From assembly GCA_003165335.1 (NCBI GenBank), contig PLTD01000185.1, positions 1 through 44,242 on the forward strand: a DNA stretch of 44,242 bases, given 5' to 3'. The stretch is from Rhodospirillales bacterium. GTDB taxonomy: Bacteria > Pseudomonadota > Alphaproteobacteria > BOG-932 > Roseiterribacteraceae. The translations under genes and the position numbers were made by a program. Under the pieces are notes generated by a model. That model made no database searches and was not told the origin of the DNA. It saw only the letters and a list, made by a program, of their open reading frames with translations. This document shows positions 1-44,242 of the stretch, one piece after another (the first letter of the stretch is position 1; each line of letters starts with the position of its first letter).

Positions 1-9
1 CAATCATAA

Positions 10-93
10 CGTCATTGCGAGGAGCGTAGCGACGGGGCAATCCAGGCTGCAGTGCATAGGACTCTGGATTGCTTCGCTGCGCTCGCAATGACG
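10..93. repeat. REP-like palindromic intergenic repeat
   Basis: Two arms are inverted copies of one another: CGTCATTGCGAG (10-21) pairs with CTCGCAATGACG (82-93), and CAATCCAG (38-45) pairs with CTGGATTG (64-71). The intervening bases (AGCG runs) partly pair as well, so the whole unit can fold as a long imperfect hairpin. Elements with this GTCATTGCGAG...CAATCCAG signature are widely dispersed between genes in proteobacteria. No gene is visible from 1 to 218; the rest of that stretch shows nothing recognisable. Confidence 0.8.
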
Positions 94-218
94 GATAAGA
101 TAACGGCTGTTACGTCCTACCATCTGGCCGCAACAAACGTTGTAATTTTTCAGTTTTTTCCCGCTCAGTCATGTAGAACGATGGCCCTTAGGACGGGTTT
201 GGTTGCGCTCTACCTATC

Positions 219-1322
219 CTACGGGCTGCGGCGCATCTCGGGAAACAATTCCGCCAACCCCGCACGGCTCGCACCCGCAATCCCCCGCTCCGTCACGATC
301 CCCGTCACCAGCCGCGCCGGCGTTACGTCGAAGGCATAGTTGGCGACCGGGCTGCCGGCAGGCATCAGCCGCACCGTCGCGACCTTGCCGTCCGCTCCCA
401 TGCCGGAAATCTCGCTGACTTCGCGGCCGTCGCGCTGTTCGATGGGGATGTCGCGCACGCCGTCGCTCAAGCTCCAGTCGATCGTGGTGGAGGGGACGCA
501 GGCGTAAAACGGCACGCCGTTGTCGTGGGCGGCGAGCGCCTTCAGATAGGTACCGATCTTGTTGCACACGTCGCCGGTGGCCGTCGTGCGGTCGCTGCCG
601 ACGAGGCAGAGGTCGACCTGCCCATGCTGCATCAGATGGCCGCCGACATTGTCGGCGATCACCGTATGCGGCACGCCGTGCTGCAGCAGTTCCCAAGCCG
701 TCAGGCTGGCACCCTGGTTGCGCGGGCGAGTCTCGTCGACCCAGACATGGACCGGGATGCCGGAATCATGTGCGACATAGACGGGGGCCAGCGCCGTGCC
801 CCAGTCGACCGTCGCCAGCCAGCCGGCGTTGCAATGGGTCAGCACATTGACCGCCCTCCGCCGACCGTTTGCGGCATAGGCATCCTGGATCAGCCGCGCC
901 CCATGTGCGCCGATCGCCCTACAGGTTGAGACATCCTCGTCGGCGATTCGCGCCGCGATACGGAAAGCCGCATCGGCGCGATCAGACGTGTTTAGCGGCC
1001 GAAGTTCCGCCGCCACGGAGTCCAGCGCCCAGGCCAGGTTGACGGCAGTCGGGCGAGTGGCCAACAGCAAGGCACGGGCGCTGTCGAGGCCCGCATCCGA
1101 CGGGTCGTCCTTCAGCGCCAGCACGAGCCCATAGGCGCCGGTCACGCCGATCAGCGGCGCTCCGCGCACGAGCATCTCGCGGATCGCGTGCGCCGCCTCG
1201 CTCAGATTCTGCAGTCGGACGATCTCAAAACGGTGGGGCAGCTTCGTCTGGTCGATGATATCGACCGATCGGCCGTCCTCTGCGGGCCAAATCGTCCTGT
1301 ACGGGCGCCCGTCAACCCTCAC
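219..1322 (-). CDS. mtnA: S-methyl-5-thioribose-1-phosphate isomerase
   Basis: Isomerises methylthioribose-1-phosphate to methylthioribulose-1-phosphate in the methionine salvage pathway; cytoplasmic. The 367-residue product has the usual family length. The RGAPLIG stretch at about 53-59 and the LTHCNAG segment carrying the catalytic cysteine (Cys164) are clear. The catalytic aspartate is Asp244 in GSDR, exactly 80 residues downstream as in characterised enzymes, and is followed by GDVCNKIGTY. The start is a GTG whose bases overlap the mtnK stop (GTGA), so the two are translationally coupled and mtnA is the second gene of the pair. The eIF2B-alpha homologues share the fold, but the active-site pair supports MtnA. 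Confidence 0.95.
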   Translation of the reverse strand: MRVDGRPYRTIWPAEDGRSVDIIDQTKLPHRFEIVRLQNLSEAAHAIREMLVRGAPLIGVTGAYGLVLALKDDPSDAGLDSARALLLATRPTAVNLAWALDSVAAELRPLNTSDRADAAFRIAARIADEDVSTCRAIGAHGARLIQDAYAANGRRRAVNVLTHCNAGWLATVDWGTALAPVYVAHDSGIPVHVWVDETRPRNQGASLTAWELLQHGVPHTVIADNVGGHLMQHGQVDLCLVGSDRTTATGDVCNKIGTYLKALAAHDNGVPFYACVPSTTIDWSLSDGVRDIPIEQRDGREVSEISGMGADGKVATVRLMPAGSPVANYAFDVTPARLVTGIVTERGIAGASRAGLAELFPEMRRSP

Positions 1323-2593
1323 AGGTCGATCTCTTCGACAGCATAGAGAACGTCGTTGAAACTCGTCATCGTGCTGCGCTTCAGGATGAGCCTGCGGCCG
1401 AGCGCCAGAACCTTCCGTTCCGCGGCTGCGCGCAGGTCCGGGTCGGCGATGCTCTCCAGATCCTCGACATGGGCCAGGCCCAGCACGCGGCGGATCATCT
1501 TGCAGCCGGCAAAGCCCAGCGTGTCGGCAAATAGATCGGCCAGATATCGGTCCTGCATTCGGCCGAGTGCGATGCGGCCTGCCGGGTCTTCGAACAGCTC
1601 GGCAGTGAAGGCGTCACCTGTCGCCTCGGTCTCCCACAGCGATTGGAATTTCGTGGCAAAGCCGGTCCACACCAACTCGGCCTGATCCAATATCCAGGTG
1701 CGGTAGGCGTCTCCCAAAGCGCCCTGGCGATGGACGCGATGAGCGATCGCCGCGATCAGAAGATTGGCGATCAGGGCGCCGATATCGAATCCCATCGGGC
1801 CGAAGAAGGCGAACTCCGGGTCGATAGCGCGCGTATCTTCGTCGGTCACCATGATGGACCCGGTATGCAGATCGCCATGAACGAGCGCCTCGGCGCTGGT
1901 CAGGAATTTAAGCTTCAGCGCCTGAACCTCTGCCTTCAACGGTGCGTCCGCGCGAAAGGCGGCGGCATCGTCGTCCAACTGCGGGCTCGTCCAGCGATTG
2001 CCGGGGCTGATCCGATAGGGGTCGGTGAAGACCAGATCCTCGGTGATCTTGCACAGTTCTGTGTTGGCGCAGAATTTTTGCATCAGCGATTTTTTGCGGT
2101 CGGCCGTCAGATACAGGTCCGATGTCTTGAACAGCGATTCCGCCAGGAACCTCGCCATATGCTCGGCGAACAGGGGCAAATGGCGTCCCTGGAGCAGGGC
2201 CTTGCGCAGGATGACATGCGGCTGGAGATATTCCATCACGACTGCCGCGCCCACGCGGTCGGTTGCGAACAGGCGCGGGACCGATCCCGGCGCTGCTCGC
2301 GCTTGCTCGGCCAAGGCCAGGGATTCGAAATAGGACCGTTCGAGCGGCAACGGCCAGCTTTCGCCGACCAATCGCATATAGGGCAGGGCCTGCTTGACGA
2401 TCACCCCGCCCGATGAGCCCTCGATCACGAAGACGAGATTCAGGTTGCCGTCGCCCACCTCGCGGACCCGCCAGTCATCGGGGGAACCGCCCAGCAATTC
2501 GGCGACGCTGGGAATGGCTGACAGATATTCCGCCAAACTGCCTTCGTTTAGCGGCTTATAGTCGGTCGTCTGTACGAGAAACGGTTCTTCCAC
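1319..2593 (-). CDS. mtnK: S-methyl-5-thioribose kinase
   Basis: Phosphorylates 5-methylthioribose, making the substrate of the adjoining MtnA. The protein shows the aminoglycoside-phosphotransferase-like kinase fold: an N-terminal YKPLNEGSLAEYL segment, GDGNLNLVFVI near the nucleotide loop, the catalytic loop VHGDLHTGSIMV, and the metal-binding DPEFAFFGPMGFDIG. I prefer the GTG at 2593 (424 aa), preceded by AAGAGG, over an upstream start at 2662 that would add 23 basic residues not typical of the family. Its stop overlaps the mtnA start. Spontaneous hydrolysis or MtnP/MTAN elsewhere must supply methylthioribose. About 110 bases separate it from the divergent NUDIX gene, leaving room for promoters of both. 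Confidence 0.92.
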   Translation of the reverse strand: MEEPFLVQTTDYKPLNEGSLAEYLSAIPSVAELLGGSPDDWRVREVGDGNLNLVFVIEGSSGGVIVKQALPYMRLVGESWPLPLERSYFESLALAEQARAAPGSVPRLFATDRVGAAVVMEYLQPHVILRKALLQGRHLPLFAEHMARFLAESLFKTSDLYLTADRKKSLMQKFCANTELCKITEDLVFTDPYRISPGNRWTSPQLDDDAAAFRADAPLKAEVQALKLKFLTSAEALVHGDLHTGSIMVTDEDTRAIDPEFAFFGPMGFDIGALIANLLIAAIAHRVHRQGALGDAYRTWILDQAELVWTGFATKFQSLWETEATGDAFTAELFEDPAGRIALGRMQDRYLADLFADTLGFAGCKMIRRVLGLAHVEDLESIADPDLRAAAERKVLALGRRLILKRSTMTSFNDVLYAVEEIDL

Positions 2594-2704
2594 CCTTGGC
2601 CTCTTAGGTCGTTTCCGCCTCTGTGCGCCAGTCGCGGCGGCGCGGTCAATGATCTGTAGCACAGGCTCGATTGCCTTCGCTCTGCCGCCGCGCTAGGGGA
2701 GGTT

Positions 2705-3505
2705 ATGGATATCCCGATCACGCCCCCAACTCCCCGGGCCGCCGCCACGGTTCTCCTGTTGCGCGACAGTCCCCGGGGGATCGAAGTCTTCATGGCCGTG
2801 CGCCATCAAGGCAGCAGCTTCATGCCCGGTATTCTGGTCTTTCCCGGCGGCGCGCTGGATGCCGACGACGCCCATCCGGCGCTGCTCGACGGTGCGTCCT
2901 CCGGCGGAACGCCGCCCGACGATGCGGTTTCGCGGATCGCCGGTGTGCGGGAAGTGTTTGAGGAGGCCGGGTTTTTATTGGCCCGTCCAAAGGGTCAGGA
3001 TGCGCTGATCGGCCACGACCGATACGAACAATGCCTGGACCTGTACCGCGCAAAACTATGCGGCGGCGATTTGGCCTTTTCGGCGATGATGGCCGAGGAG
3101 TCGCTTGAACCCGCCATCGACCTGATGGTGCCCTTCGCCCGATGGATCACTCCGGTGATCCGCAAAAAGCGATTCGACGCCCGCTTCTATCTGGCCCGCG
3201 CGCCGGAGGGGCAGTCAGGCGCACATGACGATCAGGAACTAATCAGTTCTCATTGGACGACTGTCGCCGACGCGTTGGCTTCTGCCGCGCGCGGCGATAA
3301 GAAAATCGTCTTCGTGACCCGCTCCAACCTCGGCCTGCTGGCGAAAAGCCGCACGGTCGATGAGGCTCTGGCAGCCGCCGGCAGCCGCATTGTCGTCCCG
3401 GTCCAGCCCGAGCTGTTCGACAGCCCGGAAGGACCGGCCCTGCGCATCCGTGCGGATGCGGGCTATGACGTGACCGAGATTTTGGTCAGGGATGTCGGCG
3501 ACTGA
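2705..3505 (+). CDS. NUDIX hydrolase
   Basis: A 266-residue hydrolase of the NUDIX superfamily, which cleaves nucleoside diphosphates linked to another group. The N-terminal RAAATVLLLRD strand and the FPGGALDADD segment (about 46-55) lead to the NUDIX box AGVREVFEEAG (79-89) with the REVFEEAG core. The insertion between FPGG and the box, and the total length, resemble the NUDT7/NUDT19 branch (CoA or acyl-CoA pyrophosphatases), but substrate cannot be fixed from sequence. The ribosome site GGGGAGG (2696-2702) lies unusually close to the ATG. It converges with the ridA-type gene, ten bases apart. Confidence 0.88.
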   Translation: MDIPITPPTPRAAATVLLLRDSPRGIEVFMAVRHQGSSFMPGILVFPGGALDADDAHPALLDGASSGGTPPDDAVSRIAGVREVFEEAGFLLARPKGQDALIGHDRYEQCLDLYRAKLCGGDLAFSAMMAEESLEPAIDLMVPFARWITPVIRKKRFDARFYLARAPEGQSGAHDDQELISSHWTTVADALASAARGDKKIVFVTRSNLGLLAKSRTVDEALAAAGSRIVVPVQPELFDSPEGPALRIRADAGYDVTEILVRDVGD

Positions 3506-3514
3506 AGTTGTGCT

Positions 3515-3865
3515 TCAGACCGCAGCGATGATCGAAATTTCGATCGCGTATTTGGCCGCGGCCAGCTTCGTTTCGATCGTGGTGCGGCAGGGCGTGTTAC
3601 CGGGCGAGACCCAGCTATCCCAGACGGCGTTCATGTCCGCGAATGTGCCGATGTCGGCGATGAAGACACCGGCCGACAGAATCTTTGTTTTGTCTGTGCC
3701 TGCCGCGGCAAGCAGCGTATCGATCTGCTGAAGGATTTCGGTCGTCTGATCGGTCACCGAACCGCCGGCTTTTTCGGTGGCGACCTGGCCGGACAGATAG
3801 ACCGTATTGCCGTGAACAACGGCCTGACTCATGCGCGGGCCGACATTGATACGTTTGATGGACAC
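3515..3865 (-). CDS. RidA family enamine/imine deaminase
   Basis: A 116-residue member of the RidA/YjgF/UK114 family, small trimeric proteins that hydrolyse reactive enamine or imine intermediates from PLP enzymes. Family marks are HGNTVYLSGQVA near the N-terminus, the QIDTLLAAAGTDKTKIL helix region, and the C-terminal PCRTTIETKLA with the substrate-carboxylate-binding arginine. The GTG at 3865 is chosen because AAAGG lies seven bases ahead; a longer reading to 3928 adds 21 residues without family support. Not every RidA subgroup has deaminase activity, so the exact substrate is open. Confidence 0.88.
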   Translation of the reverse strand: MSIKRINVGPRMSQAVVHGNTVYLSGQVATEKAGGSVTDQTTEILQQIDTLLAAAGTDKTKILSAGVFIADIGTFADMNAVWDSWVSPGNTPCRTTIETKLAAAKYAIEISIIAAV

Positions 3866-4041
3866 GATAGACCTTTCAGCGTCTTGATGGATTGCGACGC
3901 CTATATAGACACTTGAAACGAATTTCATAAGCGGCGGGATTTATGCCCACGCCCGTGTCTTAAGTGGCGACGCAACAAACGAGTGGGCGCCGCAGTTGGT
4001 GGTGCAGAACGCAGATGAAAAGCGGCAGGAGGACGAAGGGG

Positions 4042-4509
4042 ATGTTCCGATCGACGGTGCTCGCAATCCTGACGATAACGGCTGCGACGACGGGCGCACT
4101 TGCCCGGCCTGCCTCACTTGAGGGCAAATGGCGGCTCAACCCTGCGGAAACCGAATCGCTTCCGGGCGAGGAACAGCCGGCTGAACTGGTTATGGCAATC
4201 ACCAAGGACGACGATCAGTCTTTTCGCTGGACCGTCTCGGTCAAGATGGCGAACGGCGAAGTCGGCTCGACCGGCTTTGTCGGCGCCATTGACGGGAAGC
4301 CCTATCCGGTGGCCGGCCGGCCGGGCAACACCTCCACCTTCAGCTGGATGCCCGACGGGTCGCTCAAACAAGTATCGCAGGGGGCGGGCGGCATCTCGGT
4401 CGAAACCTGCGGCTTCTCGGCGGATATGAAAAAAATGACCTGCAACGCCCGGCAAACGGATATGGCAGGCCGCGCGGTGGCCTATGTCGAAGTGTTCGAT
4501 CGCCTCTAA
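4042..4509 (+). CDS. small secreted protein of unknown function
   Basis: No function recognised. The 155-residue product begins with a typical signal peptide (MFRSTVLAILTITAATTGALA), then a mature part opening LEGKWRLNPAETESLPG, a style shared by small periplasmic lipocalin-like proteins that start with a GxWxLN strand. Two cysteines (in ETCGF and MTCNA) sit 14 residues apart and could form a disulfide. The start at ATG 4042 is supported by AGGAGG at 4027-4032 and by the signal peptide; upstream in-frame starts would bury it. It stands alone between ridA (divergent) and the ATP-grasp pair. Confidence 0.7.
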   Translation: MFRSTVLAILTITAATTGALARPASLEGKWRLNPAETESLPGEEQPAELVMAITKDDDQSFRWTVSVKMANGEVGSTGFVGAIDGKPYPVAGRPGNTSTFSWMPDGSLKQVSQGAGGISVETCGFSADMKKMTCNARQTDMAGRAVAYVEVFDRL

Positions 4510-4584
4510 TTTGGATGGGTGGCTATTGTGCAGTGCAAAACAAATGATAAGCTCGGTCCAACACGATAAGGTTGCGGCATCGAT

Positions 4585-6054
4585 ATGAGTTCAAAGACGT
4601 CCCGCTCCGGCCTTCTGAGCAACTACGATTCGGGTGATTATTATTGCGAGCTTTTGGGCTCGGATACGACGCCCCACTCTGTCTTTGATGTCATCGAGCG
4701 GCAACTCTCGACGATCTCGGAAAAAGAACTGCGCAATCGCGCTGTCGCCGCCGAGAACGACATGTTCGACCTCGGCGTCACCTTTACCGTCTATTCTGAG
4801 AAAAGCGCGATCGACCGGGTCTTCCCATTCGATCTGATACCGCGTGTCCTGTCCGCCAAGGAGTGGACGGAGATCGAGGCCGGGATCAAGCAGCGCGTTG
4901 CGGCCATCAACCTGTTTCTGGCCGATATCTACGGCCCGCAGCATGTGCTGAAGGATGGCATCATCCCCAGCCATCTGGTGTTCGGCAATTCCAATTTCCG
5001 CAAGGAAATGCAGGGCGTCAAAGTCACCAACGGCGTCTATGTCGCGATTTGCGGCATCGATATCGTCCGCGATCAGGCGGGCCGCTTCCTCGTGCTGGAG
5101 GACAATGCCCGCACACCGTCCGGCGTTTCCTATGTCATCGAGAATCGCCGGATGATGCTGCGTGCCTGGCCGGAATTGTTCGACGGTCTGGGTGTGCAGT
5201 CGGTTGATTCCTACGGTCCGCGTCTGCGCCAGGCTCTGGCGGAAAGCTCACCTGGCGGAACGAACGACCCGCATATCGTGCTGCTCACCCCCGGCACTTA
5301 CAATTCCGCCTATTTCGAACATGTGTTCCTGGCGCGCGAGATGGGAATCCCGCTTGTCGAAGGGCGCGACCTCACGGTCATCGACAGCCGAGTCTATTTG
5401 CGGACCATCGCCGGGCTTCGGCGCGTGGACACGATCTATCGCCGGATCGACGACGATTTTCTCGACCCGCGGGTTTTCCGAAAAGACAGTATTCTCGGCG
5501 TGCCGGGGCTGATGGAGGCCTATGTCGCAGGTAATGTTCAACTGGCCAACGGCGTCGGGACCGGTGTCGCGGACGACAAGGCGGTCTATGCCTATATGCC
5601 TAGGCTGATCCGCTATTACCTCAACCAGGAACCCATCCTGCCCAATGTCGACACGCATATTTGCGGCGAGCCTGAAGGGCTGGCATTCACGTTGGCCAAC
5701 CTGGAAAATCTGGTGGTCAAGCCGGTCGGCGCCTCGGGTGGATATGGGGTGATGATCGGGCCGCGTTCCAGTAGGGCGGAAATCGAAGAGACGCGGGCCA
5801 AGATTATCGAAGACCCCAGCAACTTCATTAGCCAGCCGGTTGTCGGATTGTCGGTCTGCCCGACTTTGTGCGACGACGGGATCGAGCCGCGGCATGTCGA
5901 TTTGCGACCTTTCGCCGTCACCGGTCGCGACACCTGGGTTCTGCCCGGCGGCCTCACCCGTGTCGCTCTGCGAAAAAATTCACTGGTCGTCAATTCGAGC
6001 CAGGGTGGCGGTTCCAAGGATACATGGGTCCTCTTTCCTGAGGCGGGTGAATAA
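4585..6054 (+). CDS. circularly permuted ATP-grasp protein
   Basis: A 489-residue member of the circularly permuted type 1 ATP-grasp family (older names DUF404/DUF407). Typical segments are GVTFTVYSEKSAIDRVFPFDLIPR, the DGIIPSHLVFGNSNFRKEMQG region, LVLEDNARTPSGVSYV, RRIDDDFLDP, and VVKPVGASGGYGVMIGP near the C-terminus. ATP-grasp enzymes ligate a carboxylate to an amine or thiol through an acyl phosphate; comparative genomics proposes a peptide-bond-forming role here, but no substrate is established. The stop and the start of the next gene share a base (TAATG), so it is coupled with the alpha-E gene. Confidence 0.9.
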   Translation: MSSKTSRSGLLSNYDSGDYYCELLGSDTTPHSVFDVIERQLSTISEKELRNRAVAAENDMFDLGVTFTVYSEKSAIDRVFPFDLIPRVLSAKEWTEIEAGIKQRVAAINLFLADIYGPQHVLKDGIIPSHLVFGNSNFRKEMQGVKVTNGVYVAICGIDIVRDQAGRFLVLEDNARTPSGVSYVIENRRMMLRAWPELFDGLGVQSVDSYGPRLRQALAESSPGGTNDPHIVLLTPGTYNSAYFEHVFLAREMGIPLVEGRDLTVIDSRVYLRTIAGLRRVDTIYRRIDDDFLDPRVFRKDSILGVPGLMEAYVAGNVQLANGVGTGVADDKAVYAYMPRLIRYYLNQEPILPNVDTHICGEPEGLAFTLANLENLVVKPVGASGGYGVMIGPRSSRAEIEETRAKIIEDPSNFISQPVVGLSVCPTLCDDGIEPRHVDLRPFAVTGRDTWVLPGGLTRVALRKNSLVVNSSQGGGSKDTWVLFPEAGE

Positions 6055-7031
6055 TGCTGCTCGCACGTCACGCCGAAGCTGCTTTCTGGATGGCGCGTTA
6101 TGTCGAACGCGCCGAGAATCTGGCCCGCCTTCTCGATGTTCAACAGGTCTTCGCGAATGATTCGCGCGACCCCGCCTCATGGCGGTCGATGCTGTTGCTG
6201 AATTCGGACGAAGAGCGTTTTCTGAAGACGCATGAGACAGTAAGCCGGGCCTCGGTTACCCAGTTCTATGTCCTGGATCAGGAAAACCAGACCTCAATTA
6301 TTTCGGCCGTTCATATGGCGCGGGAAAACGCGCGGGCGCTGCGGCCGCTGATTTCGACCGAGATGTGGACACAGCTTAATGTCTTCCATCGCAAGCTCTA
6401 TGCGCTGACGCCGGCCGACCTGGGCGAGGCGCGTCTGCCGCGGACCTATGCGCTGGTTAAGGAAGGATGCCAGGCTCATACCGGTATCACTGACGGTACC
6501 TTCTTCCGCGACGAGAGCTGGTATTTTTATTGGCTCGGACGCTGGCTGGAACGGGCCGATCAAACGACCCGGCTGCTCGATATAAAATATCACCAGCTTT
6601 TGCCCCGCGGCGCCGATGTCGGTTCAGCATTCGATATCGGGCAGTGGAATTCGGTATTGCGCTCCGCTGCCGGCTACTATGCCTATCGGCGGGTTCATTC
6701 ACGCGCCATGAGCCCGGGTACGATTGCAGGCTTCCTGTTGCAAAATCGCGCCTTCCCGCGCTCCGTTGCCTTGTGCATCAACGACATGGATCGCGGGCTG
6801 AACGAATTGCGCTCCCGCTATGGGCTGCGCGGAGGGACTGCCGCGTTAGAGCGTATCGACGAGTTGCAGGCCGAGCTGAACGGCCGCTCGATCGAGGGTA
6901 TTTTGATCGCCGGTTTGCATGAGTTCCTCGATATGTTCCAGTCGACGCTGGGACTACTGGGCGGGGATATCGCGCGGGAATTCTTCCATCATGAAGAGCT
7001 GGTAACCCAGGGGGCGACGCAAAACCAGTAG
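6054..7031 (+). CDS. alpha-E domain protein (DUF403)
   Basis: A 325-residue, mostly helical protein of the alpha-E family, named for conserved glutamates. It opens LARHAEAAFWMARYVERAENLARLLD, where the WxxRYxERAENxAR helix is the family signature, and repeats the pattern at YFYWLGRWLERADQTTRLLD. Alpha-E proteins are almost always encoded beside the permuted ATP-grasp protein, as here, and are thought to act with it in an uncharacterised peptide-modifying system. The transglutaminase-like third member often found with the pair is absent downstream; instead an opposite-strand gene converges 34 bases away. Confidence 0.9.
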   Translation: MLLARHAEAAFWMARYVERAENLARLLDVQQVFANDSRDPASWRSMLLLNSDEERFLKTHETVSRASVTQFYVLDQENQTSIISAVHMARENARALRPLISTEMWTQLNVFHRKLYALTPADLGEARLPRTYALVKEGCQAHTGITDGTFFRDESWYFYWLGRWLERADQTTRLLDIKYHQLLPRGADVGSAFDIGQWNSVLRSAAGYYAYRRVHSRAMSPGTIAGFLLQNRAFPRSVALCINDMDRGLNELRSRYGLRGGTAALERIDELQAELNGRSIEGILIAGLHEFLDMFQSTLGLLGGDIAREFFHHEELVTQGATQNQ

Positions 7032-7065
7032 CTGCCAAGCCCGGTCGAAGCGCTTTTGCCGAGCC

Positions 7066-7680
7066 CTACCGCGTCGTTCCAGCTTGCTCGAGCTTCATTA
7101 GAGACGTGAAACGCGCGACGACCTGCGGATGCAGCACCATGTCGTCGTCGTTCGTGATGACGCTGCCCAGTAAGTTTGCGCTGAACGTTACCGTGTCGCC
7201 GATCGCCAAAGTGTCGATGATTTTCCCAATCGGCGAGAAGGATTTGATGAGCGTGTCGTAGGATTTGTCGCTGTCCGTATTTTCCCAGGTCGTGACCGTG
7301 ACACCGGGCGCTATTTCAAGTTCGAAGGACAGCGTTCCTTCCTGGGTCCTGGTACTTCCTTTGTAGACGCCCACCCAATCCTGCGCGGTATGGCTCAGCC
7401 CCATAAAGTTGTGAACGGCGATCTGCAGGTCGACGCGTATATATTTCCGCGCATCGACGCTTTTGCTCGCGCCATATTTCTTCCGGGCCTTTTCGATCAA
7501 GCGGATATAGTCGATTTCACGCTGCGGCAGGGGTGCATTTGCCGATGAGGTGATTGCGTCGGGGTCCATCTGGGCTTGGTTCGCCCTTTGGATATGCGCC
7601 TGCGTAGGCGGCTGGGTCTGCGCCGAAGCTGTCATGGCGCATAGAGGAACCATAGCGATAATCGGCAGCAATTTCCGCAT
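7066..7680 (-). CDS. secreted protein of unknown function, operon partner of the PEP-CTERM gene
   Basis: Not recognised. A 204-residue protein with a clear signal peptide (MRKLLPIIAMVPLCAMTASAQ) followed by a Gln/Pro/Ala-rich linker and a region with repeated beta-like stretches (TLSFELEIAPGVTVTTWENT, GDTVTFSANLLGSV). It is 20 bases downstream of the choice-of-anchor A gene on the same strand with its own AAGAG ribosome site, so the two are probably co-transcribed. That placement suggests an extracytoplasmic role linked to the surface protein, but nothing in the sequence names one. Confidence 0.7.
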   Translation of the reverse strand: MRKLLPIIAMVPLCAMTASAQTQPPTQAHIQRANQAQMDPDAITSSANAPLPQREIDYIRLIEKARKKYGASKSVDARKYIRVDLQIAVHNFMGLSHTAQDWVGVYKGSTRTQEGTLSFELEIAPGVTVTTWENTDSDKSYDTLIKSFSPIGKIIDTLAIGDTVTFSANLLGSVITNDDDMVLHPQVVARFTSLMKLEQAGTTR

Positions 7681-7700
7681 TGGGTACTCTTAAGTCGCGA

Positions 7701-8927
7701 TCAGACCCGAATTCTTGCCAATATACGCCGTCGCTGTCTGAAAAGCCCTATCGCTGCCAAACCCGTGCCGAATAGAATCATCGAACCCGGTTCCGGGGTT
7801 GATGCGACTTGGCCGCCGCCGCCGGTGAGCGAATAGGACGGAAGCGGGTCGTTGAATCCCACATAATTGACCTGCGCGCTGCCGGTATAGTTGTTCGCGA
7901 TCAGCGCCCCATCAATGTGACCGTTCGAGAAATTGACCGTCGCCAGCGGCGCCAGCAAGGCGCCTTCGAAGGCGAGCGATCCCAGCGTCAGCGTCGTCGC
8001 GCTCCCGAAATTAAATAATACCTGGGTGTTGGCGAGCGACCCCAGGTTGAACGAGCCGCCGTTGAAATTCAGGCTGTTGCCGTTGACGTTGATGATCAAC
8101 CCGGTCGGTGTAACCCCGTTGGCATTTGTAATATTAATACCGGTGATTGTCGCATCGTTGGCGACAGTCAAGTCGATGACGTTTAACCCGTTGCTGTTCA
8201 GAGTCAGGTTGATCGTGCCGCCCGCCGAACTGACGGCCGTCGCGCCGCTCAGCGCCGACAGGCTGCTCGATGCATTGGTGATGTCGGTCGAACTGCCGAA
8301 TACGTCCAGCGGTGCGGACGCGGTCGCAGGACCGCCGCTGGTCTGTGCATTGGCCCAATAGGATGGGTCATGTACCTGGGTCGACGCGGTGACATAGACC
8401 GCCGCCGGGCTGGAGCCCCCGTTCGAACTCGCATTCAATGACGAATTTGCACCCGTCAGGTTCAGCGATCCGTTGATCGTGACACCGCTCGATAAATTCG
8501 TCGCGGCCCCGCCGACAAAAACATTGCCCCCGATTGAGCCGCTCTGATCGGTCAGGCTGCCGCCGACCACGAGATTTTGAATACCGCCGACGCCGTTGAG
8601 GTTGGCGTTGCCACCGACGAACGCATTGCCGTTGATTGAGCCGTAGGTCTGAGTCAGGTTGCCACCGACGATCATCGCCGATGGCCCGGGAATGCTGTTG
8701 CCGTTGATCGCGGAGCCGTTGACATAGGCGTTGCCGGCAACTGCAACCAATCCTTGGGTATCGGAAGATTGGAATGGCGCCGCCGCAGTTCCCAGATTGC
8801 CGAGCAGGAACATGTTGTATGTTCCGGCGATCGACTGGAGCGTGTCGTAGGGCGTCGCGAACGCGGATGGCGCCGCCAGTAACGCGGCTGCAACTGCAAA
8901 TTTCAAAAGGTGTTTCGTGCGGCCCAT
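7701..8927 (-). CDS. choice-of-anchor A family PEP-CTERM surface protein
   Basis: A 408-residue exported protein. After a signal peptide (LLKFAVAAALLAAPSAFA) comes the choice-of-anchor A domain, recognisable from YNMFLLGNLG and QGLVAVAGNAYVNG and from Gly/Asn-rich repeats such as GNAFVGGNANLNG and GNVFVGGAATNLSSG that suggest a beta-helix. The C-terminus has the PEP-CTERM sorting signal: a PEPGS motif, a hydrophobic segment, then an RQRRR cluster. Such proteins are cut by an exosortase in the inner membrane and sorted to the cell surface or matrix, usually in strains that make exopolysaccharide. No exosortase is in this window. A sigma-54-type promoter lies upstream. Confidence 0.9.
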   Translation of the reverse strand: MGRTKHLLKFAVAAALLAAPSAFATPYDTLQSIAGTYNMFLLGNLGTAAAPFQSSDTQGLVAVAGNAYVNGSAINGNSIPGPSAMIVGGNLTQTYGSINGNAFVGGNANLNGVGGIQNLVVGGSLTDQSGSIGGNVFVGGAATNLSSGVTINGSLNLTGANSSLNASSNGGSSPAAVYVTASTQVHDPSYWANAQTSGGPATASAPLDVFGSSTDITNASSSLSALSGATAVSSAGGTINLTLNSNGLNVIDLTVANDATITGINITNANGVTPTGLIINVNGNSLNFNGGSFNLGSLANTQVLFNFGSATTLTLGSLAFEGALLAPLATVNFSNGHIDGALIANNYTGSAQVNYVGFNDPLPSYSLTGGGGQVASTPEPGSMILFGTGLAAIGLFRQRRRILARIRV

Positions 8928-9031
8928 GTCAAAATACCGTTGGTCGAAGCTACTTGGTGCAAGTTTATTTCATCGGCCGTTATCAGGGCGGAGTTGGTAT
9001 CGTGCAGTCGATCCATAATGCCATTTTATGC

Positions 9032-9047
9032 AGCAAGAACCATGCCA
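9032..9047 (-). promoter_or_regulatory. sigma-54 (RpoN) -24/-12 promoter
   Basis: Read on the minus strand the site is TGGCATGGTTCTTGCT. It matches the RpoN consensus TGGCACG-N4-TTGCW at every position but one, with the invariant GG and GC at the correct spacing. Initiation would fall about 90-95 bases before the ATG at 8927. PEP-CTERM genes in several proteobacteria are known to depend on RpoN together with the PrsK/PrsR two-component pair, which fits the gene it precedes. Confidence 0.75.
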
Positions 9048-9287
9048 TGGCGATTAAGGCATTGATCGTTAGCGATATTATGACAGGCTGGTCAGCAAGG
9101 CAATGTTACTATGTAAAGCTTTCTGACAGGCCTTTAAACAGGGCACGATTGGGAAATCGAACAGTAATTGTCTAAGTAAAAATACCGGCTACGGGAGTCA
9201 TCGTCGTCGGCTATTCCGCGATGGTGCCGCCTTCCGATCAGAGGTATCAAAATCTTCGGTCACCTGGGTTGGGATAGAGGGGAAAGA
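9048..9287. other. intergenic stretch, nothing firm seen
   Basis: Together with 8928-9031 this is the 360-base space between the divergent PEP-CTERM gene and the SMP-30 gene. It is visibly more AT-rich than its surroundings around 9060-9185 and should hold the activator sites for the RpoN promoter and the promoter of the SMP-30 gene. I could not pick a convincing enhancer palindrome or sigma-70-type promoter in it, and no supported ORF. Confidence 0.4.
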
Positions 9288-10148
9288 ATGATGGAGTTCG
9301 AGACGCTGGTAACGGGATGGAAGTTTCTCGAGGCACCGCGGGCCGATGCGCATGGCAATCTCTATTTCACCGACGTCACAATTGGCGGCCTGCATAAGCG
9401 GTCGCCGGACGGACGGATCCAAAGCTTCCTCGAAGGCCGCACCTGGATCGGGGGCCTGGCCTTCAACGACGACGGCGCAATCGTCTGCGCGGGCCGCAAG
9501 GACATGATCCTGTTTTATGAAAAGATCGGTGAAATCCGCACGCTTCTTAGCGAGCTAGACGGTCAACCGGTGGGTGCCGTCAATGACATGTATCCCGATG
9601 GGCAGGGTGGGATCATCGCCGGCCTGATCGACGCCAAGAATGTCGGCGCCGGACGCCCGGCTGAGCCGCGTCCGATTATCAGGCTCGATCCGTCGGGCAA
9701 GGTCACGCGCTTGTGTGAAGGAATCGGTGTGCCGAATGGCATCGGTTTCAGCCCGGACGGGCGCCGGCTCTATTTATCGGAAAGCTACAAGGCGCTTTGG
9801 GTCTTCGACGTCAACTCGGACGGCGGCCTCGAAAACAAGCGCCTGTTCGCCGACATCAAAGACGCGGACGGGCTGGCGGTCGATGCCGAAGGCAATGTCT
9901 GGGTGGCTCGTTTCGATTCGTGGGGCGTTACTCGCTATCACCCGGATGGCGACGTGGTGGAGCATGTGAAGGTGCCGGTTAAGGAGGCACAGAGCGTTTC
10001 CTTCGGCGGCGAGGATCTCAAGGACCTTTATATCGTTACCGGCAGCAGCTATGCGAACCCGAACAACCTGACCGAACTTACCGGCACGATCTTCCGCGGT
10101 CGTAGCGATGTTCCAGGGTTGCCCTTGCCGCTCACCCGGTTCCGCTGA
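9288..10148 (+). CDS. SMP-30/gluconolactonase family protein
   Basis: A 286-residue six-bladed beta-propeller of the SMP-30/gluconolaconase/LRE family, metal-dependent lactone hydrolases. Marks are the N-terminal LEAPRADAHGNLYFTDV with its metal-ligand glutamate, GAVNDMYPDGQGG with the conserved Asn-Asp, GVPNGIGFSPDGRRLYLSES, and DADGLAVDAEGNVWVARF. The four regions are spaced as in characterised lactonases. Two adjacent ATGs (9288, 9291) follow GAGGGG; either could start it. No signal peptide. The natural lactone cannot be told; neighbours give no sugar pathway. Confidence 0.88.
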   Translation: MMEFETLVTGWKFLEAPRADAHGNLYFTDVTIGGLHKRSPDGRIQSFLEGRTWIGGLAFNDDGAIVCAGRKDMILFYEKIGEIRTLLSELDGQPVGAVNDMYPDGQGGIIAGLIDAKNVGAGRPAEPRPIIRLDPSGKVTRLCEGIGVPNGIGFSPDGRRLYLSESYKALWVFDVNSDGGLENKRLFADIKDADGLAVDAEGNVWVARFDSWGVTRYHPDGDVVEHVKVPVKEAQSVSFGGEDLKDLYIVTGSSYANPNNLTELTGTIFRGRSDVPGLPLPLTRFR

Positions 10149-10152
10149 GATT

Positions 10153-10992
10153 TCAGGCTAGCCGCGCCCTCAACCGCGGTGCCGCGAAATCGAGGAATGC
10201 ACGAAGTTTCAGCGGTACGCGCCGCCCGCCCGCATGGAGCAGGTTGATGGGCTGCGGTGGGGGTTCGAAGTCTTTCAGCAAGATTTTCAGCGCGCCTGCG
10301 CGGACGGCCTCGGCGGTTTGATAGGACAGCAGGCGCGTGATTCCGACCCCGGCAATTGCGGCGTCGACTGCTGCCTCTGCGGTCGAAACGAACAGTCTGG
10401 CGCGGATCGGAACTGCCCTTTCCGATGCGCCATACCTGAATCGCCAGATATCCGTCGCCCCAAGAACGTCAGACCCGATGCAGTCGTGTCGGTCGATTTC
10501 CGTTGGATCGGTCGGTGTGCCGTTCTCTTCCAGATAGCTTGGGCTCGCGCAGACGACCCGCCGCATGGCGCCGACCCGCGTTGCTATCAGGCTGCTGTCG
10601 GGCAAAGGACCGATGCGGACCGCCAGATCGATATGCTCTTCGGCCAGGTTGATGTTGCGGTCCGACTGGACCATCCGGATGTCGATCCTGGGATAGGCTT
10701 TCAGGAACTCGCAGATGATCGGCAGCACATGCAGCCGCCCGAACACGATCGGCGCGGTAATGGCCAATTCGCCTCTGGGTTCCTGATATTCGCCCGATGC
10801 TGCACGTTCGGCCTCGCCGATATCCTCCAATATGCGCTTACAGGCCTCGATATAGACTCCGCCGGCATCGGTTAGTGTGATTCGGCGGCTCGACCGCATG
10901 ATCAATGTGGTTCCCAGATGGGCCTCAAGCTCCGAGATCCTGCGGCTGACAGTGGTCAGCGCAATCCCCAGCCGACGCCCGGCAGCCGACAT
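10153..10992 (-). CDS. LysR family regulator, N-terminally truncated
   Basis: A 279-residue LysR-type protein whose reading frame begins inside the DNA-binding domain: MSAAGRRLGIALTTVSRRISELEAHLGTTL is the second half of the winged helix-turn-helix. Relatives carry about 20-25 residues before SAAGRRLG. An in-frame TAA sits three codons upstream of the ATG (10999-11001) and the missing part is not visible in the other frames. The effector-binding domain (ELAITAPIVFGRLHVLP to the C-terminus) looks complete. Either the gene was cut by a deletion that joined it to the DUF1348 leader, or a shortened and probably DNA-binding-impaired protein is made. It converges with the SMP-30 gene four bases away. 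Confidence 0.75.
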   Translation of the reverse strand: MSAAGRRLGIALTTVSRRISELEAHLGTTLIMRSSRRITLTDAGGVYIEACKRILEDIGEAERAASGEYQEPRGELAITAPIVFGRLHVLPIICEFLKAYPRIDIRMVQSDRNINLAEEHIDLAVRIGPLPDSSLIATRVGAMRRVVCASPSYLEENGTPTDPTEIDRHDCIGSDVLGATDIWRFRYGASERAVPIRARLFVSTAEAAVDAAIAGVGITRLLSYQTAEAVRAGALKILLKDFEPPPQPINLLHAGGRRVPLKLRAFLDFAAPRLRARLA

Positions 10993-11043
10993 CCCGATTT
11001 ATGAAAGGTGGTATCTTCCCAATATCAATCGAGGAGTTCTCCG

Positions 11044-11508
11044 ATGGGCCGTCCACCATTGCCCCCGTTCACTGCCGAAACTGCCGCGGTCAAAGTTCGG
11101 TTGGCCGAGGATGCCTGGAATTCGCGCGACCCCGCCAAGGTCGCGCTTGCTTATACTGAGAACAGTCTATGGCGGAACCGCGCTGAATTCCTGCGCGGAC
11201 GAGCGGCGATCGAGGCGTTCCTGACACGCAAATGGAGTCGGGAATTGGATTACCGGCTGGTCAAGGAACTGTGGGCTTTCCATAGAAACCGCATCGCCGT
11301 TCGTTTTGCTTATGAATGGCACGACGACAGCGGCCACTGGTTTCGCAGCTATGGCAATGAGAATTGGGAATTCGACGCGGAGGGGCTGATGCGGCTGCGC
11401 ATTGCCAGTATCAACGACATCCCTGTGGCTGAAAGCGATCGCAAGCTCCACTGGCCGCTCGGTCGGCGACCGGACGATTTTCTGTCGCTCGGCGAACTCG
11501 GGTTGTGA
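11044..11508 (+). CDS. DUF1348 / SnoaL-like (NTF2-fold) protein
   Basis: A 154-residue protein of the DUF1348 group of the NTF2-like superfamily. Signature segments are [81 protein letters not shown] and the C-terminal [14 protein letters not shown]. The family has no settled biochemical role. The ATG at 11044 is taken because GAGGAG (11031-11036) stands seven bases ahead; an earlier GTG at 11008 has no such site. Only 51 bases separate it from the truncated lysR, and the PPOX-like gene follows seven bases after its stop, suggesting one transcript. Confidence 0.85.
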
Positions 11509-11515
11509 GGGCGTC

Positions 11516-12133
11516 ATGGCGACCTATTCCAGCGACGTCGGATTTACCCCCTCGGTAAAGTCTGTCCAGACCCGTAAGGGTTCGCGCCGTGCCTATGAAC
11601 AAATGGAGGAGGGCGGATCATGGCGAGCAGCGATAACGCCCGACCTCGCCGATTTCATCGCGGCACAGAGCAGCGTCTTTTTGGCAACGGCGAGCGCGGA
11701 AGGGCAGCCCTATATCCAGCATCGCGGTGGACCGGCCGGCTTTCTGCATGTGCTGGACGGCAAGACCATCGCCTTCGCCGACTTTGCCGGGAATAGGCAA
11801 TATATTACCCAGGGCAATCTGGCGGAAAACCCAAAGGCCTTCCTGTTCCTGATCGACTATGCTCATCGCCGGCAGATCAAGATCTGGGGTGAGGCGCGAG
11901 TAGTGGAGGGGGATGGCGATCTGACCGCGAAGCTGATGCCGCAGGGCTACAGGGCGCGGGCTGAGCAGGTCATCCTGTTTACGGTCGCTGCGTGGGATGC
12001 GAACTGCCCGCAGCATATTCCTCAGCGATTCGAAGCGGCTGACGTGGCGGCGGCTCTAGCGGAGAAGGACAGGTTGATCGCGGCACTCGAGGCGGATCTC
12101 AAAGTGCTGCGCGACTTGAAATCAGCGGCCTAG
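11516..12133 (+). CDS. pyridoxamine 5'-phosphate oxidase-like flavin-binding protein
   Basis: A 205-residue protein of the PNPOx-like split-barrel FMN-binding family. The barrel is seen in FLATASAEGQPYIQHRGGPAGFLHVLDGKTIAFADFAGNRQYITQGNL and in FLIDYAHRRQIKIWGEARVVE. The C-terminal 60 residues end in a helical, charged stretch (VAAALAEKDRLIAALEADLKVL) that could form a short coiled coil, an addition seen in some uncharacterised members. It lacks the residues needed to call it true PdxH. ATG 11516 follows GTGAGG. It lies just after DUF1348, and its 3' end overlaps the tail of the opposite gene by 12 bases. Confidence 0.8.
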   Translation: MATYSSDVGFTPSVKSVQTRKGSRRAYEQMEEGGSWRAAITPDLADFIAAQSSVFLATASAEGQPYIQHRGGPAGFLHVLDGKTIAFADFAGNRQYITQGNLAENPKAFLFLIDYAHRRQIKIWGEARVVEGDGDLTAKLMPQGYRARAEQVILFTVAAWDANCPQHIPQRFEAADVAAALAEKDRLIAALEADLKVLRDLKSAA

Positions 12134-12505
12134 CCGCCTCTTCTTCTTGACGGGGGCCTCTTCTTCTTCCCGAAGCAGAATGTCTTCGGACTCGCAGCAC
12201 GTCTCCCAGTCCTTATAGGTGACGGCCTTGTCATAGTCGTGAGTATGGACGATTGCGCCGTTATCCACGGCCCAGCCCTCTTCGCGGGCGGCAACCTCGA
12301 ATGGGCACGGATGCAGGATGAAATCGCGCAGCCGGTCCATCTCATCGGGGTGCTTCAGGAACAGACGCACATAGTCGATCGCCTCAAGCAGGCGCTTACG
12401 ATCGGCTACCAGTCCGGTGTCGGCGAACGCGTTCAGCGGTTCCGATGCGGCAACTTTGCCCCAGCGGCTCGCGATGTCGCGTGCCTCTTTTTCGCTAATG
12501 CCCAT
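12122..12505 (-). CDS. hypothetical protein with acidic/basic tail
   Basis: Not recognised. The 127-residue product is soluble and helical in its first half (EKEARDIASRWGKVAASEPLNAFADTG, RKRLLEAIDYVRLFLKHPDEMDRLRDFI), contains Cys pairs (HPCPF, ETCCES), and ends with an acidic run (REEEEA) followed by a basic one (KKKRRLGR). No signal peptide or membrane segment. Coding is supported by ordinary amino-acid use and by the absence of a competing frame. About 120 bases without a gene separate it from cobD. Confidence 0.6.
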   Translation of the reverse strand: MGISEKEARDIASRWGKVAASEPLNAFADTGLVADRKRLLEAIDYVRLFLKHPDEMDRLRDFILHPCPFEVAAREEGWAVDNGAIVHTHDYDKAVTYKDWETCCESEDILLREEEEAPVKKKRRLGR

Positions 12506-12626
12506 TGTTCCGTATGCTCAGGTTAAACAGGTTGTCCGCACAGCGGGTCTATAAATAATCCCATAGACTGCGGTTCGAAAGCCCCTCTGCTTGTGCAAAG
12601 CACATATGCGCCGCGTCATCGGGCCG

Positions 12627-13667
12627 CTACCCAGGCTGAGGTGCCGATGATAGCGCCGCTTCCAGCCTGCTCCAGGCAAGTTCCGAGCCCGGGATGCCGA
12701 AGCGTAAGACACTAGGCCTTTCGGCAAATGGCCGAGCCAATATTCCCGCGCGGCCCAGTTTTTCGAACCAACGGCCGGCATCCGGCCTTTCGGCCAGCCG
12801 AAACAGCGGCGTCCCTCCCAATAAGGTGAAGCCTGCCCAAGTCAGAAATCGGTCAAGCCTCTGGGCATCCGCCGTCAGGCGCTGGGTCGCCTCACTCAGC
12901 CAGGCGCTATCGGCCAACGCCTGCCGCCCGATTGCGATCGCCGGACCTGAGATCGCCCATGGCCCCATCGCTGAGCGCAACCTGGCGCCGATCGCGGGCG
13001 AGGCTATGGCAAATCCGAGGCGCAGACCGGCGAGGCCGTAAGTTTTGCCAAATGATCGCAGGATGATCGCGCCGTCCGTGGGAAACAACGTTGCTAGGCT
13101 CGCACCGGGGCGGATCACATCCATGAAGGCTTCATCGACAACCAACAGCCCACCGCGGGCGGCGAAAGACTGCGCGCTCGCCAGCAGCAGGTCGGGCGAG
13201 ATGGTTCTGCCGTCCGGGTTGTTTGGATTGACGATAACCCCAACGTCGCAGCCTTCGATATCCAAGAGCGTTCGGGCCGAGACAATCTCTGCCCCGGCCG
13301 CGCGCCAGCATTGCTCATGCTCGCCGTAAGTCAGCCCCAATATACCCACCCGGCGAGCCGGAAATAGGTGTGGCAGCCATTGAATGATCGCCTGCGTCCC
13401 TGATGCGGGAACGATATCTGCTGAGAGCGGCGCGCCATAGGCCGTGCGGGCCACCGCCTCCAGAGCCGCTATTTCTGCCGGTTCGGGCAACCGAGACCAG
13501 GCCGAGCCCATAACCTCTCCGATCGGGTACGCGATGGGGTTGATGCCGGTCGAAAGATCGATCCATGGTTCCGGCGCATCCGGGTGCATCCGCCGCGCAG
13601 CATTGATGTTGCCGCCGTGATACCATGGCGCTTCCGCAACTTCCGATATCGCCGCCCTATTATCCAT
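12627..13667 (-). CDS. cobD: L-threonine-O-3-phosphate decarboxylase (CobD; CobC in Pseudomonas denitrificans naming)
   Basis: A class-I PLP-fold enzyme that decarboxylates threonine phosphate to (R)-1-amino-2-propanol phosphate, the linker CbiB joins to cobyric acid. The product (346 aa from ATG 13667) shows the family opening YHGGNINAARRMHPDAPEPWIDLSTGINP, the VNPNNPDGR loop, VVDEAFMDV, and the PLP-lysine segment ILRSFGKTYGLAGLRLGF. The ATG at 13667 is preferred; an upstream in-frame start at 13724 would add 19 Ala/Ser-rich residues. At 13667 its start codon interlocks with that of divergent cbiB (CATGCAT), so the two genes have no intergenic space and each promoter must lie inside the other gene. 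Confidence 0.9.
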   Translation of the reverse strand: MDNRAAISEVAEAPWYHGGNINAARRMHPDAPEPWIDLSTGINPIAYPIGEVMGSAWSRLPEPAEIAALEAVARTAYGAPLSADIVPASGTQAIIQWLPHLFPARRVGILGLTYGEHEQCWRAAGAEIVSARTLLDIEGCDVGVIVNPNNPDGRTISPDLLLASAQSFAARGGLLVVDEAFMDVIRPGASLATLFPTDGAIILRSFGKTYGLAGLRLGFAIASPAIGARLRSAMGPWAISGPAIAIGRQALADSAWLSEATQRLTADAQRLDRFLTWAGFTLLGGTPLFRLAERPDAGRWFEKLGRAGILARPFAERPSVLRFGIPGSELAWSRLEAALSSAPQPG

Positions 13668-14640
13668 GCATCTTCTATCCACGATCGCGCTGGTCGTCGC
13701 CGCGCTGCCGCTCGAGGCGGCCATCGGCTATCCGCCTTTTCTCTACCGCGCGATGGGTCACCCTGTCACCTGGATGGGCGCATTGCTGGACAGGTTGGAA
13801 GTCGAACTCAACCGGCCGGGAGATCCGCCCGCTCGCCGTCGTCTGTTGGGTATAGCGGCCTTACTGGCGCTGTTGGCGACGACGATAAGCGCCGCTGCAA
13901 TCTTTACGTGGATCGTTTCGTTCCGCGCAATCGGCATGGTGCTGAGCGTCGTTGCCGCCACCAGCCTGATCGCCCAACGCAGCCTCTACGACCATGTCCG
14001 CTCCGTCGCCGATGCGCTGGACGGCGAAGGGCTGGAGGCAGGGCGCAAAGCCGTGTCGATGATCGTCGGCCGCAACACACAGGCACTGGATCACGCGGGG
14101 GTGTCCCGTGCGGCCATCGAGAGCTTGGCTGAGAATTTCTCCGACGGTGTCGTCGCCCCCACTTTCTGGTTGGCCTTGGGTGGTCTGCCGGGGGCGGCGG
14201 CCTACAAGGCGAGCAACACCGCCGATTCGATGATCGGGCACCTGACGCCGCGCTATGCCGCTTTCGGCTGGGCCGCGGCAAGGTTGGACGATGTACTGAA
14301 CCTGCCGGCATCGCGTCTCGCCGCACTATTCATCGTTGCGGCCGGGGCGCTTACCGGCGGGGCATACCGGGGCGCCTGGGAAAGCGTACGGCGCGACGCT
14401 TCTCGGCACCGCTCGCCCAACGCCGGCTGGCCCGAGGCGGCTATGGCCGGCGCACTCGGTCTGAAACTCGGCGGTCCGCGAATCTATGGCGACGAGACGG
14501 TGGACGACGCCTTCATGGGCGATGGGCGGCGCGACGCCACGACTGCCGATATTCGAGCCGCGCTGCGCCTATTCCAGGCGGCCTGCATCACTCAATGGCT
14601 TGTGCTGGCGGCCCTCTATCTTCTCATCGCGCGATGGTGA
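13666..14640 (+). CDS. cbiB: adenosylcobinamide-phosphate synthase (CbiB; CobD in P. denitrificans naming)
   Basis: An inner-membrane enzyme that attaches aminopropanol (phosphate) to adenosylcobyric acid. The 324-residue protein opens with a membrane segment ([20 protein letters not shown]) followed by the family motif [14 protein letters not shown], then [31 protein letters not shown] and [26 protein letters not shown], and several hydrophobic helices to the C-terminus. The first helix requires the ATG at 13666; no strong ribosome site is visible before it. It is divergent from cobD, with which it works, and its tail overlaps cobQ on the other strand by 17 bases. Confidence 0.92.
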
Positions 14641-16084
14641 TCAACCGCTCGATGTCGATATGGCGGCTTAAGTGCGCCGCCAGGGCATCAAGAACCCGGT
14701 CGATTTCCGCCTCATAGCCGATATTTCCCGTGCTGCCGCCCAACCAGCCGATCCAGGCGGAACGTTGAAGGTCGTCGACGAACAGCCCATGCACATAGGT
14801 CCCGTGAATGCGCCCATCGGCCGAGACTGCCCCATCCATGCGGCCGTCGGCGAAACGCAGTAGCGGTCTTTCGCAGTCGGCACCGGCTGTCCGCCCCACA
14901 TGCATTTCATATCCGCGGAACGAAACGCCGTCGCCATTTGAGGTTCCGGTCACCTCGGTCAGGGTTTTGTCGCCGCTGAGTACGGTCTCGATATCCAAGA
15001 GGCCCAGACCCTCCGCACTGCCCGGCGGTCCTTCGATGCCCTCGGGATCAGCCACGATGCTGCCCAGCATCTGGTACCCGCCACAGAGTCCGAGAATTTT
15101 TCCGCCGCGCCGTGCATGGGCCTGAAGATCGATATCCCAGCCATTGCGCCGGAAATCGGCGAGATCGGCCAGAGTCGCCTTCGACCCCGGCAGGATCACA
15201 AGATCGGCATCGCCGGGCAGCGGTTCTCCCGGCTGAACCATGACCAGCCGCACCGACGGTTCCAGCTTAAGCGGGTCCAGATCGTCGAAATTGGCGATAT
15301 GCGCCAGGCGCGGGACAGCGATTGTGATCGCGCCGTCGCTGTCGGTGCCGCGTTTATCCAGCGCTACCGCATCTTCGGCCGGCAGCCATCCGGCCTCGCG
15401 GAAATAGGGGATCAGGCCCAGGGCCGGCCAGTCGGTATGGCCGGTGATGATGTCCATGCCGGCAGTGAACAGGGCCGGGTCGCCGCGGAATTTATTGACC
15501 AGAAATCCGGCGATCATCGCGCTGTCGGCCGGGTCGATGACGGTCTTGGTGCCGACGATTTGGGCGATCACCCCGCCACGGTCGATGTCGCCAATCAGGA
15601 TTACCGGCACATCCGCCGCGCGGGCGAAGCCCATATTGGCGATATCGTTCGCCCGCAGATTGACCTCAGCCGCGCTGCCGGCGCCCTCGACCAGCACGAT
15701 ATCGGCCTGATCTTTCAGCCGTACGAAGCTTTCGATGATTGTGGGCAGAAGCCCGGTCTTCATCCCCTGGAAATCGCGCGCCGTCGCATTGCCCACGACC
15801 TGGCCTAGGACCACGACCTGCGAGCCAATATCGCTTTGCGGCTTCAGCAGCACCGGGTTCATATCGACCGATGCCGGAATGCGGCATGCCCGCGCCTGCA
15901 ACGCCTGCGCCCGGCCGATCTCCCCGCCGTCGGCGGTGACTGCGGCGTTGTTCGACATATTCTGCGGCTTGAACGGCCGCACGGTCAGGCCGCGGTTGGT
16001 CAGCGCTCGGCACAGCCCGGCGACGATCAGCGACTTTCCGACGTCCGAGCCCGTACCCTGGAACATGAGCGCCTTGGCGGTCAA
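14624..16084 (-). CDS. cobQ: cobyric acid synthase
   Basis: Amidates four carboxylates (b, d, e, g) of adenosylcobyrinic acid a,c-diamide using glutamine and ATP. The 486-residue protein starts (M)[17 protein letters not shown] with the synthetase P-loop, continues with [14 protein letters not shown] and the DIADIDRGG-like [15 protein letters not shown], and ends with a class-I glutaminase domain: nucleophile in LCGGYQMLG and the histidine region HGTYVHGLF. The family start falls on a TTG at 16084 whose bases overlap the cobO stop (TTGA), so it is coupled to cobO; longer readings to 16423 would run antisense-style low-complexity Arg-rich residues. Confidence 0.93.
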
Positions 16085-16695
16085 AACTCGATCCCGACCT
16101 GGGCTTTCACCCCGGCAGCGAAATGATGCTTCACCAGCCCCATCTCGGTCACCAGATCGGCGATTTCGATCAACTCCGGCTTCGCGTTGCGCCCGGTCAC
16201 GACGATGTTGAGATCGGACCGCCGTTTGCCCAGCGCGCTCACAACCTCGTCCAGCGGCAGATAGTCGTAACGCAGTGCGATGTTGAGTTCGTCCAGCACC
16301 AGCAGCCGAATCGTCGGATCGTTCATCAGCTTGCATGCCATGTCCCAGGCCCGCGTGGCGGCGGCGATATCGCGTTGGCGGTCTTGCGTCTCCCAGGTGA
16401 AGCCCTCGCCCATCGTATGCCACTGGATCAGGTCCGAAAACCGCTCCAGCGCATGCTTTTCTCCGGTGTGCCAGGCACCCTTGACGAATTGTACGACGCC
16501 GACCGGCCAGCCGTGGCCCAGTGCGCGAAGGGCCAGGCCGAAGGCCGCCGTCGATTTGCCCTTGCCAGGCCCGGTGTTGACCATCAGCAGTCCCTTAGCC
16601 GTGATCGTCTTGGACGCGACTTCGGCATCCTGCACCTGCTTGCGCTTGGCCATCTTGGCCGCGTGGCGGCGATCTGCGTCAGTCGGTTCGGTCAT
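16081..16695 (-). CDS. cobO: corrinoid adenosyltransferase (CobO/BtuR type)
   Basis: Transfers the 5'-deoxyadenosyl group from ATP to Co(I) of cob(I)yrinic acid a,c-diamide or salvaged corrinoids. The 204-residue product has the CobA/CobO P-loop [14 protein letters not shown] (about 40-53), the [16 protein letters not shown] segment, [37 protein letters not shown] and the C-terminal [14 protein letters not shown] sits six bases before its ATG. It is followed by overlapping cobQ and lies third in the minus-strand unit headed by the B12 riboswitch. The order cobO-cobQ follows the order of the reactions. Confidence 0.95.
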
Positions 16696-16758
16696 GTCGC
16701 GTCCTGGACTTCGGTCGGTTCAAAGAACATGCAAACGTCCTGACGGGCAAGCTGGACG

Positions 16759-17178
16759 TCAGCCAGTCCACGCCGCTTGGTAGAACACGACACGATAGCC
16801 GTCGGGGTCTTCGAACGTCGCGCCGCCGCGATCCCAATAGGGATTGAAGGACGTGACGGGATCGAACCCGGCTTTGCGCATGCGCCCAACCGCTGCAGAC
16901 CATTCGGCGGCATCGGGCAAGTAGAAAACCAGTAGATTGTCCTGCGTCGGCGCGCACCCTGCATCATGTTCGTGCGCCCGGGTGAATTCGAAGTGATAGG
17001 GTGCGCCCGGACGTCCGAGCATCATCCCGTCGAAGCCTTCGTGGTCCTGGAAACGGTAAAGCAGGGTCAGGCCCAGACCCTGTCCGTAAAACTGCAGTAG
17101 GGCTTCAAGATCGTCGCTCGCTCGTGCGACGCGCAATGTCGGGAATCTGGATAGCGAAATGTCTTTTGTTGCACTCAT
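16759..17178 (-). CDS. VOC family (glyoxalase/bleomycin-resistance fold) protein
   Basis: A 139-residue vicinal-oxygen-chelate protein: FPTLRVARASDDLEALLQFYGQGLGLTLLYRF, GAPYHFEFTRAHEHDAG with a likely metal ligand His/Glu pattern, and the C-terminal GGATFEDPDGYRVVFYQ. Members may be isomerases, dioxygenases or drug-binding proteins; the sequence does not decide. It lies 22 bases after the TonB-dependent receptor stop and 63 bases before cobO, all on one strand, so it is probably under the same B12 riboswitch. Whether it has a corrinoid or metal-related job or merely rides along is unknown. Confidence 0.85.
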   Translation of the reverse strand: MSATKDISLSRFPTLRVARASDDLEALLQFYGQGLGLTLLYRFQDHEGFDGMMLGRPGAPYHFEFTRAHEHDAGCAPTQDNLLVFYLPDAAEWSAAVGRMRKAGFDPVTSFNPYWDRGGATFEDPDGYRVVFYQAAWTG

Positions 17179-17200
17179 GGTGCGAAGTCCATCGCTTGAC

Positions 17201-19378
17201 CTAAAGGTTCGCTGTTACCGTAAACCGCACGGAAAGCGGTTCCAGCGGATGGATTTGGTAGTCGTTGACACCAGCGGCGCCATATTTGGCGGCCTCGGCG
17301 ACATTGATATTGGTGGCGTAGTAGAACTCTGACGCATAGGCCTTCTGGTTGAACAGATTGAAGATCGCAACCTGCAGTTTCAACTTGTCAGTAAATCTAT
17401 ATCCGATATCGACGTTGGTTTCGCTATAGCCGCCGCCTCGCGGATTGGCCGGACCGTCCGCCAGCGGATAGGGACCGAGGATCCGCATCTCTGCGCCGCC
17501 GAACCAGGGAGCGAGATTGTCGATGATTGCGCCGAACGACAGCGTGAAGCTCGGGGCGTTGGCGATATAGGCGCCGCCCGCGATTTGATAGAAGTTCTGC
17601 AACGTCGCCTCGTTCTTGAAGAAGCGGGCCTTGGCGACTGCCACGTCTGTATTGAGCTCGAGCCAGTCGAAGGGATGATATTGAGCCGACAGCTCAAAAC
17701 CCTGGCGGCGGCTTGGCGCAGTCGCTTGATCTATGCCTGCGTCCTGGTCGTAGCTTTCCTCCGACCCGTAATCCTGCCTGAAAAGGGCAAGTTGTATCTG
17801 CAAGCCGCGGATCGAGGCGTTGCGAATGCCGAATTCCTCGCCATAGGTTCGAGCAAGCAGAGGCACGCGTCCGACCGAGAATGACACGCCCTGCACCGGA
17901 GCCGTGCCGAGGACGCCGCGAATGTCGTCAGAATGATAGCCCTTTCCGGCGCTGACATAGAACTCGGTATCGTACCAGGGCCCGATGGTCATGCTGCCTT
18001 TGGGCTGGAATAGAAATGCCTGGGACGAACCGTTGAAACCGGTAATCATGCTGCGATCGCTGGCGCCTGCATAATCCTCGCGTACGCCGATCGTCGTCCG
18101 CAGCCAATTCAGCCATCGTGTCGTATTCGACAGATAGGGCGCGATATCGTCGATATTCACCAGATCGGCCGTGCAGGCATGGAAGCCGATGGAATAGTCG
18201 CCCTCGCCGTCGTTGCAATAATCTAGGTCTACCCGCTGGCGCGTGTGACGGCGGTCGACATATTCGCTGTCATAACGTTCCTGTACGCCGAACGTCGTAT
18301 TGGAATCGATGTCGCCGAAGGTCAGGCTGCGGGTAAAGGCGACCGCGCCGCCGAAACTGTCTCGGGTTTCGTCCTGCTGTTCCTGATCGCCGTTCACCGG
18401 GTCGTTCAAAAAATGCGTGAAATCATTCCACAGCACCTGGGTGCTATGGACGGCATAGAGGTTGGCCGCCAGCTTCCAGTCGTCGCCGGTGACGTCGTAA
18501 TGGCCTGAAAGGCTCCAGCGGCTCGATTGCGCGCCATCGGTGGGGTCGAGCGTGCCGTAAAAGCCGATAAGTCCGCTCCGAATGGCGCGTAACGGCTGAT
18601 CCGTGGATAAGCGGCCTTGGCCTTTATAATACATCGCCGTGACGCTATAGCCATCGACGTCCGTGCCCTGGCTATAGCGGGTTGTCAGTCCGATTTTGCG
18701 GAAATTGTCGGGATGGGTATAGGGCCCGTCCACCCGGCTGACATCGGCTGCACCCAACAGCTTGCCGCCATTGTCGAAGTGCAAAGTCCCGCCCGCGAAG
18801 ATTTCGTCGTCGCCGAGAGTCCCCGCGCTCGCCGATATCTGATTCGGCAGATCGTTCAGCAGCCGCATATGCTCTGAACCCACCGAGCCGAAATCACCCA
18901 ACTCCGCGAAATACGGACCCTTGGTGAAATCCACACCGGCGAGGATCTGCGGAATCACGAAGTTCAGGTCGCAATAGCCCTGGCCATGCGCGTTGCTCGG
19001 CCGGTTGACCGGCATGTCGTCGACGAAATTGGCGAAATCGATTCCGTGGTCGAGATTCACGCCGCGTAGCAGATATTGATAGGCCTTCGCCTCGCCGGAA
19101 TGCACCGTCACGATCAATCCCGGCACGCTCTCCAGGAGTTGGCCGACACGATAGACCGGGCGCAGCTGGAGTTCTTCCTCGGTGACCGAGCCCTGGCTTG
19201 CGGTCTCCGCCTTTCCGATCAAGTTGGTGCGCGAGGACGTAACGACGATTTCTTCAAGCTTCGGTTTGTCGGCGGGTGCTGCAGAATCGGCTTCTATACC
19301 CGCGGCCTGGGCGATTGCCGATACAAGCAGAAAGACTGCAAATCCGATCGGAACGGGGACGATGAAACGGTAGGACAT
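17201..19378 (-). CDS. TonB-dependent outer-membrane receptor, B12-riboswitch controlled
   Basis: A 725-residue receptor that should bring a corrinoid or cobalt complex across the outer membrane at the expense of TonB energy. It has a signal peptide (MSYRFIVPVPIGFAVFLLVSAIAQAAG), a TonB-box-like KLEEIVVTSSR, a plug domain (RVGQLLESVPGLIV, YLLRGVNLDHGIDFANFVDDMPVN), and a beta-barrel ending in the aromatic-poor but typical RFTVTANL strand. The plug contains HGQGYCDLNFVIPQ, the mark of a receptor subgroup distinct from Escherichia coli BtuB. The only link to corrinoids is the riboswitch upstream and the cob genes downstream. The ATG at 19378 is set by the signal peptide. Confidence 0.88.
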   Translation of the reverse strand: MSYRFIVPVPIGFAVFLLVSAIAQAAGIEADSAAPADKPKLEEIVVTSSRTNLIGKAETASQGSVTEEELQLRPVYRVGQLLESVPGLIVTVHSGEAKAYQYLLRGVNLDHGIDFANFVDDMPVNRPSNAHGQGYCDLNFVIPQILAGVDFTKGPYFAELGDFGSVGSEHMRLLNDLPNQISASAGTLGDDEIFAGGTLHFDNGGKLLGAADVSRVDGPYTHPDNFRKIGLTTRYSQGTDVDGYSVTAMYYKGQGRLSTDQPLRAIRSGLIGFYGTLDPTDGAQSSRWSLSGHYDVTGDDWKLAANLYAVHSTQVLWNDFTHFLNDPVNGDQEQQDETRDSFGGAVAFTRSLTFGDIDSNTTFGVQERYDSEYVDRRHTRQRVDLDYCNDGEGDYSIGFHACTADLVNIDDIAPYLSNTTRWLNWLRTTIGVREDYAGASDRSMITGFNGSSQAFLFQPKGSMTIGPWYDTEFYVSAGKGYHSDDIRGVLGTAPVQGVSFSVGRVPLLARTYGEEFGIRNASIRGLQIQLALFRQDYGSEESYDQDAGIDQATAPSRRQGFELSAQYHPFDWLELNTDVAVAKARFFKNEATLQNFYQIAGGAYIANAPSFTLSFGAIIDNLAPWFGGAEMRILGPYPLADGPANPRGGGYSETNVDIGYRFTDKLKLQVAIFNLFNQKAYASEFYYATNINVAEAAKYGAAGVNDYQIHPLEPLSVRFTVTANL

Positions 19379-19399
19379 GTGCAATGGCCTCGCGGCTAC

Positions 19400-19411
19400 G
19401 TGACATGTCAC
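19400..19411. promoter_or_regulatory. 12-bp perfect palindrome in the receptor leader
   Basis: GTGACATGTCAC is a perfect 12-base palindrome lying 22 bases before the receptor start codon and about 100 bases after the riboswitch core. It could be a protein operator or a small RNA hairpin (GTGA/TCAC with a CATG loop) near the ribosome-binding region. No regulator can be named from sequence. Confidence 0.3.
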
Positions 19412-19504
19412 CACGAACCAAAGCCCGTCCGCCGCCTGCACCCAAGCAAGCTGCGATCGTTCCCCATCGGTGCACCCCGCCCAATGTGTCCGTGCATGAC
19501 CACG

Positions 19505-19675
19505 ACCGACGGCAGGTCTCCTGGCTCGCGGGTCACGGCCTTGCATCGCCTTCCCGGTTCCCCAGTGGCTGAATGATGTTCGGCTCGCCGCTTACAGTTG
19601 CGGGGGCAGCCGCGGCATTGGGGGTGCCCCGTACCGCGTTCCCTTTTGATCCCCAGAGGGAACCGTCACGCTCAG
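19505..19675 (-). promoter_or_regulatory. cobalamin riboswitch (receptor side)
   Basis: On the minus strand the leader carries the conserved core GCTGCCCCCGCAACTGTAAG, a following GCGGCGAGCC, the CCACTGG element, and the B12 box AGCCAGGAGACCTGCC (19511-19526). The spacing is that of a complete class-I cobalamin aptamer. It is oriented toward the TonB-dependent receptor 130 bases downstream and should lower expression of receptor, VOC gene, cobO and cobQ when adenosylcobalamin is plentiful. I could not identify the expression platform with certainty. Confidence 0.93.
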
Positions 19676-19701
19676 GCTATACACAAATTGCAATGCGTCA
19701 A
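19676..19701 (-). promoter_or_regulatory. possible promoter of the minus-strand riboswitch transcript
   Basis: On the minus strand TTGACG (19701-19696) is followed at a 14-16 base spacing by TATAGC/TAGCCT just before the riboswitch begins. The match is suggestive only, and alphaproteobacterial promoters are loosely conserved. Confidence 0.35.
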
Positions 19702-19732
19702 TCCAGATGCCCTAGCTGCCACTTCACGAAAG

Positions 19733-19761
19733 TTGACAGCATGGCACGTGTAGCCGCAAAC
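19733..19761 (+). promoter_or_regulatory. possible promoter of the plus-strand riboswitch transcript
   Basis: A perfect TTGACA (19733-19738) lies about 30 bases before the plus-strand riboswitch. The -10 position 17 bases on (GCAAAC) is poor, so only the -35 is convincing. The two riboswitches share about 90 bases that must hold both promoters back to back. Confidence 0.35.
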
Positions 19762-19767
19762 AAGGCG

Positions 19768-19972
19768 CTGGTCCGAAGGTCCCTCCGACAAGAGGGTGAA
19801 ACGGGAATACGGACGGCGCGGGGAAACCCGGGCCGGGACCGAGCTGCCCCCGCAACTGTGTGTGGTTAGCCGAACGCCGAATTTGCCACTGGAGCGCGAC
19901 TTGCGTCGAATTCCGGGAAGGCGGCGCCAGGCCGTGATCCACAAGCCAGGAAACCGGCCGGCGGACCAGATC
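19768..19972 (+). promoter_or_regulatory. cobalamin riboswitch (cobW-cobN side)
   Basis: A second, separate B12 aptamer on the plus strand. It has the core GAGCTGCCCCCGCAACTGTG, TTAGCCGAACGCCGAATTTG, the CCACTGG element and the B12 box AAGCCAGGAAACCGGCC (about 19943-19959). It differs from the minus-strand copy in most variable stems, so it is not a recent duplicate of it. About 100 bases follow before cobW, including a GGGGTGCCCC hairpin that could belong to the expression platform. It should repress the long cobW-cobN-cobG-cobH-cobI-cobJ transcript when cobalamin is plentiful. Confidence 0.93.
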
Positions 19973-20072
19973 TGACGCGACGGGCGGGGTGCCCCGACGT
20001 GGTTCGGTGTCGCCAATTCTCAGGCGCACCCGGATTCGGCCGGCATTGCACCCAAGCTCGAGAGGTTTTGGC

Positions 20073-21107
20073 ATGCAGGCAATGGCGAAAATTCCGGTCA
20101 CCATCGTTACCGGCTTCCTGGGGTCGGGTAAAACCACGCTTATCCGCCATGTGCTAGAGAATGCGCGCGGCCGCAGGCTTGCCCTCATTATCAATGAATT
20201 CGGCGACGTCGGTGTCGATGGCGCGATTCTCAAATCCTGTGGCATCGATACCTGCCCTGAGGAAAATATCGTTGAACTCGCCAACGGATGCCTCTGCTGT
20301 ACAGTGGCCGACGATTTCATCCCGGCGATCGAGGCGTTGCTGGCTCGCGTACCGCAGCCCGAGCATATTGTGATCGAGACATCGGGGTTGGCCCTGCCGA
20401 AGCCGCTGGTCAAGGCTTTCGATTGGCCGGGCATCCGAACCCGCGTCACCGTCGACGGGGTCATCGCCGTTGTCGACGGCGCGGCCGTGGCCGACGGCCG
20501 TTTCGCCGACGACCCGGTCAAGCTGGCGGCTCAGCGCGCTGCCGACAGTTCTATCGACCATGAAAACCCGCTGGAGGAAGTCTATGAGGACCAACTGCTG
20601 TGCGCCGATTTGGTGGTGCTGAACAAGGCCGACCTGATGACGCCCGAGGGGATGAAGCGCGTAGCCGCCGAAATCCAGGCAACCGTGCCGCGGGCGGTCA
20701 AAATCGTTGAAACCCGTGAGGGCCGTATCGACCCGGCAATACTTTTGGGACTGGGCGCCGCGGCGGAGGACGACCTGGCGGCGCGTCCCTCCCACCACGA
20801 CGCGGAGGAGGGGCACGATCACGACGATTTCGAAAGTTTCGTGGTCGATATCGCCGCCACCGCTGATCCCGCCGCGCTGTTGACCCATCTGGCCTCGATT
20901 GCCGAGCGGTTCGACGTGCTGCGCATGAAAGGCTTCATTGAGGTCGCGGGCAAGCCGATGCGCCTTTTGGTCCAGGGTGTCGGCCAGCGCTTCCGCCAGC
21001 AATTCGATCGGCCCTGGGCTTTGGGTGAGGATCGGCGGGGCCGCTTGGTCGTCATCGGCGAAAAGGGCCTTGATCGCGCGGCCATCGTCGCGGCGCTGGG
21101 GGGCTGA
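20073..21107 (+). CDS. cobW: CobW GTP-dependent metallochaperone
   Basis: A 344-residue G3E-family GTPase. It shows the P-loop GFLGSGKTTL (14-23), the metal site NGCLCC (about 71-76), switch region VIETSGLALPKPLV, base-recognition LNKADL, and a His/Asp-rich loop (HHDAEEGHDHDDFE) before the CobW C-terminal domain. CobW is thought to load cobalt for corrin chelation by the CobN-containing chelatase; being first gene after the riboswitch and just before cobN supports cobalt over zinc. ATG 20073 has AGAGG seven bases ahead. Confidence 0.93.
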   Translation: MQAMAKIPVTIVTGFLGSGKTTLIRHVLENARGRRLALIINEFGDVGVDGAILKSCGIDTCPEENIVELANGCLCCTVADDFIPAIEALLARVPQPEHIVIETSGLALPKPLVKAFDWPGIRTRVTVDGVIAVVDGAAVADGRFADDPVKLAAQRAADSSIDHENPLEEVYEDQLLCADLVVLNKADLMTPEGMKRVAAEIQATVPRAVKIVETREGRIDPAILLGLGAAAEDDLAARPSHHDAEEGHDHDDFESFVVDIAATADPAALLTHLASIAERFDVLRMKGFIEVAGKPMRLLVQGVGQRFRQQFDRPWALGEDRRGRLVVIGEKGLDRAAIVAALGG

Positions 21108-21117
21108 GGCTCGACCG

Positions 21118-24100
21118 ATGCATATGCTGCGCGTCGAATCCCGGTCGATCGATGGCACGGCGGAGGCCGTCGACCTCGATCAGACGCCGGCCGATATCGT
21201 TGCGCTGTCCTTCACCGACACGGATCTTTCCGTTTTATCTGCCGCCTGGGAGGCACATCGAGAAGCGCTTCCCAGTCTGCGCCTCGCCAATCTGACGTCG
21301 TTGCGCCATCCCTTCTCAGTCGATCTCCATCTCGAGAAAGTCGTCGCCAAGGCGCGTTTCGTGCTGGTGCGGCTGCTGGGCGGAAAGGATTACTGGCGCT
21401 ATGGCGTCGATGAGTTGGCGGCGCTCTGCCGCGCCCGCGGCATCCATCTCGCGATAATCCCGGGTGATCACCGCGAGGATGCTCGGCTGGACGAAGCCTC
21501 GACACTGCCGATCGAAACCCTGCGGCAGATCTGGTCCTATTTTTCGTCAGGTGGCGCGGAGAATATCGGCGCCTGTCTCAATTTTGCCGCCGGTCACTTT
21601 TATGATCGGCCCCCTGCGCCGGCGCCAATCGAGGTGCAATCGTTCGGTGTTTTCGAGGCGGCGCAGCAGTCTAATCCGCATGCACACTCAGCGCTCATCG
21701 TTTTCTATCGCGCCTGGATGCTCGCCGCGGACACTGCCCCGGTCACTGCCCTGGCGGACGCCTTGGCGGCCCGAGATTTCAAGGTCACTTCGGTCTATGT
21801 CACCAGCCTGAAGGATACTGCGACGATCGCGCCTCTGGCAGATCTGATCAAGACTGAAAAGCTAGACGTTATCCTCAATCTGACGGCCTTTTCTGCCGGC
21901 CTCGATGGTGGCGGGTCTGTGCTCGACCTGGCTGATGTCCCGGTTTTTCAGCTGGTGCTCAGTGGCGGGGGGCGGCAACAATGGGCCGATTCCCAGCGCG
22001 GGCTTGGCCCTGCCGATCTCGCGATGAATATCGTTCTGCCCGAATTCGACGGGCGCATCATCGCCGGTGCGATCTCCTTCAAGGGCGAGGCGGGGCGCAG
22101 CGAGGCTCTGGAATTCACCCGGTTGGTTCACCAACCTGAAGCGGGCGGCATCGCCCATGCTGCCGATCTTGCGCTCAGTTGGGCTAGGCTACGCGGCACG
22201 CCCCGCGCCGAACGGCGGCTGGCCTGTATCCTGTCGGACTATCCTGCCAAGGGCGGTCGTACCGGATATGCGGTCGGGCTGGATACCCCGCGCAGCGTCG
22301 TCGCGATTGCGGACCGGCTGAGGCGGGAAGGTTACGACATCGATTTGCCGGATGACGAGGCGGCGCTCGTCGCGGCGCTATCGACCGGGGAAACGACCAC
22401 AGTCCTCGGCGTCGACGCGTATCGGCGATTACTGGCCGAACTGCCAGCCGAATTCATCGCGCAGGTCGATGCCGCCTGGGGTGCGCCGCCAGACGACGCA
22501 TCCGCTCGGGACGGCGCCTTCCATTTCCGTATCGTGCGTGCCGGCAATCTGCTGGTCGCAGTCCAGCCGGATCGCGGCGATGTCGGATCGCGCAAGCCCG
22601 ACTATCACAGCCCGCTGCTGCCGCCCCGCCACGGCTATGTCGCCTTTTACTTGTGGCTGCGGTCGGTCGAGAGCGTTCACGCTGTCATCCATTGCGGCAC
22701 TCATGGGACGCTGGAATGGCTGCCGGGCAAGGCGGCGGCCCTGTCCGAAAGCTGCGCTCCGCGCGCGGTATTAGGACCGGTGCCGCTGATCTATCCCTTC
22801 ATTGTCAATAATCCGGGCGAGGCCGCCCAGGCAAAGCGGCGCGCCGCCGCCGTCACCATCGGGCATCTGACGCCACCCTTGACAATGGCCGGTTCTCACG
22901 GTGTCGCATCCGAATTGGAGGGGCTTTTCGACGAATATTCCGAGGCCCAGTCGCTTGACCCGCGGCGTGCTGCGCGTTTGGCCGAACTGATCATGGCCCG
23001 TGCCCATGACACCGGCCTGGCGGCCGAATCGGGCATCGCGCCGGACACAGAGGTCGCCGAAGCGCTGATCAAGCTCGACGCCTGGCTGTGCGATCTCAAG
23101 GACATGCGTGTCGGCGACGGTCTGCATGTTTTTGGGACCGCTCCCGATGCGGAGCGCCGACGTGAAACCGCAGCCTCTCTCGCCGCGGTCAGCGGGGCAG
23201 GCGATACCGGCGTAATCGAGCAACTGCTCGACGATTGCGGCGAGGCCGAGATACGGGGGCTGCTGACCGCGCTCGATGGCGCATTCGTGCCGCCGGGTCC
23301 TGCAGGTGCGCCTGCGCGGGGGCGCACGGATGTACTGCCCACTGGGCGCAATCTGTTCAGCATCGACCCACGCGCCGTACCCACACGTACGGCTTGGGAA
23401 ATTGGCAGACGTACAGCCGAGGAACTGCTGACTCGCCACGTACAGGATCAAGGCGAATGGCCTCGACGCATCGTGCTCGACATCTGGGGCAGTTCTACGA
23501 TGCGCACCGGCGGCGACGACCTGGCGCAGGCCTTCGCCTTGTTGGGCGTGCGGCCGCGCTGGGACGCCGGATCCAACCGGGTAGCAGGATTCGACATATT
23601 GCCGCTGGCTGCGGTGGGCCGCCCGCGCGTCGATGTGACACTGCGAATATCCGGTCTGTTTCGTGACGTCTTCCCCGGCCAGATCGTGTTGTTCGACGCT
23701 GCGGCTCGTGCAGTCGCGGCGCTGGAAGAATCGACGGAAGACAATCCTTTGGCCGCCAGCGTGCGGGACGACGGCGATGCAGGACGGCGGGTCTTCGGCA
23801 CTGCTCCGGGGCAATATGGCGTTGGTGTCTCACGCCTGCTCAATTCCGGAGATTGGCAGGAGCGGACCGCATTGGGCGTGGCCTATCTCGACGCGACCTC
23901 GCACGCCTATGGTCATGATGCCGAGGGCGTCCCCGCCGCGCCCGACTTTCGCGATAGGGTCGCCGGGGCCGACGCCTTTGTCCATGTACAGGATCTAGCG
24001 GATCAGGATGTGCTCGGCGCCGATGCTTTCGCCGAACATGAGGGCGGTTTTGCCGCCGCCGCAGCGTCGCTGGGCAGCAATCCCGCGCTCTACCATGCCG

Positions 24101-24483
24101 ATACGACCGCGCCGGATGTCTCCAAAATCCGCACGCTGCGCGAGGAAGTGGCGCGGGTGCTGCGGGCGCGGGCGACGAACCCGCGCTGGCTGGCCGGCCA
24201 GATGCGCCATGGCTATCGCGGTGCGGCTGAGATCGCCGAATCCGTCGATAATTTCTTCGCCTATGCCGCTTTGACCGACGTAACGGCGAACCGCCAGTTC
24301 GACCTGCTGTTCGACGCCACTCTGGGGGATGAGAGCGTCCGAGCCTTCCTGGCCGACGCCAATTTCGCTGCCGCTCGCGGCATGGCCGACAAGTTCGATG
24401 AGGCGATCCGCCGGGGTTTGTGGACAACGCGCCGCAACTCGGTCGCGCCGATCCTGGCAGGTCTCAAGGATGCGGCAGAGTGA
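21118..24483 (+). CDS. cobN: cobaltochelatase subunit CobN
   Basis: The large subunit of the ATP-dependent cobalt chelatase that inserts cobalt into hydrogenobyrinic acid a,c-diamide. The 1121-residue protein starts MHMLRVESRSIDG and carries family regions such as ARFVLVRLLGGKDYWRYGVDEL, YHSPLLPPRHGYVAFYLWLR, IHCGTHGTLEWLPGKAAALS, RIVLDIWGSSTMRTGGDD and ARGMADKFDEAIRRGLW. It is somewhat shorter than the roughly 1275-residue P. denitrificans enzyme, but both ends look complete. The partner AAA+/VWA subunits CobS and CobT are not in the window and must be encoded elsewhere. It begins ten bases after cobW and overlaps cobG. Confidence 0.95.
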   Translation: MHMLRVESRSIDGTAEAVDLDQTPADIVALSFTDTDLSVLSAAWEAHREALPSLRLANLTSLRHPFSVDLHLEKVVAKARFVLVRLLGGKDYWRYGVDELAALCRARGIHLAIIPGDHREDARLDEASTLPIETLRQIWSYFSSGGAENIGACLNFAAGHFYDRPPAPAPIEVQSFGVFEAAQQSNPHAHSALIVFYRAWMLAADTAPVTALADALAARDFKVTSVYVTSLKDTATIAPLADLIKTEKLDVILNLTAFSAGLDGGGSVLDLADVPVFQLVLSGGGRQQWADSQRGLGPADLAMNIVLPEFDGRIIAGAISFKGEAGRSEALEFTRLVHQPEAGGIAHAADLALSWARLRGTPRAERRLACILSDYPAKGGRTGYAVGLDTPRSVVAIADRLRREGYDIDLPDDEAALVAALSTGETTTVLGVDAYRRLLAELPAEFIAQVDAAWGAPPDDASARDGAFHFRIVRAGNLLVAVQPDRGDVGSRKPDYHSPLLPPRHGYVAFYLWLRSVESVHAVIHCGTHGTLEWLPGKAAALSESCAPRAVLGPVPLIYPFIVNNPGEAAQAKRRAAAVTIGHLTPPLTMAGSHGVASELEGLFDEYSEAQSLDPRRAARLAELIMARAHDTGLAAESGIAPDTEVAEALIKLDAWLCDLKDMRVGDGLHVFGTAPDAERRRETAASLAAVSGAGDTGVIEQLLDDCGEAEIRGLLTALDGAFVPPGPAGAPARGRTDVLPTGRNLFSIDPRAVPTRTAWEIGRRTAEELLTRHVQDQGEWPRRIVLDIWGSSTMRTGGDDLAQAFALLGVRPRWDAGSNRVAGFDILPLAAVGRPRVDVTLRISGLFRDVFPGQIVLFDAAARAVAALEESTEDNPLAASVRDDGDAGRRVFGTAPGQYGVGVSRLLNSGDWQERTALGVAYLDATSHAYGHDAEGVPAAPDFRDRVAGADAFVHVQDLADQDVLGADAFAEHEGGFAAAAASLGSNPALYHADTTAPDVSKIRTLREEVARVLRARATNPRWLAGQMRHGYRGAAEIAESVDNFFAYAALTDVTANRQFDLLFDATLGDESVRAFLADANFAAARGMADKFDEAIRRGLWTTRRNSVAPILAGLKDAAE

Positions 24484-25721
24484 ATGCCCCCGCCATCAAA
24501 GGCTGGTGCCCCGGCGTGCTGAGCCCGATGGAAAGCGGCGATGGGCTGATTGTCCGCCTGAAACTCACCGGGGGCATTGTGCCCCTCGATCTGGCGGGCC
24601 AAATCGCCCAATGGTCACGCCGTTGGGGCAACGGCCAGATCGACCTCACCGGCCGCGCCAATCTTCAGTTGCGCGGCGTAACCTCGGAAAACCTGCCCGA
24701 TCTGCAGGATGCGATCGCGGTCGCCGGTCTGCTGGACAAGGACCCTAGCGGGGAAGCCGTGCGCAATGTGATCGCCAGTCCCCTTGCGGGGCTCGATTCC
24801 GACGCGGTTCTGGACATCCGCCCGATTGTCGCCGAGCTTGAAGCAAGGCTGGCCGGCGATCCCGCACTTCACAAACTGCCGGCGAAATTTTGTATCGCCG
24901 TGGATGACAGCGGCCGCCTCGGCCTCGTCGATGTGCGGGCCGATATCGGGTTTGAGGCCGTTCGCACTGACAATGGTCCGGCGTTCGTGGTTCGCCTGGA
25001 TGGCGCAGCGGATGACCGTTTCGGTCCGATAGCGCCGGAGGGTCTCGTTGCCGTCGCCGCCGCGCTGGCTGCGTCTTTCTTGACCGGTCGAGCGAAGCGG
25101 ATGCGCGAACATGTTGCGCGCGTCGGTGCCATAAATATCGCTCACGATGCGGCCTTGACCGCTTTCCACACGTCGTCCTTAAGGGGTTGTGCGCCTCAAG
25201 ACTGCACGGTTCTCAGCGTCACTCTCGCTTTCGGCCGCATCGCAGCAGAAGAATTGGCTCATCTCGTGAACTGTGCGGCAGAGATCGGCGTGACCGAGCT
25301 CCGTCTTACACCTTGGCGTTCAATCCTCATCCCACTGCCGTCCATTTGTGCAGTGAAAATACTGTCGGCGGCATTGGCAGAATCCGGGCTGATCCTAGAC
25401 CCCGAAGATCCTCGCCGACGGGTCGCTGCCTGTGTCGGTGCGCCGGCCTGTCTGAACGCGACGACTGATGTGCGCGGCGATGCCGCGCGATTGGCGGCTT
25501 TAGTCGATGTCGGGACCCTCCTGCATGTCTCCGGCTGCGCCAAGGGCTGCGCCCATCCGCGGGCCGCGACGGTTACACTTACCGGGCGCAATGGCAGCTA
25601 CGATCTCGTGCATAACGGTTCTCCCTCGGATTCGCCGTCTCTGACGGGGCTGACGCTGGACGAAGCGGCCGCGCATCTGCGACAGATCACGGCGGATAAA
25701 ACACAAGGCGGAACGGCGTGA
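24480..25721 (+). CDS. cobG: precorrin-3B synthase
   Basis: An iron-sulfur monooxygenase that hydroxylates precorrin-3A with molecular oxygen, preparing ring contraction; its presence marks the aerobic route. The 413-residue protein is a single-unit nitrite/sulfite reductase relative with the ferredoxin-like half IKGWCPGVLSPMESGDGLIVRLK and WGNGQIDLTGRANLQLRG, and the 4Fe-4S cysteines in CVGAPAC (C-x5-C) and SGCAKGC (C-x3-C). The start is a GTG overlapping the cobN stop (GTGA), and its own stop overlaps cobH in the same way. Confidence 0.93.
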   Translation: MNAPAIKGWCPGVLSPMESGDGLIVRLKLTGGIVPLDLAGQIAQWSRRWGNGQIDLTGRANLQLRGVTSENLPDLQDAIAVAGLLDKDPSGEAVRNVIASPLAGLDSDAVLDIRPIVAELEARLAGDPALHKLPAKFCIAVDDSGRLGLVDVRADIGFEAVRTDNGPAFVVRLDGAADDRFGPIAPEGLVAVAAALAASFLTGRAKRMREHVARVGAINIAHDAALTAFHTSSLRGCAPQDCTVLSVTLAFGRIAAEELAHLVNCAAEIGVTELRLTPWRSILIPLPSICAVKILSAALAESGLILDPEDPRRRVAACVGAPACLNATTDVRGDAARLAALVDVGTLLHVSGCAKGCAHPRAATVTLTGRNGSYDLVHNGSPSDSPSLTGLTLDEAAAHLRQITADKTQGGTA

Positions 25722-26350
25722 CCAAAGCCCAGGACTATATCAAGGACGGCGCGGAGATTTATCGCAGGTCATTCGCCATTATCCGCGCCGAGGCCGATTT
25801 GAAGCGCTTCACGCCCGAGGAGGAACGGGTCGCGGTGCGTATCATCCATGCCAGCGGAATGGTCGAGGTCGCCTGCGACATCGCCTTTGCGCCGGGCGCG
25901 GTCCTGGCCGGCATCGACGCGTTGGAAGCCGGGGCGCCGATACTCTGCGACGCTAAGATGGTGTCGAATGGGGTCACGCGCGCGCGCCTGCCCGCCGATA
26001 ATGCTGTCGTCTGCACGCTCGACGATCCGATGGTCGCGGCCCTGGCCAAAAAGCTGGGCACTACCCGCACAGCGGCGGCAATGGAATTATGGCGCGACCG
26101 ACTTGGTGGTGCAGTCGTGGCGATAGGCAATGCGCCCACCGCCTTGTTCCGTCTGCTGGAGATGCTCGACGACGGTGCCCCGATGCCGGCCTGCGTCATC
26201 GGCATGCCGGTCGGCTTCGTCGGCGCGGCGGAATCGAAGGAGGCACTGATAGCCGACGGCCGCGTCCCTTATCTGGCGGTGCGTGGCCGCAAGGGCGGCA
26301 GCGCGATGACGGCTGCGGCGATCAACGCCCTGGCGAGCGCCAAGGAATGA
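25718..26350 (+). CDS. cobH: precorrin-8X methylmutase
   Basis: Moves the C11 methyl group of precorrin-8X to C12, giving hydrogenobyrinic acid. The 210-residue protein has the catalytic histidine (His44) in RIIHASGMVEVACDIAF, then AGAPILCDAKMVSNGVTR and the C-terminal VIGMPVGFVGAAESKEAL and GRKGGSAMTAAAINAL. All are family hallmarks. Starts at a GTG overlapping the cobG stop; its stop overlaps the cobI ATG. Confidence 0.96.
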   Translation: MTKAQDYIKDGAEIYRRSFAIIRAEADLKRFTPEEERVAVRIIHASGMVEVACDIAFAPGAVLAGIDALEAGAPILCDAKMVSNGVTRARLPADNAVVCTLDDPMVAALAKKLGTTRTAAAMELWRDRLGGAVVAIGNAPTALFRLLEMLDDGAPMPACVIGMPVGFVGAAESKEALIADGRVPYLAVRGRKGGSAMTAAAINALASAKE

Positions 26351-27087
26351 CCGCCCCCGGAACACTCGGACGCCTCTACGGGATCGGGCTCGGGCCCGGT
26401 GACCCGGAGCTTCTGACGCTGAAGGCGCTGCGTCTTATCCAGGCAGCACCGGTGGTGAGTTACTTCGCCAAGGAAGGGCGGCGCGGCAATGCCCGCACCA
26501 TCGTCGATCAATATATGACCGGCGCCGCGATCGAGGTGCCGCTCTATTATCCGATGACCACCGAACATGCCTTTGACAGCCCGGTCTATGTTTCGGTGCT
26601 GGCGGCGTTTTACGAAGGCGCTGCGGCCTCCTTGTCGGCCCAACTGGACGCAGGCCGCGATGTCGCGCTGCTGGCCGAGGGCGACCCGTTGTTCTACGGC
26701 TCGTTCATGCATCTCTATGAGCGGCTGCGCGAGCGCTATCCGGTCACACTGGTGCCGGGCGTTACCGGCATGACCGGATGCTGGTCGGTGGCGGGCGAAC
26801 CGATGGCCTGGGGCGACGACACCCTATCGGTGCTGCCGGGGACGCTGCCCCATGCTGCCCTAGTCGAGAAGCTGCGAACGACGGACGCCGCCGTGATCAT
26901 GAAACTTGGACGGAACTTCGCCAAAGTGCGCGATGCGGTTGATGCGGCTGGTCTGCTTTTGCGCGCAATTTATGTCGAGCGCGGAACGATGCCTGACGAA
27001 CTTGTCATGCCGCTCAGCGAAAAGACTGACGGCAAGGCGCCATATTTTTCACTGATCCTGATCCCCGGCCAAGGGCGAAGGCCGTGA
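26347..27087 (+). CDS. cobI: precorrin-2 C20-methyltransferase
   Basis: SAM-dependent methylation of precorrin-2 at C20. A 246-residue tetrapyrrole methyltransferase with the N-terminal GIGLGPGDPELLTLKALRLI loop, LLAEGDPLFYGSFMHLYERL, LVPGVTGMTGCWSVAGEP and KLGRNFAKV. The YFAKEGRRGNAR stretch is typical of CobI/CbiL. The ATG (26347) overlaps the cobH TGA, and the tail overlaps the cobJ GTG. Confidence 0.95.
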   Translation: MTAPGTLGRLYGIGLGPGDPELLTLKALRLIQAAPVVSYFAKEGRRGNARTIVDQYMTGAAIEVPLYYPMTTEHAFDSPVYVSVLAAFYEGAAASLSAQLDAGRDVALLAEGDPLFYGSFMHLYERLRERYPVTLVPGVTGMTGCWSVAGEPMAWGDDTLSVLPGTLPHAALVEKLRTTDAAVIMKLGRNFAKVRDAVDAAGLLLRAIYVERGTMPDELVMPLSEKTDGKAPYFSLILIPGQGRRP

Positions 27088-27845
27088 CCGGAAGCCTATT
27101 CGTTGTCGGTCTGGGGCCCGGTCCGGCCTGCTGGATCGCGCCGGAGGCAATGGAAGCGCTGAATGCGGCCAGCGATATCGTCGGCTATCAGCCCTATATC
27201 GACCGCATCCCCGAACGCGCCGGACAACTTCGTCATGGCAGCGACAATCGCGTCGAACTGGATCGCGCGCAGCATGCCTTGGCAATGGCGACCGAAGGGC
27301 GGCGGGTTGCAGTTGTGTCGGGCGGCGATCCCGGCGTGTTCGCTATGGCAGCGGCGGTGTTCGAGGCGATCGAATCTGGCGACCCCACTTGGCGAAGTCT
27401 CGATGTCACGGTCATTCCCGGCATCTCGGCCATGCAAGCTGCGGCCTCCAGGCTGGGTGCCCCATTGGGCCATGATTTCTGCGCGATTTCCCTGTCGGAC
27501 AATCTGAAGCCCTGGTCCATTGTGGAGCGCCGATTGCGAGCCGCAGCCGATGGTGACTTCGTGATAGCGCTCTACAACCCCGCCTCTAAGGCCCGGCCCG
27601 ACCGAATTCATCAGGCCTTTGGGCTACTGCGGGATTGCAAATCTGAGAGCACGCCTGTCGCTTTTGCCAGGGCGATTGGCCGGGATGACGAGCGGATCGT
27701 GCTGACGACTTTGGGCGGGGCGGAACCCGGCCTTGCCGATATGAGTACTCTGGTCATGATCGGATCGAGCGAAACACGCTTCATCGATCGCCCCGGCAGA
27801 ACCCCCTGGATGCTGACGCCCCGAAGCTATGGGGCGGGTCGATGA
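27084..27845 (+). CDS. cobJ: precorrin-3B C17-methyltransferase
   Basis: Methylates C17 and performs ring contraction to precorrin-4. A 253-residue protein of the tetrapyrrole methyltransferase fold, opening VVGLGPGPACWIAPEAMEAL, with DIVGYQPYIDRI, VVSGGDPGVFAMAAAVFEAI, VIPGISAMQAAASRLGAPLGHDF and IALYNPASKARP, all characteristic of CobJ/CbiH. GTG start overlapping cobI. Its 3' end overlaps the tail of cobK on the opposite strand by 19 bases. Confidence 0.95.
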   Translation: MTGSLFVVGLGPGPACWIAPEAMEALNAASDIVGYQPYIDRIPERAGQLRHGSDNRVELDRAQHALAMATEGRRVAVVSGGDPGVFAMAAAVFEAIESGDPTWRSLDVTVIPGISAMQAAASRLGAPLGHDFCAISLSDNLKPWSIVERRLRAAADGDFVIALYNPASKARPDRIHQAFGLLRDCKSESTPVAFARAIGRDDERIVLTTLGGAEPGLADMSTLVMIGSSETRFIDRPGRTPWMLTPRSYGAGR

Positions 27846-28573
27846 CCCAAAATCCAGCTCATGACATCGTCCAATTTCTCGAAGGCCAGAACCTCCTCGG
27901 GTTTCGGACGCTCGACCATGATCACGTCGATGCCAAGTTGGCGTGCGGCAGCCAGCTTGGCGGCCGTTGCTTTCCCGCCGCTGTTTTTGGTCACCAGCAC
28001 TTCGATGCGCGCGCCACGCATCAATGCGACTTCATCCTCGGCGGAAAATGGACCGCGTGCGAGAATCAGCTTGTGGTCCGACAGAGCCGCGGCGGCTTGC
28101 GGCGGGTCGATGGTGCGCACGAGATAATGATGCTGAGGCGCGGCGGCGAAGGCGGCAAGTTGCAGCCCGCCCACGGTCAGGAACACACGACGTGCTTTGA
28201 TGCCCAATGCGCTTGCGGCTTCGCTCATATCGGAAACCGAGAACCAGCGGTCGCCGGGAACCGGGCGCCAGGCCGCGCGCGTAAACAGCGCAAGCGGCAG
28301 ATTCAGGTCTCGGCAGGCATCGGCGGCATGGGCCGACATCTGCGCGGCAAAGGGGTGCGTGGCGTCGACCACCACATCGATCTTATTGTCCGTCAAATAG
28401 GCTTTCAACCCATCGACGCCGCCGAATCCGCCTGTGCGGAACGGAATGGGCGATTCGGCCGGATTCTGCGTCCGGCCGGCGAGCGACAGGATCGGCTCCA
28501 ACTCGGCCCAGCCCACCACTTGGCGGGCCAGAGCGTTCGCCTCGGTCGTGCCGCCCAGAATCAAAAGTCGCAT
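27827..28573 (-). CDS. cobK: precorrin-6A reductase
   Basis: NADPH-dependent reduction of precorrin-6A to 6B. The 248-residue product has the start LLILGGTTEANALARQV with the GGTxEA motif, VVDATHPFAAQMSAHA, RKVFLTVGG-like RRVFLTVGGLQLAAF and VTKNSGGKATAAKLAAAR, all typical of CobK/CbiJ. It is the only gene reversed inside the otherwise plus-strand run cobW-cobM: its end overlaps cobJ and its start lies 26 bases from the divergent cobL start. Confidence 0.94.
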   Translation of the reverse strand: MRLLILGGTTEANALARQVVGWAELEPILSLAGRTQNPAESPIPFRTGGFGGVDGLKAYLTDNKIDVVVDATHPFAAQMSAHAADACRDLNLPLALFTRAAWRPVPGDRWFSVSDMSEAASALGIKARRVFLTVGGLQLAAFAAAPQHHYLVRTIDPPQAAAALSDHKLILARGPFSAEDEVALMRGARIEVLVTKNSGGKATAAKLAAARQLGIDVIMVERPKPEEVLAFEKLDDVMSWILGHRPAP

Positions 28574-28599
28574 TTAGTCGCCTTGCAAGGAACTGCCCG

Positions 28600-29829
28600 G
28601 TGAGCGCGCCATTGAACGCTCCTGTGCGCTGGCTGTCGATCATCGGGATCGGCGAGGATGGTGTGAACGGACTGACTGATGCCGCACGCAGCTTGATCGC
28701 GCAAGCTGCACTCGTCGTCGGTGGCCAACGTCATCTCGATCTTGTCGTAGATATCGTCAACGGCGCGACGATGAGCTGGCCGTCGCCGCTGCAGGACGGC
28801 ATCCCGGCGATTCTCGCACGACGCGGAACGCAAGTTGCCGTCATCGCCACCGGTGATCCCTTCTTCTATGGCGTCGGATCGCTGCTGGCGCGTGATGTAT
28901 CCGCTGACGAAATGATTTGCCTGCCCAGTATTTCTGCCTTCAGTCTGGCGGCGAACCGACTTGGTTGGGCGCTTCAGGATTGTGCCCTGGTAACAGTGCA
29001 TGGCCGTGCACTGGAGCGGATCATTCCTGCTTTGCAGCCGAACAGTCGCGTGCTGGCCCTGTCCTGGGATGGCTCGACGCCGAAGTTGCTTGCGGAACTG
29101 CTGGCGCGTCACGGTTTTGGCGAGACACGTATGACTGTTTGCGAAGCGTTGGGCGGGCCGGCGGAGCGGATTCGCGGCACTGCGGCAAAGGATTTCGCTC
29201 TTGTGGGGGTTGTGCCGCTCAATCTGATCGCACTCGATATTCCGGCCGTTCCCGGTGCGCGCATTATTCCGCAGACACCGGGTTTGCCCGACGAGTGGTT
29301 CGAACATGACGGGCAGATCACCAAACGCGATATCCGTGCCGTGACCTTGGCCGCGCTCGCGCCACGCAGGGGCGAACTTCTTTGGGATATCGGTGCGGGG
29401 TCCGGGTCGGTCGGCATCGAATGGATGTTGGCCCATCCGGCGAATCGGGCGATCGCCGTCGAGCGCGACGAAGCGCGAGCCAATCGTATCGCGCACAACG
29501 CCGCTTCGCTGGGCGTGCCGGATTTGCAGATCGTCCGGGGCAAGGCGCCCGCGGCTCTCGCAGGCTTGCCCTACCCGGATGCTGTCTTCATCGGCGGCGG
29601 TGCGACCGGAAACGGCGTCATCGCTGCGGCCTGGGACGCACTGGGCTCCGGCGGCCGCTTGGTTGTCAACGGCATCACAATCGAAACCCAGGCCGAGTTG
29701 ACGCGATGCTTCAAGACCCATGGCGGTCATCTGTCGTCGATCCAGATATCCCATGCCGACCCGGTCGGCGGCTTCCACGGGATGCGGCCTGCCATGCCGG
29801 TGACCCAATGGTCGGTGACCAAGCCATGA
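28600..29829 (+). CDS. cobL: precorrin-6B C5,15-methyltransferase (decarboxylating), CbiE-CbiT fusion
   Basis: Methylates C5 and C15 and decarboxylates the acetate side chain of precorrin-6B, giving precorrin-8X. The 409-residue protein is a two-domain fusion: residues 1 to about 210 are a CbiE-like tetrapyrrole methyltransferase (IIGIGEDGVNGLTDAA, VIATGDPFFYGVGSLL) and residues from about 225 are a CbiT-like Rossmann methyltransferase (ITKRDIRAVTLAALAP, WDIGAGSGSVGIEWM). The start is a GTG with AAGG nine bases ahead. Stop overlaps the cobE ATG. Confidence 0.95.
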   Translation: MSAPLNAPVRWLSIIGIGEDGVNGLTDAARSLIAQAALVVGGQRHLDLVVDIVNGATMSWPSPLQDGIPAILARRGTQVAVIATGDPFFYGVGSLLARDVSADEMICLPSISAFSLAANRLGWALQDCALVTVHGRALERIIPALQPNSRVLALSWDGSTPKLLAELLARHGFGETRMTVCEALGGPAERIRGTAAKDFALVGVVPLNLIALDIPAVPGARIIPQTPGLPDEWFEHDGQITKRDIRAVTLAALAPRRGELLWDIGAGSGSVGIEWMLAHPANRAIAVERDEARANRIAHNAASLGVPDLQIVRGKAPAALAGLPYPDAVFIGGGATGNGVIAAAWDALGSGGRLVVNGITIETQAELTRCFKTHGGHLSSIQISHADPVGGFHGMRPAMPVTQWSVTKP

Positions 29830-30206
29830 GCAGCATCGCCATCGGTGTCGGCTGCCGCAAAGGCTGTCCGGCGCAGGCTATCGAAACACTGATCCGTCAG
29901 GCGATTGGTCTTGCGCCCACTTCCGAAACCTTGGGCCTATTTACGCTTGAGGATAAGCGCGGCGAGCTGGGAATGGTTCAGGCGGCCAATCATTTAGGGT
30001 TCGGAATCGTTTATCTCAGCCGTGAAGCCCTGCTTGAACGTGCTGACGCCGTCCTGACCCCATCTCAACACGCCGAAAAGCTGTTCGGCGTACCGTCGGT
30101 GGCTGAAGCGGCGGCGCTGGCCGGGGCAGGGCCGGGGTCGATTCTGATCGTGCCAAGGATCGCCGCCGGGGGCGTGACCTGCGCAATTGCCGGGTTTGCG
30201 CCATGA
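29826..30206 (+). CDS. cobE: CobE / CbiG C-terminal-like cobalamin biosynthesis protein
   Basis: A 126-residue protein of the CobE family, homologous to the C-terminal domain of CbiG. It opens [24 protein letters not shown], with the GxGCRxGC motif, and has [13 protein letters not shown] and the [15 protein letters not shown] segment. CobE is needed for efficient aerobic cobalamin synthesis; its exact reaction is unclear and it may bind a pathway intermediate. It sits between cobL and cobM with ATGA overlaps on both sides. Confidence 0.9.
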
Positions 30207-30976
30207 CGGTCCATTTCATCGGTGCGGGACCGGGTGCGCCCGATCTCATTACCGTGCGCGGACGCGATCTTATCGCTCGCTGTCCTGTCTGCCTTTTTGC
30301 CGGGTCGCTGGTGCCGGCAGCGCTGCTGACCTATTGCCCGCCCGAGGCGCGGATCGTCGATACCGCGCCGCTGTCGCTCGACGAAATCGCGGCTGAATTC
30401 CTGCGCGCCAACGAAGATGGCCATGATGTTGCCCGCCTCCACTCCGGCGATCTGTCGGTCTGGAGCGCGATGGGTGAGCAGCTTCGACGTCTCGATCGGC
30501 TAGGCATCCCCTATAGTGTCACGCCCGGCGTGCCGTCATTTGCGGCCGCTGCGGCGGCCCTGTCTCAAGAACTGACCCTGCCCGGCGTTGCGCAATCGCT
30601 GGTGCTGACCCGGACCAGCGGCCGGGCGTCGGCCATGCCGGAACGCGAGAAATTGGCAAGTTTTGCTGCGACCGGCGCGACGCTCGCAATCCATCTGTCG
30701 ATCCATGTTTTGGAGACTGTGATGGCCGAACTCATCCCGCATTACGGCGCCGATTGCCCCGTGGCCATCGTTTATCGCGCTTCATGGCCGGATCAGCAGG
30801 TGATCCGGGGTACTTTGTCGACTATCGGCGAAAAACTGTCCCGGGCGCCGGTCGAACGCACCGCTTTGATCCTGGTCGGGCCTGTGCTTGGTTCGGATGA
30901 TTTTCGCGAAAGCGCGCTTTATGATCCCGACTATCTGCGCCGCTTTCGTCCCGACCGCTCGTTGGGGGATCAATGA
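30203..30976 (+). CDS. cobM: precorrin-4 C11-methyltransferase
   Basis: Methylates C11 of precorrin-4, giving precorrin-5. A 257-residue tetrapyrrole methyltransferase: [78 protein letters not shown] and [15 protein letters not shown], all CobM/CbiF hallmarks. It overlaps cobE (ATGA) and its tail overlaps the convergent cbiD by seven bases. Confidence 0.96.
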
Positions 30977-32073
30977 GCCTCCAAAAACCCCGTTCGCCCC
31001 AGAAGCGCGCCCGTTCGATCGAAAATGACTATCTCCAGCGCCATATCGCCGCCTTCCAGCGCCCGCGCCGCGGTCTGCCACGCCGCCATGGCCACTGCGG
31101 ACGCCAGGTCTATTCCGGCGTGCGCGGCATGATCGAAAGCCTCCATTGCGGAATTGCTTCCCGCGACCCGCGCCGCCAGGTCGGCGTCGCCGCCCGATTC
31201 CAGCGTGCGTTCGCCGAGCCAGTTCAGATCGACCTCGCCCCGACGGGAATGGAGGTCGAGCAGCCCTTGGCCAAGCTTGGTCATCTTCGCCATGCCTCCG
31301 GCCACGGTGATGCGCGCGACCGGATAGCGGCGCAGATATTTCAGCATGCCTCCGGCAAAATCGCCCATGTCGATCAGCGCCGCGTCAGGCAGGCCATACA
31401 GTTTGGCGACAGCAGCCTCGGACGTGGATCCGGTGGCGCCTGCGACATGGGTAATTCCGGCTGCGCGCGCGACATCGATCCCGCGATATATCGAATGAAT
31501 CCAGGCCGAACAGGAATAGGGCACCACGATGCCCGTGGTCCCCAATATCGACAGGCCTCCCAGGATGCCCAGGCGCGCGTTCAACGTCCGCTCGGCGATC
31601 TTCTCGCCGCCGGGAACGGAAATCTCGACGATGACGTCGCCGCTGCCGCTATACTCGGCGGCGACTTCGGCGATGGCGGTGCGGATCATCTCGCGCGGCA
31701 TCGGATTGATTGCGGGTTCACCCGGCGGAACTGGCAAACCGGCCAAGGTGACCGTTCCGACACCCTCTCCTGCGCGAAAGGCAACGCCGCTGCCGGACGC
31801 GCCCAACCGTACGGTCGCGACGATCAGTGCGCCGTGAGTCACATCGGGGTCATCTCCGGCGTCCTTCACGATGCCGGCGCGCGCGAATCCATCGCCGCGC
31901 TCATTGACCGCCAAGGCGAAGGACGGGCGCAAGCCTGCGGGCAATTGTACCGGGACCGGGTCGGGAAATTGCCCGGTCAGCAAAGCCTGATAAGCCGCGC
32001 GGCTGGCGGCGGCGGCGCAGGCCCCCGTGGTCCAGCCCCGGCGCAGCGGACGGGTAAGATCGGGCTTCTCCAT
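30970..32073 (-). CDS. cbiD: precorrin-5 C1-methyltransferase of the CbiD family
   Basis: CbiD methylates C1 of (cobalt-)precorrin-5B; in the classical anaerobic route it replaces the aerobic CobF. The 367-residue protein opens [26 protein letters not shown], with the TTGxCAAAA motif, and has the FSVPGG-like [34 protein letters not shown] and [16 protein letters not shown]-like segments of CbiD. Placed among oxygen-dependent genes, it most likely supplies the missing C1-methylation. ATG 32073 is chosen over 32166, which would add 31 untypical residues. It is divergent from cobA with 56 bases between. Confidence 0.92.
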
Positions 32074-32129
32074 GGCGTAATGTCCTATCGGACGGGGAGG
32101 CTCCTGCCTAGCTCCCCGGAGGCTGCACC

Positions 32130-32945
32130 ATGACAGGGTCGACGCTTCATGCGGCGCTGGGCGCATTTCGCCTGCCGATGTTCAATCCGGGTGAGGTCTG
32201 GCTGTCGGGCGCCGGCCCCGGTGATCCCGGCCTATTGACCCTCCATGCGGTCAATGCTCTGGGCCAGGCCGATATCATCCTTTACGACGCCCTGGTTCAT
32301 GAGGCGGTTTTGGGGCTGGCCCGGCCGCAGGCTTCGTTGGAATTTGCCGGGAAGCGCGGCGGCCGACCGTCGCCCAGCCAGCGCGACATTACCGAACGGC
32401 TGATCGAGCTGGCCCGCGAAGGCCATCGGGTTCTGCGGCTAAAGGGAGGCGATCCCTTCGTTTTCGGCCGTGGCGGGGAGGAGGCTCTGGGCCTTGTTGC
32501 TGCCGGCATTCCGTTCCGAGTCATTCCCGGCATCACTGCCGGTCTGGCGGGGCTGGCCTACGCCAATATTCCGGCGACCACCCGCGATACCAACCACGGC
32601 GTCATCCTTGTTACCGGCCAATATGCGGCGGGCAATAAACGGGGCCTCGACTGGGGTGCGGTCGCCAAGACCAAGCTTCCGATTATTCTCTACATGGGGA
32701 TGAGCCGCCTGCCCGAGATATCCGCCGCCTTGCTGGCCAGCGGCGTATCGCCCGAACTGCCAGTTGCGATCGTCAATAACGCAACGACGCCCCAACAGCG
32801 TGTCTTCGTCTCGACTTTGGGCAAAGTCGGCGTGGATGCCGCGGTTCTGGGGTTCGGCGCGCCGTCCATCGTCGCGATCGGTGAAATGGTCAGGCTGCGG
32901 GAGGCGCTGTCGCCATTCGCCATCACGCTGACGGGCGAAGGCTGA
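32130..32945 (+). CDS. cobA: uroporphyrinogen-III C-methyltransferase
   Basis: Methylates uroporphyrinogen III at C2 and C7 to precorrin-2, the first committed step. The 271-residue protein has WLSGAGPGDPGLLTLHAVNAL, DIILYDALVHEAVL, RVLRLKGGDPFVFGRGGEEAL, VIPGITAGLAGLAYANIPATTRD and the C-terminal APSIVAIGEMVRL. It is the stand-alone SUMT, without the CysG dehydrogenase/ferrochelatase domain. A GGAGG at 32118-32122 supports the ATG at 32130, giving an N-terminal extension of about 20 residues over the shortest members. Confidence 0.94.
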   Translation: MTGSTLHAALGAFRLPMFNPGEVWLSGAGPGDPGLLTLHAVNALGQADIILYDALVHEAVLGLARPQASLEFAGKRGGRPSPSQRDITERLIELAREGHRVLRLKGGDPFVFGRGGEEALGLVAAGIPFRVIPGITAGLAGLAYANIPATTRDTNHGVILVTGQYAAGNKRGLDWGAVAKTKLPIILYMGMSRLPEISAALLASGVSPELPVAIVNNATTPQQRVFVSTLGKVGVDAAVLGFGAPSIVAIGEMVRLREALSPFAITLTGEG

Positions 32946-34258
32946 TGACACCGGGTCTCGTCATCGCCGCCCCCCGCTCAGGCAGCGGCAAGACCACGCT
33001 GACGCTCGGGTTGCTGCGGGCTTTGCGCCGCGCCGGCGTTCGTGTCGGCAGTGCCAAATGCGGCCCGGACTATATCGACGGCAGCTTTCACCGGGCGGCG
33101 AGCGGGCAGTCCAGCGTCAATCTCGATAGCTGGGCGATGCCGCCTGCGCTGATGGCGAGTTTAGCCGAGATAGTCGGCGAAGGCTGCGATCTGGTGATCT
33201 GCGAGGCGTTGATGGGTCTGTTCGACGGTGTGCCGGGCGAGGCGGGCCGCACCGGTTCCTCCGCCGATGTCGCGGCGGCGCTGGGCTGGCCGGTCTTGCT
33301 GGTGCTGGACGCCAGCGGCCAGTCGCAATCGGCGGCGGCTGTCGTGAAAGGCTGCGCGACTTACGATCCGCGTATCAGTGTCGCCGGTGTGGTTCTCAAC
33401 CGCCTGGGGAGTCCACGCCACGCGCGATTGGCTACCGAGGCGATCGAGGCGCTGGGCATTCCCGTCGTCGGAACAATGCCCCGGTCCGAAGACATTGCCC
33501 TACCGGAACGGCATCTGGGACTAGTGCAGGCGGGCGAGACCGGGAATCTTGATGAACGGCTTGACCGTATGGCCGATTTCGTCGCCGCCAACACAAAAAT
33601 CGATGTAATCCGGGCGCTGGCCACTAGCGGCACGGTTCCGGCAGCCGGGTTCACGCATGCAGTTGTCCCGCCGGGACAGCGAATCGCAATTGCTCGCGAT
33701 GACGCCTTTTCCTTCCTCTATCCGCATATTCTGCAAGGCTGGCGGGGCCAGGGGGCACAGATACGGTTTTTCTCGCCGCTGCTCGATCAGGCGCCTGACG
33801 ACGATTGCGATTCCTGCTGGCTGCCCGGCGGCTACCCTGAGCTTCATGCGACAAGATTGGCGGCGTCACAGGGGTTTCTCGGCGGACTGCGGCACTTTTC
33901 CGAAACCCGTCCTGTTCACGGCGAGTGCGGCGGCTATATGGCGCTGGGCCGATCGCTGACCGATGCAGCCGGTGTCGTGCATCCGATGGCCGGTCTCCTG
34001 GATGTGACGACCAGCTTCGCCAAACGGAAACTTCATTTGGGTTATCGCGAGGCCCGCTTGACGGCCGACGGATGCTTGGGGCCGGCGGGGACCCGTCTGC
34101 GCGGGCATGAGTTTCACTATGCCAGCATCCTGCAAACGGGTGACGACACGCCGCTGGCAATGGTCCAGGATGCTCATGGTGGCCAACCGGCCCCGATGGG
34201 CAGCCGGCGCGGCTTCGTATCGGGCAGTTTTTTCCACGTAATCGCGGCAGTTCAATGA
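32945..34258 (+). CDS. cobB: hydrogenobyrinic (cobyrinic) acid a,c-diamide synthase
   Basis: ATP- and glutamine-dependent amidation of the a and c carboxylates before cobalt insertion. The 437-residue protein has the P-loop APRSGSGKTTLTLG, KCGPDYIDGSFHRAASG, EALMGLFDGVPG, and a C-terminal class-I glutaminase with nucleophile region GECGGYMALG and the GHEFHYAS histidine segment. One base is shared with the cobA stop (TGATG), and its stop overlaps the bluB ATG. Confidence 0.95.
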   Translation: MTPGLVIAAPRSGSGKTTLTLGLLRALRRAGVRVGSAKCGPDYIDGSFHRAASGQSSVNLDSWAMPPALMASLAEIVGEGCDLVICEALMGLFDGVPGEAGRTGSSADVAAALGWPVLLVLDASGQSQSAAAVVKGCATYDPRISVAGVVLNRLGSPRHARLATEAIEALGIPVVGTMPRSEDIALPERHLGLVQAGETGNLDERLDRMADFVAANTKIDVIRALATSGTVPAAGFTHAVVPPGQRIAIARDDAFSFLYPHILQGWRGQGAQIRFFSPLLDQAPDDDCDSCWLPGGYPELHATRLAASQGFLGGLRHFSETRPVHGECGGYMALGRSLTDAAGVVHPMAGLLDVTTSFAKRKLHLGYREARLTADGCLGPAGTRLRGHEFHYASILQTGDDTPLAMVQDAHGGQPAPMGSRRGFVSGSFFHVIAAVQ

Positions 34259-34899
34259 CCAATAGCGCACCCAGTTTCGACGCCGAATTCCGCGGCTGGC
34301 TCGAAACGCTGATCGCCTGGCGGCGCGACGTGCGCCGGTTCAGCGTGCGGCCGGTTCCACCTGATGTGATCGACCATTTGCTCGATGTCGCTCAACTTGC
34401 CCCGTCGGTCGGCAACAGCCAGCCCTGGCGGTGGGTCCGCGTTGAAAGCCCGGGAAAGCGCGCTGAGATCCGGGCGAATTTTCTCGATTGCAACGATAAA
34501 GCCCGTCAGGCGCAACCGGACAGACGGGCGGACGCCTATGCCGCGCTGAAGCTGGCGGGGATCGACCGTGCGCCGGTGCAATTCGCGATTTTCTGCGACC
34601 GGGAAACCGGCCAGGGTCATGGATTGGGCCGTCTGACCATGCCGGAAATGCTGGAATATTCGGTGGTCGGCATGATCACCAATTTCTGGCTGACGGCGCG
34701 CGCCGCTGGACTGGGCGTCGGCTGGCTGTCGATCCTCGAACCGGCCCGTGTCGCCGCCGATTTGGCAGTGCCGCCGTCCTGGAATTTCGTCGCCTATTTA
34801 TGCGTCGGCTGGCCGGAAGAGGAACATCTCGACCCCGAACTCGAACGCTATGGTTGGCAGGACCGCAGCGACGCGGGGCGGAAGGTCAAAATCGTATGA
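34255..34899 (+). CDS. bluB: 5,6-dimethylbenzimidazole synthase
   Basis: An oxygen-dependent flavin destructase that cleaves FMNH2 into 5,6-dimethylbenzimidazole, the lower ligand of cobalamin. The 214-residue nitroreductase-fold protein has RRDVRRFSVRPVPPDVIDHLL, LAPSVGNSQPWRWVRV, and GRLTMPEMLEYSVVGMITNFWLTARAAGLGVGWLSIL, matching BluB rather than ordinary nitroreductases. It overlaps cobB (ATGA). Its presence shows that the cell can make true B12 without imported lower ligand. Confidence 0.95.
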   Translation: MTNSAPSFDAEFRGWLETLIAWRRDVRRFSVRPVPPDVIDHLLDVAQLAPSVGNSQPWRWVRVESPGKRAEIRANFLDCNDKARQAQPDRRADAYAALKLAGIDRAPVQFAIFCDRETGQGHGLGRLTMPEMLEYSVVGMITNFWLTARAAGLGVGWLSILEPARVAADLAVPPSWNFVAYLCVGWPEEEHLDPELERYGWQDRSDAGRKVKIV

Positions 34900-34990
34900 A
34901 GCGTTTGGCCTATTCGTCGTCAGGGGCTATTATAGATTGTACAATTCGTATTTCGTTGAGGGCCAAGGAGACAGGCCCGGGGAGCATGAG

Positions 34991-35164
34991 ATGACAGCGG
35001 TTGCAATTCCGGTCGTCCGGGGGAAAAGCGAGGCTCTGAAGGCAGCGTTCGTCGCACTTACGCTTGGCGCGACGCTGGTTTTCCTGACCGGTTTTTCGCA
35101 TATCGATAAGGTTCATAACGCCGCGCACGATACGCGCCATGCGATGAGCTTTCCCTGCCACTGA
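34991..35164 (+). CDS. cbtB: CbtB cobalt transporter subunit
   Basis: A 57-residue single-span membrane protein of the CbtB family. After a short cytoplasmic head there is one hydrophobic helix (AAFVALTLGATLVFLTGFSHI) and a histidine-rich tail, VHNAAHDTRHAMSFPCH, which is the family mark and a likely metal site. GGGGAG lies six bases before the ATG at 34991. The 90-base leader has a small GGGCC/GGCCC hairpin with AAGGAG in its loop (34960-34978) but no B12 aptamer. It is seven bases from cbtA. Confidence 0.9.
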   Translation: MTAVAIPVVRGKSEALKAAFVALTLGATLVFLTGFSHIDKVHNAAHDTRHAMSFPCH

Positions 35165-35170
35165 CCCGAC

Positions 35171-35845
35171 GTGATTCATCGTATTCTGACAGTCGGTCTT
35201 CTGGCCGGCCTGCTTGCCGGCATTGTGGTTGCGACACTGCAGCATTTCGTGACAACGCCCCTGATCCTCCAGGGCGAAGTCTATGAGGCGCAGCAGCCTG
35301 CCGAACCCCAGGAGATGGCCGGTATGGACGATTGGAAGCCCGCCGATGGGCTTCAACGCATCGCATTTACCAGCATCGCTACCATTGCAACAGCCGCAGG
35401 CTTCGCCTTGATCCTGCTGGCCGGAATGCTCATCAGCGGTGATGAGATTACGGTCAAGACTGCCTTCGTCTGGTCATTGGCGGCCTTCGTGGCCGCCGGT
35501 CTTGCCCCGGCTTTGGGTCTTGCGCCCGAACTGCCCGGAAGCGCTGCCGGGCCGTTGTTGGAGCGACAGCTCTGGTGGGTCGGAACGGCGATTTCTACAG
35601 GTGTCGCTTTGTGGCTTTTCCTGCGGGTCGAAAGCCTGACTGCGAAAGCCGTCGCCGTCGTTTTGCTGGCCGCACCGCATCTGATCGGCGCGCCTCAGCC
35701 TGTGTCTTTCGAGAGCAACGCGCCGGCGGAACTGGCCGCCCATTTCGCCGCCGCGTCGCTCACCATCCAGGCTGCGCTTTGGATATTGTCGGGCCTGGCA
35801 GCGGGTGCCCTGTGGGTTCGTTTCAACAAGGGTACCCAGGCCTGA
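35171..35845 (+). CDS. cbtA: CbtA cobalt transporter
   Basis: A 224-residue integral membrane protein of the CbtA family, a predicted cobalt permease usually paired with CbtB and often B12-regulated. It opens IHRILTVGLLAGLLAGIVVATLQHF, with the family QHF after helix 1, and has the GDEITVKTAFVWSLAAFVAAGLAPALGLAPELPGS region, typical of CbtA, and about five or six hydrophobic helices. The start is a GTG at 35171. It is one-base coupled to the DUF1636 gene. Confidence 0.9.
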   Translation: MIHRILTVGLLAGLLAGIVVATLQHFVTTPLILQGEVYEAQQPAEPQEMAGMDDWKPADGLQRIAFTSIATIATAAGFALILLAGMLISGDEITVKTAFVWSLAAFVAAGLAPALGLAPELPGSAAGPLLERQLWWVGTAISTGVALWLFLRVESLTAKAVAVVLLAAPHLIGAPQPVSFESNAPAELAAHFAAASLTIQAALWILSGLAAGALWVRFNKGTQA

Positions 35846-36234
35846 TGGCTGAACCCGACGTCACGATCTTTATCTGCGTGTCATGCACCGTCGATGGAAA
35901 CAAATCCGAAAAGCCGGGGCGCGCCCTGTTCGATGCTGTGTCCTCGGCGATCGGCGACAAGCCGGATTGCAGCACGGTGGTAAAGCCGGTCGATTGCCTG
36001 GCGGTCTGCAAGCGGCCGTGTACAGTCGCGCTGTCGGGTGAGGGCAAATGGACCTATGTTGTCGGTGATCTGGACGCCGCGACCCATGCCGACGACGTTG
36101 TCGCCGCGGCGCTGAGTTACGGCGCGACCTTGAACGGCATCATACCCTGGAAAGAACGCCCGCAATGTTTCCGTAAGGGCGTCATCTCCCGTGTGCCGCC
36201 GACCTCGTTCAGGCCTGAGGAACAGGGGCTTTAA
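35845..36234 (+). CDS. DUF1636 ferredoxin-like protein
   Basis: A 129-residue protein of the DUF1636 family, predicted metal-binding and thioredoxin/ferredoxin-like. Cysteines lie at about 11 and 14 (FICVSC), 42, 51, 55 and 59 (CLAVCKRPC), a pattern compatible with a [2Fe-2S] cluster or metal site. The family is recurrently found beside cobalamin genes, and here the ATG shares a base with the cbtA stop, so it is probably made with the cobalt transporter. Its role is unknown; a redox partner or cobalt handler would fit. Its tail overlaps cobC by 26 bases on the other strand. Confidence 0.85.
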   Translation: MAEPDVTIFICVSCTVDGNKSEKPGRALFDAVSSAIGDKPDCSTVVKPVDCLAVCKRPCTVALSGEGKWTYVVGDLDAATHADDVVAAALSYGATLNGIIPWKERPQCFRKGVISRVPPTSFRPEEQGL

Positions 36235-36757
36235 GGTTCAATTGCCTGACCGACCCCAATGCCGGGGAGGGGGTCAGCAAATCGATCGGCACGCCTTCGA
36301 TCATCGAACCCAGGATTTTGAGCGGCCCGCCGTGGGAAACAACCACGCAGTCCCGCCCGTCGCGATGCAACTCGTCGTGGAATTCCTGCACCCGGGCCCG
36401 CAAAGCCGCGCCGGTCTCCCCGCCGGGCGGCCCGAACGTCAACGGCGATGCGGCCCAGCGGTCGATTTCCTCCCGGCCGATTTCCTCCCATTTCAGCCCC
36501 GTCCAGTCGCCGAAATCGATTTCGCGCAGCCGGTGGTCGACGGTCAGGGGAATACCCAGGTTGCGCTGGATACGCTCGGCGATCGTCAGGCATCGCGCGG
36601 CGGGGCTGCTCCAGATATGCACCGCGTGGGTGAAGATGCTGTCTGCGCCCAGACGATCCGCATCGGCCTCCCGGTCTGGGTGCATGAGGGTGTCCAGGCC
36701 ATAACAGACGCCCGGCTCGACCAGCAGGGCCAGGTGGCGCACCAGCGTAACCTTCAT
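36209..36757 (-). CDS. cobC: histidine phosphatase, probable alpha-ribazole phosphatase
   Basis: Removes the 5'-phosphate from alpha-ribazole phosphate or from adenosylcobalamin phosphate at the end of the pathway. The 182-residue product has the histidine-phosphatase marks LVRHLAL (catalytic His8), SSPAARCLTIAERI, LREIDFGDWTGLKWEEI and VVSHGGPLKIL. The motif reads RHL instead of the classic RHG, a kind of change common in CobC-type enzymes of alphaproteobacteria, so activity is still likely. The start overlaps the cobU stop (ATGA), so the two are coupled. Confidence 0.85.
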   Translation of the reverse strand: MKVTLVRHLALLVEPGVCYGLDTLMHPDREADADRLGADSIFTHAVHIWSSPAARCLTIAERIQRNLGIPLTVDHRLREIDFGDWTGLKWEEIGREEIDRWAASPLTFGPPGGETGAALRARVQEFHDELHRDGRDCVVVSHGGPLKILGSMIEGVPIDLLTPSPALGSVRQLNLKAPVPQA

Positions 36758-37329
36758 TTCACCACCATCGGCAGACCTGCGACCATCAACAGCACGCGTC
36801 CGGCCTTGGCGGCGACACGCTGATTCAGCCGCCCCGCCTCGTCGCGGAACGCACGGCCCAGCGGCGTTTCCGGAACGATTCCCATACCGACCTCGTTGCT
36901 GACCAGGATCGTCGGCGCCGTGCGCAGCGCCAACGCCGCCTCGAACGCGGTCATGGCTGCGGGAATGTCATGACCGCTCAGCATCAGGTTGGTCAGCCAC
37001 AGAGTCAGGCAATCGACCAGGACCGGCAAATCCACTGCCTGAGCAAGCGCGCGCGGCAGGTCGAGCGGGGCCTCGATCGTGATCCACCCTTCGCCGCGGC
37101 GACGTTGGTGCTCGGCGATCCTGTCGCGCATTTCATCGTCGAACGCCTGACCGGTGGCGGCATAGATCCATGGCGCCGGGTTGCTTTTGACAAGCTTTTC
37201 CGCGTGGTTACTCTTGCCGGAACGTGCTCCGCCGATGACGAGCGTAAGGTGAGACAGATCGGAAATGGCGGCATAACCTTTGAGGGACGCAAGGAACGGT
37301 TTATACGCGAAGCACGGACAGGCTTCCAC
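36754..37329 (-). CDS. cobU: adenosylcobinamide kinase / adenosylcobinamide-phosphate guanylyltransferase (CobP in P. denitrificans naming)
   Basis: Phosphorylates adenosylcobinamide and transfers GMP to it, activating the corrin for ribazole attachment. The P-loop VIGGARSGKSNHAEKL, CLTLWLTNLML and VSNEVGMGIVPETPLGRAFRDEAG are clear. The start is uncertain: the frame opens with a GTG at 37329, giving 191 residues with about 25 untypical ones before LTLVIGGARSGKS, and no ATG or GTG lies nearer. An ATT codon preceded by AAAGG at about 37264 would give the usual length. Only 29 bases separate it from divergent cobT. Confidence 0.92.
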   Translation of the reverse strand: MEACPCFAYKPFLASLKGYAAISDLSHLTLVIGGARSGKSNHAEKLVKSNPAPWIYAATGQAFDDEMRDRIAEHQRRRGEGWITIEAPLDLPRALAQAVDLPVLVDCLTLWLTNLMLSGHDIPAAMTAFEAALALRTAPTILVSNEVGMGIVPETPLGRAFRDEAGRLNQRVAAKAGRVLLMVAGLPMVVK

Positions 37330-37358
37330 TCAGCGTCAGGACCCGGATTAACAACAAG

Positions 37359-38369
37359 ATGTTCAGCGATCTCAATTCCCTGCGCACCGCCTGTGCCGGC
37401 CTGTCGAAGGGCAGTGCCGATGCCGCAGCGGCCGTTGCCGCGCGCCAGGCAGAGCTGACCAAGCCTCCCGGCAGTCTGGGCCGGCTGGAGGTTTTGACTG
37501 CGTGGCTTGCGCGCTGGCAGGGCCGGGCTATGCCTGCACTGGATAAAGTCGAGGTCCTTATCTTCGCGGGCAATCATGGCGTTACCGCACAGGGTGTATC
37601 GCCTTATCCGTCCAGCGTAACCGCACAGATGGCGGCGAACTTTGCCCGCGGCGGCGCCGCCATAAACCAGATCGCCGCCGTCGCCGGTGCAACGCTGAAA
37701 GTTATTCCCCTAGAGCTCGACCGGCCGACGCGTGATTTCACGCAAGGGCCTGCAATGGATGAGGCTGAGTTTCTGGAGGCTGTCACCGCTGGGTATGAAG
37801 CGCTCGCGCCCGGAACGGATCTTCTCTGCCTGGGTGAAATGGGAATCGGGAACACGACCGCGGCCGCTGCAATTGCGGCGGCTCTGTTCGGCGGCGGCGG
37901 CGGCCGATGGGCCGGGCGCGGGACCGGTATCGACGATGAAGGGTTGGCGCGTAAGCGCCGGGCGATCGATGCGGGTCTTGCCCTGCATGCCGGCCTTCGT
38001 GACGACCCAATTGCCGTTGCGATGGCTCTAGGCGGGCGTGAGCTTGCCGCGATCCTGGGGGCAACACTAGCAGCGCGACATCACGGCGTTCCTGTGCTGC
38101 TTGACGGGTTCATCTGCACCGCGGCCGTGGCGCCTCTGGCACAGGTCGATGAATATGCGCTCGACCACACGCAACTCGCCCATGTCTCGGCCGAAGCGGG
38201 GCATCGCGCTCTTGCCGAATCATTGGGTCTTGAGCCGTTGCTCGATCTGGGCATGCGGTTAGGCGAAGGATCGGCGGCAACGCTGGCGGTACCGATCTTA
38301 CGTGCAGCCTTGGCCTGCCATAGGGGCATGGCGACCTTTGCCGAAGCCGCGGTCGATAATCGAGGTTAG
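37359..38369 (+). CDS. cobT: nicotinate-nucleotide-dimethylbenzimidazole phosphoribosyltransferase (CobU in P. denitrificans naming)
   Basis: Makes alpha-ribazole phosphate from 5,6-dimethylbenzimidazole (BluB product) and nicotinate mononucleotide. The 336-residue protein has LTKPPGSLGRLEVLTAWLARWQG, VLIFAGNHGVTAQGVSPYPSSVTAQM, GEMGIGNTTAAAAIAAAL, LLDGFICTAAVAPL and the C-terminal DLGMRLGEGSAATLAVPILRAAL with the catalytic glutamate. No strong ribosome site precedes the ATG. It is followed six bases on by cobS. Not to be confused with the chelatase subunit also called CobT. Confidence 0.95.
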   Translation: MFSDLNSLRTACAGLSKGSADAAAAVAARQAELTKPPGSLGRLEVLTAWLARWQGRAMPALDKVEVLIFAGNHGVTAQGVSPYPSSVTAQMAANFARGGAAINQIAAVAGATLKVIPLELDRPTRDFTQGPAMDEAEFLEAVTAGYEALAPGTDLLCLGEMGIGNTTAAAAIAAALFGGGGGRWAGRGTGIDDEGLARKRRAIDAGLALHAGLRDDPIAVAMALGGRELAAILGATLAARHHGVPVLLDGFICTAAVAPLAQVDEYALDHTQLAHVSAEAGHRALAESLGLEPLLDLGMRLGEGSAATLAVPILRAALACHRGMATFAEAAVDNRG

Positions 38370-38375
38370 AGCGCA

Positions 38376-39122
38376 TTGCTGAACGATACGATCACTGCGC
38401 TCACGTTACTGACACGCTTGCCGGTCGCCGGGTTCAACCGGTCCGGCGCGCCTGATATCGCGCGCTCGGTCTGGGCCTTTCCCGTGGTTGGGCTGATCGT
38501 GGGTTTTCTAGGCGGGATTGCCTATGCTCTAGCCTGCTGGATCGGCATGGCGCCTTTGCTTGCAGCCTCCTGGACTCTGGTGGCGATGCTCCTGATCACC
38601 GGGGCATTCCACGAGGATGGCCTGGCCGACACCGCCGATGGGTTCGGCGGCGGGCAGACACGCGAGCGCAAGCTTGAGATCATGCGCGACAGCCGGATCG
38701 GCACTTACGGCGCGGCAGCCCTGGTGCTGTCGCTTATTGTGCGGGTTACCGCCTTGGCGTCGTTCGGACATGCTCGTCACGCGGTCGCCGCGCTGATCGT
38801 GGCAGGGTTGGTCGGTCGCGGTGCGATCGTTCTTGTCCTCCTACTCCTTAGGCCAGCGCGTTCGGACGGGATGGCCGCGGCCCTGGACGTCGTTCCCGAA
38901 TCGTCTTTCATGCTGGGTTTGGCGCTGACTGTGATCGCGCCTTTCTTTTTCCTGTCGGCAGGCTGTGCTTTTTTGGCAGTGGCCCTGGGCTTTGGTTTGG
39001 CATTCGCCATGTCCAGGTTGGCTTATGTGCAGATCGGCGGGCATAGTGGCGACATGTTGGGGGCGGTCGAGATCGTGGTGGAATGCGCCGTTATCTCGTT
39101 GATCGCCGCAGTTCTGGCCTAG
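38376..39122 (+). CDS. cobS: adenosylcobinamide-GDP ribazoletransferase (cobalamin synthase, CobV)
   Basis: An inner-membrane enzyme joining adenosylcobinamide-GDP to alpha-ribazole (phosphate). The 248-residue product opens LNDTITALTLLTRLPVAGF, has the conserved acidic motif GAFHEDGLADTADGFGGG, then RKLEIMRDSRIGTYGAAALVLSL, and several hydrophobic helices, ending in GHSGDMLGAVEIVVECAVISL. All are CobS/CobV marks. The start is a TTG at 38376, next to cobT. The tail overlaps DUF167 by four bases. Confidence 0.94.
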   Translation: MLNDTITALTLLTRLPVAGFNRSGAPDIARSVWAFPVVGLIVGFLGGIAYALACWIGMAPLLAASWTLVAMLLITGAFHEDGLADTADGFGGGQTRERKLEIMRDSRIGTYGAAALVLSLIVRVTALASFGHARHAVAALIVAGLVGRGAIVLVLLLLRPARSDGMAAALDVVPESSFMLGLALTVIAPFFFLSAGCAFLAVALGFGLAFAMSRLAYVQIGGHSGDMLGAVEIVVECAVISLIAAVLA

Positions 39123-39454
39123 GTTTTCAACCATTCGTCCAGCCGTCGGGCAATCGCCGCTCCGTCGCCTGCCAGATGCAAAATCTTCAATCGGGCGGTT
39201 TCGCCGGATCTGATCGCGATATCGGCTTTCCGCAAATTCAGGACATCGGCAAGAAAGCCGATTAGCGCCTTGTTCGCCGCGCCTTCGACCGGCGGTGCGG
39301 CAAGCCGTAACTGCAAGACCGGGCGGCCGTCGGCCCCGACGACGATACCGTCCAATCCGTTGCGACTGGCCCTTGGGGTCAGACGTACGGCGAGCCGAAC
39401 GCCACCCTCGACAGCGCTGTAGGGGTTGGGATTTTTGCTGGGGGGATTTTCCAC
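39119..39454 (-). CDS. DUF167 (YggU) family protein
   Basis: A small soluble protein of the DUF167/YggU family, function unknown. The core reads VRLAVRLTPRASRNGLDGIVVGADGRPVLQLRLAAPPVEGAANKALIGFLADVLNLRKADIAIRSGETARLKIL, with the signature PPVEGAANKALI. The GTG at 39454 (111 aa), ten bases after the stop of the upstream glycosyltransferase, is one choice; an ATG at 39484 preceded by GGATGGA would overlap that gene's end and add ten residues. Either way it is the second gene of that unit. Confidence 0.85.
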   Translation of the reverse strand: MENPPSKNPNPYSAVEGGVRLAVRLTPRASRNGLDGIVVGADGRPVLQLRLAAPPVEGAANKALIGFLADVLNLRKADIAIRSGETARLKILHLAGDGAAIARRLDEWLKT

Positions 39455-39464
39455 GGAAATGGGC

Positions 39465-41360
39465 TTACTCGACCTCGATGACATCAGGTTCCATCCCGTC
39501 GAAGTAGCGCTGATAGGCGCGCTGATAGGCAATCTCGATGTGCTTTGTGAAGCTCTCGGTGTCAAAAAGGGGCGCGGATTCTCTGTGTTGGGTCAGCTTT
39601 CGCTTTAGCTGTGCCAGCTTCGCGGGTTGCGTGGCCAGTTCGAAGGCCAGTCGTTCATAGTCTTGCGCAGTGGCGGTGACGAGTTCGGGAAGATCGATCG
39701 CCTGCAGGAGACTTGCCGCCATGCGGGCGGTATAGCTATTCCCGATTTTCGTTACGATCGGCAAGCCAACCCAAAGGCAATTACTTGCCGTCGCACCCGA
39801 ATTATAATTGAACGTATCCAAGAACAGATCGGCTTTCGTAAGCTGCTCAAGAAATACTTCCAGAGGCACGCGCGGGCTAAATATTAAACGCTCAGGATCG
39901 ACGCCGCACATTTGCGCTGCGCTTCTAAGATTTTCCTCCGCCCACTTATTCGATTTGAACAGCCACAGGACGCTGCCCTCAACCTCAAGCAGCAGCCGCA
40001 TCCAGATATTGAACTCTGATGGCGTGATTTTATAACTATTATTGATCGCGCAAAAAACGAATGCTTTCTCAGACAAACCGAATTCGCTCCGGTTGCGCGA
40101 TATATCAGGGACACTGATAGTGTTGTCCTGGGCCTGATACTGCGCCGGCAAGTAGATCAGCTTCTCTCTATAATATTTCTGGAAATCGACCGGCGCGATG
40201 GTCTTGTCGGAAATTATGTAATCTATGAATGGCGCGCCCATTGTGCCCGGGTAGCCGAGATAGTTGATCTGGATCGGGGCGGCTCGACAGGCGAAGATTC
40301 CGGTTCTCGAGTTCTGCGTATAGCCCGTCAGATCGACGGCGATGTCGAGAGCATGTTCTCGCGCAAGGTCGGCGATTTCCGTGTCGCCGAGGGCGCTGAC
40401 CTGGTAAAATTCATCAACGGCCTTTTTGAGGCGCGACCTCATGGGGTCGTCGTCGATGCTTCCATAGGAATAGGCGTTTATTTGGAATTCATTCCTGTCA
40501 TGAAGTTCCAAAACTCTCGCGATTAAATAGGCAACGGGGTGGGCTCTAAAGTCCGCCGAGAAATATCCGATCCGCAGCCGCTGCGGTTTGGTGTCCGGTC
40601 GAGTTATCGGCGAGAGGGCGTATCGCGTGAAGTGCTCTTCGGCATAGTGCTCAGATCTCTGTCGATGACGGGCAGGGTCATCTTCGAGCGCTAGCATCGT
40701 AAAGGGCGAAACGGACGCTCCCGATATCCCAAGTTTCGGAATTGCCGATGCCTCCGCTTCCAGTGCTTCCCAATCGCAGACTATAGATTGCAGGTGCAGT
40801 TTCTGTGCGTGTGCTTCAGCAAAGTCGGGCATGATCCGCAGCGCCTCAGCAAAGCCGGCAATCGCCTCATCTAGGCGCCCCAAGGATGTCAGCACGACGC
40901 CGCGGTTGCTATGCGCCTCGGCATATTCGGGGCGAAGAGCGATGGCCTTCTCGTAATTGGTCAGGGCTTCTTCCAGCCGTTTGTCATCCTTTAGGGCATT
41001 GGCGCGGTTGCAATAGGCTTCGGGATAGTCGGGCTGCAACGCGAGGGCGCGATCATAGCTCGCCAGAGCTTCGTCGAGGCGATTGAGGACGTGCAGCGAG
41101 ACGCCGCGGTTGGAATAGGCCGCTGCATTGTTCGGATCGATGCAGAGGGCCTGGCCGATCAAATCGGCTGCACGTTCCGGGTCGCCACGCTGATGGGCGA
41201 TAACACCTATCAAATGGAGCGCATCGAAATGACCGGGGTCTTGCGTGAGTATATCCTGGTAGATCGCAGCGGCCTCGGTCAGCTTGCCATCTCGATGTAG
41301 AGCCAGGCCCTGCATGAGCTTTTGTCGCGAAACATCCGCCGCGACATCGTCCGACACCAT
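39465..41360 (-). CDS. TPR-repeat O-GlcNAc transferase-like glycosyltransferase (GT41)
   Basis: A 631-residue protein of the SPINDLY/OGT type. Residues about 10-185 are five tetratricopeptide repeats (for example AAAYSNRGVSLHVLNRLDEALASYDRALALQPD); residues about 240-610 are the GT-B catalytic part with LRIGYFSADFRAHPVAYLIARVLELHD, LDIAVDLTGYTQNSRTGIFACRAAPIQINYLGYPGTMGAPFIDYIISD, ICAINNSYKITP-like FCAINNSYKITP and GATASNCLWVGLPIVT. The bacterial enzymes glycosylate proteins, in some cases flagellin, using a nucleotide sugar. No signal peptide; cytoplasmic. GGAGG lies four bases before the ATG. Sugar and target are unknown. Confidence 0.9.
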   Translation of the reverse strand: MVSDDVAADVSRQKLMQGLALHRDGKLTEAAAIYQDILTQDPGHFDALHLIGVIAHQRGDPERAADLIGQALCIDPNNAAAYSNRGVSLHVLNRLDEALASYDRALALQPDYPEAYCNRANALKDDKRLEEALTNYEKAIALRPEYAEAHSNRGVVLTSLGRLDEAIAGFAEALRIMPDFAEAHAQKLHLQSIVCDWEALEAEASAIPKLGISGASVSPFTMLALEDDPARHRQRSEHYAEEHFTRYALSPITRPDTKPQRLRIGYFSADFRAHPVAYLIARVLELHDRNEFQINAYSYGSIDDDPMRSRLKKAVDEFYQVSALGDTEIADLAREHALDIAVDLTGYTQNSRTGIFACRAAPIQINYLGYPGTMGAPFIDYIISDKTIAPVDFQKYYREKLIYLPAQYQAQDNTISVPDISRNRSEFGLSEKAFVFCAINNSYKITPSEFNIWMRLLLEVEGSVLWLFKSNKWAEENLRSAAQMCGVDPERLIFSPRVPLEVFLEQLTKADLFLDTFNYNSGATASNCLWVGLPIVTKIGNSYTARMAASLLQAIDLPELVTATAQDYERLAFELATQPAKLAQLKRKLTQHRESAPLFDTESFTKHIEIAYQRAYQRYFDGMEPDVIEVE

Positions 41361-41520
41361 TCAGCCTCCGCTATATGCAATTGGGCGCATCAGGCGCCGA
41401 TCCGGCTCAGCGAACGGCTGGTACCCTAGTCGATTGGCGATAAGATAAATAGCAAGAGCGCGTACGACTTCGTTGGCCAAAGCGCGGTGCGTCGCCTATC
41501 GCTGGCGATACAAGTTGAAT

Positions 41521-41599
41521 GCTGCACCAGAAAAGATGAAAGTAGGAACTGGCAGATCGACGTGCAACGTCGGCGTCGATGCCATAGCTGATGATCAAA
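41521..41599 (+). repeat. 79-bp direct repeat, left copy
   Basis: This 79-base unit recurs at 44140-44218 in the same orientation with eight mismatches. It contains a short dyad CGACGT-GCA-ACGTCG (41558-41572). On the minus strand the repeat begins exactly where similarity to a short-chain dehydrogenase stops, as if the element had interrupted that gene. Confidence 0.85.
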
Positions 41600-41721
41600 C
41601 AGATATCGATCGGACCGAGTGCGTCGCGAACTTGCTTGAACGCTGAGCCAACATGGACGGGGTCGGTGCAGTCCAAGGGAATCGCAATAGCATTGCGACC
41701 AAGTTTGCGGACTCCCTCGCA
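41584..41721 (-). pseudogene. short-chain dehydrogenase/reductase remnant
   Basis: The minus-strand translation GVRKLGRNAIAIPLDCTDPVHVGSAFKQVRDALGPID reads like the region of classical SDR enzymes between the cofactor site and the NNAG motif. The N-terminal TGxxxGIG, the NNAG, and the YxxxK catalytic parts are missing: upstream it runs into the vapC end and downstream into the 79-bp repeat. The frame stays open from 41832 to 41407 but only this piece is recognisable. The rest of 41361-41737 shows no other gene. Confidence 0.55.
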
Positions 41722-41737
41722 TCCCGTTGTTTCTCCG

Positions 41738-42166
41738 TCATCGGGTTGCGCCTCGAAGAGGATTGATGATCTCGATGTCGATGAAGTCTTTTTCATTGTC
41801 GGTGACGACGACGCAGTCGTTTGCTTCAGCAATAGCAGCGATGATGGTGTCCAGCCTGCTTCGTGGCCTTCCCTTGGCCTTGCCGTCGGCCATGAGTCGT
41901 GCCCAGATTAGTCCTGCCTTCTCATCGAACGGCAGAACGCGGCCCGCGAACAGCGCCTGCGGACCTTCGGGGCCAGAAAACCAGGTCTCGAGTTCGGTAC
42001 GCCGCTTGCCGGCTTTCTCCAGAACGTCTCGGCGGATTTCCGCGACGGTGAGCGAGGCGATGAAGAGGTCTTGGTCGGCCTGTTCGGCCATCCAGGTCAT
42101 CAGGGATTCCGATGGAGTGAGCTTCGTAATGTTGCTGAGGATGTTGGTGTCGAGCAGGTAGCGCAT
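41738..42166 (-). CDS. vapC: PIN-domain toxin (VapC/FitB-like)
   Basis: A 142-residue PIN-domain ribonuclease toxin. The acidic metal-binding residues are all present: Asp6 in LLDTNILSN, Glu43 in TVAEIRRDV, Asp106 in RLDTIIAAIAEAND, and Asp123 in VVTDNEKDF. It opens directly with MRYLLDTN at ATG 42166, sharing bases with the antitoxin stop (TGATG), the usual antitoxin-toxin order. The C-terminus (IEIINPLRG) matches the FitB-like branch. It should be active unless neutralised. Confidence 0.92.
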   Translation of the reverse strand: MRYLLDTNILSNITKLTPSESLMTWMAEQADQDLFIASLTVAEIRRDVLEKAGKRRTELETWFSGPEGPQALFAGRVLPFDEKAGLIWARLMADGKAKGRPRSRLDTIIAAIAEANDCVVVTDNEKDFIDIEIINPLRGATR

Positions 42167-42465
42167 CAAATGTCGACCTTGCGCCCTTCCTCACGGGGAC
42201 GGGCGAGCTCGAGATCGGCGCCGACGAGTGGCGAGCGGCGCAGAGCTGCGAGGATGCCGCCTTTTTTTGGCGGTTCGCCCGCAATAGTCTGGCTGACGGC
42301 CATGCGGAGTTGCGATGCCTCGGGACCATTTTCTGCGAGACGGCGCGCCAGGGACCGAATGAGATCGCGATCAGCCGTGAGGCCCAGCACCTCGAAGCGC
42401 GCAATACCGCGCTCACTCAGGCGAGACCTGTAGTTTTTGATCGCGCGTTTCTGAGAGCTGCCCAT
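42166..42465 (-). CDS. vapB: antitoxin partner of the PIN toxin
   Basis: A 99-residue basic protein directly upstream of and coupled to the PIN toxin, so almost certainly its antitoxin. It opens MGSSQKRAIKNYRSRLSERGIARFEVLGL, followed by DRDLIRSLARRLAENGPEASQLR, a helical segment that may be the DNA-binding ribbon-helix-helix part, and a C-terminal LAALRRSPLVGADLELARPREEGRKVDI likely to grip the toxin. GGAGG five bases before ATG 42465 sets the start; an ATG at 42480 lacks one. It does not resemble the classical AbrB-type or Phd-type antitoxins. Confidence 0.8.
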   Translation of the reverse strand: MGSSQKRAIKNYRSRLSERGIARFEVLGLTADRDLIRSLARRLAENGPEASQLRMAVSQTIAGEPPKKGGILAALRRSPLVGADLELARPREEGRKVDI

Positions 42466-42484
42466 AGGGACCTCCGACATATTC

Positions 42485-42500
42485 CCGGTAGTATAACCGG
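42485..42500 (-). promoter_or_regulatory. probable autoregulatory operator over the vapBC promoter
   Basis: The minus strand reads CCGGTTATACTACCGG: the arms CCGGT and ACCGG flank TATACT, which looks like a -10 hexamer. It is 20 bases before the antitoxin start. Antitoxins normally bind such dyads to repress their own operon. Confidence 0.5.
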
Positions 42501-42664
42501 ACATACAGACTTAGACAAGGTGCAGTATGCTGCTAGGTCGAACTGCAATCGCGCGGAAATGGCTCGGGCTTGTACACGCTCGGCACAAATCCAAGATCGC
42601 AACGGGAGGATTGCCTCCGCTCAGCTACACTCAAGATGCACTCTCACACCATCGGTGAAGATGA

Positions 42665-42895
42665 TGGACGTGGGCAACCAACTGGGTGCGCGGAGACCTG
42701 GCCTATGTCGATCGGCCGCTCACCAGCGTCGTTGCCGATCTGGTGCGCTACACCACCCGCGATATCCTGATTGGCGATGCCGCCGCCGGCGGCCTGCGCT
42801 ATACCGGCACGATCGACACGGACGCGATCGACCAGTGGATCGCTGCCCCGGTCTGGGTCTATCCGGTCGCGATCGATCGGAGTGGAGATAATTGA
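42665..42895 (+). pseudogene. FecR C-terminal remnant
   Basis: The frame reads NWVRGDLAYVDRPLTSVVADLVRYTTRDILIGDAAAGGLRYTGTIDTDAIDQWIAA, which fits the C-terminal part of FecR-type anti-sigma regulators (W..G.L.F.d.PL..VvaeLnRY and the following G.f...). The N-terminal cytoplasmic part, the membrane helix and most of the FecR domain are missing, and a stop lies just upstream. No partner ECF sigma factor or TonB receptor is near. Probably a leftover of a deleted iron-uptake regulatory cassette. Confidence 0.55.
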
Positions 42896-43288
42896 TCCAT
42901 ATGTCTGCTCCAAGAGGCTGAAAACCGGCGGTTGCGGGACGTCCTGCTCTCGGTCGCGTTCGTGGCGAAGATGCCCGCAGGGCCTCGTTCGTCCCGCCTT
43001 TGACGAAGCTTAATCCTAACTTCACACAGTTTCGTGTCCGTTTCTTTAACGTTGCACTCCCGCACGAAGCGGGACACGGGCAGCGACTGGATGCGCTGAC
43101 TTTACTCGGATCGCACCGAAGACTTGAAGGGAGGATATTCATGCCGGCACACACGACACAATCCGCTATTCGGTCGATCCTTGGGTTTCCGGTTTACATC
43201 CATCTACTGGCGGGCGGCTGATCACACTCGCACGATCCGCCATCGCAGGGGGATCGGCCCCCGGCGAATTATCAGGAGGACATAAATC
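42896..43288 (+). other. intergenic stretch with a 26-codon ORF and hairpins
   Basis: No recognisable gene. A 26-codon ORF (43141-43221, MPAHTTQSAIRSILGFPVYI then HLLAGG) has an excellent ribosome site AAGGGAGG (43127-43134) six bases ahead, but no known family. Two perfect hairpins occur: TCCCGC/GCGGGA with loop ACGAA (43058-43074) and GGGGG/CCCCC with loop ATCGG (43248-43262). They could shape the leader of the DUF736 gene. Confidence 0.35.
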
Positions 43289-43612
43289 ATGCCATCGATA
43301 GGACATGTTACCCGTCAGCAGGACGGCTCGTTCAAAGGCCAGCTCAAGACCCTTTCCATCCGCGCCGATATCGAAATCGTGCCCAATCAGTCCAAGGCGG
43401 CTGACGGGCAGCCCGACTACCGGGTACGCACCGCCGGAATCGAAATCGGGGCCGGTTGGGATCGCGTCGGAGAGGCGTCCGGCAAGACCTACGTCTCACT
43501 GAGCCTGGCCGCGCCGGAGTTCGGTCCGCGCCGCCTCTACGCCAATCTCGGTCGCGCCGCCAGCCAGGACGACGACGACATCTTCGCGCTGATCTGGAAT
43601 CCGGCCGACTGA
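43289..43612 (+). CDS. DUF736 family protein
   Basis: A 107-residue protein of the DUF736 family, recognisable from IGHVTRQQDGSFKGQLKTLSIRADIEIVPN, DYRVRTAGIEIGAGWDRVGEASGKTYVSLSLAAPEFG and LYANLGRAASQDDDDIFALIWNP. Function unknown. In alphaproteobacteria it is characteristically found in integrative-conjugative elements and plasmids, so it is a marker of mobile DNA here. AGGAGG (43274-43279) precedes the ATG. Conjugation or replication genes are not visible in the window. Confidence 0.92.
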   Translation: MPSIGHVTRQQDGSFKGQLKTLSIRADIEIVPNQSKAADGQPDYRVRTAGIEIGAGWDRVGEASGKTYVSLSLAAPEFGPRRLYANLGRAASQDDDDIFALIWNPAD

Positions 43613-43628
43613 CCGGCGATCCTTTGCT

Positions 43629-43646
43629 CCGCGCCATCCGGCGCGG
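43629..43646 (+). terminator. hairpin after DUF736, possible terminator
   Basis: CCGCGCC-ATCC-GGCGCGG forms a perfect seven-base-pair stem with a four-base loop, 17 bases after the DUF736 stop. No T-run follows, so it may only stabilise the transcript end or need Rho. Confidence 0.45.
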
Positions 43647-43826
43647 GGCATCGGGGCCCACTCCCGGTTCGCCTCTATCGCGACGTTCGTGGAATCGGCC
43701 CGGCTGGCAGTGTGTCCCACGACGGGAATGTCCGAACGCCAGCAGCTGCGCGAAACGCGTTAGTCGTCCCACCGGCGCGGACCGAGAGCAGGTATCCAAT
43801 CGTCGCCGGGACTCCCTGAAAAAAAT

Positions 43827-43840
43827 GTATATTCGTATAT
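43827..43840. promoter_or_regulatory. GTATAT tandem, possible operator/promoter of the Phd-like ORF
   Basis: GTATAT-TC-GTATAT is a direct repeat in an AT-rich stretch 22 bases before the small antitoxin-like ORF, in a very GC-rich surrounding. It could combine a -10 element with antitoxin binding half-sites. Confidence 0.35.
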
Positions 43841-43862
43841 GTGACTGTCGGAAGGGTGAGAC

Positions 43863-43997
43863 ATGCGAGAATTTGCGACCGTTGCACTATTGCGCGATTT
43901 TAAGACTTTGACCCGTGCGGCGGTACATGAGCCAGTCGCGATCACCCGACGGAACAAGGTCCGGTTCGTCCTCATTGCTGCGCGTCAATTAACCTGA
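43863..43997 (+). CDS. short Phd/YefM-like antitoxin, probably truncated
   Basis: A 44-residue product, MREFATVALLRDFKTLTRAA followed by VHEPVAITRRNKVRFVLIAA and RQLT. It matches the N-terminal DNA-binding half of Phd/YefM antitoxins (a helix, then EPVxITRxxKxxxVLxxA). Such proteins are normally 70-90 residues with a toxin-binding C-terminus, missing here, and no toxin gene follows before the repeat at 44140. GAAGGG six bases ahead supports translation. Probably a decayed or solitary antitoxin. Confidence 0.5.
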   Translation: MREFATVALLRDFKTLTRAAVHEPVAITRRNKVRFVLIAARQLT

Positions 43998-44139
43998 GCG
44001 GACCTCTCATCCAGATCGACGCGCTACAATCCCACGGATTCCCCGGATCGGGGTCATCTTCTGTCTTCGTTCATCCTCAAATGACCGCTATCGGAATTTC
44101 CGATATATTCAGAAATGAAGGTTTTCTGTGGTTTTGAGT

Positions 44140-44218
44140 GGCGCACCCGACAAGATGAAAGTAGGAACTGGCAGATCGACGTTAAACGTCGGCGTCGATG
44201 CCATGGCTGATCATCAAA
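44140..44218 (+). repeat. 79-bp direct repeat, right copy
   Basis: Second copy of the unit at 41521-41599, same orientation, 71 of 79 positions equal. The dyad here is CGACGTT-A-AACGTCG (44177-44191), so the stem is kept while the loop differs. No gene is seen between 43998 and the end of the window; the remainder is AT-richer than the core chromosome. Confidence 0.85.
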
Positions 44219-44242
44219 GCAATTACCCACCCCCCTTGCCAC

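Follow-up and report, generated by a model that had tools for sequence, protein, structure and literature searches.

The 44,242-nucleotide stretch of contig PLTD01000185.1 analysed here (the window), from a Rhodospirillales bacterium, encodes two class-I cobalamin riboswitches that stand back to back between the two arms of a cobalamin locus. The CobW relatives place the organism among the Alphaproteobacteria, close to Rhodopila and other Rhodospirillales. The pair is real and correctly placed; all its parts belong to known kinds, and what is uncommon is how they are arranged. Our preferred reading, to which we give a probability of roughly 0.7, is that both are ordinary class-I translational switches, of which the one before cobW (the plus riboswitch) was inherited and the one before a TonB-dependent receptor gene (the minus riboswitch) arrived with an uptake cassette that was inserted between cobO and cobW.

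Both aptamers were recognised by the RF00174 covariance model, for which the gathering score is 31.5 bits. The minus riboswitch (19494–19682, minus strand) scores 125.5 bits (E 3e-31) and the plus riboswitch (19760–19976, plus strand) 98.1 bits (E 2e-23). The two matches are full length, covering model positions 1–189, and their scores lie far beyond chance. The initial annotation had claimed two complete cobalamin aptamers on opposite strands and had named the cobalamin covariance model as a way to check them; the claim holds, and neither aptamer fails the model. The promoter space shared by the two had been put at about 90 bases. The 5′ ends do face each other, and 77 bp separate one model edge from the other. 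The aptamers had also been called unlike, which agrees with their identity of 75% over 185 aligned positions, and each of them does head, in divergent orientation, a set of B12-related genes. No cobalamin riboswitch besides this pair was found in the 5.19-Mb genome among the 150 of 289 first-look candidates that were scored. A search for a third riboswitch before cbtB (window 34700–35200) returned only two chance-level matches, to unrelated families (E up to 5). The cbtB-cbtA genes of the window have no recognisable riboswitch of their own, unlike those of the related locus L038, described below.

The first gene of the minus arm encodes a TonB-dependent receptor of 725 aa with a Pfam Plug domain (17201–19378, minus strand). 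Against the NCBIfam model of the BtuB equivalog, TIGR01779, it reaches 28.3 bits, below the cut-off of 599.7 bits, and by this curated cut-off its product is assignable only as a TonB-dependent receptor and not as BtuB. On the same strand follow the gene of a VOC/YycE-like protein (16759–17178; PF22658, PF22659 and PF00903), the corrinoid adenosyltransferase gene cobO (16081–16695) and the cobyric acid synthase gene cobQ (14624 to about 16066, the start taken from match and translation), the last two named by NCBIfam. The plus arm begins with cobW (20073–21107, plus strand; TIGR02475, 564.1 bits) and the cobaltochelatase subunit gene cobN (21118–24483, plus strand; a family match with an approximate start), followed in order by cobG, cobH, cobI, cobJ, cobL, a CbiG-like gene, cobM, cobA, cobB and bluB, and then by cbtB, cbtA, a DUF1636 gene, a DBI_PRT gene (cobT) and cobS. 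The gene names given initially are upheld by these family matches, save that the receptor misses the BtuB cut-off. Genes cobK, cbiD and cobU (window 27827–28573, 30970–32166 and 36754–37329) are located on the minus strand, antisense within the plus-strand cob cluster, with ends that overlap or nearly abut neighbouring genes. Because these three genes are antisense inside the cluster, the cob genes downstream of cobJ do not make up one simple operon. The content ascribed to the two arms is thus to be qualified in the plus arm by the antisense genes, and in the minus arm by the sequence upstream of cobO, which is common to a sister genome. Relatives of the receptor at E 1e-40 or better are present in 15 of the 385 genomes of the class, its own genome included. 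A cobalamin riboswitch precedes the receptor homologue at two of 14 loci (L188–L200 and L140, the latter starting at a contig edge with its upstream region unreadable), namely in genomes G373 (63% identical) and G323 (41%). The VOC gene has a full-length match, in ten genomes searched, in its own genome only, with a short partial match in G004.

The letters of both leaders indicate that they can form the L5–L13 kissing loop. L5, assigned by reading, is CCCCC in both (19602–19606 in the minus leader, 19847–19851 in the plus leader). The P13/L13 hairpin, with its pairing drawn by eye, is CAUUGGGC[GGGGU]GC(A)CCGAUG in the minus leader (19465–19486, minus strand) and GGGC[GGGGU]GCCC in the plus leader (19982–19994, plus strand). 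Complementarity of L5 and L13, read from sequence only, extends over five contiguous positions in the minus leader and six in the plus leader. The minus P13 contains a single bulged base; with changed pairs, the hairpin can also be traced by eye in the leader of L037, a locus of the same genus, and in two leaders of G323. The plus P13 has the same letters in seven of eight aligned cobW leaders, the remaining one (L036) carrying a single G-C to G-U change. According to PMC10653944, the L5–L13 kissing loop is necessary for regulation in published work, and the complementarity in both leaders fits that mechanism. In the minus leader, a predicted hairpin (19386–19425, minus strand) holds the Shine-Dalgarno sequence GAGG (19388–19391) in its 3′ arm, and this sequence is only partly paired in the predicted ensemble, with unpaired probabilities of 0.02–0.46 in the window and 0.16–0.35 in L037. 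The 5′ arm of the same hairpin, a 19-nt block at 19407–19425, is identical in L037, although the genes downstream are unrelated. Searched as a motif, the block has six sites in five of the 385 genomes. Two of the four sites outside the genus follow a riboswitch (L210 and L212, both in G323); the other two (L209 and L211) are without one and look like chance occurrences in coding sequence, and we rejected the block as a widespread motif.

In the plus leader, GCACCC (20048–20053, plus strand) is complementary to L13 and is a candidate antisequester partner. The complementarity of the window is reached by 9.8% of 500 shuffles, and over the nine rows compared the shuffle fraction ranges from 0.012 to 0.514 (0.098 for the window), which makes an antisequester role of the GCACCC-type stretch before the Shine-Dalgarno sequence suggestive only. 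The Shine-Dalgarno-like GAGAGG of cobW (20060–20065, plus strand) lies 7 nt before the ATG at 20073, in a region that showed no conservation among the aligned plus leaders of relatives. Promoter-like elements were picked out by eye and include a −35-like TTGACA in the plus leader (19733–19738, plus strand), seen in relatives as well, and a −35-like TTGACG in the minus leader (19696–19701, minus strand), present in L037 too. The minus leader also has a −10-like TATAGC (19676–19681, minus strand), separated from TTGACG by a spacer of only 14. A strict sigma-70 promoter scan of 19300–20150 yielded no site, and a terminator scan of the same region yielded none in the interval that leads from each aptamer to the gene it heads. 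One terminator-like site (19620–19643, plus strand), antisense to the minus aptamer, is at chance level, since shuffles average 0.9 such sites, and was set aside.

The translation start of the first gene would be the most direct target of each switch because the interval between aptamer and gene is without a terminator-like site, and translational repression by AdoCbl appears to be the likeliest mode for both leaders. In the mechanism that we propose, binding of AdoCbl would stabilise the kissing loop between L5 (CCCCC) and L13 (GGGGU), P13 would form, the Shine-Dalgarno sequence would be hidden and translation of the first gene would be repressed. For both switches we infer the ligand, the direction of control and the translational mode from these features. 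For the minus switch the probable target is receptor translation, and the VOC gene may follow the receptor by coupling. That it governs cobO-cobQ is doubtful, since the upstream segment 16711–16752 is common to L032, the corresponding locus of a same-genus genome, and these two genes may still start independently. The initial annotation had the two switches controlling both arms of the locus; such control is likely for the gene that opens each arm and only possible for those behind it, cobO having kept the upstream stretch that it shares with L032.

The origin of the pair is suggested by a comparison with L032 itself, from genome G002. This locus has no minus riboswitch, and its cobO is about 100 bp from the cobW riboswitch. 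The half of its spacer next to cobO aligns to window 16711–16752 with a score of 40, where 1000 shuffles reach at most 29, and the half next to cobW aligns to window 19722–19758 with a score of 38, where 1000 shuffles reach at most 31. In L032 these halves are separated by 4 bp, in the window by 2,969 bp. By this local alignment, the 42 bp at 16711–16752 (minus strand) in the VOC–cobO gap appear to be inherited cobO upstream sequence, and the 2,969 bp at 16753–19721, with the VOC gene, the TonB receptor gene and the minus riboswitch, constitute an apparent insertion, the flanks of which are contiguous in L032. A blastn search of window 16760–19500 against L032 gave no match. The GC content of the apparent insertion is 0.590 versus 0.619 in the rest of the window, a weak sign only, and a search for flanking repeats or a target-site duplication around it found only short, chance-like repeats. 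The pair thus appears to be the product of insertion of a receptor–VOC cassette since the split from L032, and we infer insertion rather than loss. The polarity rests mainly on this one sister genome. The spacer of L035, which is of similar length, has no collinear alignment to that of L032, and the older spacer sequence is for this reason not confirmed by a third genome. Among the 44 of 80 cobW loci at which cobO is divergent from cobW within the stretch examined, the spacer is shorter than 300 bp in 28 and at least 300 bp in 16. On the preferred reading, the plus riboswitch would be the inherited cobW switch of the lineage, the uptake cassette, made up of the receptor and VOC genes, would have entered the short divergent spacer between cobO and cobW together with the minus switch, and the back-to-back pair would be the result of that insertion. 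Abundant cobalamin would then turn down both first genes at the same time.

Tight divergent pairs were found in three of the 385 genomes of the class, namely this genome, G001 and G084, versus no tight pairs among the matches listed for the reversed control pattern in the same 385 genomes. The scan looked for exact 11-base cores 206–266 bp apart and misses wider or diverged pairs, for example, the compact element of L038. The riboswitch search around relatives covered 40 of the 80 cobW loci (80 of 243 confirmed), from 39 genomes, with 48 or 49 candidates scored per genome; another search of relatives scored at most six candidates per genome, with part of the matches listed. Locus L037 (genome G001, same genus) has a full divergent pair at the same place. 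Its minus leader heads the gene of a NicO-family transporter (2278–3354; Pfam NicO, PF03824, 345.9 bits, over gathering), which abuts cobO. Locus L038 has, divergent beside its cobW switch, a compact cobalamin match that falls short of the gathering score (5430–5504, minus strand; 28.7 versus 31.5 bits) and precedes a CbtB-like frame, recognised by eye, and then CbtA (266.7 bits), with cobO behind. At L034, the cobW switch faces away from a divergent NiCoT gene, with no minus-strand match among those listed for its genome, and in L083 a minus-strand pattern match is found about 2.5 kb from the cobW switch. The genes for cobalt or B12 acquisition in the cobO–cobW spacer thus differ across relatives, being those of the receptor and the VOC protein, of the NicO transporter or of CbtA. 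The pair in G084, a genome of another family, is a divergent RF00174 pair of 109.3 and 117.3 bits (L201, C15:127500–138500). On contig C210 of G043 (L115/L034), a stretch of about 7 kb carries three cobalamin riboswitches, all on the same strand, which precede cobW, a gene recognised by eye as CbiM-like and one gene without a name; the btuB and cbiM labels of the reference genes in L115–L129 were assigned by eye.

Phylogenetic analysis of the aptamers indicates that the plus riboswitch is the inherited cobW switch and that the minus riboswitch is of a different lineage. In two trees, the plus aptamer is placed within a nine-row cobW group (support 100/100 and 100/99) and the minus aptamer outside it. 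In the tree to which G323 rows were added, and from which the long-branched row cbtA_L131 was left out, the minus aptamer is joined to two G323 receptor leaders with support 94/86. The closest aptamer to the plus one is that of L032 (91% identity), and the closest to the minus one are those of a G323 leader (84%) and L037 (83%). A local inverted duplication, by which one riboswitch would have been copied from the other, accords with two adjacent aptamers of the same class; however, it would have to accommodate an identity of only 75%, nearest relatives that are all in other genomes and trees in which the two aptamers are separated, and we regard it as scarcely credible. The expression platform of the minus leader is similar to those of L037 (score 83; maximum of 200 shuffles, 31) and G323 (61; maximum of 200 shuffles, 32), and that of G373 gives 36 versus a shuffle maximum of 35. 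The riboswitch of G373, located before the closest receptor homologue, groups with x_L115b at 99/94. Since this leader is of another lineage and its platform is barely above shuffles, a receptor need not move with its leader, which speaks against a simple travelling unit. NiCoT leaders were considered as a source of the minus leader and rejected, the platforms of Rhodopila L113 and L114 scoring 26 and 24 versus shuffle maxima of 38 and 41. In G323, the near-alike leaders of L210 and L212, grouped at 100/99, precede two different TonB-receptor-like genes, which suggests copying of the leader.

The similarity of the minus leaders of the window and L037, in both aptamer and platform and at the same place, could also mean that the pair is ancestral in the genus, that L032 deleted the cassette and that L037 has another gene behind the same inherited leader. 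Such a history is in our view unlikely, for it conflicts with the position of L032, which groups with the window (cobW aptamers at 93/72 and 96/79) and has a CobW 92% identical to that of the window versus 85% for L037. Moreover, the L032 spacer is contiguous with both halves matching, so a deletion would need near-exact restoration, and the inter-riboswitch spacers of L037 and the window share only a 9-nt match, which is reached by 73 of 1000 shuffles. The minus aptamers of L037 and the window are not grouped in either tree, a point against the preferred reading, although both trees are poorly resolved in that region. Given that the closer partner of the window is L032, not L037, the two full pairs seem to have arisen separately, a shared origin with loss in L032 being the less likely history.

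A different matter is whether the two switches read the same signal. The initial annotation had taken the differing variable stems as a hint that the two may have unequal ligand thresholds, or may favour AdoCbl over MeCbl or hydroxocobalamin to a different degree, so that uptake and synthesis would be turned off at different B12 levels. The stems do not carry this argument: those that differ are mostly peripheral, and stem differences do not predict ligand preference because, in PMC9600662, the determinants of corrinoid selectivity are dispersed over the aptamer, and the 38 switches tested there were semiselective and promiscuous only. One difference at the pocket junction does exist, in J6/3, which is AGA in the minus aptamer (19517–19519) and AAA in the plus aptamer (19951–19953). 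In the review PMC7689651 (section 34), J6/3 touches the adenosyl group at the pocket in solved structures and its placing decides the adenosyl fit. The L4 arm of the plus aptamer also departs from the Rfam consensus, by a T-loop/L4 reading made by eye. The kin of the plus aptamer depart from AGA as well, J6/3 being AAA in the cobW switches of L032, L035 and L037 and AUA in those of L033, L034, L036, L038 and L040. Set against this, both aptamers are class I by the model. AGA, the Rfam consensus (usual, not defining), is found in 128 of the 151 readable aptamers (157 tallied, six unreadable, with at least the L040 and L132 rows representing one locus). The 23 others comprise 14 of 73 aptamers with cobW as first gene, 6 of 61 with another named first gene and 3 of the 17 whose first gene has no name. 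Each first gene took its label from the closest tblastn match, which places the cobW locus L053 under cbtA. For the 134 aptamers with a named first gene, Fisher's test gives p 0.15, with rows that are not independent, and a link between J6/3 and gene function is not supported; J6/3 appears to follow lineage, with no clear link to function. The AGA/AAA difference gives a modest sequence reason to look for a differing preference, and staged control of uptake and synthesis seems to us quite improbable. We hold it a long shot that the pair is a two-tier sensor, in which the J6/3-changed, L4-rebuilt cobW switch would read another cobalamin form or level than the incoming AGA-type switch. Were that so, insertion of the cassette would have given separate set-points to uptake and synthesis from one 480-bp spacer. 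With unlike J6/3 junctions in adjacent switches of the same cell, corrinoid selectivity is a directly testable question.

With ordinary switches and an inserted cassette as the preferred reading, the window offers a clear example of the way in which biosynthetic genes may acquire a regulated uptake module as neighbour. A gene that arrives with its own metabolite sensor would come under the same signal at once, without a new transcription factor. Since the relatives have different acquisition genes in the cobO–cobW spacer, twice behind full riboswitches with similar leaders, this spacer amounts to a natural experiment that asks which of the two, leader or gene, is retained by selection. We found no description of a divergent cobalamin riboswitch pair in the literature searched, a scope outside which subscription papers mostly fall, and make no claim that it is unpublished; the word 'divergent' is absent from PMC2211319.

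Like the class-I RF00174 switches of Escherichia coli btuB and P. megaterium metE, both riboswitches of the window have a full aptamer, L5–L13 complementarity and B12-related genes downstream. Unlike these, the plus riboswitch has AAA in J6/3 and a long L4 arm, and two copies stand in divergent orientation, 77 bp apart. The plus riboswitch is one of the alphaproteobacterial cobW-operon riboswitches, for which a core is present on the cobW strand in 77 of the 80 loci by a loose pattern. By contrast, a second divergent core close to cobW is found, by the same kind of pattern, at only one of the 80 loci (L037). The G084 pair likewise consists of two full RF00174 matches on opposite strands, but its genes differ: one arm encodes a periplasmic binding protein and a TonB receptor with Pfam matches to barrel and Plug, and the other has DUF4198 and CbiM/CbiQ/ABC genes. 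Earlier work, as cited in PMC545781, suggested that cobalt transporter types are interchangeable. The relatives of the window resemble that case in that a receptor, a NicO transporter or CbtA fills one slot, and differ from it in that the exchange takes place at a single place beside cobW and, in two cases, behind a similar riboswitch leader.
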